From an uncultured Mycoplasmatota bacterium (GTDB taxonomy: Bacteria > Bacillota_I > Bacilli_A > Izemoplasmatales > Izemoplasmataceae): DNA of 64,000 bases. The translations under genes were made by a program, and so were the position numbers. This document shows positions 1-64,000 of this stretch, in pieces. The stretch's first letter is position 1. The number at the start of each line of letters is the position of its first letter. Below the pieces are notes generated by a model, which did no database searches, was not told where the DNA came from, and saw only the letters and a program-made list of their open reading frames with translations. The stretch is taken from NCBI GenBank assembly GCA_913062645.1, contig CAJXVW010000001.1:434001-498000 (forward strand). Direction: 5' to 3'.

Positions 1-2
1 TT

Positions 3-395
3 CTGATTGTCGCTGTCGTAAGTTTCTTCGCGTTTCGCGAATTGACCAACGACAGTGCATTGGTCGATGGAACGGCCATCGTCTTCTATAATGATGAAAA
101 AATACTCGAAATCGATCTTGCCGATGGTAATTATAAAGTTTTTAATGAGGATCGGATTTTGTCGATTGACGAAGACAACAAGTTGTATCACGTCGAAGGA
201 TCGAACCCTTACGGCGTTCTTATTGAATACCAGGACAACCGGGTTCGCGTCATCGACGAGGAGAGTCCGCAACACATCTGTCGACAACAAGGCTGGACCA
301 ACTCGCCATTGAATCCGCTGACGTGTCTGCCCAATAACATCATCATCGTCATCGAGGCCAAAGACGAGGATCTGCCCGATGACATCACCGGATAG
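3..395 (+). CDS. NusG domain II-containing membrane-anchored protein (5' end outside window)
   Basis: The reading frame is open to the left edge, so the start lies outside the window. The visible part begins with a hydrophobic run (LIVAVVSFFAF) that looks like the end of an N-terminal membrane anchor, followed by about 115 residues. The C-terminal half carries the pattern of NusG domain II proteins: VRVIDEESPQHICRQQGW, then TCLPNNIIIVIEAK, matching the family's 'CxxQGW...xCLPNxxVVxI' core with both cysteines present. Family members are small, single-span proteins of Bacillota of unclear function, often near redox or isoprenoid genes. The internal TTG at position 42 would remove the anchor and is unlikely to be the start. 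A DUF1146 gene follows 12 bases downstream, suggesting co-transcription. Confidence 0.8.
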   Translation: MIVAVVSFFAFRELTNDSALVDGTAIVFYNDEKILEIDLADGNYKVFNEDRILSIDEDNKLYHVEGSNPYGVLIEYQDNRVRVIDEESPQHICRQQGWTNSPLNPLTCLPNNIIIVIEAKDEDLPDDITG

Positions 396-407
396 GAGGA
401 GAAGTTC

Positions 408-626
408 ATGGATGGTTTGCTAGCGACACTACTCGAACTGGGCCTGTTTTTCATTCTCATGACGTTCAACCTGCAGTTGTTCAATTCCACGCGATTTGAA
501 ACGCTCTTCAAGAAGGGTCATGTCAAACAGATACAACTGATGTACATATTCACCGTCATCATCTTTACCTATCTTCTGACACGAGCACTGATGCGTCTGA
601 TCGAACTGGCGTTCCAACTGACGTAG
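408..626 (+). CDS. DUF1146 family small membrane protein (YwzB-like)
   Basis: This 72-residue protein has two predicted membrane helices (about residues 5-24 and 44-66) separated by a short basic loop. The pattern 'LFNSTRFETLFKKG...QIQLMYIFTVII' fits DUF1146/YwzB proteins of Bacillota, which have the same length and topology and unknown function. In many Bacillota the gene lies near murA or ATP synthase genes; that context is absent here. A good ribosome binding site (GGAGGAGAA) sits 4-10 bases before the ATG. It is probably in an operon with the preceding NusG-II gene and ends just before a bidirectional hairpin. Confidence 0.75.
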   Translation: MDGLLATLLELGLFFILMTFNLQLFNSTRFETLFKKGHVKQIQLMYIFTVIIFTYLLTRALMRLIELAFQLT

Positions 627-635
627 GTAAAAAAC

Positions 636-666
636 ATACGCGCGCGGCCACAAGCCGTGCGCGTAT
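636..666. terminator. Bidirectional terminator between DUF1146 and yigZ
   Basis: A 13-bp inverted repeat (atacgcgcgcggc / gccgtgcgcgtat, one mismatch) with a 5-base loop lies between two convergent genes. On the minus strand it is followed by a run of six T, so it should stop yigZ transcription well; the T run on the plus side is weaker. Confidence 0.7.
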
Positions 667-667
667 T

Positions 668-1279
668 TCATTGATATGCCGTTATCGTCTTAATGACTTG
701 AATCGTGGCGACTCCCCTGGTTTGATCGGCCATCCAATTGCGGAACTCTTTCACATCATCGGTGGCGAGTTGCACGAAGTAGTTCACGTTCTCATCGTAC
801 TCGGTATTGACGAGCGTGTAACGGTCCCTGAGTGGCTGCTCGACCGCTCCGATCAAATCAAACGGTATGGTTACCTTGAGCAGTTGAAACTCTCGGAGCC
901 AGACGTATCTCGCCTCCTCGAGCGTTTCCGAGATGCTTTTGCCGTAGGCGCGAGCCAAGCCACCGGCACCCAGTTTGATGCCACCGTAATAGCGAACGGA
1001 AACAGCCAACACGTCGGTCAGGTCGTTTTTGAGCAGCACCTCGATCATTGGTAAACCGGCGGTTCTGGTTGGTTCACCATCGTCAAAATACTTTTGCTCA
1101 TTCTGCGCATGCCCGATCACGTACGCATAACAGTGATGCGTCGCATCGGGGTGTTCGTCCTTGATGCGGCGATATGATCTCATCGCTTCATCCTTGCTGC
1201 GAACGGGGATCAGATGGCCGATGAACAAGGACTTGTTCACCAGGATTTCATGACGAACGGTAGTTTGGATGCTTTTCAT
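668..1279 (-). CDS. yigZ: YigZ/IMPACT family protein (UPF0029)
   Basis: The 203-residue protein matches the IMPACT/YigZ family: the N-terminal domain contains KSLFIGHL, 'ATHHCYAYVIG', 'YFDDGEPTRTAGLPMIEVL' and VRYYGGIKLGAGGLARAYG, which are the most conserved stretches, followed by a ferredoxin-like C-terminal domain. In bacteria the function is unclear; eukaryotic relatives regulate translation through GCN1. The start at 1279 is preferred over the upstream ATG at 1297 because a TATAAT -10 box (1296-1301) overlaps that upstream ATG, so it would not be transcribed in full. The gene is monocistronic, convergent with DUF1146 and divergent from cca. Confidence 0.85.
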   Translation of the reverse strand: MKSIQTTVRHEILVNKSLFIGHLIPVRSKDEAMRSYRRIKDEHPDATHHCYAYVIGHAQNEQKYFDDGEPTRTAGLPMIEVLLKNDLTDVLAVSVRYYGGIKLGAGGLARAYGKSISETLEEARYVWLREFQLLKVTIPFDLIGAVEQPLRDRYTLVNTEYDENVNYFVQLATDDVKEFRNWMADQTRGVATIQVIKTITAYQ

Positions 1280-1295
1280 GGTTATCACCATCTTC

Positions 1296-1301
1296 ATTAT
1301 A
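1296..1301 (-). promoter_or_regulatory. -10 box of yigZ
   Basis: TATAAT on the minus strand, 17 bases before the chosen yigZ start. No clear -35 is seen. It decides against the longer yigZ start. Confidence 0.5.
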
Positions 1302-1356
1302 CCACGCTTATTTGTGAAAAATATGGTAAAAGATGGAAAACAATCGGGATATATAG

Positions 1357-1362
1357 TATAAT
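1357..1362 (+). promoter_or_regulatory. -10 box of the cca-pulA-yhaM operon
   Basis: TATAAT lies 18 bases before the cca ATG in the AT-rich gap between the divergent yigZ and cca genes. The -35 region is weak. Confidence 0.5.
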
Positions 1363-1379
1363 TTACTTTGGTGATTTAC

Positions 1380-2564
1380 ATGTCGCACTATCTTGAAAAC
1401 GGGAAGAAAATCATACGCACACTGAACGATAACGGCTTTGAAGCCTACTTCGTCGGTGGCTTTGTCCGTGACCATCTGCTCGGTATCGAATCTGACGATA
1501 TCGACATCACGACCAACGCCACTCCCGAACAGGTGGAGTCGTTATTTCCATTTGTGAAGCACACCGGCCGCAAATTCGGCGGCGTCACCGTTTTTATCGA
1601 CAAACATGGCTATGAAGTCACGACCTACCGCCTGGAAGCAAAATATCAGAATCATCGCCATCCCGGCGAAGTCACCTTCTCCAGCAACTTGAACGATGAC
1701 CTTGTTCGCCGCGATTTCACCATCAACGCGTTGGTCATGGATGCCGACGAACGCATCTTTGATCACGTCGAAGGGAAAACCGATTTAAATGCGCGTCTGA
1801 TCCGCACAATCGGCAATCCGCGATCGCGGTTCGAGGAAGACGCATTGCGCATTCTGCGGGCGTTCCGGTTTGTCAGCAAACTCGATTTCACGATCGAACC
1901 CGAAACCCTTGCGGCACTGGCGGAATATCGTCATTTGGTAAAGACCATCACCATCGAACGGGTCATGGTGGAACTCGACAAGATTCTGTCCGCGCCGCAT
2001 CAAAAACGGGCGCTACAGTATTTGCTTCAGACTGGCGTAGCGGATGAACTCTACGGCATCAAACGTGGCATCGAACACGTGGTCACGCTCGCCGATCATG
2101 TCCAGCCGCTCGAATTTTTCATGATTGCCTTCATCCTCGACGACATCGATGACATCTGGCGCTTTTCCAATCGCGACATGCGGCTCATCCTGCAGGTGAT
2201 CAATCTGCACGAAGTGACCAAGGACGATGCCTTCAACAAACACATTCTCTTTTCCAACAAACTCGAACCCTGCCTGATTGCCAACCGCATCAACGTACTG
2301 TTGGGCCATGCCGATCAGGAACCGGCAATCCGCGCGATGTGGGACGAGATGCCCGTGCACGACGTGTGCGACCTGGCATTCAAGGGGCAGGACATCCTCG
2401 AACTCACCTCACTCAAGCGGCGCAGTACCATCGGACTGGTCATCGACGACCTCCTCGAAGCCGTGCTCACCGGCACGACTCCCAATCAGTACGCCCCGCT
2501 GAAGCAACTCGCTCTCCACCGCATTCACGAACTTCAATCCGAAATGGGAGAAACCAATGAGTAA
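1380..2564 (+). CDS. cca: CCA tRNA nucleotidyltransferase
   Basis: Adds or repairs the 3' CCA of tRNAs in the cytoplasm. The 394-residue protein has the class II nucleotidyltransferase head: 'YFVGGFVRDHLLG' near residue 20, the metal-binding DDIDITTNATPEQ just after, and RRDFTINALVMD and 'RFEEDALRILRAFRF' further on. The C-terminal half is helical, as expected for the tRNA-binding body. The ATG at 1380 was chosen over TTG/GTG codons just upstream (1368, 1371) because GGTGAT gives a Shine-Dalgarno and the family start fits. It overlaps the pullulanase start by 8 bases, so the two are translationally linked, an unusual partner for cca. Confidence 0.9.
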   Translation: MSHYLENGKKIIRTLNDNGFEAYFVGGFVRDHLLGIESDDIDITTNATPEQVESLFPFVKHTGRKFGGVTVFIDKHGYEVTTYRLEAKYQNHRHPGEVTFSSNLNDDLVRRDFTINALVMDADERIFDHVEGKTDLNARLIRTIGNPRSRFEEDALRILRAFRFVSKLDFTIEPETLAALAEYRHLVKTITIERVMVELDKILSAPHQKRALQYLLQTGVADELYGIKRGIEHVVTLADHVQPLEFFMIAFILDDIDDIWRFSNRDMRLILQVINLHEVTKDDAFNKHILFSNKLEPCLIANRINVLLGHADQEPAIRAMWDEMPVHDVCDLAFKGQDILELTSLKRRSTIGLVIDDLLEAVLTGTTPNQYAPLKQLALHRIHELQSEMGETNE

Positions 2565-4653
2565 ATTCTATTCGTATCTCGACGATTTCAGTCAAATCAC
2601 GATTCTCGTCCCGATCAAATACCGCGATGACTTCGTCAAGACATTCAAAGCCGTCGGCAACGACGAAGAAATCGAACTGGAGATCATCTCCAGTGAACTG
2701 ATCGGTACCGAACGCAAGTACATCACCCGCTTCGACGGGTACATCCTGCTCAATGTGATGTACCACATTTTCGACGACCGCGGCGAAAGCAGCGAACTGT
2801 ACACCGGCAAGATCGTCCGCACCGACTTGTTCGATGACATCTACTATTACGAGCAGTCCGATCTCGGCATGAACTACCGCAAGGACCGGACCAAGTTCAA
2901 GATCTGGACGCCCGTCGCCAAATACATGAAACTGGAACTGATCAGTCCCCAGGGTGAACACGAAATCGTCGACATGGAATACGACAATCAAGGTGTCTGG
3001 TACCTCCGTCTCAAAGGCGATTACGAACGCTACAAATACCGCTACATCAGCTACGTCAACGGCAAGCAGCACACGCTGACCGACCCGTACGGCATCAGCA
3101 GCACCGCCAACGGCGAATACAACTACGTCATCGACACCTCGAAACTGTACAAGATGCGCCAGCAACGTCCCAAGTTCAGCGGCATCTACACCGACGCGGT
3201 GATCTATGAAACGAGCGTCCGCGATTTCACCAAGGATCCGTCGATCAACGCCAGTCATCCCGGCAAGTATCAGAGCTTCACCGAACAAGGACTTGTGACC
3301 CCTGGTGGTCACAAAGCCGGGCTCGACCACGTTCTCGATCTCGGCATCACGCACATTCAACTGATGCCGGTGTATGACTTCGGCAGCGTCGACGAACGGC
3401 ATCCTGAGGACTCGTACAACTGGGGATACGATCCCGCCCAGTACAACGTCCCCGAAGGATCGTTCTCGCTCGATCCCGATGATCCCTATCTGCGCATCAA
3501 CGAACTGCGCGAACTGATCGATAACCTGCACGGACACGGTCTGCGCGTGACGATGGACGTCGTCTACAACCACGTCTTCGATCACAAGGTGTTCCCGTTT
3601 GAGAAGATCATTCCCGGCTACGGATACCGCTTTGACAAACAAGGCATCATGACCGACTCGTCGGGCTGCGGCAACGACGTCGCCAGCGAACGACGGATGG
3701 TCCGCAAGTTCATCATCGACAGCGTCATGTTCTGGGCCAAAGAGTTCAAGATGGACGGCTTCCGCTTCGATCTCATGGGTCTGTTGGACATCCGCACGAT
3801 GAACACGCTGCGTCAGAAACTCGACCGCTTCCGCAGTGACATGATCGTCTATGGCGAAGGCTGGCGGATGCCGACCGAAATCGGCTACGAGATGACCGCG
3901 CACATGTACAACCCGCATCTCCTGTTCAACATCGGCCACTTCAACGACAAGACCCGCGAACGGATCAAAGGAGCGACCTTCGACGTCAAGCAGAAGGGGT
4001 ACGCCCTTGGCAGCAACGCCCGTCTCGATGACATCAAGAACATCCTCATGGGCAGCTGCCAGCACAAGTTCCTGTTCCGCTACCCGACGCAGTCGATCAA
4101 CTACGTCGAATGCCACGACAACAACACCTTCTACGACAAGACCCTCGCCGCACTTGGCAAGGACAGCGACGAAACCATCCGCAAACAGCGTCAGTTGCTG
4201 GCGACGGCAATGGTGATCCTCGCCCAAGGCGTTCCGTTTTTGCACAGCGGCCAGGAGTTCTACCGTTCCAAACAAGGCGTGGAAAACTCCTACAAGTCGC
4301 CCGATGCCATCAACCGCATCGACTGGAGTCGCATCGATGCGAACGTCGACGACGTCGAAATCGTCCGCGAACTGCTGCGGATTCGCAAGAAATACGAGCT
4401 GTTCCGACTCACCGCTCCCTCCAAGATCCGTGACATGGTCACGATCCACGTCGAGGAAACCGGAACCGTCCGCTACGAACTAAAGGATCCGGAAACCGAA
4501 CTGCTTGTCATTTTCAAGAACAACGAAACCAAAGAAACCTTCAACCTGCAAGGTCGTCACACTCTGATTTTCGACGGTCGCAAGCGCTCGCGCCGGCAAC
4601 TGACGAAAATCAACGTCGACGACATTGGCACATACATATTAAAACGGAAATAG
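2557..4653 (+). CDS. pulA: Type I pullulanase (GH13_14), cytoplasmic
   Basis: Debranching enzyme cleaving alpha-1,6 bonds of pullulan, glycogen or starch dextrins. The 698-residue protein has N-terminal beta-sandwich modules (about 1-200, ending with a CBM48-like WTPVAKYMKLELIS segment) and a GH13 barrel. The type I signature YNWGYDP is at 287-293. Predicted catalytic residues are the nucleophile D405 in DGFRFDLMG, the acid E434 in VYGEGW, and D521 in ECHDNN. There is no signal peptide, so it should act on imported maltodextrins or stored glycogen. It starts inside the end of cca and is followed 8 bases later by yhaM. Confidence 0.93.
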   Translation: MSKFYSYLDDFSQITILVPIKYRDDFVKTFKAVGNDEEIELEIISSELIGTERKYITRFDGYILLNVMYHIFDDRGESSELYTGKIVRTDLFDDIYYYEQSDLGMNYRKDRTKFKIWTPVAKYMKLELISPQGEHEIVDMEYDNQGVWYLRLKGDYERYKYRYISYVNGKQHTLTDPYGISSTANGEYNYVIDTSKLYKMRQQRPKFSGIYTDAVIYETSVRDFTKDPSINASHPGKYQSFTEQGLVTPGGHKAGLDHVLDLGITHIQLMPVYDFGSVDERHPEDSYNWGYDPAQYNVPEGSFSLDPDDPYLRINELRELIDNLHGHGLRVTMDVVYNHVFDHKVFPFEKIIPGYGYRFDKQGIMTDSSGCGNDVASERRMVRKFIIDSVMFWAKEFKMDGFRFDLMGLLDIRTMNTLRQKLDRFRSDMIVYGEGWRMPTEIGYEMTAHMYNPHLLFNIGHFNDKTRERIKGATFDVKQKGYALGSNARLDDIKNILMGSCQHKFLFRYPTQSINYVECHDNNTFYDKTLAALGKDSDETIRKQRQLLATAMVILAQGVPFLHSGQEFYRSKQGVENSYKSPDAINRIDWSRIDANVDDVEIVRELLRIRKKYELFRLTAPSKIRDMVTIHVEETGTVRYELKDPETELLVIFKNNETKETFNLQGRHTLIFDGRKRSRRQLTKINVDDIGTYILKRK

Positions 4654-4661
4654 GTGATACC

Positions 4662-5573
4662 ATGGCACAGACCACGTTCTACGCCAAAGTGGAAACAGTC
4701 AACGAAACCACATACGAGACCAACACGCTCCGCGTGCTGGGCGACGACAAGGAAGGATACACGCTGCGCATCGATGAAAACGCCGTGATTCAACCCAACG
4801 CGGTGTACCGCTTCACCTGTGAGCCGGTCGTGTTCAAGGACAAGGATCAGTTGCAGGTCATGGAATACGCATCGATCGACGACTGCGACATCCCGCTCAA
4901 GAAACGCCAGGAACTGATGGAACTCTTCTACGAGTTCGCACCGGTGGATGCCGAAGCGACCCAGGAACTTGTCGAATCGTATCTGGCGCGCATTCAGAAC
5001 CCGATTCTCAAGCAGATCGTCGACATCATGTACGACCAGCGCAAGCAGTCGTTCTATCTGTACCCCGCCGCCACCAAGTTTCATCACGCCTACATCGGTG
5101 GACTCAGCTACCACACGGCGACGATGATGCGGCTGATCGACGGCTTCATCGCGGTCTATCCGTTCTTGAACCAGGACCTTCTGATCGCCGGCATCCTCCT
5201 TCACGACATCTGCAAGGTCGACGAACTGTCCGACTACGCCGGACCCGAATACACCAAGGAGGGTCGCCTGGTCGGCCACATCACGATGGCCGTCAAGGAC
5301 ATCGAAGTCGTTGCCGACAAGATCGGTGCGCGCGGCAGCGAAGAAGTGTTGTTGCTGCAACACATGGTGCTGTCGCATCATTATTACGGCAACTATGGAA
5401 GTCCGAAGAAAACCAACATTCCCGAAGCCTTGATTCTCCACTTCATCGACAACATCGACTCGAAGATGACGGTGCTTCAGGAAACGCTCGATCAGGTCGC
5501 ACCCGGTGAGTTCACCTCGCCGATCCCCGTCCTCGATCGCGAGAAGTATTACAAGTCCAAATTAAAAAAATAG
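4662..5573 (+). CDS. yhaM: 3'-5' exoribonuclease YhaM family (OB fold plus HD domain)
   Basis: The 303-residue protein is close to the usual 310-315 of YhaM, a 3'-5' exoribonuclease in RNA turnover of Bacillota. The first ~90 residues look like the OB-fold nucleic acid binding domain. The HD-domain metal ligands appear in order: KFHHAYIGGLSYHT, 'GILLHDICKVDEL', 'HMVLSHHYYGNYGSPK' and 'HFIDNIDSKM'. It is cytoplasmic and ends the cca-pulA-yhaM transcription unit at a hairpin. GGTGAT before the ATG is a modest ribosome binding site. Confidence 0.88.
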   Translation: MAQTTFYAKVETVNETTYETNTLRVLGDDKEGYTLRIDENAVIQPNAVYRFTCEPVVFKDKDQLQVMEYASIDDCDIPLKKRQELMELFYEFAPVDAEATQELVESYLARIQNPILKQIVDIMYDQRKQSFYLYPAATKFHHAYIGGLSYHTATMMRLIDGFIAVYPFLNQDLLIAGILLHDICKVDELSDYAGPEYTKEGRLVGHITMAVKDIEVVADKIGARGSEEVLLLQHMVLSHHYYGNYGSPKKTNIPEALILHFIDNIDSKMTVLQETLDQVAPGEFTSPIPVLDREKYYKSKLKK

Positions 5574-5594
5574 TGCCTCGTGCACTATTTTTTT
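5564..5594. terminator. Bidirectional terminator between yhaM and the serine hydrolase gene
   Basis: A hairpin (aaaaaaatagtgc / gcactatttttttt, 5-base loop) with T runs on both sides. It overlaps the stop codons of both convergent genes. Confidence 0.85.
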
Positions 5595-6718
5595 TCGGTC
5601 CAATAAGTGGTTCGAACAAACGTGAGGACATCTTGTTGGAAGGCCAGCAAAATGGCATTGTCACGCTCATAATCACTGCGCGGCCGGCCTTCACCGGTGG
5701 CGGCGAAAATCACGCCGTTTTTGGTATCAAGATCCAGGTAGAACATCGCATTCAGTCCATACGCGACACCGGTGTGACCATGCAGTGACCGTGGATAATC
5801 GCCCGATGGAACCCAGGGGTCGCGGGGATCGAGGATGTGTATGCCAAGCCCGTATGTTTCCCATGGGTGCCAAACGGTGTCCTGATGGGCAATGGAGGTC
5901 ATGTTCTTCAGTGTCGATGCCATCAGAATGTCAGGACGCTCGCCAAGCAACACCGGCACGAACTTCGCCAGTTCGAGGGTGTTCGCGCGCAGTCCGCCCT
6001 GCGGCGCCATTGGGGTCGGGTTGGTACCGAGTTGGTATTGGCGGAAGTCCATCTGTTGCGGGGTCTGATCGAACTGCGCCACCCAATGTCCCTGCTCGCG
6101 TCGATAGAGGGGAACGATGCGATGTCGTGGTTCGATGGTATTGACGGTGAATCCACCGCTCATCCCGAGGGGCGTTAGGATGTGGGTTTTGATGTGTTCA
6201 TCGAAGCGCTCGTTCGTCACCGTTTCCAGTACCGCTGCCAACAGGATGTAGCCGACGTTGCAGTAGAAGAACCGTTCGCCCGGAGCGGGATGTTGGCCGT
6301 CAATGGTTGCGAACGTCATGAACTTGTCCAAATTGTCCGGGCTGTTGAAGAGGTCCACCAATGATTCGGAAGGGTTGATCCAATAATGGCTGCCGTCGGC
6401 GATGGAACTTGCATGTGACAGCAACATCCGCAGTGTGATCGGAACGTCAGGATGGTGGGGATTGCGCGGGACATACGGAAGATGCGTCCGAATGTCGTCA
6501 TCCAGTTGCAGATGCCCCTGTTCCCAGGCTCTGAGCACCGCCGTGGCGACGAACAGTTTGGAAATGGAAGCGACGCGATACAACGACTGCTCGTCAAAAC
6601 GAGTAGGATCGTCAGTGGCAATGCCACGACCGACAAGAACTCCATCGACGATCACCGACAGATCGACATCGTGAAGATCGTATCGTTTCAACAGTGCGTT
6701 CAGGAAGTCGCGCATCAC
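5585..6718 (-). CDS. Serine hydrolase of the class C beta-lactamase / penicillin-binding fold
   Basis: The 377-residue protein has the three motifs of the class C beta-lactamase/esterase fold: SxxK (SISK, S51-K54), YxN (YCN, 152-154) and HTG (GHTGVAYG near the C terminus). There is no signal peptide or membrane segment, so it appears cytoplasmic, which argues for a peptidase or esterase rather than antibiotic resistance. Its ATG overlaps the stop of the upstream M20 amidohydrolase gene by 4 bases (ATGA), so the two are co-translated, with alanine racemase first in the run. That context suggests a role with D-amino acid or D-Ala peptides, but this is inference. Confidence 0.85.
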   Translation of the reverse strand: MMRDFLNALLKRYDLHDVDLSVIVDGVLVGRGIATDDPTRFDEQSLYRVASISKLFVATAVLRAWEQGHLQLDDDIRTHLPYVPRNPHHPDVPITLRMLLSHASSIADGSHYWINPSESLVDLFNSPDNLDKFMTFATIDGQHPAPGERFFYCNVGYILLAAVLETVTNERFDEHIKTHILTPLGMSGGFTVNTIEPRHRIVPLYRREQGHWVAQFDQTPQQMDFRQYQLGTNPTPMAPQGGLRANTLELAKFVPVLLGERPDILMASTLKNMTSIAHQDTVWHPWETYGLGIHILDPRDPWVPSGDYPRSLHGHTGVAYGLNAMFYLDLDTKNGVIFAATGEGRPRSDYERDNAILLAFQQDVLTFVRTTYWTEKK

Positions 6719-7890
6719 GAGGTCCCGAGCATCCGCATTACGAACGCCACCTGCATCCGCACGCCCACCGTCAGACAGTCCTCGTCAAGCACGAACTTCG
6801 GCGAGTGCAAAGGTGGTGCGTCGAATACGCCCGGCGTGCGGCATCCGATGTGAAAGAACGCACCAGGCGCATGGGTTTGATAGTATCCGAAGTCTTCGGC
6901 GCCCATCGACGGGGCGTCCTTGTAGATGAGGTGATCTTTGCCGACAACCTCCGTGGCACAGTCGATCAACACATCGGTGAGGTCAGGATCGTTGATGAGT
7001 GGCGGATAGCCGTCCTTGAGGCGAATCGTGGCCGAACCGCCATGGGCCGCGGCAATGCCTTCGGTGCGGGTTGTGATGTGTTGTTTGATGCGTTCTTTTT
7101 CGTTGTCGTCGGTGGTCCGCAGGGTTCCTTTGAGGCGAACGGTATCGGCAATGATGTTGCGTTTGGTGCCACCGTTGATCATGCCGAGCGACAGCACGCT
7201 CGGCAAATGGGCCGCGCTGATGCGCGAAGAGAGTGTATGGAGACTGCTGATGACTTCGGCAGCAATCAAAATCGCGTCAACCCCGCGCTGGGGGTAGGCG
7301 GCATGACTTGCCGTACCGTGAATGGTGATGTCGATGGTCGTAGTCGAGGCATTCAAGGCACCGTGACGAAGTTCCACGGTTCCCACGTCAAGATGAGGCA
7401 TCACATGCAACCCGATGATCGCATCGACATCCGGGTTGCTCATGAATCCTTCCCGGACCAGATCCTTGGCTCCGGATGAGACCTCCTCATTTGGTTGGAA
7501 GAACAGCTTTACCGATCCGTTGAGTCGCTCGCGATGCTGGTTCAGTGTGAGCGCCGTTCCGAGCAAGATTGCCGTGTGGGCATCGTGCCCGCAGGCATGC
7601 ATGACACCTTTTTGTTCCGATGCGAAAGGAAGACCGGTGTCCTCGGACAGCGGCAGCGCATCGATGTCGGCCCGGATGGCGATGCATCGTCCCGGTTTGC
7701 CGCTGTTGATGTAGGCGACGACACCCGTCTTGGCGGCGGCGACATGCTCGATGCCGTGCTGGGTGAGGACATCAATGATGAATTGCTGTGTCATGAACTC
7801 CTGTTTGCTGAGTTCCGGATGGCGGTGCAAGTGGCGCCGGTATTGACGCAACTTGTCATCCAGGCTCCGAATGAAAGCATCATAGGTCAT
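6715..7890 (-). CDS. M20D family amidohydrolase/metallopeptidase
   Basis: The 391-residue protein is an M20 family di-zinc amidohydrolase of the hippurate / IAA-amino acid / N-acetyl-diaminopimelate deacetylase type. Motifs in order: HRHPELSKQE, AIRADIDALPLSEDTG, HACGHDAHTAILLG, FFQPNEEVSSGAKDLV (the catalytic Glu pair is usually EE; here NEE), IIGLHVMPHLDVG, a dimerisation domain, and MGAEDFGYYQ at the end. The ATG at 7890 is preceded by AGGAGAA; longer frames upstream are out of family. It overlaps the alanine racemase gene by 11 bases. The substrate cannot be told from sequence. Confidence 0.88.
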   Translation of the reverse strand: MTYDAFIRSLDDKLRQYRRHLHRHPELSKQEFMTQQFIIDVLTQHGIEHVAAAKTGVVAYINSGKPGRCIAIRADIDALPLSEDTGLPFASEQKGVMHACGHDAHTAILLGTALTLNQHRERLNGSVKLFFQPNEEVSSGAKDLVREGFMSNPDVDAIIGLHVMPHLDVGTVELRHGALNASTTTIDITIHGTASHAAYPQRGVDAILIAAEVISSLHTLSSRISAAHLPSVLSLGMINGGTKRNIIADTVRLKGTLRTTDDNEKERIKQHITTRTEGIAAAHGGSATIRLKDGYPPLINDPDLTDVLIDCATEVVGKDHLIYKDAPSMGAEDFGYYQTHAPGAFFHIGCRTPGVFDAPPLHSPKFVLDEDCLTVGVRMQVAFVMRMLGTS

Positions 7891-8950
7891 GGGAAGATTC
7901 TCCTTTCGAGCGGACATGAGTTCTTGGGATGCGGTGATGCAGGCCGCTGACGACGTTGTTCTTGTTCGTCTTGTACAAACGTGCGACGGCTGCGACCGAC
8001 AAGCCGTTGCCGCCGAATACGATGACGGCATCACCAATGGCGGCGTCGACATCGGTGATGTCGATCGCACTGTGATCCATGCTGATGGCGAGGTAGGGTA
8101 CCGCCACATCATGCACAAGAACCGTCAAGCCATCCGGAATGGTTCGCGGCAAGCCATCGGCATAGCCGATCGGGATCGTGGCGACGCGTGTGGGACGTGT
8201 CAGCGGTTTGTTGCTGTAATACAATGCATCACCCGCATCAACGGCGGTCACATGGGTGATGCGACTTCGAAGCGTGGCAATGGGAGCCACGGACAATTTG
8301 CCGCGTTCCCGATCACTCTCGAGGCCGTACATCAAAGCGCCGATGCGGACGAGATTTCCCCACTCAGGGTGGCGAGTGAGTGCGATTGAGTCGGCGATGC
8401 TGAGATATCGTGGTTGAAATGAAAGTGATGCGATCAGATTCTGAAACGTCTTGATTTGGATATCATCCGCAGCATCGTCCACAAGACGCAGATGCGTGTA
8501 GATTCCCTCGATGGTGACGTTGTCATGAGCTTGCATGTGCTCGATTTGTTCTATAGATTTCCTTGAAGGCTCCAGCCCGAATCGGTGGAATCCCGTATCG
8601 ATGTTGATGAAAAAACGCATCGGACCAGGCAACGAATCAGGATCGAGCCAAGCGGGCAGAATACTGATCAGGTTGTGATGGATGGCGGTGGCCCACTGAT
8701 CCTCCAGCAACACGCCAAGCACGAGAATGTCCTTGGTTGAAAATCGGCGCAGGGCGATCGCTTCTGCGACAGTGGCGACTGCGATCAGGGAAATGCGATC
8801 GTAGGTCTCGAGCGCTTGGGCGAGTTCGATGCCGTGTCCGTAGGCATTCGCTTTCAGGACGGCCATGACATCGGCCGACGTGGCATCCAATATACGTCGT
8901 ATGTTCTCGTGAAACTGGTCCATGTCAATCAGCAATTGTGTCGGTTCCAT
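7880..8950 (-). CDS. alr: Alanine racemase
   Basis: PLP-dependent interconversion of L- and D-alanine. The 356-residue protein has the PLP lysine K33 in VLKANAYGHG, barrel motifs 'INIDTGFHRFGLE' and VRIGALMYGL, and C-terminal domain motifs PIGYADGLPR, a degenerate 'SMDHSAIDIT' where CMDQ-type sequences are usual, and a final IPRTHVR. A candidate catalytic Tyr lies in ALYYSNKPL (244/245). AAGGGGGAA precedes the ATG at 8950. D-alanine supply suggests that the organism makes peptidoglycan or another D-Ala polymer, relevant if it belongs to the largely wall-less Mycoplasmatota. Confidence 0.88.
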   Translation of the reverse strand: MEPTQLLIDMDQFHENIRRILDATSADVMAVLKANAYGHGIELAQALETYDRISLIAVATVAEAIALRRFSTKDILVLGVLLEDQWATAIHHNLISILPAWLDPDSLPGPMRFFINIDTGFHRFGLEPSRKSIEQIEHMQAHDNVTIEGIYTHLRLVDDAADDIQIKTFQNLIASLSFQPRYLSIADSIALTRHPEWGNLVRIGALMYGLESDRERGKLSVAPIATLRSRITHVTAVDAGDALYYSNKPLTRPTRVATIPIGYADGLPRTIPDGLTVLVHDVAVPYLAISMDHSAIDITDVDAAIGDAVIVFGGNGLSVAAVARLYKTNKNNVVSGLHHRIPRTHVRSKGESSHDL

Positions 8951-9021
8951 GCGTGTTCCCCCTTGTTCCTTGGTCCCTTTCATTCTATCAAAGCAACGAT
9001 GGAAAATGAATTCTTTTTGCG

Positions 9022-9052
9022 AAAAAAAAGCCAATCCGGAGATTGGCTTTTT
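9022..9052 (-). terminator. Terminator of the PrsA-like lipoprotein gene
   Basis: Inverted repeat aaaagccaatc / gattggcttttt with a 4-base loop. Read on the minus strand it is followed by a run of T, 12 bases after the lipoprotein stop codon and upstream of alr. Confidence 0.8.
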
Positions 9053-9064
9053 GGTGATATGGTG

Positions 9065-11572
9065 TTACTCGGCGTCGGCATCGAAACCTTCGGGGAAGTT
9101 GACATCATAGAGAATGTCAAGAACGTTGTTGAGGAAGGCGATGCGGTCGGCTTGATCGGTGGCGTACTGTGGATTGTTGCCGAGGATCAGCTCGGCCGTA
9201 GCAATCGAGAAGCCACTGGTGGTGAAGTAGGCATCGAATACTGGTTTGTAATATGCTTCGAGTGCGTCGTAGACGCTGGTCGGAAGGATGACGTCGGTCG
9301 TTTCCCCGATGCGTTCGGCGAAGCGGATCTCGATGTAGAGTTCGACTTGGCTCTCGTTGGGAGCGACGGTCGTACCTTCCGAGCCCTCGCTGTAGTCGCC
9401 GTCTTCGTCTTCGTATTCGGCGGTCGGCTGGTCGAATCCGTCGCCTTCGGTGGCGCGGATCAGATGCAGTCCGAAGTCGGTTTGAACAAGGCGGTCGTCG
9501 AGGTATTCATCGACGTCTTCCAGGCTGTTCTCAACGAGGATCACGTAGTCGTCGTAGATGCGTTTGAGCGCCGTCACGAAGTCTTCGTCGTAGTTCTCGG
9601 TGGTGGCCGGAGTCAAGCTACCGTTGGTGGCGAGGTTTTGCGTGAGCAGGAAGAAACCGAACTCCTTGAACTCTTGCCACTCGTTGGTGTCGTCGTTGAT
9701 GAGGCTTTCGTTGTATTCTTCGACGATTTCTTCGAAGCTCATTTCGTCGTTTTCAACCTTGTCGATGATCAGGTTTTCCAGATCGACGACGAGGGCGTTG
9801 TAGGTGGTGAGATCCGCACCGCTGAGGCCGTCGACATAGTCGTTGTACTCGTCGCCGCTGAAGTCGAAGTCGAAGTCGACATAGGCGAGCAGGTGCGTAG
9901 CGTTGAGGCTGAAGTATTCATCGACTTTGGTTTGGATGAATGTTTCGGCTTGCTGGTAAGCGATCATGTCACGGACGAGATACGGTTGGAGACTGCCGAT
10001 AACGAACAAATCACGGATGACGTCGGCTTCGGTGTAACTGCCGAAGGCGAGCACGAGGAACTCTTCCCAGGTGTAGTTGGCGCTGGAGAACCCATAGGCG
10101 GCATATCCATCGCTGGAGAAGATCGATTTCATCTCACGCAGTTCATCACGATGTTCGACCATCTTCTCGTTGTTGCTGTTGAGATAGTCGTGCGATTCAC
10201 CGTAGATGTCAGTGTAATATTCACTTTGCAGCAGGCTTTCGGCTTTGACGATTTCAATCGTGTAGTAGGTGCCGAGAATGTTCTGCATGTAATCGAACAG
10301 CAAGTCGGCGGTGATTTCCAGATCACCGAAGGTTGCGACCAAACGGTCGTCGCCCTTGTTGTCGAACTCTTCGTCACCATTGAAGGCGTACTGCAGTTTG
10401 AACATCGGGTCGTACACTTCGAGTTCGTACTGGTCCCACAGCGCGTCCATCGCGATGTTGATCGCGTTCGTCGTGATGCTGTCTTCCACCATCTCATCCT
10501 TGAGCGCATCGATGGTGGCCTGATCGAGATCTTCGAAGGCGGTCACATCGTCTTGTGCCACTTTGAAGACAAGCAGATCGAACACGTCGATCGACTGCAG
10601 GCGATAGCTGTAGCGAACGTCGTCTTCTTCGAGACTGAGCGTATCGAAAATGTAGTCGGCGAAGTCGACATAGGGGTCGTTCGCGCTACGGTTTTCGGTC
10701 ATTTCGGTATAGTTGTAAGTGAACTCGTCGGCATGGTCGGCGCAGAAGTCTTCGAATGTGATATCGGTGGCGATCGGAGTGTCCGACGGATTCATGATGT
10801 TGTACAGAATCAGGAACTCTTCAAACACTTCTTCATCGGTCATCTGGGTCGTGTTGGTCTCATCGAAATTCCCGGTGAGAACTTCATCGATCGGCAACGT
10901 ACCGAAGTATTTTCCGAAACCTTGGTTGTAGTTGGGAACGAGGTTGTTCTCCTCGAACAACGCATTGGCTTCCGCCGAACTGTAGAAACGGATCGGAAGA
11001 ACACAGACATCACCTTTGGTGGTGTCTTCGTAGTAATTCTGAATGGCTTCTTCGTCGATGAACAGGCTGTCGCCTTCTTCGGCATCGAGAATGAACTCGC
11101 GGGTGTACTTTTCCTTCGCGACATTGAGTTCGGCATAGGCTCTGAGGTCTTCGTCATCCAGCGGGTCGAAGCCCATGATGACAAGACTCTGTTCGAATGC
11201 TTCGATCAGGTCCGCTTCACGGTCGGGATCTTCCTGGATTTCGGCGATCCGGTCCGGATCGTTGGTGCCGTAGATGGCTGCTTCGATGGCATCATCGATT
11301 TCCGTCTGGGTCAGATTGTCGACGTACTCGCTGAGGAGATACTCTTCGAGGTATTGGTTGAGGTAGTTGACGCCGTCGGACAGTTTCATCATGTCCCACA
11401 GGTCCTGGTTGGTGATGGTGATGTCGCCAACGGTCAGGTATACGTCCTCGCCGTTGGTGAGCTGTGGTGTAACGTTGCGGTCGGTGACGCTGCTACACCC
11501 GAAAGCAAGGCCCAGGGTAACGCCGAAAATCCCCAGGATAATTCCTGCTTTGATCAAAATTCCTTTGGTCAT
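9065..11572 (-). CDS. Large PrsA/SurA-like lipoprotein (putative extracellular foldase)
   Basis: The 835-residue protein starts with a signal peptide and lipobox LAFGC (Cys about 26), so it is membrane-anchored outside the cell. After this comes GDITITNQDLWDMMK, the typical start of SurA/PrsA N-terminal chaperone domains; a second copy, FGDLEITADLLFDYMQ, appears near the middle, so the protein may hold two tandem units. Near the C terminus, TDFGLHLIRATEG resembles the last strand of a parvulin-type prolyl isomerase (FGyHiIkv). It is more than twice the length of PrsA and very acidic. The isomerase assignment is tentative because most of the parvulin core is not clear. ATG 11572 is chosen: AAGGAG is 8 bases upstream; a GTG at 11581 is possible. 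Confidence 0.6.
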   Translation of the reverse strand: MTKGILIKAGIILGIFGVTLGLAFGCSSVTDRNVTPQLTNGEDVYLTVGDITITNQDLWDMMKLSDGVNYLNQYLEEYLLSEYVDNLTQTEIDDAIEAAIYGTNDPDRIAEIQEDPDREADLIEAFEQSLVIMGFDPLDDEDLRAYAELNVAKEKYTREFILDAEEGDSLFIDEEAIQNYYEDTTKGDVCVLPIRFYSSAEANALFEENNLVPNYNQGFGKYFGTLPIDEVLTGNFDETNTTQMTDEEVFEEFLILYNIMNPSDTPIATDITFEDFCADHADEFTYNYTEMTENRSANDPYVDFADYIFDTLSLEEDDVRYSYRLQSIDVFDLLVFKVAQDDVTAFEDLDQATIDALKDEMVEDSITTNAINIAMDALWDQYELEVYDPMFKLQYAFNGDEEFDNKGDDRLVATFGDLEITADLLFDYMQNILGTYYTIEIVKAESLLQSEYYTDIYGESHDYLNSNNEKMVEHRDELREMKSIFSSDGYAAYGFSSANYTWEEFLVLAFGSYTEADVIRDLFVIGSLQPYLVRDMIAYQQAETFIQTKVDEYFSLNATHLLAYVDFDFDFSGDEYNDYVDGLSGADLTTYNALVVDLENLIIDKVENDEMSFEEIVEEYNESLINDDTNEWQEFKEFGFFLLTQNLATNGSLTPATTENYDEDFVTALKRIYDDYVILVENSLEDVDEYLDDRLVQTDFGLHLIRATEGDGFDQPTAEYEDEDGDYSEGSEGTTVAPNESQVELYIEIRFAERIGETTDVILPTSVYDALEAYYKPVFDAYFTTSGFSIATAELILGNNPQYATDQADRIAFLNNVLDILYDVNFPEGFDADAE

Positions 11573-11599
11573 GTGTATCACTCCTTATTATTTACGCAA

Positions 11600-11628
11600 T
11601 ATATATCATATCATTTTATCTTTGTAAA
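11600..11628 (-). promoter_or_regulatory. Promoter of the PrsA-like lipoprotein gene
   Basis: On the minus strand, TTTACA (11623-11628), a 17-base spacer and TATATA (11600-11605). Confidence 0.5.
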
Positions 11629-11703
11629 AACAACTGTAATTTACCGCAAATTCCATGAACGGCCCAAGTTGCACATTTCTCAGCACATATTACACCATAA
11701 CAA

Positions 11704-11732
11704 TTGTAATTGCGAGTGGAATCTACTATAAT
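11704..11732 (+). promoter_or_regulatory. Promoter of walJ and the kinase gene
   Basis: TTGTAA (11704-11709), 17-base spacer, TATAAT (11727-11732), 22 bases before the walJ ATG. Confidence 0.65.
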
Positions 11733-11754
11733 TCTAGTAGACTGGAGTGGTACC

Positions 11755-12543
11755 ATGAAATTCACAATCCTTGCAAGCGGATCCGGAGGCAACGTCACCT
11801 ACTTGGAAAGTGGCGATACGACCTTGTTGATCGACTGCGGCATTACCTACCGTCAGATTGTCCAGCGACTCCGTCAACATGACCTGAAATTGGACAACTT
11901 GTCGGCCATCCTGATCACCCATGAACACACCGATCACATCAAGGGTCTCGATGTGACACTTCGGCGCCACGATGCCGCTTGTTACATGACAGCCGCCACC
12001 TATGACGGCATCCATCCTCGGCAGAAGAGCAATTACAATGTTGCCCAAATCGCCTTTGTCGATGCGTTCGAGCCATTCTCGATCAACGACATCACCGTCA
12101 CCCCGTTCCGCATCTCGCACGACGCCTCCGACGCGGTCGGCTACCGGATCGAAGCGGAAGGACGGACGTTGGTGTACGCCACCGACATCGGATATTTGCC
12201 CAAACGCGATTACGATTTGATTCGCAACGCCGATGTCTACATCTTCGAATCCAATTACGATGTCACGATGCTCTTCACATCCAGTCGCCCATTCTATCTC
12301 AAACAACGGATCGATTCCGTCAAGGGTCACATGTCCAACGCCGACAGTGCCTACAACATGGCACAGCTCGTCGGCCCGCGTACGAAACAGATCGTCCTCG
12401 CCCACCGCTCCCGCGAGTGCAACACCGATGATCTGGTGATTGAAACCTACAATGAGGTATTCCGCGAATACGGACTTGACATCGCCGAGTACCATCTGGT
12501 CGTCGCCAAACAGGACGAACCGACCACCTTATTCGAACTTTAG
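11755..12543 (+). CDS. walJ: WalJ/YycJ-type metallo-beta-lactamase fold hydrolase
   Basis: The 262-residue protein starts with FTILASGSGGN and has the metal motif THEHTDHIKG, then 'HDASDAVGYRI', 'YATDIGY', 'FESNYDVTML' and 'GHMSNADSA', the pattern of YycJ/WalJ proteins. These are cytoplasmic di-metal MBL-fold nuclease-like proteins linked in Bacillota to coordination of replication and division, usually at the end of the walRK operon. That operon is not present here. GGAGTGG precedes the ATG. The downstream kinase gene begins 11 bases after the stop with its own AGGAGGA. Confidence 0.85.
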   Translation: MKFTILASGSGGNVTYLESGDTTLLIDCGITYRQIVQRLRQHDLKLDNLSAILITHEHTDHIKGLDVTLRRHDAACYMTAATYDGIHPRQKSNYNVAQIAFVDAFEPFSINDITVTPFRISHDASDAVGYRIEAEGRTLVYATDIGYLPKRDYDLIRNADVYIFESNYDVTMLFTSSRPFYLKQRIDSVKGHMSNADSAYNMAQLVGPRTKQIVLAHRSRECNTDDLVIETYNEVFREYGLDIAEYHLVVAKQDEPTTLFEL

Positions 12544-12554
12544 GAGGACAACGC

Positions 12555-13430
12555 ATGACCAACGAACAACGCATTCAGGAAGTCGCTGCTACGGTGTTTG
12601 ACGTCAACCCTACCGCCGTGAGCGTCGACCATCGTCTGATGGGCGGCATGAGCAACTACACCTACGTGTTCACCGTCAACGACGAAAAGTTCACCTTCCG
12701 AATCCCCGGCAAGAATGCGGAAAAATTTGTTGACCGTGACATAGAGAAAACCAACATAAAAATCGTTGACAAACTGGGTCTCAACAACGATACAGTATAT
12801 CTGGATGTCGCATCCGGGATGAAGATCGCCCGCTATCTCGAGGGTCAACCACTCAGCACGACGGATCCTCTTGGTCATCTTATTGAAGCGGCCTACGTTC
12901 TACATCGGATTCATGATTCCGAACTCCGCGCCGTCAACGACTACAATCCGCAACAACGACTTGCGAGATACGAAGGACATCTTGCCGAGTTTGACTTTGA
13001 CCACTCGGATCGATACAACAATTTGAAAGCTCGTTGGATGGCGCAACGCGATGCGTATGTGGATCCATCACGCTGGACACTGTGTCATGGCGATTCGCAG
13101 ATCAGCAACTTTGTTGTCACCGACGATGGCCTGCGGCTGATGGACTGGGAATTCACCGGCAACAACGACCCGTTCTATGACATCGCCTGCTTCGGCAACA
13201 ACGACTTCGGCCATGCGTTGGCGCTCTTGCCGGTCTATCTTGGTCACGAACCGAGCGTCGAAGACTACAATCGTTTGTATTTCTATCGTGCCTATCAGTG
13301 TCTCCAATGGCACAACGTGGCACTGTACAAGGAGTTCATCGGACTGTCGGTCGATCTCGGGGTTGATTTCGCAATGGTCGCGAATCTCTACCTGGACAAG
13401 ACTGAAAAGTTTCTAAACAGCATCAAATAG
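12555..13430 (+). CDS. Choline/ethanolamine (LicA-like) kinase family phosphotransferase
   Basis: The 291-residue protein has an aminoglycoside/choline kinase fold. Visible are the nucleotide-binding region 'GGMSNYTYVFTVNDEKFTFRIPG', a helical 'VLHRIHDS' stretch, the catalytic loop HGDSQISNFV (HGDxxxxN) near residues 177-186, and the metal-binding LMDWEFTG. LicA-type enzymes phosphorylate choline or ethanolamine for head-group or surface decoration; thiamine kinases share these motifs, so the substrate is not certain. It is cytosolic, second gene after walJ, and ends at a strong terminator. Confidence 0.75.
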   Translation: MTNEQRIQEVAATVFDVNPTAVSVDHRLMGGMSNYTYVFTVNDEKFTFRIPGKNAEKFVDRDIEKTNIKIVDKLGLNNDTVYLDVASGMKIARYLEGQPLSTTDPLGHLIEAAYVLHRIHDSELRAVNDYNPQQRLARYEGHLAEFDFDHSDRYNNLKARWMAQRDAYVDPSRWTLCHGDSQISNFVVTDDGLRLMDWEFTGNNDPFYDIACFGNNDFGHALALLPVYLGHEPSVEDYNRLYFYRAYQCLQWHNVALYKEFIGLSVDLGVDFAMVANLYLDKTEKFLNSIK

Positions 13431-13454
13431 ACCAGCAGCGCTGGTCTTTTTTAT
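13429..13454 (+). terminator. Terminator after the LicA-like kinase gene
   Basis: agaccagc / gctggtct stem with a 3-base loop followed by six T, overlapping the stop codon. Confidence 0.85.
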
Positions 13455-13520
13455 GGTTTTTTACAAATAATCAAGCCAAATGTAAGTGTTTTCTTTTCCG
13501 CAAAAAAACCGGATGTGATG

Positions 13521-13549
13521 TTGTAAAAAAAGACAAAATGATTTATAAT
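13521..13549 (+). promoter_or_regulatory. Promoter of the PFOR gene
   Basis: TTGTAA (13521-13526), 17-base spacer, TATAAT (13544-13549), giving a leader of about 55 bases before the ATG at 13610. Confidence 0.65.
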
Positions 13550-13609
13550 CTATTACGTATGAAATAATATCTAATCATATCGATTCAAACACATTGGAGG
13601 TATTGTCAG

Positions 13610-17146
<3,537 letters not shown>

Positions 17147-17152
17147 ACAACC

Positions 17153-17181
17153 AAAAGGTGAAGTGCGAGCTTCACCTTTTT
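17153..17181 (+). terminator. Terminator after the PFOR gene
   Basis: aaaaggtgaag / cttcacctttttt stem with a 6-base loop and T run, just after the stop codon. Confidence 0.85.
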
Positions 17182-17192
17182 TATGCTCGGAC

Positions 17193-17221
17193 TTGCATTT
17201 TTCAATCGTAAGATATATAAT
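17193..17221 (+). promoter_or_regulatory. Promoter of the MgtC-family gene
   Basis: TTGCAT (17193-17198), 17-base spacer, TATAAT (17216-17221), 30 bases before the ATG. Confidence 0.55.
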
Positions 17222-17251
17222 TATATGTTCCCAATGAAAGAGGTGAAACAC

Positions 17252-17758
17252 ATGGACAACCCCATCGATGTATTGTACATATTGGAGAGTCTCGGATTGA
17301 CGTTGTTCTTTGCTGGTCTGATTGGTTTTGAACGTCAGAGCAAGCACAAGGTTGCCGGATTGACCACTCACATGCTGGTCGCACTAGGTGCGGCGTCTTT
17401 GGCTGTCGTTCAAGAGTATTTGTTCCAAGACACAATGGCCATCGTGTTGGAATACCAGGACAACAACGCCGTGATTCAGGCGATCGTCCTCGAACGCCAG
17501 CGCATCGTCGCCGGAATCGTTGCCGGTGTGGGATTTTTAGGCACTGGTACGATCATCAAGACGAAGGGCTCGATTCATGGATTGACAACAGCTTCAAGTC
17601 TTTGGATCGCCGCGATCATTGGCATCTCTTTCGGTCTCGGACACTATTTGCTCGGCATCATCGTTTCCGTTCTCGCGCTATTGACCCTTACCATTGTCAA
17701 ACGCATGTTCCGGACTCTGTACGTCGAAGAGACGGACGTCGAGATCGACGAGGGATAG
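17252..17758 (+). CDS. MgtC/SapB family membrane protein
   Basis: The 168-residue protein has about four membrane helices and MgtC motifs: LFFAGLIGFERQSKHKVAGLTTHMLVALGAA near the N terminus and IVAGVGFLGTGTIIKTKGSIHGLTTASSLWIAAIIG. This conserved membrane core is shared with MgtC virulence factors and SapB; roles proposed in the family concern magnesium limitation or control of ATPases. The C-terminal soluble domain of longer members is absent. Start 17252 follows GAGGTGAA. The SGNH hydrolase gene begins 25 bases after its stop. Confidence 0.88.
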   Translation: MDNPIDVLYILESLGLTLFFAGLIGFERQSKHKVAGLTTHMLVALGAASLAVVQEYLFQDTMAIVLEYQDNNAVIQAIVLERQRIVAGIVAGVGFLGTGTIIKTKGSIHGLTTASSLWIAAIIGISFGLGHYLLGIIVSVLALLTLTIVKRMFRTLYVEETDVEIDEG

Positions 17759-17783
17759 GACATCACAACAAGGAGGGGATGGC

Positions 17784-18392
17784 ATGACGTTCAAACAACG
17801 TTTCCGCAGACAAGCAGCTGACATCGGCCGACGTGAGTTCGAACCGGGTGGCATCGTGCTGCTTGGCGATTGTGTCATGGAGCAGTTCGACATCGCACGG
17901 CATCTGCCCGATGTCACCATCTACAACAACGGCATCTGTGGTGACACCACCATCACGCTTCAGGAATCGCTTTACAAACGGGCGATCAAGTACAAGCCCA
18001 GCAAGTGTTTCGTGTCGATCGGCACCAATGACTTGCGCGATGGCAGCCTGAGTGTCAAAGAGATCTACCAGAACATCATCGACATCGTCAACGAACTGCG
18101 TCGTCGCAGCCGACGAACCGAAGTGTATCTGTTCACCACACTGCCCGTCAACCCGGCCAACAAGGATTGCATCGATCGGACGATCGTCGATGCCATCGAC
18201 AATGCCGAGGTGAGCATGCTGAACTATTATTTGCGCAACTTCGCCCGGCGTCATCGATTGCATCTGATTGATGTCAATCGTCAACTCAAGGATGACTTCG
18301 ATCAACTGTGTCTCAACTATACGACCGATGGTTTTCATCTCAACGAAACCGGCTACGAAATGATCACGAAATTGATTCGCCAACATGTATGA
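17784..18392 (+). CDS. SGNH/GDSL-family hydrolase with Cys at the nucleophile position
   Basis: The 202-residue cytoplasmic protein has the four GDSL blocks: block I 'IVLLGDCVMEQFD', block II glycine in NNGICGDTT, block III 'SIGTNDLRDG', and block V 'TDGFHLNETGYEMI' with the Asp-x-x-His pair. In block I the serine nucleophile of GDS is replaced by Cys (codon TGT at 17871-17873). The family acts as esterases, lipases or carbohydrate deacetylases. With Cys it could be a thiol hydrolase, an acyltransferase-like variant or inactive. AAGGAGGGG supports the start. It probably shares a transcript with the MgtC gene. Confidence 0.8.
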   Translation: MTFKQRFRRQAADIGRREFEPGGIVLLGDCVMEQFDIARHLPDVTIYNNGICGDTTITLQESLYKRAIKYKPSKCFVSIGTNDLRDGSLSVKEIYQNIIDIVNELRRRSRRTEVYLFTTLPVNPANKDCIDRTIVDAIDNAEVSMLNYYLRNFARRHRLHLIDVNRQLKDDFDQLCLNYTTDGFHLNETGYEMITKLIRQHV

Positions 18393-18417
18393 CAGACGCC
18401 TGACCGTCTGTCTTTTA
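18391..18417 (+). terminator. Terminator after the SGNH hydrolase gene
   Basis: gacagacg / cgtctgtc stem with a 6-base loop followed by a T-rich tract. Confidence 0.75.
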
Positions 18418-18432
18418 TTTTACGAAAATCAA

Positions 18433-18467
18433 CGAAAATTGTATTTTCGGTAACGCTTTCGTAAAAT
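18433..18467 (+). promoter_or_regulatory. Promoter with operator palindromes upstream of the CotH-GH5 operon
   Basis: TTGTAT (18439-18444), 17-base spacer, TAAAAT (18462-18467). Inside the spacer is cggtaacgctttcg (18448-18461), close to the palindrome CGAAAnCGnTTTCG. A second perfect inverted repeat, CGAAAAT-tgt-ATTTTCG (18433-18449), overlaps the -35. An alternative -10, TACAAT, is at 18474. The arrangement matches that before the phosphorylase gene (30972-31000), suggesting one LacI-family repressor. Confidence 0.5.
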
Positions 18468-18502
18468 ATGTGATACAATGTCCTTGAAACGGAGGTGACG
18501 CG

Positions 18503-19972
18503 ATGCGAATCTGGTTGAAACGTGTCTTGATTGTGGCTGCTTTGATGACGACGGCCTTGGTGCTGCAACAGGTCAGTGCGACGTCGCTTTGGCTCAATAC
18601 GACGACCGATGACGAGCTCGTCGCCACCTTTGAACGGTTGCGGGAGCGCAGCGAGCAAATCAATGACTTGGTTGACGATACGCTCGGCATCGATCCGCAG
18701 GCGGACTTCGAACGACTGTTTGATCCAGCGGTTCGTCATACTTTCATCATCGATTTCTCACAAGCGGAGTTTGATGGTCTGATCACGGACATGACGGATT
18801 ATTATGAAGAATATGGAACGTACAAATCCAACAACTACCGTACCGTCACCGTGACCTACGCTGCCGATGACGACGTGCAAATCATCGAGAACGTCGGCTT
18901 TCGCAGCAAAGGTAACATCTATTCGCGGCGCTTGCCGATCGACGAACAAGGCAATGCCAGGGAAATCCATTTCATGCTCAAGTTCAACGAAACCTTCGAT
19001 CTACTCCCGGGAGAAACCGGCTTCAATGAGTTGAAGACCCGTGAGTTTGCCAATCTCGAACGGCTGATCTTCAAATGGAACCGTATCAATGATCCGACGT
19101 ATTTGAACGAAGTGTTCAGCTATGAGATGATGCGGCAGGTCGGTGTTCCGGTTCCTCGTGCGGGCCTGGCCGAAGTGTTGATTCGCGTCGACGGCAAACT
19201 GAAACTCATGCGCCTTTACAACATCTTCGAAGCGCACGACGAAGAATTTCTCCGCCGCGTATTCGACATCGAAGAAGTCGGCGACTTGTACAAGGGCCAA
19301 TGGTCGGCCACACTCGAGCCGATCACCTCGAGTGAGCAGTATGGCATCCGCGACTGGCGCTACAATCATCGTCCTCTCTATGGCAAAGAAACCAACGAAG
19401 ATCAATATACCTATGACACGCTGATTCGTTTCACCAACGGCATCAATCAGGCCGACCCGGCCGCACGCATCGCCTACATGCAGGAACATTTCAACATCGA
19501 TTCGTTTTTGCGGGCGATGGCGATGAATGTGCTGCTTGGCAATCCCGACGATTATCGAGGCAACGGCAACAACATGTATTATTATCTCGATCAAACGGAG
19601 TTCATGACGTACTTGCCGTTCGATTACGACAATTCCATGGGCAGTGGCTGGGACGGGGCACCGGCGTTCATCAACCGCACCATCGACAACGACATTTACG
19701 AGTGGGGCTGGTTCGACTGGAACACGTTCGAGATTCCCCTTTGGACCAATCTCATGGAACACGAACAATATCGCATCCAATACGAGAATTACCTGGAAGA
19801 GTTCATCACCAGCGGGCTGTTCAGTAACGCCAGTTACCGTGCGTTGTTTGATCAGGCTGACGCCCTGTACGGCGATTATTATGACATGTATTACGACAAG
19901 ACATCTTACATAAATGACAAAATTGATGCGGTGCTCGAGGATCTCGCCTATCATCGAGCTCTTAGGAATTGA
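18503..19972 (+). CDS. Secreted CotH-type protein kinase family protein
   Basis: The 489-residue protein has an N-terminal signal peptide or anchor (hydrophobic residues 8-21), so it is exported. The CotH kinase core is visible: 'NLERLIFKWNRINDPTYLNEVFSYEMMRQVGVPVPRAG', 'LMRLYNIFEAHDEEFL', 'MAMNVLLGNPDDYRGNGNNMYYYLD', and YLPFDYDNSMG, equivalent to the metal-binding DFD-like motif. CotH is an atypical kinase first known for phosphorylating Bacillus spore coat proteins; homologues occur with exported polysaccharide enzymes. The next gene, an exo-beta-glucanase-like lipoprotein, starts 14 bases after its stop, and the promoter resembles that of the main glucan locus, so its target may be a surface glucanase or binding protein (inference). 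Confidence 0.82.
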   Translation: MRIWLKRVLIVAALMTTALVLQQVSATSLWLNTTTDDELVATFERLRERSEQINDLVDDTLGIDPQADFERLFDPAVRHTFIIDFSQAEFDGLITDMTDYYEEYGTYKSNNYRTVTVTYAADDDVQIIENVGFRSKGNIYSRRLPIDEQGNAREIHFMLKFNETFDLLPGETGFNELKTREFANLERLIFKWNRINDPTYLNEVFSYEMMRQVGVPVPRAGLAEVLIRVDGKLKLMRLYNIFEAHDEEFLRRVFDIEEVGDLYKGQWSATLEPITSSEQYGIRDWRYNHRPLYGKETNEDQYTYDTLIRFTNGINQADPAARIAYMQEHFNIDSFLRAMAMNVLLGNPDDYRGNGNNMYYYLDQTEFMTYLPFDYDNSMGSGWDGAPAFINRTIDNDIYEWGWFDWNTFEIPLWTNLMEHEQYRIQYENYLEEFITSGLFSNASYRALFDQADALYGDYYDMYYDKTSYINDKIDAVLEDLAYHRALRN

Positions 19973-19986
19973 AAGGTGGACATAAC

Positions 19987-21570
19987 ATGAAACGCATTTT
20001 TCTACTATTTACATTCGTTACGCTGATCGGGTCGCTCGCCGCCTGCGACGATCCCGACACCAGAACCGTCACGGTTCCCGATTTCGTCGGCTCGGCCTAT
20101 GGTGACGTACTCGCGTGGGCCAAGGACAACGACATCGAACTCGACGTATCCAGTGAGTACAACGACGATGTCGACCCCCGTGCGGTCATCTCGCAAAGCG
20201 TGGCCGGTGGTACCGACATCGATCCCGATACGGTCCTCGTCATTGTGTATTCCCGTGGTTACGACCCGGATGGTGTCATCACGGTGCCTGACTTCACAGG
20301 ATCGACCCAAGATGACATCGTTGCATGGTTGAGCGAGGTCAACATTACTAAGTATGCGTTTTTCGATACGTTCAGTCCCGACATTGACGAAGGCGGGTTC
20401 GTCGGCTACGACGTTGACAAAGCAGACGATCGCGACGACTATCTGCGTCGCGACAACTACACCTTCTATTTCTCCAAGGGAGAACTGGTCATCGAGCCAG
20501 TCGTCTTCGACAATCCAGGCACCATTCGCGGGGTCAATCTCGGCGGTTGGTTCGTCCTCGAAGGTTGGATGGCGCCTGATCTGTTCGAAGGCGTCAGTGG
20601 TAGTGATGAAACGATCTTCATGCAGGAAAAACCGAATGCCATGGAAGCCATTGAAGAACATTGGAACACGTTCATCGTCGAGGACGATTTCGCCTGGTTG
20701 GCCGAACACGGCGTCGAGTATGTCCGTCTGCCGATCCCCTGGTGGTTGTTCGGAGAAGAGTTTTCCTACACCCACGATGGTGTCACTCACAATGTCACCT
20801 ATGGCCGTTCACTGCCGTATATTGAACAGGCCATGGAATGGGCCGAAACCTACGGCATCAACGTGCTCCTCGATCTCCATACCGCTCCCGGCAGTCAGAA
20901 CGGTTTTGACAACGGCGGCATCACCGATGTCCTGCAGTGGCCGCGCCCGGAGAACGTAGCGAAGACGGTAGCGGTGCTTGGCGACATCGCCGAACACTTC
21001 AGTGACTATGATTCGCTGTGGGGAATTCAGGTTCTCAACGAACCCGGTTGGGGCGTCGACATGACGATTCTTCAGAACTTCTATGTTGATTCGTACCATG
21101 AAGTTCGCCAACACAATGCCGATGTCTGGATCGCTTTTCATGACGGGTTCCGCAACTACCTGTTCGACAGCTGGAACAATTTCTTCACCACAAATCAGTT
21201 TCACAATGTGTTCTTCGACATTCATCTGTATCAGACCTTTGGTGACGGATGGGGCGATTATGACATCTTCGACCATGTCGACTTCGTCCACAACGAGCAG
21301 ATGCAGACCATCGCCCGTTACGATGGTGTCGTTCCGGTTGTCATCGGTGAATGGTCGCTCGGACTGCAAGGCAATGTCTATGAAGGATTGGATGCATCCG
21401 GTGCGAACGATGTCCGCATGGCATTCAACAACGCTCAAATGAATGTGTACGAAGATGCGTTCGGATGGTTTTTCTGGAGTTACAAGATTGATCGTGACAG
21501 TCATCTCGAGTGGGACTTCCGACGACTCATCGAGCAAGATTTGATACCAGATTTTTACAGTACGGAATAG
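19987..21570 (+). CDS. PASTA-GH5 lipoprotein, exo-beta-1,3-glucanase-like
   Basis: The 527-residue protein has a signal peptide with lipobox SLAAC (Cys20), two PASTA-like domains (about 27-90 beginning VTVPDFVGSAYGDV, and 97-165 beginning ITVPDFTGSTQDDI), then a GH5 barrel from about 180. The start IRGVNLGGWFVLEGW is the hallmark of fungal-type exo-1,3-beta-glucanases (GH5_9-like). Predicted acid/base is E352 in VLNEPGW and nucleophile E455 in VIGEWSLGL. It should release glucose or short sugars from beta-glucan at the outer membrane face. PASTA modules normally bind peptidoglycan or beta-lactams; here they may tether the enzyme to the wall. ATG 19987 puts the signal peptide at residue 1. A cytosolic paralogue lies at 35547. 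Confidence 0.88.
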   Translation: MKRIFLLFTFVTLIGSLAACDDPDTRTVTVPDFVGSAYGDVLAWAKDNDIELDVSSEYNDDVDPRAVISQSVAGGTDIDPDTVLVIVYSRGYDPDGVITVPDFTGSTQDDIVAWLSEVNITKYAFFDTFSPDIDEGGFVGYDVDKADDRDDYLRRDNYTFYFSKGELVIEPVVFDNPGTIRGVNLGGWFVLEGWMAPDLFEGVSGSDETIFMQEKPNAMEAIEEHWNTFIVEDDFAWLAEHGVEYVRLPIPWWLFGEEFSYTHDGVTHNVTYGRSLPYIEQAMEWAETYGINVLLDLHTAPGSQNGFDNGGITDVLQWPRPENVAKTVAVLGDIAEHFSDYDSLWGIQVLNEPGWGVDMTILQNFYVDSYHEVRQHNADVWIAFHDGFRNYLFDSWNNFFTTNQFHNVFFDIHLYQTFGDGWGDYDIFDHVDFVHNEQMQTIARYDGVVPVVIGEWSLGLQGNVYEGLDASGANDVRMAFNNAQMNVYEDAFGWFFWSYKIDRDSHLEWDFRRLIEQDLIPDFYSTE

Positions 21571-21592
21571 AGGACTTCGGTCCTCTTTTTTA
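21569..21592 (+). terminator. Terminator after the GH5 lipoprotein gene (UUCG tetraloop)
   Basis: agaggac-ttcg-gtcctct stem with a stable UUCG loop followed by six T, overlapping the stop codon. Confidence 0.88.
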
Positions 21593-21885
21593 TTTAGAAA
21601 AATGTTTCGTGAAAATGGTTCAAAATATCGGCTTCTTGGCCAGCAAAAATGGCTCAATAATTCACTTAATCTAGATTTTCCGAAAACTCACTAAACAAGC
21701 CGTTAAACGGAAATGTAAGCGATTTAAGAAAACGATTTAGATAAAATTGTTGAAAACGATTTCGTTGTATGCTATACTTTAACCGAAGTGGGCATTTCAT
21801 ATGTCTTTTGCGTGTGTGCGCAATGCGTCACCGTCGCAGAATTCGTTTTGAAGCCAATCAAAATTTTAGGAGGAATTTGAAAGAG
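21593..21885 (+). promoter_or_regulatory. Regulatory gap before the binding lipoprotein gene: promoter and clustered operator-like sites
   Basis: The gap from 21571 to 21885 has no gene. After the UUCG terminator it is AT-rich. Promoter: TTGAAA (21750-21755), 17-base spacer, TATACT (21773-21778). Operator-like sites: tgtaagcgatttaa (21714-21727, 13 of 14 to the cre consensus TGWAANCGNTNWCA), agaaaacgatttag (21727-21740), and tgaaaacgatttcg (21751-21764), which overlaps the -35. A small inverted repeat ccgttaaacgg lies at 21700-21710. The leader from promoter to ATG is about 100 bases and ends with TAGGAGG. Confidence 0.55.
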
Positions 21886-24800
21886 ATGAAGAAATTACTA
21901 TTGGTTTTTACCGCTTTGGCTCTCACGCTCGGACTGTCCGCATGTGACATGTTCGGCGGTGGCGAAGACATCGATCCCGAAGATGTTCTGACAGCGATTA
22001 CCCTGTCCGGCATCGAAGATGTGGAAATCGAAGCGGAAACAGCATTCAACGCACTCACCGGCATCACTGCCATGGGTGACGACGATGTCGACTATTCGGA
22101 ATTCATTAGTGTGGATTCGGAAGTTTGCGACATCGCCGATGACGGCACGGTCGACACCGATACGGCCATGACCTGCGTCATCAACTATACCGTTGTTGCC
22201 GGTGGCAAACTGGCCCGCGGCAGCATGACCCTCACCATTACTCCGAAGGAAATCATCATTGACGATGCCCCGCTCTTGATCGGCTGGGATTTTGAAGAAG
22301 AAGCCGATCTCGAAGGCTGGAGCATCTACACAGCCAATGGCGGCGCGATTGACATGTCAATCGAAGACGGCGCCATGAAACTGATCACCGAATCCGGAGG
22401 TCAGCGTTTCGAAACACGCTTGGACTACCAAGGCTTGCCGCTGGAACAAGGATATCCGTATAAAGTCTCATTCCGTGCGAAATCCGACATCGACGGCAAG
22501 AAAGTTCACCTCAACTTCGGTGAATTGCTCGCCTCTGACCCCTGGTTCACACCATTCAAACCGGAAGGTGTCGACATCATCACGCTGTCAACCGAATGGC
22601 AAGAATTCTCGTTCACCTTCAACATGGAACTCAACAACCAAAACGGCGGACCGCTGTTTGAAATGGGTGACATGGAAGGCAGCACCGGCCTTGACGCCAC
22701 GATTTGGATTGACGATCTGATGATCGAAGGCGGCAGTGGGACGGACACCTTGGACCCCGTCTTTGAAGGCGTGGAAGACACCGTTTTGTACATTGGTGAC
22801 CAAACCACCTATGACGTTCTGGCTGGAATCACCGCCACCGACCTGACCGATGGCGATCTGACGGCCGACATCGTTGTCGGCGGCGATACGCTCGACATCA
22901 ATACGGCTGGTACCTATGTCATTACGTACACGGTCAGCGACGCAGCTGGCAATGAAGCGACCGCATCGCGTACGATCGAAGTCAAGGAAGACACCGACGC
23001 TCCGGTTCTTACCGGTGTTAACGACGTAACCGTCATCGTTGGTGAAAACTTTGATCCGCTTGCCGGCGTAACCGCAATCGACGGCCGCGACGGCGACGTA
23101 ACGGACGACATCGTTCTGACGGGCGACACCTATGAAGAAGTAGAAGGAACCTATACCCTCACCTACACGGTTGAAGATGCGCTTGGCAACAGTGTCACCG
23201 TTGACCGCGTGGTTGAAGTGCTCGACCTGACCTTTGTCGATGCTGGCAACCTGACCAACGGAACCTTCGATGCCGGTTACTGGAACGCTTATTGGGAAAG
23301 CTGGAATGGCGCAGACGCCTTCTTCAGCACTTCCGATGATGGCTTGGTCATCGACATCAAAGCTGTCGGCGGCGACTTCTGGCACGTGTTGATTGAACAA
23401 CCTGCTGGCGGCATCACCATGGAAGCCGGCAAAACCTATCGTCTCACCTTCGACGCCATGAGCAGCGTTGCCCGTGACATCCAAGTGGAAGTTGCCGGTG
23501 CTGGATTGACTCCCGCACAGGAAACCGTTTCACTGACGGACACCATGACCACGTACACCGTCGACTTCACCAGCGCAACCGCCACCGGCGGCCAGCTGAA
23601 GTTCCTGATGGGCTTGATCAACGGTGCTGGCGCAAGCGTCATTACCATTGACAACGTCATGTTCGAAGAATTCGATGGAACCGACATCGTTGCCGAAACC
23701 GACCAAGTCATGGACGGTTCGTTCGATGAGTATCAGAACATCGGTTGGGGCGTATGGTCTGCAAATGACAACACCCAATATCAAGTACAATGGCAAGAAG
23801 CATGGGTTACCTACGAAGAAGCAAATGCCAACCCATGGGAAAACAAATTGGAACAGCTTGGCCTCGACATGATTCCGGGACTCTATTACCGTGTAACATT
23901 CGATGCCAAAGGTGACGCGGCCCGCGACTTCATCGTTGGTTTCTGGGATGGCGGAACTGCATTCGAAAAAATGTTCGAACTCGGAACCGAATACCAGACG
24001 TACACCTGGATCTTCAAATATACCGGTGGCTCCACGGCCGCGCTCGAATTCAAACTCGGACAATCCTCTGACAACTACGAAGGCACTCTGTTCATCGTCG
24101 ACAACGTCTCCATCGAAGTCGAAGATGCCGAACCGCCTGCGCCGCTTACTCTGGATACCTATCCGAACCAAGAATTCACCGATACCGACATTTCCGGTTG
24201 GACCACAGAAGGTACGCTTACCTTGTCGCACGATGCAATGGGATACCTCGTTGCCACCGTCACCGAACTCGGCGCGAACCCCTGGGATCAGAACATTGGC
24301 TTCCCGGGACTGAACGTATACGCTGGCTACACCTACACGGTCTCTTACACAATCAAGACAGCGTTCGCGGAAGGCCGCGACGTGACCTTCTTCGCAGAAG
24401 ACACGAACAACGGTTATGCGAAATACTTCGAAACAACCGAAACGCTGACCGACGCCTTCCAGACCTTCACCTACACCTTCACCCCGACTGCTGACAACGA
24501 CGATACCAAACTCGGCATCTTCCTTGGCAACACTTCGAATCCGTTGATCGGTGACGTGGTCATCGACTCGATCATCGTAACCGTCGAAGAAGCAGTCGTA
24601 GATCCCGAACCCGAGTGGGTCGATTACGGCATCGGCGTCACCGAAGACGCAGGCGTCGCCACGATGACCTACGCGGACATTCCGACTCCTTGGTACAACG
24701 CCAACGCTCAATACACGAACTTCACGTTCGACGGCACCTATGAATCCATCGAGTTCACCTTCACCGGAGTTGACACCCATGTCTACCTGTTCAAGATTGA

Positions 24801-25731
24801 AGGCGGCGGCAACGCCAGAGAAACCGAAATCACCGCTGACGGAACCGAACAGACGGTCGTCATCAGTCTGTCCGATCTGACGAAAGAAGAGCGTGACGCT
24901 CTCAACCTGATTATCTTCTTCGTGAAAACCGAAGGTTCCAGCGGAACGGCAACCGTTGCCTGGAATTATCCCGCCGCAAGCCCCGAATGGGTTGATTACG
25001 GCATCGGCGTTACCGAAGATGCAGGTGTCGCCACAATGACCTACACCGCGATCCCGACTCCTTGGTACAACGCCAATGCCCAGTATACGAACTTCACCTT
25101 TGACGGTGCCAAAGACATGGTTGAATTCACCTTCACCGGTGTCGACACCCATGTCTACCTGTTCAAGATCGAAGGCGGCGGCAACGCCAGAGAAACCGAA
25201 ATCACTTCAGACGGAACCGAACAGACGGTCGTCATCGACCTGTCCGATTTGACTCCCGAACAGCGTGCGGATCTCAACCTGATGGTCTTCTTCGTGAAAA
25301 CCGAAGGAGCCTCTGGAACAGCCACCGTATCATTCGAGTTCAAAACCGCTCCCGCTTGGAATGCCTATGGCATGACCTTGACGGAAGATGCCGGTGTTGC
25401 CACCATCACCTACACCAGCATTCCCACTCCCTGGTACAACGTGAACGCGCAATATCAGAACCTTGAGTTCGACGGTACGCAAGACGCCATCGAATTCACC
25501 TTCACCGGCACGGATGGTCATCTCTATCTGTTCAAGATCGAAGGCGGCGGCAATGCCACCGAACTGGAAATCACCGCAGACGGAACCGAACAGACACTCT
25601 TGATTCCGCTCACCCAGTTCACGGAAGCAGAACGCGCCGCGTTCAACCTGTTGATCTTCTTCGTCAAAACCGAAGGAGTATCCGGAACGGCCACGGTAAC
25701 CTGGGATTACGCCGTAGCACCGACCACCTAA
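21886..25731 (+). CDS. Multi-domain carbohydrate-binding lipoprotein without catalytic domain
   Basis: The 1281-residue protein begins with a signal peptide and lipobox LGLSAC (Cys about 20). Modules in order, approximate: short Ig-like region (30-120); CBM4/9-like sandwich (125-285); two DUF5011-like Ig repeats with TAGTYVITYTVSDAAGN and 'VEGTYTLTYTVEDALGN' (290-450); two more CBM4/9-like modules (455-600, 605-745) and a fourth (750-905); then three near-identical ~123-residue repeats (from 24610, 24982 and 25351) beginning with 'WVDYGIGVTEDAG' and containing LFKIEGGGNA. No glycosidase motif is seen. CBM4/9 modules bind beta-glucans, xylan and similar polymers, so this is likely a surface capture protein, analogous in role to SusE/F. 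It is transcribed alone between two terminators. Confidence 0.8.
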   Translation: MKKLLLVFTALALTLGLSACDMFGGGEDIDPEDVLTAITLSGIEDVEIEAETAFNALTGITAMGDDDVDYSEFISVDSEVCDIADDGTVDTDTAMTCVINYTVVAGGKLARGSMTLTITPKEIIIDDAPLLIGWDFEEEADLEGWSIYTANGGAIDMSIEDGAMKLITESGGQRFETRLDYQGLPLEQGYPYKVSFRAKSDIDGKKVHLNFGELLASDPWFTPFKPEGVDIITLSTEWQEFSFTFNMELNNQNGGPLFEMGDMEGSTGLDATIWIDDLMIEGGSGTDTLDPVFEGVEDTVLYIGDQTTYDVLAGITATDLTDGDLTADIVVGGDTLDINTAGTYVITYTVSDAAGNEATASRTIEVKEDTDAPVLTGVNDVTVIVGENFDPLAGVTAIDGRDGDVTDDIVLTGDTYEEVEGTYTLTYTVEDALGNSVTVDRVVEVLDLTFVDAGNLTNGTFDAGYWNAYWESWNGADAFFSTSDDGLVIDIKAVGGDFWHVLIEQPAGGITMEAGKTYRLTFDAMSSVARDIQVEVAGAGLTPAQETVSLTDTMTTYTVDFTSATATGGQLKFLMGLINGAGASVITIDNVMFEEFDGTDIVAETDQVMDGSFDEYQNIGWGVWSANDNTQYQVQWQEAWVTYEEANANPWENKLEQLGLDMIPGLYYRVTFDAKGDAARDFIVGFWDGGTAFEKMFELGTEYQTYTWIFKYTGGSTAALEFKLGQSSDNYEGTLFIVDNVSIEVEDAEPPAPLTLDTYPNQEFTDTDISGWTTEGTLTLSHDAMGYLVATVTELGANPWDQNIGFPGLNVYAGYTYTVSYTIKTAFAEGRDVTFFAEDTNNGYAKYFETTETLTDAFQTFTYTFTPTADNDDTKLGIFLGNTSNPLIGDVVIDSIIVTVEEAVVDPEPEWVDYGIGVTEDAGVATMTYADIPTPWYNANAQYTNFTFDGTYESIEFTFTGVDTHVYLFKIEGGGNARETEITADGTEQTVVISLSDLTKEERDALNLIIFFVKTEGSSGTATVAWNYPAASPEWVDYGIGVTEDAGVATMTYTAIPTPWYNANAQYTNFTFDGAKDMVEFTFTGVDTHVYLFKIEGGGNARETEITSDGTEQTVVIDLSDLTPEQRADLNLMVFFVKTEGASGTATVSFEFKTAPAWNAYGMTLTEDAGVATITYTSIPTPWYNVNAQYQNLEFDGTQDAIEFTFTGTDGHLYLFKIEGGGNATELEITADGTEQTLLIPLTQFTEAERAAFNLLIFFVKTEGVSGTATVTWDYAVAPTT
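24610..25728 (+). repeat. Three tandem in-frame repeats of about 370 bp in the binding lipoprotein gene
   Basis: Units start at 24610, 24982 and 25351. Each encodes about 123 residues: a start like W-x-x-YG-x-x-x-TEDAGVAT, then IPTPWYN-x-NAQY, EFTFTG, LFKIEGGGNA, DGTEQT and FFVKTEG-x-SGTATV. Units 1 and 2 are nearly identical at the protein level; unit 3 is more diverged. I do not recognise the domain; a beta-sandwich binding module is likely. Confidence 0.88.
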
Positions 25732-25751
25732 TCAAGCAACACATCATCATC

Positions 25752-25781
25752 AAAACGGAGCGATTTCGCTCCGTTTTTTTT
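25752..25781 (+). terminator. Terminator after the binding lipoprotein gene
   Basis: aaaacggagcg / cgctccgtttt stem with a 4-base loop followed by eight T. Confidence 0.88.
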
Positions 25782-25820
25782 GTGCGATTTCTTATTTAAA
25801 AAATTAATCGTTTCATTGGC

Positions 25821-25848
25821 TTTCAACTATTATATATAGTATTATAAA
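25821..25848 (+). promoter_or_regulatory. Possible promoter of the suf operon
   Basis: TTTCAA (25821-25826), 16-base spacer, TATAAA (25843-25848), in a very AT-rich stretch 23 bases before the sufC ATG. No IscR- or SufR-type site was recognised. Confidence 0.35.
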
Positions 25849-25871
25849 TAGCGGTTAAGGAGTGATATCAA

Positions 25872-26705
25872 ATGAGTACACTGATCATCAAAAACTTATA
25901 CGCCGAAGTAGATGGAAAAGAAATCCTCAAAGGCGTTGATCTCGAAATAAGCGGTGGCCAGACGCATGCCATCATGGGCCCCAACGGAACCGGTAAAAGC
26001 ACCCTGGCAAGCGTCATCATGGGACACCCCCGCTACACCGTCACCAAGGGTACCATCACCCTGGATGGTGAGGACGTGTTGGAAATGGAAGTCGACGAGC
26101 GCGCCCGCGCCGGCTTGTTCCTCGGCATGCAGCATCCGGCCGAAGTCCCCGGCGTGACCAACAGCGATTTTATCAAGACGGCGATGAACAGCCGTCTGGA
26201 AGAAGGCAAAAGCGTCAATCTCTTCAAGTTCATCCGGCAGCTCGACAAAGCCGTCGAGGACCTGCGCATGAACGACGACCTGCCCCATCGTTATCTGAAC
26301 GAAGGCTTCTCCGGCGGGGAGAAGAAACGCAACGAAGTGCTGCAGATGAAAATGCTCAGTCCGAAGATCGCGATTCTCGATGAAATCGACAGTGGGCTCG
26401 ACATCGACGCCCTCAAGGTCGTCGGCGAAAACGTCACGAACATGAAATCCGAGGATCTCGGATTGTTGCTCATCACCCACTATCAGCGCCTGCTCGACTA
26501 CATCAGCGCCGACAAGGTGCATGTCATGATGAAAGGCCGGATCGTTAAGTCCGGTGGCATGGAAATCATCAAACGGATCGATTCGGAAGGCTACGATTGG
26601 ATCAAACAGGAAGTCGGCATTGACGACGTCCGCGTCATCGAAGAGGAAGAAGAGGCACGCGTGATGCTTGGCCAGTGTGCCACCCGCGAAGCCCTCGACC
26701 TGTAA
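25872..26705 (+). CDS. sufC: SUF system ATPase SufC
   Basis: ABC-type ATPase that drives the SufBCD scaffold in iron-sulfur cluster assembly. The 277-residue protein has Walker A GPNGTGKST, the SufC-specific QHPAEVPGVTNSDFIK region, the signature 'GFSGGEKKRNEVLQM', Walker B 'IAILDEIDSGLDIDAL' and the H-loop ITHYQR. Length is slightly above the usual 250-260 because of a Glu-rich C-terminal tail. It is the first gene of sufC-sufD-sufS-sufU-sufB; its stop TAA overlaps the sufD ATG by one base. AAGGAGTG supports the start. Confidence 0.95.
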   Translation: MSTLIIKNLYAEVDGKEILKGVDLEISGGQTHAIMGPNGTGKSTLASVIMGHPRYTVTKGTITLDGEDVLEMEVDERARAGLFLGMQHPAEVPGVTNSDFIKTAMNSRLEEGKSVNLFKFIRQLDKAVEDLRMNDDLPHRYLNEGFSGGEKKRNEVLQMKMLSPKIAILDEIDSGLDIDALKVVGENVTNMKSEDLGLLLITHYQRLLDYISADKVHVMMKGRIVKSGGMEIIKRIDSEGYDWIKQEVGIDDVRVIEEEEEARVMLGQCATREALDL

Positions 26706-27802
26706 TGAAGGACTACGTGGAAAAACCGCTCGCTGACACGAGCGTACCCGAACCGATCGTCAAGCTGATTTCCAAAGACCTCACCAACTACCTCGTCATC
26801 AAGGACGGTCACATCGTTGCGTCCGACTTGTCCGCATCGTTCGATGCGATCTTCGTCGGCACCTACGGTGACGCGTTGCCTGACAAACTGAACGTCTTTT
26901 TTGACAGCGAGTTTGTCAACGAACATCCCGATCATGACGAAGCCTACCATTACAATCTCGATCACGTCAACAGCGGGCTGTTGATTCACGTTCCGAGGAA
27001 TGTGGCAATCGCCGAACGTTTGCACGTGTTCTACCTCCAGTCCGAACACGAACTCGTTCAGAACGTCCGCATCGTGCTCGAACCGGGCAGCGAGTTCAAG
27101 TATTTCGAATATTTCTACAACGAAACCGCCGCCGACATCAACATCGTCTCCAATAGCGTCGTCCGCGAAAACGCCAAACTGTCCTACACCGGTATTTCGG
27201 CCTTCAACAAGGATGCACGTGTCGATGTCCGCCGCAACAGTTTCGTCTTCCGCTATGGCCGCAGCGAGTACGATCTCGCCGAGGTCAACGATGGCAACAT
27301 CGTCGCCAAAACAAACATCTTCCTGCAGGAGAAATATGCCGCCGGCACCAGCAAGACGGTCGCCATCTCCAGCGAACAGCAAGAAGTGTCGTTCCGTCAG
27401 ATGATCGAACACAACGCGCCGGAAACCGAAGGCTACATCGAAAACTACGGCGTCAGCAACCATGCCAGCCACCTGTACTTCGAAGGCGTCGGCAAAATCA
27501 ACAAGAACATGAAACGCAGCGTCGCCCGTCAGTCCAACCGCGGCATCGTCCTCGGCAAGGACGCGCGTCTCGACGCCAACCCGCTTCTGCTGATCGACGA
27601 ATACGACGTCGAAGCCGGACACGGTGCGGCAATCGGCAAGATCGACGAGGAACAGCTCTATTACCTGATGAGTCGCGGACTGAGTCTGCGCGCCGCCGAA
27701 CGGCTTATCATCAGCGGGTTCCTCAGTCCCGTCATGTCGATGCTGTCGACCGACACGCTGCGCGATGACTTCATGCACAAGGTGGAAGCCAAAACCAGTT
27801 AG
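26705..27802 (+). CDS. sufD: Fe-S assembly protein SufD
   Basis: Scaffold partner of SufB and SufC. The 365-residue protein shows the SufB/SufD beta-helix core with RRNSFVFRYGRSEYDLAEVN-type repeats and the C-terminal family signature: GSNRG-like 'SNRGIVLGKDARLDANPLLLIDEYDVEAGHGAAIGKIDEEQLYYLMSRGLS'. That segment, common to all SufB/D proteins, is complete. The ATG at 26705 overlaps the sufC stop (TAATG); a longer frame upstream lacks a family match. sufS follows 9 bases later. Confidence 0.93.
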   Translation: MKDYVEKPLADTSVPEPIVKLISKDLTNYLVIKDGHIVASDLSASFDAIFVGTYGDALPDKLNVFFDSEFVNEHPDHDEAYHYNLDHVNSGLLIHVPRNVAIAERLHVFYLQSEHELVQNVRIVLEPGSEFKYFEYFYNETAADINIVSNSVVRENAKLSYTGISAFNKDARVDVRRNSFVFRYGRSEYDLAEVNDGNIVAKTNIFLQEKYAAGTSKTVAISSEQQEVSFRQMIEHNAPETEGYIENYGVSNHASHLYFEGVGKINKNMKRSVARQSNRGIVLGKDARLDANPLLLIDEYDVEAGHGAAIGKIDEEQLYYLMSRGLSLRAAERLIISGFLSPVMSMLSTDTLRDDFMHKVEAKTS

Positions 27803-27811
27803 GATGATTCG

Positions 27812-29020
27812 ATGAATCCCACGACCATTCGCAAGGACTTTCCTGTTTTGGACGACGAGACGCTGGTCTATCTCGATACGGCCGCGTCCAGTCTCAAGCC
27901 GCGTCAGGTGCTCGACGCGATGGACGAATACTACCAGAAATACGGTGTCAACGTTCATCGCGGCGTCTACAACCTGTCGTACGTGGCGACGACCAAGTAC
28001 GAGGATGCCCGCACAACCGTCAGCAACTTCATCAACGCCGCGTTCAATGAAGTTGTCTTTACGCGCGGCGCTTCGAGCGCGCTCAATCTCGTCGCCTCCA
28101 GTTATGGTCTGAACAACGTCAAGGCCGGTGACGAAATCATCGTCAGTGAACTCGAACATCACAGTCAGGTGTTGCCCTGGCAGAATGTCAGCCGCATCAC
28201 TGGTGCGAAGCTGATTTACGTTCCTCTCGATGAGGACGGCCGCATCACCGTTGACAACTTCCGAAGCGTCCTGTCCGACAAGACCAAGGTCGTGGCGCTC
28301 AATTACGTTTCCAACGTGATGGGTTACGTGGCACCAATCAAGGACATCATCCGGCTTGCCCACGAGGTGGGCGCCATTGTCAGCGTCGATGCCGCTCAAG
28401 CGGCGCCGCACATGGCGATCGATGTCAAAGATCTCGATTGTGATTTCCTTGCCTTCAGCGGTCACAAGATGTGCGGTCCGACCGGCATCGGCGTGCTCTA
28501 TGGCAAGCGTCATCTGCTGGAAGCAATGCCGCCGATCGAGTTCGGCGGCGACATGAACGACAACGTCGACAAGTTCGATGCCTCCTGGAAAGAAGCGCCG
28601 TACAAGTTCGAAACCGGCACGCCGCCGATCGCCGAAGCGATCGGCCTGGGACGGGCCATCGACTACCTGCAAGGTATCGGTCTCGACGCCATCCACGAGC
28701 ACGAAGTCGAGTTGCGCGACTATACCGTCAAGCGCATGAAGGCCATGGCCGACATTGAACTGTACAATCCGAATGCCGAGACCGGCATCATCAGTTTCAA
28801 CATCATAGGCGTGCACCCGCACGACGCGATCACCTATTTCGATGGGGACAACGTCTGTATGCGCGCGGGACATCATTGCGCGCAACTGGTCGTCAAATGG
28901 CTTGACGTTCCGGCCACGCTCCGGGCGTCCTTCTATCTGTACAACACCAAGGAAGATTGCGACAAGTTCCTCGCCACACTCGAGCGTGCGATCGCGTTCT
29001 TCCGCGAAGTGGGATTTTAG
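27812..29020 (+). CDS. sufS: Cysteine desulfurase SufS
   Basis: PLP enzyme taking sulfur from cysteine for cluster assembly. The 402-residue protein has 'YLDTAASSLKP' at the N terminus, 'ELEHHSQVLPWQ', 'VDAAQAAPHM', the PLP lysine K219 in FSGHKMCGPTGIG, 'GGDMNDNV', 'ETGTPPIAEAIG' and the active-site cysteine C356 in RAGHHCAQ. Group II (SufS) features fit, with SufU as the next gene, which normally accepts its persulfide. All catalytic residues are intact. Confidence 0.95.
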   Translation: MNPTTIRKDFPVLDDETLVYLDTAASSLKPRQVLDAMDEYYQKYGVNVHRGVYNLSYVATTKYEDARTTVSNFINAAFNEVVFTRGASSALNLVASSYGLNNVKAGDEIIVSELEHHSQVLPWQNVSRITGAKLIYVPLDEDGRITVDNFRSVLSDKTKVVALNYVSNVMGYVAPIKDIIRLAHEVGAIVSVDAAQAAPHMAIDVKDLDCDFLAFSGHKMCGPTGIGVLYGKRHLLEAMPPIEFGGDMNDNVDKFDASWKEAPYKFETGTPPIAEAIGLGRAIDYLQGIGLDAIHEHEVELRDYTVKRMKAMADIELYNPNAETGIISFNIIGVHPHDAITYFDGDNVCMRAGHHCAQLVVKWLDVPATLRASFYLYNTKEDCDKFLATLERAIAFFREVGF

Positions 29021-29028
29021 GTGATACG

Positions 29029-29460
29029 ATGAACAACATGGACAATCTTTATCGGCAAGTGATCATGGATCACTACAAGAATCCACGCAACAAGGGTCTC
29101 ATTCAGGATCCTTCCTACAAAACCATTCATATCAAGAATCCGACCTGCGGAGACGACATCACCGTGCAGTCGAAAGTCGAAGACGGCATCGTCAAAGACG
29201 TCCGTCATGATGGTTCGGGGTGCAGTATCTGTTGCTCCAGCGCCAGCGTGATGAGCGAAACGGTGAAGGGGAAATCCGTACAAGAGGCGTCGGTTGTTGC
29301 GGAAAACTATCTGAACATGCTGGCCAACAAGCCGTACGATGAGACGGTCGATCTCGAAGAGGCGATCGTTTATCAGGGTGTCAGACAGTTTCCCGCAAGA
29401 ATCAAATGCGCTTCGATCGCCTGGAAGGCGTTTGAAGGAACTCTCAAAGAAAGTGAGTGA
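29029..29460 (+). CDS. sufU: SufU-type zinc-dependent sulfurtransferase
   Basis: The 143-residue protein matches SufU: '[17 protein letters not shown]', 'NPTCGDDI', '[16 protein letters not shown]' and the C-terminal '[16 protein letters not shown]'. The Cys/Asp ligands of the zinc site are present. In Bacillota SufU accepts sulfur from SufS and hands it to SufBCD. The ATG at 29029 has GGTGAT upstream; ATG 29038 is an alternative. The gap to sufS is 8 bases. Confidence 0.93.
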
Positions 29461-29465
29461 GCCAC

Positions 29466-30878
29466 ATGAGTGAAAAAACCAAACAGGAAATTCGCGAGAT
29501 CATCGGGGATTACAAGTATGGTTTCAAAACCGAACACAAAAATGTGTTCGATACCGGTAAAGGCCTGAACGAAGACATCGTTCGGGAAATTTCCCGTGTC
29601 AAAGGAGAACCCCAGTGGATGACCGACATCCGCGTCAAGGCGTATCGCGCCTTCATGGAGAAACCGCAACCGACCTGGGGGCCGGACCTCAGCGAGATCG
29701 ACTTCGATAGTATCACCTACTACATGAAGGCGAGCGATCGGACCGAGGAAAGCTGGGACAACGTACCGCCGGAAATCAAAGAAACCTTCGACAAACTGGG
29801 AATTCCCGAAGCCGAGCAGAAGTTTCTCGCCGGCGTCAGCACGCAGTTTGAAAGCGAAGTGGTGTACCATTCGACCCTGAAGGAACTCGAAGACCTTGGT
29901 GTCATCTTCTGTGACACCGATACGGCCTTGCGTGAGTACCCGGAACTGGTCAAGGAGTATTTTGGGAAAGTCGTCCCATATCGCGACAACAAATATGCAG
30001 CGCTTAACACCGCTGTTTGGAGCGGTGGGAGTTTCATCTATGTACCGCCGGGCGTCAAGGTTGAGAAACCGCTTCAGTCCTACTTCCGGATTAACTCTGA
30101 ACAGATGGGTCAGTTCGAACGCACGCTGATCATCGTCGATGAAGGTGCCAGCGTCAACTACGTCGAAGGCTGTACCGCCCCGATCTACAGCAACAACAGT
30201 CTCCATGCGGCGATCGTCGAAATCTTCGTCAAGAAGAACGCCTACTGTCGGTACTCGACCGTTCAGAACTGGGCCAACAACATCTACAACCTGGTAACCA
30301 AGCGTTCATTGGTGGAAGAAGACGGCCACATGGAATGGATCGACGGCAATATCGGCAGCAAGATCAACATGAAGTATCCCGCCTGCATCCTCAAAGGCGA
30401 TCGCGCCAAAGGCACGACAATCTCGATCGCGTTCGCCGGTGAAGGCATGAATCAGGACACCGGCGCAAAGATGATCCACATCGGTCGCGACACGACGAGC
30501 AAAATCATCAGCAAGTCGATGAGCGCCAAAGGCGGTCGCGTCAACTACCGTGGCATGATCAAGCACGGCAAGAACGCCATCGGCGCCAAGAGCAACGTCG
30601 AATGCGACACGATCATCCTTGACGATCAGTCGGTATCCGACACCCTGCCTTACAACATCGTTCTCAATAACCAAGCCCAGGTTCAACATGAAGCCAAGGT
30701 CTCAAAAGTCTCCGAAGAGCAGCTGTTCTACCTGATGAGCCGTGGTCTGACCGAAGAACAGGCGACGGAAATGATCATCATGGGCTTCATCGAACCGTTC
30801 GCCAAGGAACTCCCGATGGAGTACGCCGTCGAACTGAACCAACTCATCAAACTTGAGATGGAAGGCTCGATCGGATAA
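29466..30878 (+). CDS. sufB: Fe-S assembly protein SufB
   Basis: The 470-residue protein is a standard-length SufB. Visible: N-terminal '[13 protein letters not shown]', '[16 protein letters not shown]', '[17 protein letters not shown]', '[11 protein letters not shown]', and the C-terminal '[22 protein letters not shown]...[21 protein letters not shown]'. It forms the SufBC2D scaffold on which clusters are built. ATG 29466 was preferred to GTG 29457, which overlaps the sufU stop. It is last in the operon and ends at a strong terminator. PFOR and other Fe-S proteins are obvious clients. Confidence 0.95.
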
Positions 30879-30892
30879 TCAAAACGACCTAC

Positions 30893-30922
30893 AAAGAACC
30901 CATTTAATGGGTTCTTTTTTTT
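30893..30922 (+). terminator. Terminator of the suf operon
   Basis: aaagaaccca / tgggttcttt stem with a short AT loop followed by a run of eight T. Confidence 0.88.
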
Positions 30923-30960
30923 GGAATCTTCCAATTGTTATTTAGATTTTCGAGAAATTA

Positions 30961-31019
30961 CGAAAACGCTATTGTATAACGCTTACATTTATTGTATAAT
31001 GAAATCGAAATCGTTTTAG
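30961..31019 (+). promoter_or_regulatory. Promoter and operator cluster of the main glucan operon
   Basis: TTGTAT (30972-30977), 17-base spacer, TATAAT (30995-31000). Operator-like sites: cgaaaacgctattg (30961-30974) just before the -35; gtataacgcttaca (30974-30987), whose reverse, TGTAAGCGTTATAC, is cre-like, in the -35/spacer; and cgaaatcgttttag (31006-31019), just after the -10. These positions suit repression by a LacI-family protein such as that encoded at 56836, plus possibly CcpA. Confidence 0.55.
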
Positions 31020-31068
31020 TAGAGATTAAATGTAATTTAATCTTTCAGACTACATTAGGAGTGCGACC

Positions 31069-34000
31069 ATGACAGACTACCATTTCGATAACAATGAATT
31101 CATCATTGAACAGTACGATAAGAAAAAGACGTTTTCCAGCTTCCTGCCGGGCATGGCAGGAAAGCGAGGAATCCCCCTGTGGGCGTTCTACGTCAACCGC
31201 GGGCAAGGCATCGCCAGTTTCGGGATCGAGAACAAGGATCGCCAGATTCTTGAGTTCTCCCCCGCAGTCAAAGCATATCAAACCGTCGGCACCGACGGTT
31301 TTCGGACATTCGTCAAGATCGACGGCAAGACCCACGAGTTGTTTGCCGAGAACGACGATCACACCACCCGTCGTCTGCGGATCAAACGCAGCGAGTTCAC
31401 CATCGAGGAGACCAACCACGATTTGAATCTCAAGACGACCGTCACCTATTTCGGTCTTCCCAATCGCAACATCGCGGCACTTGTCCGCGTCGTCAACATC
31501 ACCAATCTCAACGATGAACCCATCGCGTTCGAACTGATCGACGGGCTCAGTCAGTTGTTGCCGACCGGTGTCAGCCAGCACAGCATGAAGATGCTGACGA
31601 ACCTGATGCGCAGCTGGATGGAAGTCTACCGCTTGGATGACAATGTTGGTTTCTATCGCATGCGCAGCTCCTCGGCCGACACCGCGGAAGTGGTGGAGAT
31701 TGAGGATGGCAACTTCTATGTGTCCAGTGTCAACGGTGAGTTGCAGCGTCCGATCGTCGACCAACGGTTGGTGTTCGGAACCGACACGACCAAACGACGC
31801 GCCCGTCATTTCGAACAGACGAGCCTGAAGGACATTTGTGATTCGGAGCAGGTCACCGCCAATAAGATCCCGGTCGGTTTCACCGCCCTCGACGTCGCAC
31901 TGAATGCCGGTGAAACGGTTCGCATCAATACGCTGATCGGGCACATTCACTGCCCCGACTACCTCGTTGAAATCGCCCCCGCAATCAGTTCCGACGATGC
32001 CGTCGACAAAGCGCGTCTCGACGCCGCCCTCGTCATTGACGAACTGCTTGATGAAGTGGCGACCAAAACGGCATTTCCGATCTTTGACGATTACATCAAA
32101 CAAAACTATCTCGACAACATGCTGCGCGGCGGCTACCCGATGATCATCGAGGGTTCCGACAAGAACTTCGTCTATCATCTGTTCTCCCGTCGCCATGGCG
32201 ATCTTGAGCGCGATTACAACTACTTCACGATCGCCCCAGAGTTCTACAGTCAGGGCAACGGCAGTTTCCGGGATGTGTGTCAAAACCGGCGCAGCGACAC
32301 GTTGCTCAATCCACTGGTCGGCGACTTCAACATGAAGATGTTCGGATCGCTGATCCAAGCCGACGGGTTCAACCCGCTGTCCATAGATGGATCGACGTTC
32401 GCCATCGCCGACAAGCAACAAGCCCGTGATCTTGCGACCGAGCTGTTCGGCGGCGACGCCACGATGACCGCTTTGTTGATGAATTCGTTCACACCCGGCA
32501 GCATCATCAACACGATGGCCAACCACAATATCACCAGCGATCTCTCCGACGATGAACTGTTCGCACGTATCTTCGCTCATGCCGAACAACGCTTTGAAGC
32601 GCACTTCGCCGAAGGGTACTGGATCGATCACTGGACCTACATTCTCGATCTGGTCGAAAACTTCGAAGCAATCTATCCCGATCAGATGGAACACGCACTC
32701 TTCAACGATGTGACCTACAAATATTTCGACAGCCCGAATTACGTGCTTCCGCGTGATGAGAAAATCTGTCTTACCGCCGATGGCAAGGTGCGTCGCTACG
32801 GCAGCCTGCTCCATAACGACGAAGAGAAAATCCGTCGACTTGGATTGAATCCGAACCGTGCCCATTGGCTGCAAAGTGAAACGGGTGCGACCGTGTACGG
32901 GTCCTTGTACGAGAAACTGCTCGTGCTCGCCGTCAACAAGATCGCCAGTCTCGACCCCAGCGGCATCGGCATCGAAATGGAAGCCGACAAACCCGGTTGG
33001 AACGACGCCATGAACGGACTGCCCGGACTATTCGGCAGCGGCGTCAGCGAGACGATCGAACTGAAACGCGTCGTCCGCTTCTTGATCTCGCATTTCGATG
33101 CATCCGTATCGTTCAAACTGCCGGCGGAGTTCATCGCCTTCATGAAGGACCTTGCCAGTGCGCTCGACGCCATCACGGACGACTTCCATTTCTGGCAGAA
33201 AATCAACGACGCGAAAGAAGCCTATCGCGCGGCGATCCGCTTCCACACCAGCGGGTTGGAATACGCGGATTCCGATGCGATCCTCAGTCTTCTCGAAGCG
33301 ATGGATCACAAGATCGATCATGCCTTGACCAAGGCCCACCGTCTCGGTAACGGCATCTATCCGACCTATCTGGTCCATGACGTCACCGCATATGAGCCGG
33401 TCATCCAGCGCGGCAAACCGCACATCGGCAACTACGGTCTTCCGACCGTCCGCCCCACGCAGTTCAAACTGCGGGCGCTGCCATTCTACCTTGAAGCCCC
33501 GGCCCGGGCACTCAAGGTGATGAAGTCCCACAACACCAAAGAATCGATGTTCCGCCGCATCAAGGCGTCGAACATCTACGACCATGAACTGAAGTTTTAC
33601 AAGACCAGCGAGTTCCTCGACGCCGAATCGAACGAAATCGGTCGCGGCCGCAGTTTCACCAAAGGATGGCAGGAGCGCGAATCGAACTTCCTCCACATGA
33701 CCTACAAATATCTGCTCGGGCTGCTCAAGGCCGGACTGTACCAGGAGTTTTTCGAGGAAATACGGACCAATCTGACGATTTTCATGGATCCCGCTGTCTA
33801 TGGGCGGTCGACGCTGGAGAACTCCAGTTTCATCGCTTCCAGCATCAATCCCGATCCGTTCGTCCGCGGTCAGGGCTACGTCGCCCGCCTCAGTGGGTCG
33901 ACTGCCGAAATGCTCTCCATCTGGGCGCTGATGATGTACGGCAAACAGCCGTTCGTCATGGACGGCAACGAACTCACGCTGCAACTGCGTCCGATTCTCA

Positions 34001-34212
34001 CCAAGGAGTTCTTCACCGATGGTACGGTGACATTCACGTTCCTCGGCACGATTCGCGTCACGTATCACAACGAGAGTCATATCGATACCTTTGATCCCGA
34101 CTTCGCCATCGACCGTTATGTGGTGGACGGCAACGAAGTCGACGCCATTCGCGGCTCGCTTGCCGAAGCCGTCCGCAACCGTACCGTCAAGACAATCGAC
34201 ATCTACTTCTAG
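31069..34212 (+). CDS. GH94-clan glycoside phosphorylase, probably beta-1,3-oligoglucan phosphorylase (GH149/GH161 type)
   Basis: The 1047-residue cytosolic protein has the plan of inverting glycoside phosphorylases: N-terminal beta-sandwich, then an (alpha/alpha)6 barrel. The WND motif at 644-646 in 'KPGWNDAMNGLPGLFGSG' places the catalytic acid at D646, as in cellobiose phosphorylase. GH94 enzymes have about 800 residues, while the 1050-1100 residues here fit GH149/GH161 beta-1,3-oligoglucan phosphorylases. The reaction would be phosphorolysis of beta-1,3-glucan oligomers to glucose-1-phosphate. First gene of the long operon, with an operator-rich promoter and TTAGGAGTG before the ATG. Exact CAZy family cannot be fixed by eye. 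Confidence 0.78.
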   Translation: MTDYHFDNNEFIIEQYDKKKTFSSFLPGMAGKRGIPLWAFYVNRGQGIASFGIENKDRQILEFSPAVKAYQTVGTDGFRTFVKIDGKTHELFAENDDHTTRRLRIKRSEFTIEETNHDLNLKTTVTYFGLPNRNIAALVRVVNITNLNDEPIAFELIDGLSQLLPTGVSQHSMKMLTNLMRSWMEVYRLDDNVGFYRMRSSSADTAEVVEIEDGNFYVSSVNGELQRPIVDQRLVFGTDTTKRRARHFEQTSLKDICDSEQVTANKIPVGFTALDVALNAGETVRINTLIGHIHCPDYLVEIAPAISSDDAVDKARLDAALVIDELLDEVATKTAFPIFDDYIKQNYLDNMLRGGYPMIIEGSDKNFVYHLFSRRHGDLERDYNYFTIAPEFYSQGNGSFRDVCQNRRSDTLLNPLVGDFNMKMFGSLIQADGFNPLSIDGSTFAIADKQQARDLATELFGGDATMTALLMNSFTPGSIINTMANHNITSDLSDDELFARIFAHAEQRFEAHFAEGYWIDHWTYILDLVENFEAIYPDQMEHALFNDVTYKYFDSPNYVLPRDEKICLTADGKVRRYGSLLHNDEEKIRRLGLNPNRAHWLQSETGATVYGSLYEKLLVLAVNKIASLDPSGIGIEMEADKPGWNDAMNGLPGLFGSGVSETIELKRVVRFLISHFDASVSFKLPAEFIAFMKDLASALDAITDDFHFWQKINDAKEAYRAAIRFHTSGLEYADSDAILSLLEAMDHKIDHALTKAHRLGNGIYPTYLVHDVTAYEPVIQRGKPHIGNYGLPTVRPTQFKLRALPFYLEAPARALKVMKSHNTKESMFRRIKASNIYDHELKFYKTSEFLDAESNEIGRGRSFTKGWQERESNFLHMTYKYLLGLLKAGLYQEFFEEIRTNLTIFMDPAVYGRSTLENSSFIASSINPDPFVRGQGYVARLSGSTAEMLSIWALMMYGKQPFVMDGNELTLQLRPILTKEFFTDGTVTFTFLGTIRVTYHNESHIDTFDPDFAIDRYVVDGNEVDAIRGSLAEAVRNRTVKTIDIYF

Positions 34213-34227
34213 GGGAGGAACATGCTC

Positions 34228-35550
34228 ATGGCAACCATCATCCGTACCGAACAGGCATCCGACAAACGGCTGCACAAAGATACACTGAAACCAACTCCGG
34301 TGGAATCGGTCGACATCCGACTCGACCCCAAATCCACCTATCAGACCATGCTTGGATTCGGCGGCGCCTTCACCGAATCGAGTGCCTACAACCTCGCCCG
34401 CATCAACAAGACCCAGCGGATGCAGGCGATCAAGGACTATTTCGATCCCGAGGAGGGACTCGGCTACACGATTGGACGCGTCAGCATCCACAGTTGCGAC
34501 TTCAGTCTTCACAGTTACACCTACATCGACGAAGGCGACAAGGATCTCAAGACCTTTGACATCAGCCGTGACGAGCAATGGGTCATTCCGCTGATCAAGG
34601 ACGCCGAATCGTTCGCCGGACCGATTTCATTGCTGGGTAGCCCGTGGAGTCCACCGGCCTTCATGAAAGACAACAACTCGATGATTCACGGTGGGAAACT
34701 CCTGCCGGAGTATTACCAAACCTGGGCCGACTACTTCGTCCGGTTCGTCGAAGAATACCGCAAGCGCGGTCTGACGATCTGGGGCGTCACCGTTCAGAAT
34801 GAACCGGCCGCCGTCCAACGCTGGGACTCCTGCACTTACACCGGCGAGGACGAACGCGACTTCGTCAAGAACTATCTCGGCCCGACGATGAAACAGTCGA
34901 GCGCCAAGGACGTCAACATCCTCATCTGGGATCACAATCGCGACGTCATCGTCGAACGCGCCAAAGCGGTATTGGACGACCCCGAAGCCGCCCAATACGT
35001 TTGGGGCACGGCCTTCCACTGGTACGTCAGTGAGGAGTTCGAAAACGTCGGCAAAGTTCACGAACTGTTTCCCGACAAGGGCCTCTTGTTCACCGAAGGC
35101 TGTCAGGAAGGCGGCGTCCATTGGAAGAGCTGGAAAACCGGCGAACGTTATGCTCGCAACATGATCGGCGACTTCAACAATTTCTGTCAAGGCTACATCG
35201 ACTGGAATTTGTTCCTCGACAACACCGGCGGTCCCAATCACGTCAACAATCTTTGCGACGCGCCGATCATCGTCGACGTGTTCCCAGAGAAACTGGTCCA
35301 TCAAAGCAGTTACTACTACATCGGACACTTCAGCAAATACATCCGGCCCGATGCCGTCCGCATCGGCAACGACAACAGCCACCCGGTGTTGCAATCGACG
35401 GCATTCCAAAACACCGACGGCACGATTGCGCTCGTGGTGCTCAACGAAACCGACCAAGCGCAGGAAGTCCGCATCGCGCTGGGTGAGCAAACCTATCAAA
35501 CGACCCTCGCGGCGCATTCGATCGCGACCCTCCTTTTGGAGGACAAGTGA
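34228..35550 (+). CDS. GH30 family glycosidase, cytosolic (beta-1,6-glucanase/beta-glucosidase type)
   Basis: The 440-residue protein starts its catalytic part with 'YQTMLGFGGAFTESSAYN', the GH30 hallmark, then SPWSPPAFMK, acid/base E192 in VTVQNEPAA and nucleophile E290 in LLFTEGCQE. The C-terminal beta-domain ends the chain. GH30_1/GH30_3 members include glucosylceramidases and beta-1,6-glucanases; in this locus removal of beta-1,6 branches of laminarin-type oligomers is the natural inference. No signal peptide. ATG 34228 is favoured over 34222 because GGAGG sits 9 bases upstream. The stop overlaps the next GTG start by 4 bases. Confidence 0.88.
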   Translation: MATIIRTEQASDKRLHKDTLKPTPVESVDIRLDPKSTYQTMLGFGGAFTESSAYNLARINKTQRMQAIKDYFDPEEGLGYTIGRVSIHSCDFSLHSYTYIDEGDKDLKTFDISRDEQWVIPLIKDAESFAGPISLLGSPWSPPAFMKDNNSMIHGGKLLPEYYQTWADYFVRFVEEYRKRGLTIWGVTVQNEPAAVQRWDSCTYTGEDERDFVKNYLGPTMKQSSAKDVNILIWDHNRDVIVERAKAVLDDPEAAQYVWGTAFHWYVSEEFENVGKVHELFPDKGLLFTEGCQEGGVHWKSWKTGERYARNMIGDFNNFCQGYIDWNLFLDNTGGPNHVNNLCDAPIIVDVFPEKLVHQSSYYYIGHFSKYIRPDAVRIGNDNSHPVLQSTAFQNTDGTIALVVLNETDQAQEVRIALGEQTYQTTLAAHSIATLLLEDK

Positions 35551-36554
35551 ACAAACTGCGCGCCGTCAATCTCGGTGGCTGGTTCGTTCTCGAACGGTGG
35601 ATGAAACGCTCGTTGTTCGAAGGCACCAAGGACAAGTGCCACGATGAAACCTGCTTCTCGACGCAACTCGCCGACAAGGACGAGCGGCTCGAAGCGCACT
35701 ACAAGACTTGGATCACCCGTGATGACATTGAGTGGCTCAAGAATGCCGGAGTCAATCTCGTCCGCATTCCGATCCCCTGGTGGCTTCGCGGCGAAGGTGT
35801 CTATCACCGCAGTGTGGAAGCACTTGACGCCGCGCTGGCGATGATCGAAGACGTCGGACTCGACTTCATGCTTGATCTGCACACGGCGCCGGGTTGTCAG
35901 AACGGCTTCGACAACGGCGGCATCCAGCATGTCATCGACTGGCCCAAGGACCCCGCCAACATCGACACCACGATCGACATCCTGGCATTCGTGATGGAGC
36001 GCTACAACGACATGCCCCATTTCCACAGCATCCAACTGCTGAACGAACCGCACATCTCGATCGATCTGGAACTGCTGCAGGATTTCTACGTGCGCAGCTA
36101 CCAGCGTCTGCGCCAGATCCATCCGACGCGTTACATCGTGATGCACGACGGGTTCCGCTTCAAGAAGTGGAAGGAGTTCTTCACCACCAACGATTTCACC
36201 AACGTCATTCTCGACACCCACATGTACCAGTGCTTCGATCACAGTCTGTTCGACTACACGATCGAAGAACACTGCAAACATGCCATGAAACGCACAAGAC
36301 TCCTCGCTGACGTGGAACGCTACGTTCCCGTAATCGTCGGTGAATGGAGCCTGGGACTCCGCATGAACGGACATCTCAGCCAAGACGACAACGACGCCAA
36401 CCTCGCCAAGTACGCCTCGGCCCAGCTGACTGCCATGCGCCAAACGACCGGACACGTGTTCTGGAGTTACAAAGTCGCCGATGCCTTCAGCGGCTGGAAC
36501 TTCCGGGCCCTGGTCGACCGCGGCGTCATCGACATGAAGGAGTTCAACCAATGA
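35547..36554 (+). CDS. GH5 glycosidase, cytosolic exo-beta-1,3-glucanase-like
   Basis: The 335-residue protein starts directly with AVNLGGWFVLERW, the motif of exo-1,3-beta-glucanases, and lacks a signal peptide. Predicted acid/base E167 (LLNEPHI) and nucleophile E266 (VGEWSLGL) are present. It is clearly paralogous to the lipoprotein GH5 at 19987 (shared 'LDLHTAPG-x-QNGFDNGGI' and GEWSLGL) but lacks the PASTA domains. The GTG start (35547) overlaps the GH30 stop (GTGA) with TTGGAGGA upstream. It ends 4 bases into the next ATG. Likely trims imported glucan oligomers. Confidence 0.88.
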   Translation: MNKLRAVNLGGWFVLERWMKRSLFEGTKDKCHDETCFSTQLADKDERLEAHYKTWITRDDIEWLKNAGVNLVRIPIPWWLRGEGVYHRSVEALDAALAMIEDVGLDFMLDLHTAPGCQNGFDNGGIQHVIDWPKDPANIDTTIDILAFVMERYNDMPHFHSIQLLNEPHISIDLELLQDFYVRSYQRLRQIHPTRYIVMHDGFRFKKWKEFFTTNDFTNVILDTHMYQCFDHSLFDYTIEEHCKHAMKRTRLLADVERYVPVIVGEWSLGLRMNGHLSQDDNDANLAKYASAQLTAMRQTTGHVFWSYKVADAFSGWNFRALVDRGVIDMKEFNQ

Positions 36555-38437
36555 AAAAACTGATTTTGCTGTTGAGTATATTCACCGCCGTCACGCTGAG
36601 CGCGTGCACGGCGGACGAAGAACCGATCGACAACACGATCGACTGTGAGCAGTTCCCGACGCACCGCGACTGCAGTGACGATCCCGATCCGGAACCAATG
36701 CTTTGTGACGGACTCGGCGACGCCTGCATCGAGGAGGTCGAAGAGTTGCTTGCCACCTTGACGCTCGAACAGAAAGCGGCGCAGATGATTCAGGCCGAAC
36801 GCTCGAGCATCACCCCAGGCCAAGTCGAGACGTATGGCATCGGCTCGATCCTGTCGGGTGGCGGATCCCATCCGTCGGCCTACGACAACACCACCGACGA
36901 GTGGTTCGCGATGTACGAAGCCTACCAGCAGGCGGCGCTTGACGCCGACGCCGGCATTCCGCTTCTGTACGGCATCGACGCCGTTCACGGCAACAACAAT
37001 CTCTACGGTGCGACGATCTTTCCGCACAACATCGGCCTCGGTGCCGCCAATGACGCGCAACTGATGTACGACATCAGCGCTGCCACGGCCCGCGAGATGC
37101 TTGTGACCGGCATCCAATGGAACTTCGCCCCGGCGCTGTCGGTGGTACAGAACATCCGGTGGGGACGGACGTACGAAGGATTCAGCGAAAATCCGATCAT
37201 CCACGACAACTTGACAGCGCAGGCGATTCTCGGTTATCAGGATCTCGACGTGATCGCCACAGCCAAACATTACTTCGGTGATGGTGGAACTTCCGGTGGC
37301 GTCGATCAAGGCAACAGTGTGATGCTCAGTCAGGATGTCATTGACATCCACATGGCGCCCTACATTGAAGCCGTCGAAGCTGGCGTGGACACGATCATGA
37401 TTTCCTACAGCAGCGTGAATGGCACCAAGATGCACGGCAGTCAGTACTGGATTACCGAGATTCTCAAGGAAGACATGGGCTTCGAAGGGTTCATCATCAG
37501 TGACTGGAACGCCATTCACCAGCTGCCGGGCGACTTCGAAGATCAGATTGTACTGAGCATCAATGCCGGTGTCGACATGTTGATGGAACCCTACGACTGG
37601 GAACAGGCGATGCAACTGATCGTCGAAGCGGTCGAAGGCAATCGCATCGACGAAGAACGCATCGACGACGCCGTCCGTCGGATTCTCCAGATCAAGCACA
37701 AACGGGGATTGTTCGACGATCCGTTCCGCCGTCTTGACGACAGTCATCTGTATTCCGACGATCACGCCGCACTCGCGCGCGACGCCGTGAGAAAATCACT
37801 GGTGTTGCTGGAAAACGACAACGATTCGCTGCCCTTGGACAAGAACGACACCATCTATCTGCTTGGTCCCGGCGCCGACAACGTCGGATATCAATCCGGA
37901 GGGTGGACCCGGTTCTGGCAAGGCACCGAAGACGCCGACCTTGGCGTCGGCAGCAGCATCCTCGACGCGTTCACCGAAGTGCTCGCCGCGAATGGTGGAA
38001 CGTTGGTCAACACGGTCGCCGCCGCCGATACCGTGGTCGTGGTACTGGCCGAAACACCCTACAGCGAAGGCTGGGGGGACAACGACAACCTGACCCTCAC
38101 CGGTGGCAACGCCCACGTTGGTAACGCCGCCGCGCTGACGATTGCCGCTCAGGCCCAAGCCGCCGGCAAGAACGTCGTCGGCATTCTGATCAGCGGACGA
38201 CCGCTGCTCCTGGAAGACCATCTCGATCACTTCGACAGTTTCGTCGCCGCCTGGCTGCCCGGAACCGAAGGAGGCGCCGGCATCGCCGATGTGCTGTTCG
38301 GGGATTACGACTTCCACGGAACCCTCAGTTTCACCTGGCCGGCGACATTCGAACAAGTCGGCTACACCTCGAATCGCGAGGATTACGATGAGATGTTGGT
38401 GCAGTATCCGTTCGGATACGGCTTGACATACAACTAA
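36551..38437 (+). CDS. GH3 beta-glucosidase lipoprotein
   Basis: The 628-residue protein has a signal peptide and lipobox TLSAC (Cys19), so it is displayed outside the cell. A cysteine motif DCEQFPTHRDC (31-41) follows, repeated in the GH16 lipoprotein at 55178. The GH3 N-terminal barrel has 'GIDAVHGNN', 'ATAKHYFGDGG' and the nucleophile D318 in IISDWNAI; the second (alpha/beta) domain follows, with LVLLENDN and 'PFGYGL' at the end; no FnIII-like domain. It should release glucose from glucan oligomers at the surface. The start overlaps the GH5 stop (ATGA) with AAGGAG upstream. Confidence 0.9.
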   Translation: MKKLILLLSIFTAVTLSACTADEEPIDNTIDCEQFPTHRDCSDDPDPEPMLCDGLGDACIEEVEELLATLTLEQKAAQMIQAERSSITPGQVETYGIGSILSGGGSHPSAYDNTTDEWFAMYEAYQQAALDADAGIPLLYGIDAVHGNNNLYGATIFPHNIGLGAANDAQLMYDISAATAREMLVTGIQWNFAPALSVVQNIRWGRTYEGFSENPIIHDNLTAQAILGYQDLDVIATAKHYFGDGGTSGGVDQGNSVMLSQDVIDIHMAPYIEAVEAGVDTIMISYSSVNGTKMHGSQYWITEILKEDMGFEGFIISDWNAIHQLPGDFEDQIVLSINAGVDMLMEPYDWEQAMQLIVEAVEGNRIDEERIDDAVRRILQIKHKRGLFDDPFRRLDDSHLYSDDHAALARDAVRKSLVLLENDNDSLPLDKNDTIYLLGPGADNVGYQSGGWTRFWQGTEDADLGVGSSILDAFTEVLAANGGTLVNTVAAADTVVVVLAETPYSEGWGDNDNLTLTGGNAHVGNAAALTIAAQAQAAGKNVVGILISGRPLLLEDHLDHFDSFVAAWLPGTEGGAGIADVLFGDYDFHGTLSFTWPATFEQVGYTSNREDYDEMLVQYPFGYGLTYN

Positions 38438-38473
38438 GGCTACAAGATACAAAAAAATATTATGGAGGTAAAG

Positions 38474-40099
38474 ATGAAGAAGTTACTATTGGTATTAACC
38501 GTCGCAGTGATCGCGCTGGGCCTCACCGCCTGTAATGGCACCCCCGAGGAACAGTACGAAGGACTCGACACGGAAGTCAGTGGTGTCATCGACCTGATGC
38601 TCTGGAGTGGCTCCGGAACATATTGGGAAGACATCGGCAACCAGAATCTGACGACCGCAGATTTGTTGGCACAGAACGACGCCGCCGCGTATTATGTGGC
38701 GAAGGAGTTCAATCAGATTTACCCGAACGTCCAGATCAACGTCCTGGCCGTTGCGGGCGGACCCACCGACGGTGGCCGCATCTGGGCGCAGGAACTTGCG
38801 AACTACGAAGCGGAACACGGAGCCCATCCGGGCATCTGGGCAACCGTCGACCTGCCGGGTGACATCGAAAAAGGCATCGTCGCCGATCTGTCTCGTTTCG
38901 AAGACGATCCCCTGTATCAAGCCATGAACCCGTCGATCATGGAAATGATGAACTACTACGGATTCCAAGGCGGTCTCCCGCAGTACATCCTGCCGTGGGG
39001 CATCTACGTCAACAAGGAACTGGCCGAAACCCAGAACCTCGACGTGCCCGATCCCGATTGGGACATCGACGATTACACCGATTTCATCGCCAACAGCGAA
39101 GAAGACGTGTTCTATGGTTCGATGGACACCCCGCTGCGCATTTTGGAAACCGGCAGCAACACCGTCCACAAACAACTGTTTGAATACGACGGCACCGGCG
39201 ACTATGTTGATCTCAACAGCACCGAAGTCCGCGACCTCATTCCGTATCTGGAAGAGTGGAACGAACATTCACTGTGGGGCGGCAGCCCGAGCCAGGAATT
39301 CATGGACGCCGGCTGGTGGTGGAGCTACAAGTTCTTCCTCGAGAACAAGCTTCTGACCCTCGAAGGCGACCCGTGGATGATGGGCGACTGTGCGACTCCG
39401 ATCGATCCGGAAAACCCGTGGTGGGGCGCATGTAAATCGAGCGACTGGGACATCTATCCGCGTCCCGCGACCGATTACGTCGACAACACCGTCGGCATCG
39501 TCCTCGACCCGATGGCGGTCTACAACTACTGCCTCGACGATGGCGACATCGCCTGTACCGAAGAAGAAGAACTGCGCATCAAGATCGCTTACACCTTCGC
39601 ATCGTTCTGGATCGCCGATTCCCGCAGCTGGGAAGTCCGTGCCGCCGGTGAGTTCACCGACGAAGCCAACGGCGTCACCAGCTCGGCTCTGAACGACAGC
39701 TTCCCGGTCGTCACCGGTGATCTGTTCGACGAACAGATGGAAATCTGGTACACTCCGGAAAAACACCAGCGCTTCGCCGACCAAAGTCTGATGCCGGGCT
39801 TCCATGAAGTTCTCCGCATCTACGAAGAAGGTCAGTTCTGGGACATCAGCGACAAATCCTTCCCGTACTTCTACAACGTCGAAGGAACGCGTCGTGAAAA
39901 TCTCTACGAGTGGAAAAACTACTGGAACGCCGACATCAACGGCGGTGTAGAGAAGGGGGACGCCGACTTCGTCAACACGATCCTCGGTAACCTCGCGACC
40001 TGGAACGAAGACGCCAATGCACGCTTCGCCGAATCGTTCGAAGGCATGCAAGAAGGCTTGATCCGGTTCTACGGATACACCGAAGAAGACTTTCAATAA
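38474..40099 (+). CDS. ABC transporter sugar-binding lipoprotein (extracellular solute-binding protein)
   Basis: The 541-residue lipoprotein has lipobox LGLTAC (Cys about 17) and the look of family 1 carbohydrate-binding proteins: 'VAKEFNQIYPNVQINVLAV', 'GLPQYILPWGIYVNKEL', and a late 'AYTFASFWIADSRSWEVRA' helix region with many Trp and Tyr. It is longer than usual (420-450), as for proteins binding long oligosaccharides. GGAGG overlaps an in-frame ATG at 38462, so ATG 38474 is the start. A hairpin after the gene probably lets it be made in excess over the permeases. The ligand is inferred to be beta-glucan oligomers. Confidence 0.88.
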   Translation: MKKLLLVLTVAVIALGLTACNGTPEEQYEGLDTEVSGVIDLMLWSGSGTYWEDIGNQNLTTADLLAQNDAAAYYVAKEFNQIYPNVQINVLAVAGGPTDGGRIWAQELANYEAEHGAHPGIWATVDLPGDIEKGIVADLSRFEDDPLYQAMNPSIMEMMNYYGFQGGLPQYILPWGIYVNKELAETQNLDVPDPDWDIDDYTDFIANSEEDVFYGSMDTPLRILETGSNTVHKQLFEYDGTGDYVDLNSTEVRDLIPYLEEWNEHSLWGGSPSQEFMDAGWWWSYKFFLENKLLTLEGDPWMMGDCATPIDPENPWWGACKSSDWDIYPRPATDYVDNTVGIVLDPMAVYNYCLDDGDIACTEEEELRIKIAYTFASFWIADSRSWEVRAAGEFTDEANGVTSSALNDSFPVVTGDLFDEQMEIWYTPEKHQRFADQSLMPGFHEVLRIYEEGQFWDISDKSFPYFYNVEGTRRENLYEWKNYWNADINGGVEKGDADFVNTILGNLATWNEDANARFAESFEGMQEGLIRFYGYTEEDFQ

Positions 40100-40135
40100 T
40101 CACTAGCGCAACACCTTAGCAACGATTTTCCAATG

Positions 40136-40176
40136 GAAACGCCCCGAGGACGGGGTCTTCGGGGCCGTTTCTTTTT
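40136..40176 (+). terminator. Intra-operon hairpin (attenuating terminator) after the solute-binding protein gene
   Basis: GAAACG-CCCCGA pairs with TCGGGG-C-CGTTTC, with one bulged C, around a 12-base loop and five T after the stem. It lies 36 bases after the stop and just before the ribosome binding site of the next gene. Such partial terminators typically lower expression of downstream permease genes. Confidence 0.7.
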
Positions 40177-40195
40177 GGTACAAGGAGGAGATTCG

Positions 40196-43171
40196 ATGAA
40201 ACGACGATTGATTCAGGGCGGAATGACGGTGATCCTAGTGGCGATCATCGCGATGTTCATATTCCAACCGTTTCAAAACAGCGACCTCGAGGAATGGAGT
40301 GAAGATGTCACCATCAACGATTATCTTGTAGCCCTTGACATACTTCAAGACAGCCTCGACAATCCCCGCAACACCTATTATGATTTTCTGGAGGACGTGA
40401 CCATTGATTACAGCCTCCCATCCGCAGATGCCGAGCTCATCAGCGCCGAGAACACCGAGCGCTACGGATACACCGGAGCGAAGGTGGCCGACGTCTCGAC
40501 CGACATGAGCGCGACCTATCAGGTCGACATCGCCGAGGCCGGTTACTACAACATCAATCTCGACTACATCGTCGTCGGTCAGGTGCTGAACAACGTCACC
40601 GTCAGTGTCGCCATCAACGATGAGTTCCAGTTCGATGATGCCCGCACCGTCGATGTCGTGCTGTACTGGCGCGACCGCACCAAGGAATTCACCGTTGACA
40701 CGTATGGCGACGAATCGTTGCCGCAGCAGGAAAAAATCGAAGAATGGCGCCCCCTCGAACTGTACAACAACACGTACACGACGAACGAACCGCTGCTCTT
40801 CCATTTTGACGAGGGCATCAACACGATCACCATCGAGAATGTCTCCAGCGGCGGTCTGATGCTTGGTGACATGACCGTTGCTCCGCCGGAGTACATTCCG
40901 ACCTATGCGGAATACACGGCGATGCACAGTGGCGAAGCCGATCCGACATCGATCTACATCAATGCCATCGAGTACACGGAAAAGAACTCGAGTTACGTTC
41001 GATTGTTCTCTTTCGGTGACCCGAGTCTCGATCCGTACGACACGGTCTACAAGAAACTCAACGTCATCGATGGCAACGCCTGGTACAAAGCCGGGCAGGA
41101 AGTCACCTACGAAGTCGAAGTCGAGCAAAGCGGCATGTACGATCTGACGCTTCATTTCGCCAACTACAAGACCGACTTCGACGTGTTCCGATCGGTCAAG
41201 ATCAATGGCGAGGTACCCTATCAGGAGTTCCTCTCCTATGGCATCCCGCACACCCCGACCAACTGGGACAACCACACCTTGCAAGATGAGGAAGGCAATC
41301 CCTATCAGGTCTATCTGGAAGCCGGCACGCACACGATCACGTTCCGTGCCGAGAAAGCCGCACTCAGTCGTCACCTGCGCGACATTCAACTGTTGATCGA
41401 CCACATCAACCAGTTCGCGCTAGACATCATCAAGATCACCGGCAAAGACATCGACCGCGACCGGACGTGGGAACTGACCAAGTACCTGCCGGAAACGGAA
41501 ACCTATCTCCTCAGTTATTACGCCATCATCCGCCGGACGGTCGTCGATCTGTCGGTCTACTCCGACAAGGATGACTTGTCCACCACCCTCTCCAACCTCA
41601 AAAAGGCGGCCTTCGAATTCGAGAAGATGCTCGAAGACCCCGACGAACTGCCGCTCTATCTGAACAACCTGTACAGCGGAACCCAGAGCGTCACGTTGCT
41701 CTTGGGGAACACGCTGGACAACCTTAACAACCAACAGCTGTTCCTGAACGCCTTCTACGTCTCCAACAACGACGAGTTTAACCGTCCCACGGCGGGCATC
41801 TTCCGTCGTGTGCTGAGTTCGATGGACGGCTTCATCAACAGTTATTTCAGCGACAAGTTCCGCATTGAAAACAACGAAGACGCAATCGACGTATGGGTCA
41901 ACCGACCGATCACCTACGTCGACATCATGCAGAAGATGGCGGATGCCAACTTCACTGCCGAAAACGGGGTCGAGGTCAAGATCAGCGTCATGCCCGATCC
42001 CAACAAACTGATCCTCGCCAACAGTGCCGGCAACACGCCGGACGTCGCGCTCGGACTGCTCAGCTACATGCCGTTCGATCTGGCGATTCGCGGCGCTCTC
42101 CAGGACCTCAGCGAGTTCGATGACTTCTGGATGTACGCCAACAATTTCGCCCCCGGCGCGATGGTTCCCTACATCCTCGAAGACGGCGTCTACGCGATGC
42201 CTGAAACGCTCGAGTTCCACGCCCTCGTCTACCGCAAGGACGTCTTCAACGCGCTCAACCTCGACGTGCCCGATACCTGGGACGACGTCGTCGGCATCCT
42301 GCCGACGTTGCAACGCTACGACATGAACTTCTATTATCCGACGAGCGGCGGCACCTCGCTCAAATGGTTCTATCAGACCACGCCGCTGATTTTCCAAAAC
42401 GGCGGCACGCTCTATAGTCCCGACGGACTGTCGACGACGATCAACAGCGAGGAATCCTACGAGGGATTGAAACTGCTTGGTGAACTGTACACGACGTACA
42501 GCCTGCCGGAACAGGTGCCGCTCTTCTACAACTCGTTCCGGTACAACAAGTTGCCCGTCGGCATCATTGACTTCAACATCTACATGCAGCTCAAGAACGC
42601 CGCTCCCGAACTGGTCGGACAGTGGGAAATCGCCCCCTATCCCGGCATCTACAACGAGGAGACCGATACCGTCGAACGCTGGTTCGTCGGCAACGGCACC
42701 GGCGGTGTCATGTTCAAGGACAGCGACAACCAGGAAGCCGCATGGGACTTCATGAAGTGGTGGATGTCAACCGAAACCCAGACCGAATTCGCCTACACGT
42801 TGCAATCGACGTACGGACCGGAATTCCTCTGGCTGAGCGGCAACATCAACGCGGTCGAAAACACCCCGCTCGACAACGACGATTTGCAGATCATCCTCGA
42901 GCAGATCACGTGGCTCCGCGACGTTCCGCGCACCCCGGGTCAGTACATGCTCGAACGCGGTCTGTCGGACATCTGGAACACCGTCACCTTCGACGGCGTG
43001 CCGGTCCGGGTCGCCATCGACCGTCAAGTCATCATCATCAACCGTGAAATCACGCGCAAGATGACCGAATTCGGTTATCTTGACGCCGAAGGAAATATTC
43101 TCAGGCCATACACCATTCGCGATGTCGACTGGATTCGTGAACAGATGGCAGAAGGGGCGGGTGACAGTTAA
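40196..43171 (+). CDS. Large membrane-anchored solute-binding protein with N-terminal binding modules
   Basis: The 991-residue protein has an N-terminal membrane segment (about 11-24) without a lipobox cysteine, so it is anchored or cleaved. Two beta-sandwich modules resembling CBM6/35 follow (about 60-240: 'AEAGYYNINLDYIVV'; 250-400: 'VEQSGMYDLTLHFANYKTDFD'), each with the 'sugar-binding Ig' pattern. A helical linker (410-560) leads to a family 1 solute-binding domain (about 580-950) with 'VKISVMPDPNKLILANSAGNTPDVALG', 'PETLEFHALVYRKDVFNALNL', 'WKW'-like 'DFMKWWMS'. It precedes a permease pair with a 1-base overlap. A combined capture-and-transport protein is likely; its partner relation to the smaller binding protein is unknown. 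Confidence 0.8.
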   Translation: MKRRLIQGGMTVILVAIIAMFIFQPFQNSDLEEWSEDVTINDYLVALDILQDSLDNPRNTYYDFLEDVTIDYSLPSADAELISAENTERYGYTGAKVADVSTDMSATYQVDIAEAGYYNINLDYIVVGQVLNNVTVSVAINDEFQFDDARTVDVVLYWRDRTKEFTVDTYGDESLPQQEKIEEWRPLELYNNTYTTNEPLLFHFDEGINTITIENVSSGGLMLGDMTVAPPEYIPTYAEYTAMHSGEADPTSIYINAIEYTEKNSSYVRLFSFGDPSLDPYDTVYKKLNVIDGNAWYKAGQEVTYEVEVEQSGMYDLTLHFANYKTDFDVFRSVKINGEVPYQEFLSYGIPHTPTNWDNHTLQDEEGNPYQVYLEAGTHTITFRAEKAALSRHLRDIQLLIDHINQFALDIIKITGKDIDRDRTWELTKYLPETETYLLSYYAIIRRTVVDLSVYSDKDDLSTTLSNLKKAAFEFEKMLEDPDELPLYLNNLYSGTQSVTLLLGNTLDNLNNQQLFLNAFYVSNNDEFNRPTAGIFRRVLSSMDGFINSYFSDKFRIENNEDAIDVWVNRPITYVDIMQKMADANFTAENGVEVKISVMPDPNKLILANSAGNTPDVALGLLSYMPFDLAIRGALQDLSEFDDFWMYANNFAPGAMVPYILEDGVYAMPETLEFHALVYRKDVFNALNLDVPDTWDDVVGILPTLQRYDMNFYYPTSGGTSLKWFYQTTPLIFQNGGTLYSPDGLSTTINSEESYEGLKLLGELYTTYSLPEQVPLFYNSFRYNKLPVGIIDFNIYMQLKNAAPELVGQWEIAPYPGIYNEETDTVERWFVGNGTGGVMFKDSDNQEAAWDFMKWWMSTETQTEFAYTLQSTYGPEFLWLSGNINAVENTPLDNDDLQIILEQITWLRDVPRTPGQYMLERGLSDIWNTVTFDGVPVRVAIDRQVIIINREITRKMTEFGYLDAEGNILRPYTIRDVDWIREQMAEGAGDS

Positions 43172-44115
43172 TGCAGACCACCTTGAACAAGCAAAACGTC
43201 GGTGATTACGAACGAATTTCCAAACGACGCGACAAGATATCGACGTTCTTGCTGTTGCTTCCCTACGTCCTCCTGTTCTCGACGTTCATCATCATTCCGA
43301 TCCTCGTCTCCGGCGCGTTGTCGTTCTCGTACTTCAATCTGATCGAAGCACCGCGTCTGGCCGACTTGTTCGGATTCTACAACTACGTCATTCTCGTCAC
43401 GCAAGATGAAAACTTCCTGCGTTACGTCATTCCCAACACCATCAAGTATTCGTTCATCGTCGGTCCCGGCGGATACATCCTCAGCTTCATCATGGCTTGG
43501 ATGCTGTCGCAGATTCAAGCGACTCCGCGCAAATGGATCAGCCTGGCGATGTACACCCCCAGCATGGTCGGCGGCGTCTTCATCACCGTCGTCTGGCGCA
43601 CGATGTTCTCCGGTGACACATCGGGGTACATCAACGCCATCCTGCTGTCGAATGACATCATCGACGAAGCGATTCAGTTCCTCCAGGACCCGGCGTATCT
43701 GCTCAACATCATGATTCTGGTATCGCTTTGGAGCAGCATGGGCATCGGCTTCCTGGCCATGCTCGCGGGTCTGCTCAACGTCGACAAGACGCTGTATGAA
43801 GCGGCGCTCGTCGACGGCATCAAGAACCGCTTCCAGGAAATCATCTACATTACCATTCCGCAGATGAAACCGCAGATGCTGTTCGGGGCCGTCATGGCCA
43901 TCGTCGGCGCCTTCAACAGCGGTTACATCGGCGTCGCACTGTCGGGTCAGAACCCGACGCCGCAGTATTCCGGACAGTTGATCATCAACCACATGGAAGA
44001 CTTCGGTTTCATCCGATATGAAATGGGCTACGCAGCCGCCATCAGCGTCGTGCTGCTGCTCATCGTATTCATGTTCAGCCGCGTCGCGTACGCGCTGTTC
44101 GGGGACAAGGGGTGA
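43171..44115 (+). CDS. ABC sugar transporter permease (MalF type)
   Basis: The 314-residue protein has six predicted membrane helices and the EAA loop 'YEAALVDGIKNRFQEIIYITIPQMKP', which docks on the ATPase. Its ATG overlaps the stop of the large solute-binding protein gene by one base; the MalG-type partner follows after 6 bases. It is the first of two permease pairs in the locus. No ATPase gene is in the operon. Confidence 0.92.
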   Translation: MQTTLNKQNVGDYERISKRRDKISTFLLLLPYVLLFSTFIIIPILVSGALSFSYFNLIEAPRLADLFGFYNYVILVTQDENFLRYVIPNTIKYSFIVGPGGYILSFIMAWMLSQIQATPRKWISLAMYTPSMVGGVFITVVWRTMFSGDTSGYINAILLSNDIIDEAIQFLQDPAYLLNIMILVSLWSSMGIGFLAMLAGLLNVDKTLYEAALVDGIKNRFQEIIYITIPQMKPQMLFGAVMAIVGAFNSGYIGVALSGQNPTPQYSGQLIINHMEDFGFIRYEMGYAAAISVVLLLIVFMFSRVAYALFGDKG

Positions 44116-44121
44116 TCGCAG

Positions 44122-44994
44122 ATGGCAATCAAAGCAATGAATGTCAATCCCAAGCGATTTGACCGCAATCAACTGAAATTCTATTTGATCCTCGTACCCA
44201 TGGCCGTGTTCATGCTGCTGCCCGTCGTCTACATTTTCAGTCAATCGCTGAAACCGCTCGACGAGCTGTTCATGTTCCCGCCGCGCTTTTTGGTGCAGAA
44301 ACCGACGTTCAAGAACTTCACGGATCTGTTCCGCGCCGCATCGAGCACTGGTGTGCCGATGATGCGCTATCTTGTCAACTCGGTAATCGTCACCGTGATC
44401 GCCATCACCCTGACACTCCTGATCACGACGATGACCGCCTACGCGCTCAGCAAGAAGGAGTTCAAACTCAAGAAATTCCTGTTCAGCGTCAACCAGACGG
44501 CGCTCATGTTCGTCGCCATCGCCGTTGCGATTCCCCGTTATCTGATCATCGATACGATCGGGTTGAACGATACGTTCATCGTTCACATTCTACCTTATCT
44601 TGCGATGCCGGTCGGATTGTTCCTGGTCAAGCAGTTCATCGATCAGGTGCCGGACGAACTGGTCGAAGCGGCCAAAGTCGATGGGGCGGGTGACTGGCAC
44701 ATCATCATGAAAATCATCATTCCGCTCATCAAACCGGCGCTTGCGACGGTCGCGATCCTGACGTTCCAGATGATCTGGAACTCGACCGAAAGCTCCAACC
44801 TCTACATCATCACCGAGACCAAGAAAACATTCAGCTTCTACCTCACCACCCTGACGGCGAACCAAGCCGTCAGCATCGCCGGAGCGGGCATGGCAGCCGC
44901 CGCCGGTCTGATCATGTTCCTGCCGAACCTGATCATCTTCGTCATCATGCAATCCCGTGTCATGGACACGATGAGTCATTCGGGTATCAAATGA
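44122..44994 (+). CDS. ABC sugar transporter permease (MalG type)
   Basis: The 290-residue protein has six membrane helices and the EAA loop 'VEAAKVDGAGDWHIIMKIIIPLIKP'. It pairs with the preceding MalF-type protein. The C terminus (SRVMDTMSHSGIK) matches the usual end of CUT1 permeases ('Q...GVKG'). It overlaps the next gene (NHL-YIP1) by 4 bases (ATGA), which links that membrane protein to the transporter. Confidence 0.92.
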   Translation: MAIKAMNVNPKRFDRNQLKFYLILVPMAVFMLLPVVYIFSQSLKPLDELFMFPPRFLVQKPTFKNFTDLFRAASSTGVPMMRYLVNSVIVTVIAITLTLLITTMTAYALSKKEFKLKKFLFSVNQTALMFVAIAVAIPRYLIIDTIGLNDTFIVHILPYLAMPVGLFLVKQFIDQVPDELVEAAKVDGAGDWHIIMKIIIPLIKPALATVAILTFQMIWNSTESSNLYIITETKKTFSFYLTTLTANQAVSIAGAGMAAAAGLIMFLPNLIIFVIMQSRVMDTMSHSGIK

Positions 44995-47024
44995 TGAAAG
45001 AGTTCAAGATTCTCCTGTCTGCCATACTCGTTTTCTTGTTGTCGATTGTTTCACTTACACCCGTCGACGCTTCGAGCGCGACGACCTACACGGTGACACG
45101 GGACCGCAAAGGGTTCTTCGTCGTCACGCAGGATGCTTATCTGCCGGACCAGACGATTCTCAATCTCGGTCTGGATAGTCCGGAAGACCTTCATCTCGAC
45201 AAAGACGACTTGCTGTACATTGCCGACACCGGTAACCAGCGGATCGTCGTCTACGATCCGTCGATTGGCGAGGTTGTCCGGGAAATCACCTATGCGGAGT
45301 TTGTCTCACCACGCGGAATCTTCATCACCGAGGATGACGAACTCTACGTTGCCGATTCGGCTGCCGAAGCAATTTTCCGGTTCCAGCTCGACGGCACCTT
45401 CCTCGAGAAATTCACCAAACCCGACAGCGTCAGCCTGGAGGTCACCACGTTCAATCCGAAAAAGGTTGCCGTGGACAATCAGGACAACATGTACATTGTC
45501 GCCGAGGGTGTCTTCGATGGTATCATTCAAATGTCATCGAGCGGTGAGTTCCTTGGGTATTTCGCCACCAACAAAGTCGTGTTGACGCCGACCCAGCGGT
45601 TTCAGAACCTGATCTTCAGCGATCGCCAGCTCGAGCAGCTGTCGGACCGCAATCCGATCAGTTTCACCAACGTCTACGTCGACCAAAACGGCATCAAGTA
45701 TTCCACCTCGATCGGTGAGAACATCAGCAACGTGCAAAAACACAACACCAACGGTTCGAGCTCGATCGACACCAACTACAACGTGGATCTCGGTCTGATC
45801 GACGTCTACACCGATCAATACGGGATCATCTACGCCGCCAATGAAGCCGGTCTGATCATGATCTTCACGGCCGACGGTTCGTTCATCTTCGCGTTCGGTG
45901 CCGATGAAGCGAGTGAAGACGTATCGGGACTGTACAGCGAACTCAACTCGATCGCCATCGACTCGGACGGTCGGATCTGGACCCTGGACGGGAACAAGGC
46001 GTTCATCCAGAGCTATACGCCAACCGATTACTCGCAGGAAATCTACACCGCCCTGACGTATTATCAGGACGGCCAATACGCCGCCGCCGTCGAGTCCTGG
46101 GAAGAAGTGCTCAAGCTCAACCAGTTGAGCGTGCTGGCCCACAATGAGATCGGCCGCAACCTGTTCAGCCAGGGCGAATACGCCGAAAGCCTGACCCACT
46201 TCGAACTGTCCGGCAACCGCTGGATGTACTCCGAAGCATACTGGGAAGTCCGCAACGTCGCGATCCAGCAGAATCTGCCGTATGTGCTGATTGGCGTCAT
46301 CGTGTTCACCGTTGTGTGGATCGTCGTCAAACAGACGAACAAACACTATCAGTATCTCGCGACGCCAACTGCCAAGTTGAAGAAGGTGGCAGCGATCAAA
46401 CCGATCGATGACGTGCTCTATACGTTCAACTTCTTCAAACATCCGCTCGACAGTTTCTACTACGTCAAACGCAACAAACGAGGTAGTTACTTCGGCGCCA
46501 CGGTGTTGTTCCTGTTGTTCTTCGTGGTCTATCTCAACTACACGATGAACAAGGGCTTCATCTTCCAGTTCGTCGAAGCGGCGGACATGGACCTAGGCGC
46601 GATCATCATTGGCTTCTTCGCCTTGTTCGTGCTGTTCATCCTGTCCAACTATCTCGTCACGTCGATCAACGACGGGGAAGGAACGGTCGGTGAAATCTAC
46701 AAGGGTGTCATGTATTCCTTGATGCCGCTCACGATTGCTTACACGATCGTCTGGTTCCTCAGTTACTACGTGACCTTCAACGAGGTGATCATCTTGCAGA
46801 TCGTCGTCTGGGCCGGTCTCGGCGGAACTGGTACCCTGCTCTTCCTTGCCGTCCAGGAACTGCACAATTACACCATTCGTGAAACCATCAAGAGCTATCT
46901 GCTGACGATTCTGTTCATGCTGATCGCCGGCGTGCTCTTCGCATTCATTCAAATCATGGGAGACCAATTGATTCAATTCATCATCGGTCTCTTCGGGGAG
47001 GCGTTCCGCAGTGTTTTCAATTAA
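44991..47024 (+). CDS. NHL-repeat / TPR / YIP1-domain membrane protein of unknown function
   Basis: The 677-residue protein has a signal peptide, then NHL beta-propeller repeats outside the cell (about 45-345; for example LDKDDLLYIADTGNQRIVVYD and 'ITEDDELYVADSAAEAIFRF'), a short TPR-like helical stretch (350-415, 'LTYYQDGQYAAAVESWEEVL'), one membrane helix (about 428-446), and a C-terminal five-helix YIP1-like domain (500-670). Related gene neighbourhoods in Bacillota place YIP1 proteins beside sugar ABC permeases and DUF5696 genes, as here. Function is not known; a sensor or assembly factor for the transporter is plausible. Overlaps the next gene by 14 bases. Confidence 0.75.
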   Translation: MMKEFKILLSAILVFLLSIVSLTPVDASSATTYTVTRDRKGFFVVTQDAYLPDQTILNLGLDSPEDLHLDKDDLLYIADTGNQRIVVYDPSIGEVVREITYAEFVSPRGIFITEDDELYVADSAAEAIFRFQLDGTFLEKFTKPDSVSLEVTTFNPKKVAVDNQDNMYIVAEGVFDGIIQMSSSGEFLGYFATNKVVLTPTQRFQNLIFSDRQLEQLSDRNPISFTNVYVDQNGIKYSTSIGENISNVQKHNTNGSSSIDTNYNVDLGLIDVYTDQYGIIYAANEAGLIMIFTADGSFIFAFGADEASEDVSGLYSELNSIAIDSDGRIWTLDGNKAFIQSYTPTDYSQEIYTALTYYQDGQYAAAVESWEEVLKLNQLSVLAHNEIGRNLFSQGEYAESLTHFELSGNRWMYSEAYWEVRNVAIQQNLPYVLIGVIVFTVVWIVVKQTNKHYQYLATPTAKLKKVAAIKPIDDVLYTFNFFKHPLDSFYYVKRNKRGSYFGATVLFLLFFVVYLNYTMNKGFIFQFVEAADMDLGAIIIGFFALFVLFILSNYLVTSINDGEGTVGEIYKGVMYSLMPLTIAYTIVWFLSYYVTFNEVIILQIVVWAGLGGTGTLLFLAVQELHNYTIRETIKSYLLTILFMLIAGVLFAFIQIMGDQLIQFIIGLFGEAFRSVFN

Positions 47025-49881
47025 TCGACTGATCGTACGATTCGGCATCATCGCATTGCTGGCCACCTCGTTTGTCGCCGTTCGCGCCGTTTACGTGCCG
47101 ACCAACCGCGACACCAAGGAACCGCCGGAAGAAGTGGTCTATGACATCACCGAACCGACGGATCTGGAATTCCTGTATGAAACGACTCATTTCAAGTATT
47201 ATTTCCGTGAATCACGCGACACCATCGCGATTTACGACAAACGCAACAACTACACCTGGAAAACCGGGCTCGATCTCGAGTATGCTCGAGACATCGACGA
47301 TCAGTGCGACGATGTTCTCGATCTGTATGAAGAGCAGTTCGAAGACGTCGATCTGAGTACCTTCGGATCCTTCGTCTTTGATGCCGGCACCACCGGGTCC
47401 ACCGGCTTCGGCTTGATCGGTGAGGCGGCCTTCGATGTCGAAGACCTGACCGATACGATGGCAGCAAATGACGTGTCGTTCACCATCAACGACCTGTCGC
47501 TCGTACAGGGCGAACAGTACCGCTTGTCGTTCGACGCTTACGCTCGAGACGGTCGTGACATCCAAGTCACGCTCGCCAGCGACGTCGATGAAGTGGTGAC
47601 GCTCCCGACGGAAGCGACCACGTTCACATTTGACTTCACACTGACCGACGCCACGGCGGCCGATTTCTCGCTGGCCTTCCTGTTGGCCAATGTCGGTGGC
47701 GATATCACCGAAACAACCGTGTTCCTTGACAACGTTCGCATCGAAGAGTTCGACGGCACCGATGTCGTCGCCGACAGCGACGTTGTCGGCCGCGGCGACT
47801 TCGAACTGTTGCAAGCCGAACTGACAACCACCGACGACGACCTGCTTGCGGCCTGCCGGCCCAAGGAAGTCCGTCTCAATACGACCTACACCGGATTTGC
47901 CAATTCGCTTTTGACGATTGAATACTACGATTTGTCGAACAACATCAAGCGTCTCTCGAGCGCGGGATACGAAGACGTGGAAAGCCAGCTGATGACCGTC
48001 AGCGGCGATCCGGGTCACTACCGCCTCGATGTCGAGTTCGACGAAATTGATCTCCAGATCAAACTGCATGTGTATTTTACCGAGACCGGCGTGGAGTATG
48101 AAATCCGCGACGACGAGATTACCGGCGACGACGTCGACGTGCTCGCCGCCGTGATCCTTAGTCCGTTCCTTGGCGCCAGTGGTGGCGCATACGAAGAATT
48201 CGACCTCGCCGAGCTCGATTATGGCGACGACGAGATCTTCAAGTACAAGATTCCCGGCTACTCGCTGGTTCCCGACGGCAGCGGCACGCTAATCCGCTTC
48301 GAGGACAACGACGTCAAGCTGGACTCCTACGAGGGTCAAGTCTATGGCATCAATTACACGCAAAATCAACTTCATTACAACTATGGTGAAGAGTACGTGC
48401 CGTTCAAACAGCCGACGATGCCGGTCTTCGGCATGGCCCACGGCGATCAGCAGGCAGCCTTCGTCGCCTATGCTTCGAGCGGTGATGAGCACATGGAAAT
48501 CATCGCCATGCCCGAAGACAACCTGACCTACTACAACTTCACCTATCCGCGATTCGAATACAACAAGCAATACCTGCAGGTCTACAACAAGAGTGGCTGG
48601 GGCTTCCTGACGCTCTATGAAGACCGCAATCATTTCGACATCCGGATGCACTACGACTTCCTTGCCGGCGATGGTTCGACTGGCCCGGCCGCCGACTATG
48701 TCGGCATGGCGAAAGCGTACCGACAGTATCTGATTGACGACGGTCAGCTGACGGAGTTCACACCGGATTACGACGACATTCCGATTCGTCTTGATTTCTT
48801 CATGAGCGATGTCGAGAAAGCCGTCACCGGTTACACCAACATGGTCACGACATCCGCCGAAGGGGTCGATCGCGTGCTCGCCGAGATTCTCGGTCTGGGC
48901 ATCTCCAACATCAATGCCGGATTGATCGGCTGGAACGATGGCGGGCGCACCTTGGGCGACCCGCGTGACGTCGATTTCAGCCGCGACATCGGACGCAAAC
49001 GCGATTTCGAGGATCTGATCCGATCCTATGACGACCAAGGCATCGACATCAGTTTCCACGAAGATTACGTGTGGATCAACGAAGAGATGATGACCTTGCG
49101 TCGCAACGCGGCCCGTCATACGTCGACGTGGTACAGCTGGATTGACACCTTCGATTATCCGGTCGGCATCTTCTATTTTGCCCGCCCGGTGAAAAGCATC
49201 GAATGGTTCCACGACCAGATCAAGGAGTTCGACGATCTCGGTGTTCAGTCCTACAGTGTCGCCGGGATGACCGAATTGCTGCTGACCGACTACACCGATG
49301 ATACCTCGCGGGCCGATGCCAAGCAGATCCTCATCGACGGATTTGCCGCGGTCCCCGACGACAAACTGATCAATGCCTACCAGCCCAACAGCTTCTTGTG
49401 GGCCTATACCGACCGCTACATCGGCGCACCGGTGTATGGTACGCAGTTCCTGATCGAAACCGATACGGTGCCGTTCTTGCAGCTGGTGCTGCATGGCACG
49501 ATGGAAGTGTATGGTCCGTATTCGAACTTCAGTTTCTACACCGATGCCGACGTACTCCGGATGATCGATTACAACGTCTATCCCAACTTCGTCCTGTCGG
49601 AGAACCCGGCCTATCTGCTCACCGATACCAACAGTCGCTCGTTCTACTCGATGCAGTACGAACTCTATGAGGAACTGATCGAGAGCATCTACAACCGCGT
49701 CAATACGGCGCTTGCTCCGACCCTTGGGGCCGAGTGGGTATCGCGCACGGTCGTGGAAAACGGCATCATCGTCAATCATTACGACAACGGGGTTGATGTC
49801 ATCATCAACTACACCCAGGATGCCTATACGTACAACGGTGACGTGGTATTCCCGGAATCCTTCTTAGTGGTGGGTGATTGA
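47011..49881 (+). CDS. DUF5696 protein with an inserted carbohydrate-binding-like module
   Basis: The 956-residue protein has an N-terminal membrane segment (about 7-22) and a DUF5696-like body: N-terminal beta-sandwich, then a probable TIM barrel from about 570 ('IPIRLDFFMSDVEKAVTG', 'ISNINAGLIGWNDGG', 'DISFHEDYVWINEE', 'QPNSFLWAYTD'). Within the first sandwich, residues about 110-265 form a CBM4/9-like module ('VQGEQYRLSFDAYARDGRDIQVTLAS'), whose end EEFDGTDVVADSD (245-257) nearly repeats a linker in the 21886 lipoprotein. A glycosidase-like role is inferred; I cannot assign catalytic residues. The GTG start has GGGAGG upstream and overlaps the previous stop. Confidence 0.72.
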   Translation: MFSINRLIVRFGIIALLATSFVAVRAVYVPTNRDTKEPPEEVVYDITEPTDLEFLYETTHFKYYFRESRDTIAIYDKRNNYTWKTGLDLEYARDIDDQCDDVLDLYEEQFEDVDLSTFGSFVFDAGTTGSTGFGLIGEAAFDVEDLTDTMAANDVSFTINDLSLVQGEQYRLSFDAYARDGRDIQVTLASDVDEVVTLPTEATTFTFDFTLTDATAADFSLAFLLANVGGDITETTVFLDNVRIEEFDGTDVVADSDVVGRGDFELLQAELTTTDDDLLAACRPKEVRLNTTYTGFANSLLTIEYYDLSNNIKRLSSAGYEDVESQLMTVSGDPGHYRLDVEFDEIDLQIKLHVYFTETGVEYEIRDDEITGDDVDVLAAVILSPFLGASGGAYEEFDLAELDYGDDEIFKYKIPGYSLVPDGSGTLIRFEDNDVKLDSYEGQVYGINYTQNQLHYNYGEEYVPFKQPTMPVFGMAHGDQQAAFVAYASSGDEHMEIIAMPEDNLTYYNFTYPRFEYNKQYLQVYNKSGWGFLTLYEDRNHFDIRMHYDFLAGDGSTGPAADYVGMAKAYRQYLIDDGQLTEFTPDYDDIPIRLDFFMSDVEKAVTGYTNMVTTSAEGVDRVLAEILGLGISNINAGLIGWNDGGRTLGDPRDVDFSRDIGRKRDFEDLIRSYDDQGIDISFHEDYVWINEEMMTLRRNAARHTSTWYSWIDTFDYPVGIFYFARPVKSIEWFHDQIKEFDDLGVQSYSVAGMTELLLTDYTDDTSRADAKQILIDGFAAVPDDKLINAYQPNSFLWAYTDRYIGAPVYGTQFLIETDTVPFLQLVLHGTMEVYGPYSNFSFYTDADVLRMIDYNVYPNFVLSENPAYLLTDTNSRSFYSMQYELYEELIESIYNRVNTALAPTLGAEWVSRTVVENGIIVNHYDNGVDVIINYTQDAYTYNGDVVFPESFLVVGD

Positions 49882-49882
49882 C

Positions 49883-50866
49883 ATGGCAAAACGTGAAAAA
49901 CAACTATCCGATCGTCAGATGCTCAAGGCGATCCAACGTAGCAATGACCAGAATCTGATTGCCTATTCGTTCCTCATCCCATGGCTGATCGGATTCGCGG
50001 TGTTCACCGTCGGACCCTTCTTCTTCACCATCTACCTCAGTTTCCAGGACGTCCAATTGACGGGTCTGGGTTGGGAGTACACCAACATCGGGATGGAGAA
50101 CTTCATCACCGCCTTCTTCGGCAACATCGACTTCGTGCCGGCAATGATTTCGTTCATTACGCTGGAAATCACCTACGTTCCCGCCATTGTCATCTTCAGC
50201 TTCATCCTGGGCATTCTGCTCAACCGCAACATCAAATTCCGCGGCGGCTTCCGGACGATTTTCTTCCTGCCCGTCATCGTGCTGTCGGGAAGCGTCATGG
50301 ACCAGCTGATCAACAACGAAGCGACGACGCTCGACGATTTCAGTGAGAACATCATCTTCACGATGCTCAACAACTACAGTCCGTTCTTCGCGGAGATCAT
50401 GCTGAGTCTGTTCCAAAATTTCACGATGGTGCTGTGGTTCACCGGTATCCCGATCATCCTGTTCATCAACGGGTTGCAGAAGATCAATCAATCGTTGTTC
50501 GAAGCAGCCAAGATCGACGGGGCCACGAACTGGCAGATCCTGTGGAAGATCACGATTCCGATCATCCGTCCAACGGCGCTTGTCGTCGCCATCTTCACCA
50601 TCGTCCAGATCGGTATGTACTCCATCAACCCGGTGTTCACGCTGATCCAACAATCGATGTACAACTTCCAGGGCGGTCTCGGTCTCTCGAGTGCCTACGC
50701 CCTCGTCTACACAATGGTCGTGCTGCTGTTCGTTGGAATCGCATTCCTGGTGCTCGGTACGAAACGCGAGAAAATCGAAGTCAAGCTGACCAGCATCCAG
50801 AAACGCAACTTCGAAATGATTCGCGAAAAACGACTCGAACGCAAAGGGGTGAAACAAGATGGATAG
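49883..50866 (+). CDS. ABC sugar transporter permease (second pair, MalF type)
   Basis: The 327-residue protein has six membrane helices and the EAA loop 'FEAAKIDGATNWQILWKITIPIIRP'. It starts one base after the DUF5696 stop (an in-frame GTG at 49874 overlaps it) and overlaps the next permease by 8 bases. A charged C-terminal tail (KREKIEVKLTS...) extends beyond the last helix. The second permease pair has no dedicated solute-binding protein beside it; the 541-residue binding protein at 38474 may be its partner. Confidence 0.9.
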   Translation: MAKREKQLSDRQMLKAIQRSNDQNLIAYSFLIPWLIGFAVFTVGPFFFTIYLSFQDVQLTGLGWEYTNIGMENFITAFFGNIDFVPAMISFITLEITYVPAIVIFSFILGILLNRNIKFRGGFRTIFFLPVIVLSGSVMDQLINNEATTLDDFSENIIFTMLNNYSPFFAEIMLSLFQNFTMVLWFTGIPIILFINGLQKINQSLFEAAKIDGATNWQILWKITIPIIRPTALVVAIFTIVQIGMYSINPVFTLIQQSMYNFQGGLGLSSAYALVYTMVVLLFVGIAFLVLGTKREKIEVKLTSIQKRNFEMIREKRLERKGVKQDG

Positions 50867-51827
50867 AGTACGCCAATGGATGTCCAAGGTCGACGAATGG
50901 ATCCAGTACCTCAAGATCAAACGTCGTCCGATTGAAAAGGTCGTCGCCAAGGTTGTTGTCTATGCCTTGTTGATCACCATCTCGTATGTGTTCCTGTTCC
51001 CCTTCTTCAGCATGTTGTCGCTCAGTCTGATGAGTCCCCAGGACATCATCAACGTCGAGATCGACTACATTCCACGCTCCATCTATTTCGGCAATTTCCG
51101 GATCGCATTGGCGGTCATGGACGGATTCCGGGCGTTGTTCAATTCGATCTGGTTCTCCGCCGTTCTGGCCGTCAGCCAGACGATCATCAGCGCGCTGACG
51201 GGATATGCGTTCGCGCGTTACCAGTTCCGGTTCAAGGGCATTCTGTTCGCCTTGATCCTGGTGTCGTTCATCGTCCCCGTGCCGATCATCTTCATCCCCC
51301 GTTTCATGATGTTCATCGGCGTCCAGTCGTCGACCGGCATCAAAATGATCGGGACCGTCATTCCGCAGATGGTCATGGCCCTCTTCGGCCAGGGCGTCAA
51401 CAGTGCGATCCTGATCCTCATTTTCTACAACTTCTTCCGGATGATTCCCGGCGTTCTCTACGAAGCCGCCAAGATTGACGGTGCCACACCGTTCAAGCAG
51501 TTCTGGGAAATCACCGTCAAGATGAGTCTATCGACGATCGTCGTCGTCTTCCTGTTCAGCTTTGTCTGGAACTGGAACGAGACGTACGTCACCAACCAGC
51601 TGATCGGTGACAACATGGTGTTGTTGCCGTCGCAACTGGGTATTTTCGACACCCTGTTCCAAAACCGTGCTCCGGCGATTCCCGGCCAGGAAGGCGAAGC
51701 CCGCATCAACGAAGCGTATCGCATGGCGGCGACGATCATCAGCATGATCCCGTTGTTCATCATCTACTTCGTGGCGCAGCGTCAATTCGTCGAAGGCATC
51801 GAACAGACCGGCATCACGGGTGAATAA
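50859..51827 (+). CDS. ABC sugar transporter permease (second pair, MalG type)
   Basis: The 322-residue protein has six membrane helices and EAA loop 'YEAAKIDGATPFKQFWEITVKM', where the last part lacks the usual 'PL.KP' (MSLST). It has a long N-terminal cytosolic extension of about 30 residues. It overlaps the MalF-type gene by 8 bases and is followed after 1 base by the GH16 lipoprotein gene, so import and surface hydrolysis are made from the same transcript. Confidence 0.9.
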   Translation: MDRVRQWMSKVDEWIQYLKIKRRPIEKVVAKVVVYALLITISYVFLFPFFSMLSLSLMSPQDIINVEIDYIPRSIYFGNFRIALAVMDGFRALFNSIWFSAVLAVSQTIISALTGYAFARYQFRFKGILFALILVSFIVPVPIIFIPRFMMFIGVQSSTGIKMIGTVIPQMVMALFGQGVNSAILILIFYNFFRMIPGVLYEAAKIDGATPFKQFWEITVKMSLSTIVVVFLFSFVWNWNETYVTNQLIGDNMVLLPSQLGIFDTLFQNRAPAIPGQEGEARINEAYRMAATIISMIPLFIIYFVAQRQFVEGIEQTGITGE

Positions 51828-51828
51828 C

Positions 51829-52761
51829 ATGATCCGCAAATTCTTTCTCCTTTTGACTATGTTCGGGGCGGCGACTACCCTCGCCGCCTGCGAACAGGAT
51901 ACGGAACCACTCAACTGCATTCCCGGCTACCACGAAGAAGACGGGAAGTGCGTCGAAGACGATCCGATCTGTTTCGCGCCCCAGGATTATGCCGAAGAAC
52001 TGACCTACCAGCTGGTCTGGTCGGACGAGTTCGACGGCGACGAACTGGACCGTAGCAAATGGGTCTACGAAGTCAACGGTGAAGGCGGTGGCAACAACGA
52101 GTTGCAGTTTTACACAGACACCAACACCGAAGTGTCGGATGGCACGCTCAAGATCATCGCCCGTCACGAAGATTACAACGGCTGGGAGTATACTTCCAGT
52201 CGCATCACAACTCAGAACAAAGCCGCATGGAAATATGGCATCATCGAGATTCGCGCCAAGATTCCGAGCGGTCTGGGAACCTGGTCGGCACTGTGGATGA
52301 TGCCGCTATTTTCACGTTATGGAGGATGGCCGAACAGTGGCGAACTCGATATCATGGAACATGTCGGATACAATGAGAACAACATCCACGGTACGATTCA
52401 CACCAAAATCTACAACCACAAGGTCGGCACGCAGAAAGGCAGCAACACGACGGCCTTCCAGGATGTCACGACGGCGTTCCACGTCTACAAGATCGAATGG
52501 TTGCCTGATCGCATCGACTTCTACGTCGATGACGACAATTTCTACACCTACGATCCCCATCGCTACAGCAGTTGCCCGACATCCAACGTCTGGCCGTTCA
52601 ATGCGTCCTTCTTCCTGATTATGAACATCGCCGTCGGTGGTGACTGGGGCGGCGTCAACGGCGTCGATCCCGACGACTTCCCGACCAGCATGGAGATCGA
52701 TTACGTCCGCGTCTATCAGGCCGATGAACTGATGGATTACGACGATCATACCGAAGACTAG
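51829..52761 (+). CDS. GH16 endo-beta-glucanase (laminarinase) lipoprotein
   Basis: The 310-residue protein has lipobox TLAAC (Cys21), a short Cys-containing stretch (CIPGYHEEDGKC), and a single GH16 jelly-roll domain (about 60-300). The catalytic motif GELDIMEHVG gives nucleophile E172, D174 and acid/base E177, in the form with the extra Met typical of laminarinases and lichenases; 'GGNNELQFYT' and 'NIAVGGDWGG' are further GH16_3-type marks. It would cut beta-1,3-glucan chains at the surface. ATG 51829 follows GGTGA; GTG 51820 overlaps the permease stop. Confidence 0.93.
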   Translation: MIRKFFLLLTMFGAATTLAACEQDTEPLNCIPGYHEEDGKCVEDDPICFAPQDYAEELTYQLVWSDEFDGDELDRSKWVYEVNGEGGGNNELQFYTDTNTEVSDGTLKIIARHEDYNGWEYTSSRITTQNKAAWKYGIIEIRAKIPSGLGTWSALWMMPLFSRYGGWPNSGELDIMEHVGYNENNIHGTIHTKIYNHKVGTQKGSNTTAFQDVTTAFHVYKIEWLPDRIDFYVDDDNFYTYDPHRYSSCPTSNVWPFNASFFLIMNIAVGGDWGGVNGVDPDDFPTSMEIDYVRVYQADELMDYDDHTED

Positions 52762-52769
52762 GAGACACC

Positions 52770-54983
52770 ATGAAAACACACGAAACGATGCTACCCAGAC
52801 TCACCATCGAGGAAAAGATGGAACTGACATACGGCCGGACCAACTGGACGTTTTTCGGCAATGAGCGACTCGGTCTGCCGACGCTCATGTGCGGCGACGG
52901 CCCCCATGGTCTGCGTGCCTACATCAAAGATCCCGAAACCGATGCCTTCGATCGTAATGCATTGGCGGAAACAACCTTGTTCCCCGTCGCGGCGGCGATG
53001 GCAGCTACGTTCCAGCCCGATCTCATCCACAAGGTCGGCCGGGCGATCGGCGAGGAGTGCAACATGCACAACGTCGATCTGTTGCTCGCGCCGGGAATCA
53101 ACCTCAAACGCAGTCCGCTTGGTGGACGCAACTTCGAGTACTACAGCGAAGACCCGTATCTGACCGGGGTCTGCGGCGCGGCGTTTGTGAACGGCGTGCA
53201 ATCGACCGGTGTCGGTGCGACCATCAAGCACTACGCCCTCAACGAACAGGAGAACCAGCGTCGTTTCATTGATACGACGATCGATGAACGAACGCTCCAC
53301 GAACTGTATCTCCGTCCTTTCAAATATGTCATCGATCACGCCAATCCGATGGCCGTCATGAGTTCCTACAATCGCATCGGCGGTCATTACGGCTCCGAAT
53401 CCAAACAACTTCTATTGGATGTGCTTCGCGACAAGTGGAACTACGACGGCTTCGTCATCAGTGACTGGGGTGCCGTTCAACACAAAGTCAAGAGTGTGAA
53501 AACCGGCATGAATCTTGAAATGCCCGGACCCAGCGAGTTTCGTCACGAACTAGCGGAAGCCATCGAAAACGGTGAACTGACGGAAGCCGAACTGGATGCG
53601 TCGTTGCGTCCGTTGTTCGACTTCTACGACAAGGTCAAGGACAACACCAACAAAGGCAAGACAGCCAATCTATACAAACATCACGAGGTGGCTCAGGCCG
53701 TCGCCAAAGAAGCCATCGTGCTGCTTGAAAACGATGGTATCCTGCCGCTCCAAACAGGCACGAAGATTGGTGTCGTCGGTACATTCGCCGACGTACCGCG
53801 CGTCAACGGCGGAGGCAGCGCCACGCTCAAACCGTATCATCAGGAACGCCCTTTGGACGCGCTGGCCAAACACTTCGATGTCGATTATGTTCCGGGTTAC
53901 GAGGAAGAAGATACCAATGATGCGTTGTTGGCCGAGGTGCGTGCCTTGTGCACCAACCACGATACGATCGTCTACTTTACCGGAACCACCGAACGCTTGG
54001 AGACGGAAGGTCGCGACCGCGACCACATGGAACTTCCCGATGGTCATCGTCAGGTGTTCGAGGTGATCCGTGCGAGTGGCAAACAAGTCATTGTCATTCT
54101 CAACAACGGCAGTAGTCTGGATCTGACGCCACTGGTCGGACATGTCAACGCCCTGGTGGAAGCATGGCTCCTGGGTGGAGCCGCAGGGGAAGCGTTGGCC
54201 GATATTCTCGTCGGTGCCGTCAATCCGAGTGGACGCCTCGCCGAAACGTTCCCGATGCGCATTGAACATACGCCGTTTTACGGCGAGTTTCCCTCGAAAC
54301 TTGATCATGTCAATTACACCGGCGATTTGCTTCGTCTCGGGTATCGATACTACGATACGCACCAGTACCCGGTTCGCTATCCGTTCGGATACGGGCTTAG
54401 TTACACCACGTTCGCATACCGCGAAATGGCGCTTTCACAGTCGCAACTGTCGGATGATGACACGCTTCAAGTTGATGTCACCATCGCCAATACCGGCACG
54501 ATGGACGGGTATGAAACCGTTCAGTTGTATGTCGGCGATGTAACGAGCTACTACCCGCGTCCGACCAAGGAACTGCGCGCATTTTCGAAAGTATTCGTGA
54601 AATCGGGCGAAACCGCGACCGTGTCATTCCATTTGAGCAAAGATGATTTTGCGATCTACAGCGATGAATTTCATGATTTTCGCGTCGAAACCGGTGATTT
54701 CGTACTATTCGTCGGACCCAATGTTGCCACCCCGAAACTGACGGCGACGGTTCGATACGAGACCAGTCTCGTGTTGCGTACGAATCTCACCATTGAGCAC
54801 CCGCTGAAGAATTTCAAGTTGTACAAGGCCGAGGCATTTGCGAAGCTGGAAGAACGATTTGGTACCTTTGCCTGGTACAACATCGAAGAACCGGCGATTC
54901 GCGTTCTGAAACGAATGAAACGGCGCCATGACTTGACCGATCAAGAACTTGACAATTGGATCGACGTGTTGTTGGGCGATTGA
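52770..54983 (+). CDS. GH3 beta-glucosidase, cytosolic, with FnIII-like C-terminal domain
   Basis: The 737-residue protein has no signal peptide. The GH3 barrel contains 'CGDGPHGLR', 'NLKRSPLGGRNFEYYSEDPYLTG', 'ATIKHYALNEQE' and nucleophile D232 in VISDWGAV; the second domain has 'GTTERLETEGRDRDHMELPDGH' and 'PFGYGLSYTTF', followed by an FnIII-like domain ('DGYETVQLYVGD', 'KELRAFSKV'). This three-domain plan is that of classic beta-glucosidases. It would release glucose from imported oligosaccharides. Start 52770 is 8 bases after the GH16 stop. It ends the long operon; no clear terminator follows. Confidence 0.94.
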   Translation: MKTHETMLPRLTIEEKMELTYGRTNWTFFGNERLGLPTLMCGDGPHGLRAYIKDPETDAFDRNALAETTLFPVAAAMAATFQPDLIHKVGRAIGEECNMHNVDLLLAPGINLKRSPLGGRNFEYYSEDPYLTGVCGAAFVNGVQSTGVGATIKHYALNEQENQRRFIDTTIDERTLHELYLRPFKYVIDHANPMAVMSSYNRIGGHYGSESKQLLLDVLRDKWNYDGFVISDWGAVQHKVKSVKTGMNLEMPGPSEFRHELAEAIENGELTEAELDASLRPLFDFYDKVKDNTNKGKTANLYKHHEVAQAVAKEAIVLLENDGILPLQTGTKIGVVGTFADVPRVNGGGSATLKPYHQERPLDALAKHFDVDYVPGYEEEDTNDALLAEVRALCTNHDTIVYFTGTTERLETEGRDRDHMELPDGHRQVFEVIRASGKQVIVILNNGSSLDLTPLVGHVNALVEAWLLGGAAGEALADILVGAVNPSGRLAETFPMRIEHTPFYGEFPSKLDHVNYTGDLLRLGYRYYDTHQYPVRYPFGYGLSYTTFAYREMALSQSQLSDDDTLQVDVTIANTGTMDGYETVQLYVGDVTSYYPRPTKELRAFSKVFVKSGETATVSFHLSKDDFAIYSDEFHDFRVETGDFVLFVGPNVATPKLTATVRYETSLVLRTNLTIEHPLKNFKLYKAEAFAKLEERFGTFAWYNIEEPAIRVLKRMKRRHDLTDQELDNWIDVLLGD

Positions 54984-55070
54984 TTTCGCTCCCAGACTCG
55001 AATGATTTCGAAAACTTTGCGAACTCGTTCCCCGTGTATATGAATAGAAGTCAACCATAGTCTTGATTAT

Positions 55071-55137
55071 CCGTTAACGAAAAATTTCGATGATTACCGA
55101 AAACGATGTAGCGTTGCACAACAGTTTGTGATATAAT
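55071..55137 (+). promoter_or_regulatory. Promoter region with operator-like site before the GH16-LacI-GH16 operon
   Basis: TATAAT at 55132-55137, 41 bases before the ATG; no good -35 is seen. The site cgaaaacgatgtag (55098-55111) ends in the -35 region and matches the first half of the CGAAAnCGnTTTCG palindrome. A nearby CGAAAAATTTCG (55078-55089) lacks the central CG. The gap 54984-55177 otherwise holds nothing recognisable. Confidence 0.45.
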
Positions 55138-55177
55138 ATCATAGGTTTTGTGTTCGTGCTGCGACAAGGAGGACACC

Positions 55178-56836
55178 ATGAAGAAATTACTGATACTGGC
55201 GCTGCTGACACTGCTCGTCGCATGTGAACCCACCACCGAAACGCCGGAGTTTGAATTGGATTGTGACATCTACCCAACACACAAGGATTGCCAAGAAGAG
55301 GATTCGGATGATGACACCACGTTTGTCGGTACCGGCAACTACGACAATCTTGGTGCCGGCAGCGACGTTGTATACGAAGAACGCGACCTGGTACCCGAGG
55401 AATGCGCGCATCTCGACAACATCGGCGCCTGGCAACCGGTCTGGTGCGACGAGTTCGAATACACCGGGTTGCCCGATGACGAACGCTGGAACTATGATGT
55501 CGGCGGTCACGGTTGGGGCAACAACGAACTGCAATATTACACCTTTGAAGACGAAGACAACGCCTTTGTCGACAATGGGGTGCTTACCATTCGTACGATT
55601 AAGGAATCCGTCAGCGGCAGTGATTACACCTCCGCTCGTTTGATCACCAAGAACACCGGCGACTGGTTGTATGGCAAAGTCCAGGTGCGGGCGAAAGTAC
55701 CAGCTGGACGCGGGACCTGGCCAGCGATCTGGATGTTGCCCACCGACTGGGAATATGGCGGATGGCCGGACAGTGGTGAAATCGACATCATGGAATACGT
55801 CGGCTATCAACCCGATGTCATCCATGGCACGATTCACACCGGACGTTACAACCACATGCTTGGAACCCAAGTCGGCAAGAGCCGCAGTATCACCACCGCC
55901 GAAGAAGAATTCCACGTCTACGAAATGGAATGGGAAGTCGGTGTAATCCGTCTCTACATCGATGGCGCACTGTTTGCGACATTCGATTACGATCCGACCG
56001 ACAACACCGATGTCGATTCGTATCAGGCATGGCCGTTCGACAAACGATTCCATTTGATTCTCAATACTGCTTTTGGCGGTAATTGGGGCGGTGCACAAGG
56101 TATCGACGATACCGTACTGCCCGTCGATTTCGTCATCGACTACGTGCGGGTATATCAAAAGGACTATGCCGGCATGGATGAAAGCGCACCATCTGCCGTG
56201 ACGAACTTCGTCGCTTTGGATACGCGCAGCGATGCGCTCTTCCTGAGTTGGACGCCAGCCACGGATGACGTGATGGTGAAACACTACAACATCTATCAGG
56301 GTGATGATCTGATTGCCCGGACAACGGTCAATGGCCATCTGATTTCCGAACTGCAAGCGAGCACATCGTACGAGTTCACAATCGTGGCGGAAGATTTCGC
56401 GGGGAACCTGTCACCCGAAGTCACCACCTCATTCACAACGGCGACACCGCCAGTCGTCACTGATCGCATCGAGGCCGAGGACTACAACACCATGTCGGGT
56501 GTTCAGACCGAAACCACTACCGATAGTGGTGGCGGTGAGAACGTCGGTTGGGTTGATGCGGATGACACGATGACATACCTGCTCACTGTGACCGAAGCCG
56601 GGGATTATGAAATTGATTTCCGTCTTGCCAGTTTGAGCAATGGCGCTCATTTTGATCTGTATCAAGGATCAACCTTGCTGGTTGCGATGGACACCGCCGC
56701 GACCGGTGGATGGCAGAACTGGCAAACATTCACATCCGGTATCGTGACCTTGCAAGAAGGCACGTATGAGTTTACGATTCGCGCCAGAGATGGCGGTTTC
56801 AACATAAATTATTTCACATTCAGGAAGGTGAACTGA
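55178..56836 (+). CDS. GH16-FnIII-CBM6 laminarinase lipoprotein
   Basis: The 552-residue protein has lipobox LLVAC (Cys16) and the motif DCDIYPTHKDC (28-38). The GH16 domain (about 85-340) has catalytic GEIDIMEYVG with E201, D203 and E206, preceded by 'GWGNNELQYYT' and followed by 'NTAFGGNWGG'. A fibronectin type III domain (345-430, 'SWTPATDDVMVKHYNIY') and a C-terminal CBM6 (433-552, 'RIEAEDYNTMSGVQTE...GWVDADDTMTY...NINYFTFRK') complete it. CBM6 often binds beta-1,3-glucan ends or chains. It is first in an operon with the LacI regulator. CAAGGAGGA supports the start. Confidence 0.93.
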   Translation: MKKLLILALLTLLVACEPTTETPEFELDCDIYPTHKDCQEEDSDDDTTFVGTGNYDNLGAGSDVVYEERDLVPEECAHLDNIGAWQPVWCDEFEYTGLPDDERWNYDVGGHGWGNNELQYYTFEDEDNAFVDNGVLTIRTIKESVSGSDYTSARLITKNTGDWLYGKVQVRAKVPAGRGTWPAIWMLPTDWEYGGWPDSGEIDIMEYVGYQPDVIHGTIHTGRYNHMLGTQVGKSRSITTAEEEFHVYEMEWEVGVIRLYIDGALFATFDYDPTDNTDVDSYQAWPFDKRFHLILNTAFGGNWGGAQGIDDTVLPVDFVIDYVRVYQKDYAGMDESAPSAVTNFVALDTRSDALFLSWTPATDDVMVKHYNIYQGDDLIARTTVNGHLISELQASTSYEFTIVAEDFAGNLSPEVTTSFTTATPPVVTDRIEAEDYNTMSGVQTETTTDSGGGENVGWVDADDTMTYLLTVTEAGDYEIDFRLASLSNGAHFDLYQGSTLLVAMDTAATGGWQNWQTFTSGIVTLQEGTYEFTIRARDGGFNINYFTFRKVN

Positions 56837-57852
56837 TGGTAACCATCAAGGACATTTCCAAAGCGAGTGGCTACAGCATCACGACTGTATCCAAGGCGCT
56901 CAACAACTACAGTGACATATCCGATCGAACGAAAGAGAAAATTCTTCATCTGTGCGATGAGATGGGCTACATTCCGAATCTCTCGGCACGCAGTCTCGTC
57001 ATCAAGAAATCCTACACCATCGGCATCATCTTTGAAGAGGTGACCGGGGTCGGTCTCCAGCATCCGCTCTTTTCAAAGATCCTCGAGAGTTTCAAGAGTA
57101 CCGTCGAGCGAAGCGGATACGATATCATGTTCCTCTCCAAAAGCATGGGCCAGGAAAACGGATCGTATCTGGAGCATTCCAAGCGCAAACAGGTGGAAGC
57201 GATACTCGTCTTGTGCGGTGACAGCAACTCGTCCGACCTTCAGGATCTCTACAAATCGACGATTCCGACCGCCGTCATCGATTACAATCTGGCCAGTGTT
57301 TGCAACATCACCTCGAACAACCGTCAAGGCGTCTACGACGCGGTCAAATATCTCAAGGATCTCGGTCACACCAAAATCGGCAACATCTATGGTGGGTTGT
57401 ACCTGGAAATCGGTCGTTTGCGTAAGGATTTCTTCGATGAAATCATCGAAAAACTCGACCTCCCGGCAAACGAAGAACACTATGCCTCAGGGGAATTCTT
57501 CAGCAAGGAAAACGGCTACAACGCGATGAAGAAGATACTCGAAGCAGAGGATCAGCCGACCGCAGTGTTCTGTGCATCGGACACGCTCGCCATCGGTGCC
57601 ATCCAGGCCATTCATGAGAATGGCAAATCGGTTCCCGAAGACTACAGCATCATCGGGTTCGACGGCATCGACATCGGTCAGATGATTACACCACGTCTGA
57701 CAACGATTCGTCAGGATACCGATCGCATGGGGAAAATCGCCGCCAATCAGATTCTCAACATGATCAATGACAAGAACTTCCGACGCACCAATGAAACGAT
57801 CATGGTGGATACCCAACTGATCACCGGTGAAAGCACAAGGATCCTTCGCTGA
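56836..57852 (+). CDS. LacI-family transcriptional regulator
   Basis: The 338-residue protein has the LacI helix-turn-helix (residues 3-50: IKDISKASGYSITTVSKALNNYSDISDRTKEKI...YIPNLSARSLV) with its hinge helix, then a periplasmic-binding-protein-like effector domain ('SYTIGIIFEEVTGVGLQHPLFS', 'FCASDTLAIGAIQAIHENG', 'IIGFDGIDIGQMITPRLTTIRQD'). It is cotranscribed between two GH16 genes with 1-base overlaps on each side. It most likely represses the CotH-GH5, binding lipoprotein, phosphorylase and GH16 units through the palindromes seen there, with a glucan oligosaccharide as inducer; this link is inference. Confidence 0.9.
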   Translation: MVTIKDISKASGYSITTVSKALNNYSDISDRTKEKILHLCDEMGYIPNLSARSLVIKKSYTIGIIFEEVTGVGLQHPLFSKILESFKSTVERSGYDIMFLSKSMGQENGSYLEHSKRKQVEAILVLCGDSNSSDLQDLYKSTIPTAVIDYNLASVCNITSNNRQGVYDAVKYLKDLGHTKIGNIYGGLYLEIGRLRKDFFDEIIEKLDLPANEEHYASGEFFSKENGYNAMKKILEAEDQPTAVFCASDTLAIGAIQAIHENGKSVPEDYSIIGFDGIDIGQMITPRLTTIRQDTDRMGKIAANQILNMINDKNFRRTNETIMVDTQLITGESTRILR

Positions 57853-58556
57853 TGAAACTCATCAAACACTATGATTTCACGTCAATGACGGAGCTGTCGG
57901 ATGATTGGAACGTCGCCGTCGGCGAAAAATGGGCCAATAAGGAATTACAGCAATACGTCAATGACGACAAGCACATTTTCTTTTCCGATGGACTGGTACT
58001 TCAAGCGACGTTGGACGATGATGACATCATCCGAAGTGCCCGTATTCATACTCGCGATAACTTCCATTTCACCTATGGCAAGATTGAGGCTGTTGCGAAG
58101 ATACCAAGCGGCAAAGGAACGTGGCCGGCAATCTGGATGATGCCCAACGAAAACAAGTATGGGCACTGGCCCAGATCCGGTGAAATCGACATCATGGAAC
58201 ATACCGCGAACAATCTCGACCGACTGTTCTTCTGTCTGCATACGGAGAAGTACAATCATCGTCGCCCCAAGGAGCAGTACTACACGGCGGATATCTTTCC
58301 CGGCATCACGAAGGACTTTCACACCTTCGGACTGGACTGGAAAGAGGATGAAATCATATACTTCGTCGATCACAAGGAAGTCGCCCGCTACCAGCGTGGT
58401 GAGAACGGAAAGGATTCCGGACATGCCGGCTGGCCCTTCAACCATCCCTATTACCTGATTCTCAACCTCGCGATCGGCGGAACGTTCGGCGGGGATGTCG
58501 ACTACGACATGTTCCCGCAACAATTCATCATCAAAGACATCAAAATATGGCAATGA
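57852..58556 (+). CDS. GH16 beta-glucanase, cytosolic
   Basis: The 234-residue protein is a bare GH16 domain. The catalytic motif GEIDIMEHTAN gives E111, D113 and E116; 'KELQQYVNDD', 'IPSGKGTWPAIWMMP' and 'NLAIGGTFGG' match the laminarinase group. No signal peptide or lipobox is present, so it is cytosolic, unusual for endo-acting GH16 and a sign that longer oligomers are imported. The ATG overlaps the lacI stop by one base. It is last in the operon. Confidence 0.92.
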   Translation: MKLIKHYDFTSMTELSDDWNVAVGEKWANKELQQYVNDDKHIFFSDGLVLQATLDDDDIIRSARIHTRDNFHFTYGKIEAVAKIPSGKGTWPAIWMMPNENKYGHWPRSGEIDIMEHTANNLDRLFFCLHTEKYNHRRPKEQYYTADIFPGITKDFHTFGLDWKEDEIIYFVDHKEVARYQRGENGKDSGHAGWPFNHPYYLILNLAIGGTFGGDVDYDMFPQQFIIKDIKIWQ

Positions 58557-58584
58557 AAAAGACGCGACAACCGCGTCTTTTTTT
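58556..58584 (+). terminator. Terminator of the GH16-LacI-GH16 operon
   Basis: aaaaagacgcg / cgcgtcttttt stem with a 5-base loop and T run, just after the stop codon. Confidence 0.87.
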
Positions 58585-58605
58585 GTTTGGAATCATTCGC
58601 TTTTG

Positions 58606-59103
58606 CTATGCTGTCAAATCGATGTCAAGGTGATACTTGAACTCCTGCTCAAGCTGGAACAAAGCGGTGCTGTACCGATACGTATCTCCATTGATCTGAC
58701 GAAGAATGCGCATCGCCCGTTTGACCTGAATGTCATTGAACTCATGTTGTTCAACGAATGCCTTGATGTCAGCAAACGTCACATCATCTTTCATTCGCGC
58801 GCCGATTGCTTTCAAGTCGGCACGCGATGCGAATCCGAGAATCGGTTCAAGATGCTGTTGCAGTGCTTGTCGTTCCTGTTTGTCGATGGCACCGTCATCG
58901 CTGTTCATCATGTAGGTCAGCAACATGATGTTGAATTCGGTGCGGGCGAGCGAAGCTTCCTGCATCCGCATGTCGTGTTCGGACGGGATGTGGGCATCGT
59001 TCGCCATCTGCTTCACCTTGTGAGCTCCTCGTTCGTGACCGTATTTGACGATCGAATCGCCTTTCAAAGCCAATAGCAATGCAATGATGGATCCTCTAGC
59101 CAT
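58606..59103 (-). CDS. TerB-like small protein of unknown function
   Basis: The 165-residue, mostly helical protein starts with a hydrophobic stretch (ARGSIIALLLALKGDSIVKYG) and has 'NIMLLTYMMNSDDGAIDKQERQALQQHLEPILG', resembling the TerB-like fold (an acidic 'D-x-DG-x-I' loop between helices). TerB-like proteins are found with tellurite resistance and stress genes but no other ter gene is here. The assignment is weak. ATG 59103 follows GGAAGGAGA; longer upstream frames cross the promoter. It is divergent from transketolase. Confidence 0.5.
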   Translation of the reverse strand: MARGSIIALLLALKGDSIVKYGHERGAHKVKQMANDAHIPSEHDMRMQEASLARTEFNIMLLTYMMNSDDGAIDKQERQALQQHLEPILGFASRADLKAIGARMKDDVTFADIKAFVEQHEFNDIQVKRAMRILRQINGDTYRYSTALFQLEQEFKYHLDIDLTA

Positions 59104-59138
59104 GTTGTTCTCCTTCCTTAGTTGTGTTTCATAGCAAT

Positions 59139-59167
59139 ATTGTATCACATTAAAAGTCAATTGCCAA
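59139..59167 (-). promoter_or_regulatory. Promoter of the TerB-like gene
   Basis: On the minus strand, TTGGCA (59162-59167), 17-base spacer, TACAAT (59139-59144). A cre-like site lies just upstream (59171-59184). Confidence 0.55.
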
Positions 59168-59170
59168 AAC

Positions 59171-59184
59171 ACTGAACGCTTACA
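59171..59184. promoter_or_regulatory. cre-like operator between the TerB-like and transketolase genes
   Basis: actgaacgcttaca; reversed it is TGTAAGCGTTCAGT, 12 of 14 to TGWAANCGNTNWCA and sharing TGTAAGCG with sites at 21714 and 30974-30987. Confidence 0.4.
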
Positions 59185-59223
59185 CAATAAATGGCTCAAT
59201 GACACGACAATTTCGTGATTTGG

Positions 59224-59252
59224 TTTCCATTTCAGGGAATTTACGATATAAT
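59224..59252 (+). promoter_or_regulatory. Promoter of transketolase
   Basis: TTTCCA (59224-59229), 17-base spacer, TATAAT (59247-59252), 40 bases before the ATG. Confidence 0.5.
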
Positions 59253-59292
59253 GGTATCGGTACATTGAATCCCAATCATAAAGGAGTTCGAC

Positions 59293-61239
59293 ATGGACAA
59301 ATCCATCAACGCCATCCGCTTCCTGGGACTGGATGCGGTCAATCAAGCAAACAGTGGTCATCCCGGCATCGTATTAGGTGCCGCACCGATGATCTATACA
59401 CTTTTCACCCAATTTATGAATGCAACACCGACGGACAGCAAGTGGTTCAACCGTGATCGTTTTATTCTTTCTGCAGGCCATGGTAGCGCGATGTTGTATG
59501 CAACGCTGCACCTGTCGGGTTACGACGTTTCAATCGAGGATCTCAAGCAGTTCCGTCAATTGGAGAGTCGCACACCAGGACATCCCGAGTATGGTCATAC
59601 CGATGGTGTGGAAGCCACGACCGGGCCACTCGGTCAAGGCTTGTCGATGGCCGTCGGCATGGCGATTGGCGAAGCCCATCTGCGCGCTCGCTTCAATCGT
59701 CCTGAATTTCCGATCGTCGACCACTATACCTATGTGATATGTGGGGACGGAGATCTTCAGGAAGGCGTTGCCCAAGAAGCAATCAGTCTTGCCGGACACC
59801 TTGGCATCGGCCGCTTGATCGTCCTGTTTGATTCCAATGACATTCAATTGGACGGTCCGACCGAATGGGCCACAAGTGAATCCATTGAGGATAAATTCAA
59901 AGCGATGAACTGGCACTACATGAAAGTACGCGATGCCAATGACGTCGATGAAATCACCGAAGCGATCAACGTCGCTCGCGGCGTCACCGATCAACCATCG
60001 ATCATCGAAGTCAAGAGCGTCATCGGATATGGCAGTTCCAAAGCCGGCGACAGTGCAACGCATGGAGCGCCTCTCGGTGTCGATGAGACCGAACGCATCA
60101 AACGTGCCTTCCACTATGATCTCGAACCGTTTTCAGCACCCATCGAAGCGTATGAGGATTTCCGCTTCAACGTCAAGGACCGCGGCGATGTCGCCATGGC
60201 CAAGTGGCAGGCAAAATTGGAGCAGTACCGTGAGACCTATCCGGAACTGGCCGCACAGCTGGACCAGATCATGTCTGGTGAGCTGGATGTTGACTGGCGC
60301 AAGGCGCTTGCCACGCAGGCGATTGGAACCAAGGAAGCATCGCGGGTCAGCGGAGGTAGAACCATCAATGCCTTGTCCCAACACATCGGTCACCTGATTG
60401 GTGGTAGCGCCGATCTGACCAAATCAACGAAGGCCAAAGGTGCTGGCGGCAACTTCCATCATGACACACCGCTGGGTCGCAACATCAATTTCGGTGTTCG
60501 CGAACACGCCATGGGAGCGATTGTCAATGGGCTCACACTGCATGGCATGAAAGCGTTCAGCGGCGGGTTCTTCGTGTTCGCCGATTACATGAAACCGGCG
60601 ATCCGCATGGCGGCAATCATGTGCGTGCCCTCGGTGTTCGTATTCACTCACGACAGCGTCGCCGTTGGCGAAGACGGCCCGACCCATGAACCAATCGAAC
60701 AACTCAGCATGTTGCGGACGACCCCGAACGTCAACGTCTATCGTCCTGCCGACGCCAATGAGACCGCATATGTGTTCCGAATGGCGTTGGAAAGCACCGA
60801 AACCCCCAGTGTGATCGTCCTGTCACGACAAAATCTCACCGTCAAGACACGCACCCGTTGGAGTGATGTCAAACGAGGTGGCTACGTCATTTCCGATGCC
60901 GAGGATTTCGAAGGCATTCTGATCGCCACCGGCAGTGAAGTCGGACTGGCGCTCGATGCCCAACAGGAGTTGCAGTCGCAAGGCATCGTCGTTCGTGTCG
61001 TATCGATGCCGAGCCTCGAAGTGTTCCGCGCCCAAAGCAAGCGGTACCAGGACAGCGTGCTGCCGCCTGATTGCACGAAACGACTGGCGATCGAAATGGG
61101 AGCCCCGGATGTGTGGTATCGATATGCTTCCGCCGTGATGGGCATCGATCGGTTTGGCGTCAGTGCTCCCGGCGATGATGCCATTGCTTACTTCGGTTTC
61201 GACGTCGCGCACGTCGTCAAACGCTACCATCAAATCTAA
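59293..61239 (+). CDS. tkt: Transketolase
   Basis: TPP enzyme of the non-oxidative pentose phosphate pathway. The 648-residue protein has the full three-domain chain: 'INAIRFLGLDAVNQANSGHPGIVLGAAP', 'SAGHGSAMLYATLHLSGYD', 'TTGPLGQGLSMAVGMAIGE', the TPP motif GDGDLQEG from residue 151, 'GSADLTKSTKAKGAG', 'FGVREHAMGAIVNG', 'THDSVAVGEDGPTHEPIEQL' and a C-terminal domain with 'GSEVGLALDAQ'. Catalytic residues typical of the family are in place. It is transcribed alone between a promoter and a strong terminator. Confidence 0.96.
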   Translation: MDKSINAIRFLGLDAVNQANSGHPGIVLGAAPMIYTLFTQFMNATPTDSKWFNRDRFILSAGHGSAMLYATLHLSGYDVSIEDLKQFRQLESRTPGHPEYGHTDGVEATTGPLGQGLSMAVGMAIGEAHLRARFNRPEFPIVDHYTYVICGDGDLQEGVAQEAISLAGHLGIGRLIVLFDSNDIQLDGPTEWATSESIEDKFKAMNWHYMKVRDANDVDEITEAINVARGVTDQPSIIEVKSVIGYGSSKAGDSATHGAPLGVDETERIKRAFHYDLEPFSAPIEAYEDFRFNVKDRGDVAMAKWQAKLEQYRETYPELAAQLDQIMSGELDVDWRKALATQAIGTKEASRVSGGRTINALSQHIGHLIGGSADLTKSTKAKGAGGNFHHDTPLGRNINFGVREHAMGAIVNGLTLHGMKAFSGGFFVFADYMKPAIRMAAIMCVPSVFVFTHDSVAVGEDGPTHEPIEQLSMLRTTPNVNVYRPADANETAYVFRMALESTETPSVIVLSRQNLTVKTRTRWSDVKRGGYVISDAEDFEGILIATGSEVGLALDAQQELQSQGIVVRVVSMPSLEVFRAQSKRYQDSVLPPDCTKRLAIEMGAPDVWYRYASAVMGIDRFGVSAPGDDAIAYFGFDVAHVVKRYHQI

Positions 61240-61264
61240 AGCCCAATTTTTGGGCTTTTTTTTC
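61236..61264 (+). terminator. Terminator after transketolase
   Basis: aaagcccaa / ttgggcttt stem with a short T loop followed by nine T, overlapping the stop codon. Confidence 0.85.
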
Positions 61265-61309
61265 GGTCGTGTGATATAATGATACTTGATACGAGAAGGA
61301 GGTGGCACG

Positions 61310-62416
61310 ATGTGGAACGCATATGCCGCGTACGCGGATTACTACGCAGCGCTGTTGCTGCTCGTGGTATTCATCGTCATTTTGGTGAAAAAAGACATCT
61401 ATACGTTCGCCGAACGCGTCCTGTTGGCGATGATCGCATTTTCCATTCTCATCCTTGTCGCCGAGGGAACGACCTACCTGATTGACGGACGTCCGGGAAG
61501 CTTCGCGTATCGTATCAACTATCTGTTCAATACGTTTCTGTTTTTCGCCGCGCCGGTGATGGGGATGTTGTGGGGAATCTACATCGATTAAAAGCTGCAT
61601 GGCTCGCACCAGCGTCTGCGTCGGCATCTGTACTATCTGCCGCTGGCGATCGTCGGCGCCGTGCTGTCATTGATCAATATCTTTACTCCGATATTGTTCT
61701 CGATTGATTCGGGTAACGTGTTTCAACGTGAATGGGCGATTTACATCAACATGGGCTTGTTGTATGTCTTGTTCGTCTATCTGCTCGTCCGCTTGGTGAC
61801 GTATCGAAACAAGCTCCAGCCCCATGTGTTCTTCGGTCTTCTAATGTTGATGATCTTTCCGGCCGTCGGCGGCACCTTGCAGATGATCTGGTACGGGGTA
61901 GCATCGATGTTCTCCATGCTCGCGCTCGGTCTGCTGACTGCCTACATCGCCGTCGAGACGGTCGCGGCATCGAAAGACGCCCTGACCAAACTGTTCGATC
62001 GCGGCAAGGTTCTGGATTATCTGAGCGATCTGATTGAACGTGACATCCGGTTTTTCATTTTGCTCTTGGACATGGACAATCTCAAGGAAATCAACGATCA
62101 CGACGGACATCGCGCCGGTGATCAGGCGTTGGTCATTCTGAGCAGCGCGCTCCGTGAAATCTATGGCGACTACGGGATGGTCGCCCGCATCGGCGGCGAC
62201 GAATTCCTGATTGTCAGCGATCGGACCGACGTTACATTGCACATGAATCTGATGCAACGCATTCATGACAGGATCAAGAGTACGTCCTTCGGACCAGCCA
62301 TCGACTACAGTTACGGATACGACATCATCGACGACCAGAGCGAGCTGTCGCTTGATGCGATTCTTCATGCCGTCGATCGCAAAATGTACGAACAGAAGCA
62401 GATCAAACAGAAGTAG
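61310..62416 (+). pseudogene. GGDEF-domain membrane protein interrupted by an in-frame stop codon
   Basis: Two pieces in the same frame are separated only by a TAA at 61589-61591 (codon 94). Upstream: three membrane helices, ending 'GMLWGIYID'. Downstream: 'KLHGSHQRLRRHLYYLP...', four more helices, then a diguanylate cyclase domain with 'LLLDMDNLKEINDHDGHRAGDQAL' and an intact RIGGDEFL motif. Without the stop the protein would be 367-368 residues with seven helices and a GGDEF domain. A single change from TAT or TAC (Tyr) would create the TAA. No good ribosome binding site precedes possible restarts (GTG 61661). AAGGAGGTGG precedes the ATG at 61310 and a TATAAT is at 61275-61280. Could be a true nonsense mutation, assembly error or readthrough. 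Confidence 0.8.
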
Positions 62417-62427
62417 GGAGGCTGAGC

Positions 62428-62997
62428 TTGTTGAAACGACACATTTATTTATATCAAGAGGACATCTCGGATGAGCTGCCGCTCGTGTTTGAGGCGATCA
62501 ACGACAACATTCGTGTCGATTCCGTCACTGCCGATGTCATGACGATTGTTGACACCGATTATTACAACGAAGAACCATTTGACATCGAGGAACTGCACAT
62601 GTTGTTGCTGGAGGATTTCAATCGCGACATCACGATTGTCGTCGAACCCTATCTCGACTGTCCGTTCCCGCTCGGGGACAGCCTGCGCGCATTCGTCCCG
62701 GCGATGCCGCCGGGTGTTCATTACTTCGAGGATGTCATCGCACACGCCGTCTTGAAGCACAACGAGACCCTGAAACAGGAAATCAAGACCTTCATCGCCA
62801 GCCGTGTCAAGCCGGATGTCATCCACACCGCCCGCGAGTTCATCGCCAACAACATGAACTCTTCGATCAGCGCCAAGAAACTGTTCATGCACCGCAACAC
62901 GCTCAATTATCGCATCGACAACTTCATCGAACAGACCACGATCAACATCAAAACCTTCCGCGGTGCGAACGCCATCTACATGCTTTACAACTTCTGA
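62428..62997 (+). CDS. PucR-type helix-turn-helix regulator
   Basis: The 189-residue protein has an unassigned N-terminal domain (1-115) and a C-terminal PucR HTH domain: '[53 protein letters not shown]', matching the HRNTLxYR signature. In PucR/CdaR-type regulators this domain binds DNA. It starts at TTG 62428 with GGGAGG 6 bases upstream (a second TTG at 62431 is possible). It is co-oriented with the GGDEF gene 11 bases upstream, and precedes the MsmX ATPase gene, which may be its target (inference). Confidence 0.82.
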
Positions 62998-62999
62998 CT

Positions 63000-63045
63000 G
63001 CCGGATTTTGTGCACCTTGCACATACCAAAATCCGGCGGTTTTTA
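63000..63045 (+). terminator. Terminator after the PucR-type gene
   Basis: ccggattttg / caaaatccgg stem enclosing a smaller tgca-based hairpin (tgtgcaccttgcaca), followed by five T. Confidence 0.8.
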
Positions 63046-63046
63046 C

Positions 63047-63052
63047 TATAAT
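63047..63052 (+). promoter_or_regulatory. -10 box of the MsmX/UgpC ATPase gene
   Basis: TATAAT immediately after the terminator, 39 bases before the ATG. The -35 position falls in the terminator stem and is not consensus. Confidence 0.45.
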
Positions 63053-63091
63053 GGACACAGTGAGAAAACCATTTACAAAAAGGAGAGAATC

Positions 63092-64000
63092 ATGGCTGAA
63101 CTATTATTCAAAAGCTTAGACAAAGTGTACGACAATGGCGTACAAGCCGTATTTGATTTCAGTTTGAAAATCAAAGACAAGGAATTCATCGTATTCGTTG
63201 GCCCCTCGGGTTGCGGAAAATCGACCACGCTGCGCATGGTTGCCGGACTGGAAGAAATCACCGCCGGTGAGCTCTACATCGACGATGTGCTCGTCAACGA
63301 CGTCGCCCCGAAAGACCGCAACATCGCAATGGTCTTCCAAAGTTACGCCCTGTATCCGCACATGAGCGTGTATGACAACATGGCATTCGGACTGAAGCTC
63401 CGCAAAATGCCGAAAGACGAAATCGATCGCCGCGTGCAAAACGCCGCCGACATTCTCGGTTTGACCGCGTACCTCGACCGCAAACCGAAAGCACTGTCCG
63501 GTGGGCAGCGCCAGCGTGTCGCCCTTGGTCGCGCCATCGTTCGCGACGCGAAAGTATTCCTGATGGACGAACCGCTGTCCAACCTCGATGCCAAACTGCG
63601 TGTTCAGATGCGCGCCGAACTGATCAAGTTGCACGAACGCATTGAAACCACGACCATCTACGTTACCCATGACCAGATCGAAGCCATGACGATGGCAAGC
63701 CGCATCGTCGTCATGAAAGACGGCTACATCCAGCAAGTCGGTGCTCCGAAGGACATCTATGACAATCCCGCCAACATGTTTGTCGGCGGCTTCATCGGAA
63801 CTCCGCCGATGAACTTCATCCACGGTAAAGTCGAAGGGGAACATTTCGTTGGCGAAGGCATCAAAGTCAAAGTGCCGAAGAAAAAACTCGACATGATCAA
63901 GGAAAACAAAAAACTCAACGAACCGATCGTCCTTGGCGTTCGCCCGGAAAACATTCACGACAAAGTGGAAGAGCATGAACACCTCAAAGACTCAATTGTC
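63092..64000 (+). CDS. msmX: Carbohydrate ABC transporter ATPase (MsmX/UgpC type), 3' end outside window
   Basis: 303 residues are visible and the frame runs off the right edge. Walker [11 protein letters not shown]-loop '[28 protein letters not shown]', signature [14 protein letters not shown], Walker B '[17 protein letters not shown]' and H-loop '[12 protein letters not shown]' are intact, followed by the start of the C-terminal TOBE-type domain ('[10 protein letters not shown]'). This is the CUT1 ATPase type that serves several sugar transporters in Bacillota. The four permeases at 43-52 kb lack their own ATPase, so this stand-alone gene is the obvious candidate. AAGGAGAGA precedes the ATG. 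Confidence 0.94.

Follow-up and report, generated by a model that had tools for sequence, protein, structure and literature searches.

A putative enzyme-free lipoprotein for surface capture of beta-glucan in the Izemoplasmatales

Described glucan systems and the Izemoplasmatales locus

The SusE/SusF and SGBP-B proteins of Bacteroidota are enzyme-free surface lipoproteins that combine Ig-like spacers with several glycan-binding sandwich modules and are co-regulated with a glucan locus. Gram-positive polysaccharide utilisation loci (gpPULs) are described as having no surface glycan-binding protein (SGBP), its place often being taken by CBMs that are part of endo-acting enzymes (PMC10318527); the Blautia producta MLG locus, for example, contains a regulator, a GH16 enzyme, an ABC transporter, a cytoplasmic phosphorylase and glucan CBM4s (PMC10318527). 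A third group, the GH161 clusters, including that of Acholeplasma laidlawii, brings GH161 together with GH16, GH3, GH30 and ABC permeases, and the portion of the account drawn on here describes no binding-only lipoprotein within them (PMC6484121).

The 64,000-nucleotide stretch of an uncultured Izemoplasmatales genome analysed here (contig CAJXVW010000001.1; hereafter the window) contains a locus with the components listed above for both the Blautia producta and the GH161 clusters. Unlike the enzyme-fused CBMs of gpPULs, however, CBMs of this locus are located on a separate, enzyme-free lipoprotein of 1281 residues (21886..25731, + strand), which, judging from its sequence and structural models, probably retains beta-glucan on the surface of the cell. 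It would thus be an exception to the gpPUL picture of PMC10318527, and it is an element not described in the portion of the GH161 account referred to above.

The lipoprotein shares with SusE/SusF and SGBP-B its surface lipoprotein nature, Ig-like spacers, multiple sandwich modules, lack of an enzyme and co-regulation with a glucan locus. Its construction is different, being assembled from CBM4 modules and a C-terminal repeat (CTR), and Pfam searches of the full protein identify neither a SusD domain nor the SusF_SusE domain PF16411. The hosts also differ, as a wall-less monoderm that relies on ABC transport has neither SusC nor an outer membrane. The likeness is convergent and does not reflect homology of the protein as a whole. 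An earlier note on this DNA had proposed a role like that of SusD/E/F; the comparison suits SusE/F or SGBP-B, which are multi-domain surface binders, but does not extend to SusD, whose delivery role is presumably filled, by analogy, by the ABC solute-binding lipoproteins of the locus.

Neither a PBP transpeptidase nor FtsW/RodA is found in the source genome, which is 99.7% complete, whereas the same searches do detect them in 10 of 14 control genomes. For a cultured relative, the absence of a distinct cell wall has been reported (PMC8397711). Together these observations suggest that the lipoprotein should directly face the medium.

Modular architecture and CBM4 kinship

The 1281-residue translation, beginning MKKLLLVFTALALTLGLSAC, starts with a type II signal peptide (21886..21945) that ends in the lipobox LSAC with Cys20. 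In the whole protein, Pfam recognizes CBM_4_9 in three stretches (5.5e-30) and PF16403, Bact_surface_Ig-like, in two (5.8e-27). The modules, all on the + strand, follow one another closely. A degenerate Ig-like domain (21997..22251; residues ~38–104) scores below the cut-off (PF16403, 0.0026) and resembles the next Ig domain; it is followed by CBM4 module A (22264..22728; PF02018, 9.3e-10), Ig-like domains 1 (22750..22983; PF16403, 2.2e-16) and 2 (22993..23223; PF16403, 3.6e-15), and CBM4 modules B (23230..23673; PF02018, 3.9e-11), C (23683..24141) and D (24154..24585; PF02018, 1.3e-11). The C-terminus consists of three CTR copies (24604..24969, 24976..25341 and 25345..25710), the second of which was modelled. 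The lipobox, the four CBM4/9-like sandwiches, the two Ig repeats and the three C-terminal repeats that the earlier note had read from the sequence are thus all present, and the weak N-terminal Ig-like domain is added to them. A lipoprotein signal accompanied by binding and spacer modules only is one of the features of the SGBP functional class.

Modules A, B and D exceed the Pfam cut-off for CBM4, and module D finds its best PDB match in 1gui (1.4e-6). Module C (residues 600–752) has no Pfam match, yet is similar to its sibling CBM modules in the same protein. A 23-sequence profile of module C matches 1gui in the PDB at 1.8e-27, versus 9e-11 or worse for cellulose- and xylan-binding CBM4s, and its AF2 model (pLDDT 86.5), the one made of a CBM4 module, has the CBM4 jelly-roll fold, with 1gui ranked first by Foldseek (TMq 0.76, 1.5e-10). 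Because sibling similarity, profile and fold agree, module C is assigned to CBM4, and on these sequence and model comparisons all four CBM4 modules are considered real. By profile and fold, their nearest solved relative is the CBM4 of Thermotoga maritima Lam16A, 1GUI, which binds laminarin. In that structure a laminari-oligosaccharide is bound in mid-chain (PMC3975366). The Lam16A module is attached to a laminarinase, whereas those of the lipoprotein are located on an enzyme-free protein.

An orphan, disrupted CBM4 fragment is located elsewhere in the genome (L002:1501-1794; contig C2:152103-152396). It is 56% identical to residues 810–907 of the lipoprotein and may be what is left of another copy of the gene.

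Promoter, regulon and genomic context

The gene appears to have its own transcription signals, as the earlier note had supposed in describing a promoter with three operator-like sites. A sigma-70-type promoter, TTGAAA-17-TATACT with TG before the -10 (21750..21778, +), and a ribosome-binding site, AGGAGG (21868..21873, +), are accompanied by O1, GTAAGCGATTTA (21715..21726, +), O2, GAAAACGATTTA (21728..21739, +), and O3, GAAAACGATTTC (21752..21763, +), the last of which overlaps the -35 and spacer. All of these elements are kept together in four genomes (the window, L038, L010 and L011), and on this conservation the three operators are considered real. An intrinsic terminator with an 11-bp stem and a T run (25752..25777, +) follows the gene, which is therefore probably transcribed on its own, with the suf operon downstream.

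To build a PWM, 12 sites were taken from GH30/GH161 promoters in L031, L035 and L036, three genomes other than the source genome, and the matrix was scanned over the 64-kb window. The three highest scores are at 21752 (O3, the best match) and 21728 (O2, the third best) in the lipoprotein promoter and at 31007 in the GH161 promoter; O1 also matches the matrix. The top 13 further include 55099 (GH16-LacI), 30975 and 30962 (GH161) and 18449 (CotH-GH5), and three matches lie elsewhere. With a second matrix, which also included the window's own GH161 sites, none of 2000 shuffles contained three sites at the observed level. Scans for perfect palindromes with a central CG identified no intergenic operator; the operator form is an imperfect site of the GAAAACGATTTC type. 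The matches at their promoters indicate that four transcription units, those of the lipoprotein, GH161, GH16-LacI and CotH-GH5, form one predicted regulon. The lipoprotein would accordingly be regulated with a glycan utilisation locus, a further property of the SGBP class. The LacI-family protein encoded within the GH16-LacI unit (56836-57852) is the predicted regulator.

The following neighbouring genes lie on the + strand. Pfam identifies a CotH-type kinase (18503..19972) and, directly upstream of the lipoprotein gene, a PASTA domain and GH5 exo-beta-1,3-glucanase (19969..21570), in the same order as in L038. The GH161 beta-1,3-glucan phosphorylase (31069..34212) matches 9qqk, a solved GH161, in the PDB at 782 bits; in view of this match, GH149, the best NCBIfam match, was rejected as an assignment, its 111 bits falling far short of the cut-off (1150). 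It is followed by GH30, GH5, GH3, an SBP-like lipoprotein, a long SBP, four permeases, an NHL/TPR/Yip1 protein, a DUF5696-CBM4/9 protein, GH16 and GH3 (34222..54983), and then by a GH16-CBM6 laminarinase, the LacI-family regulator and GH16 (55148..58556). The gene at 38462-40099, which has no Pfam match, was considered as a binding-module protein and reads instead as a second solute-binding lipoprotein.

The 1012-residue solute-binding protein (40133-43171) has nearly 600 residues before its SBP domain, with a weak CBM35 trace, and long forms recur in relatives. The NHL/TPR/Yip1 membrane protein (44991-47024) and DUF5696-CBM4/9 protein (47011-49881) recur near permeases in L029, L034, L039 and L041. 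PASTA domains usually bind peptidoglycan, and here one is fused to the GH5 exo-beta-1,3-glucanase in a genome from which PBP transpeptidase and FtsW/RodA are missing. The CotH-type kinase gene carries an operator of the glucan regulon in its promoter.

Relatives were found by a contig profile search with the CTR alignment, which recovered CTR proteins where a single-protein query found none. Within the order, 22 of 90 genomes contain CTR, and in 14 of these the match has an E below 1e-30. A sample of 392 genomes from the phylum yields 13 with CTR, every one in the same class. Named carriers are Izemoplasmatales, Acholeplasmataceae and Paracholeplasma vituli, the rest being MAGs labelled Bacillota, Bacilli, Bacillales or Tenericutes. 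Among CTR proteins that extend to a start codon, most have a lipobox at the N-terminus. At least 17 genomes of the order have a relative of the lipoprotein gene directly downstream of GH161 (93–526 bp, same strand), a count that takes in all CBM4/Ig lipoproteins resembling the 1281-residue protein, with or without CTR. In L029, L031, L033, L035 and L036, the CTR lipoprotein gene is flanked by GH161 on one side and by the solute-binding protein and permease genes on the other. GH161 occurs in all 14 genomes with a strong CTR match versus 34 of the 76 others (Fisher p 5e-5, uncorrected for kinship). Two observations point the other way. In the source genome the lipoprotein gene lies outside the GH161 operon, with suf genes between them, and the CTR lipoprotein gene of P. 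vituli (L028:9179-10759) adjoins oligopeptide-type ABC genes and has no linkage to glucan genes there.

The predicted role in surface glucan capture has good support: the CBM4s are nearest to a laminarin binder, the GH161 and GH16 units carry the same operators, GH161 linkage recurs across the order, no enzyme is hidden in the protein and the cell is wall-less. Taken as a whole, the data are best explained by a membrane-anchored, enzyme-free protein of a wall-less cell that captures laminarin-type glucan and is regulated with glucan genes, an explanation that we consider likely. The lipoprotein would be anchored to the single membrane, with its Ig domains keeping the binding modules away from it, and the avidity of its seven modules could keep long chains of the laminarin type close to the GH16, GH5 and GH30 enzymes. 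Oligosaccharides freed by these enzymes would pass to the solute-binding proteins of the ABC transporter and undergo intracellular phosphorolysis by GH161, and the LacI-family repressor, probably 56836-57852, may leave the promoter once glucan oligosaccharides arrive. If so, a Bacteroidota strategy has arisen again from other parts, in the form of an enzyme-free binder that is widespread in wall-less Bacilli and co-regulated with glucan genes, and laminarin is indicated as a food for a group known chiefly from studies of how DNA is degraded in marine sediment.

The protein could instead be an adhesin whose main task is to attach entire cells to particles rich in glucan, algal debris for instance, and which has no specific role in feeding the transporter with glucan. 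Repeated binding modules in such number, carried on Ig spacers, do resemble a surface adhesin, and similar Ig and CBM modules occur in other large proteins of the source genome; nevertheless, operators held in common with catabolic units, and the GH161 or transporter genes that adjoin the gene in relatives, suit nutrition better. Adhesion as the main function is thus unlikely, although the two roles overlap.

The C-terminal repeat as a candidate CBM family

The three CTR copies are about 122 residues each and 67–85% identical to one another. Across 28 copies from eight genomes, N34, Q36, K64, E66, E73, G80 and F106 are invariant, and an aromatic pair occupies positions 30–31. CTR has no sequence match in Pfam, NCBIfam or the PDB. 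Its AF2 model (pLDDT 97.8) has a beta-sandwich CBM fold by Foldseek, with best matches to CBM11, CBM29 and CBM28 (TMq up to 0.68, 8–16% identity), and Bacteroides SGBP-B is also among the top matches. These nearest folds differ from CTR in that CTR has no sequence match to them, is smaller (122 residues) and is arranged in tandem. Assignment of CTR to CBM4 was not adopted, as hhalign against a CBM4 set gives a probability of 17%. On its model, therefore, CTR is a CBM-like sandwich without an assigned family among Pfam, NCBIfam and the PDB, and its fold suggests that it binds glycan. Judged by sequence against the same three databases, it is a candidate new CBM family, which a recent CBM family may cover.

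A broader proposal is that CTR founds a new CBM family found solely in wall-less Bacilli (Izemoplasmatales, Acholeplasmatales and their kin) and that its lipoproteins represent a separate, independently evolved class of enzyme-free SGBP for wall-less cells with one membrane. This is advanced tentatively, its chances being slightly less than even; if it is correct, a new CBM family becomes available.

The CBM4 and CTR blocks might also divide the work, the CBM4s holding glucan and the CTRs holding something different, such as a partner protein or glycans of the cell envelope itself, so that the lipoprotein acts as an enzyme-organising scaffold. The absence of a sequence link between CTR and any CBM family in the databases searched is compatible with such a division, as are the grouping of the CTRs in one C-terminal block and the occurrence of CTR outside glucan loci (L028). 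However, most fold matches of CTR are polysaccharide-binding modules, neither cohesin nor dockerin is found (Pfam, NCBIfam), and the alternation of the invariant N34/Q36 and K64/E66 along strands is what a ligand face would show, so that a scaffold is improbable. That one module is a divergent catalytic domain, hidden or lost, is hardly credible: the stretch that escapes Pfam is the CBM4 module C, every other stretch has a module assignment, and, in agreement with the earlier note's reading of no catalytic motif, Pfam and NCBIfam identify no catalytic domain in the lipoprotein, nor does any of the 14 CTR relatives scanned have one above the Pfam cut-off. Two traces among relatives, SusF_SusE in L040 (19.3 bits) and a Scabin-like match in L030 (20.5 bits), are below the cut-off and were disregarded.
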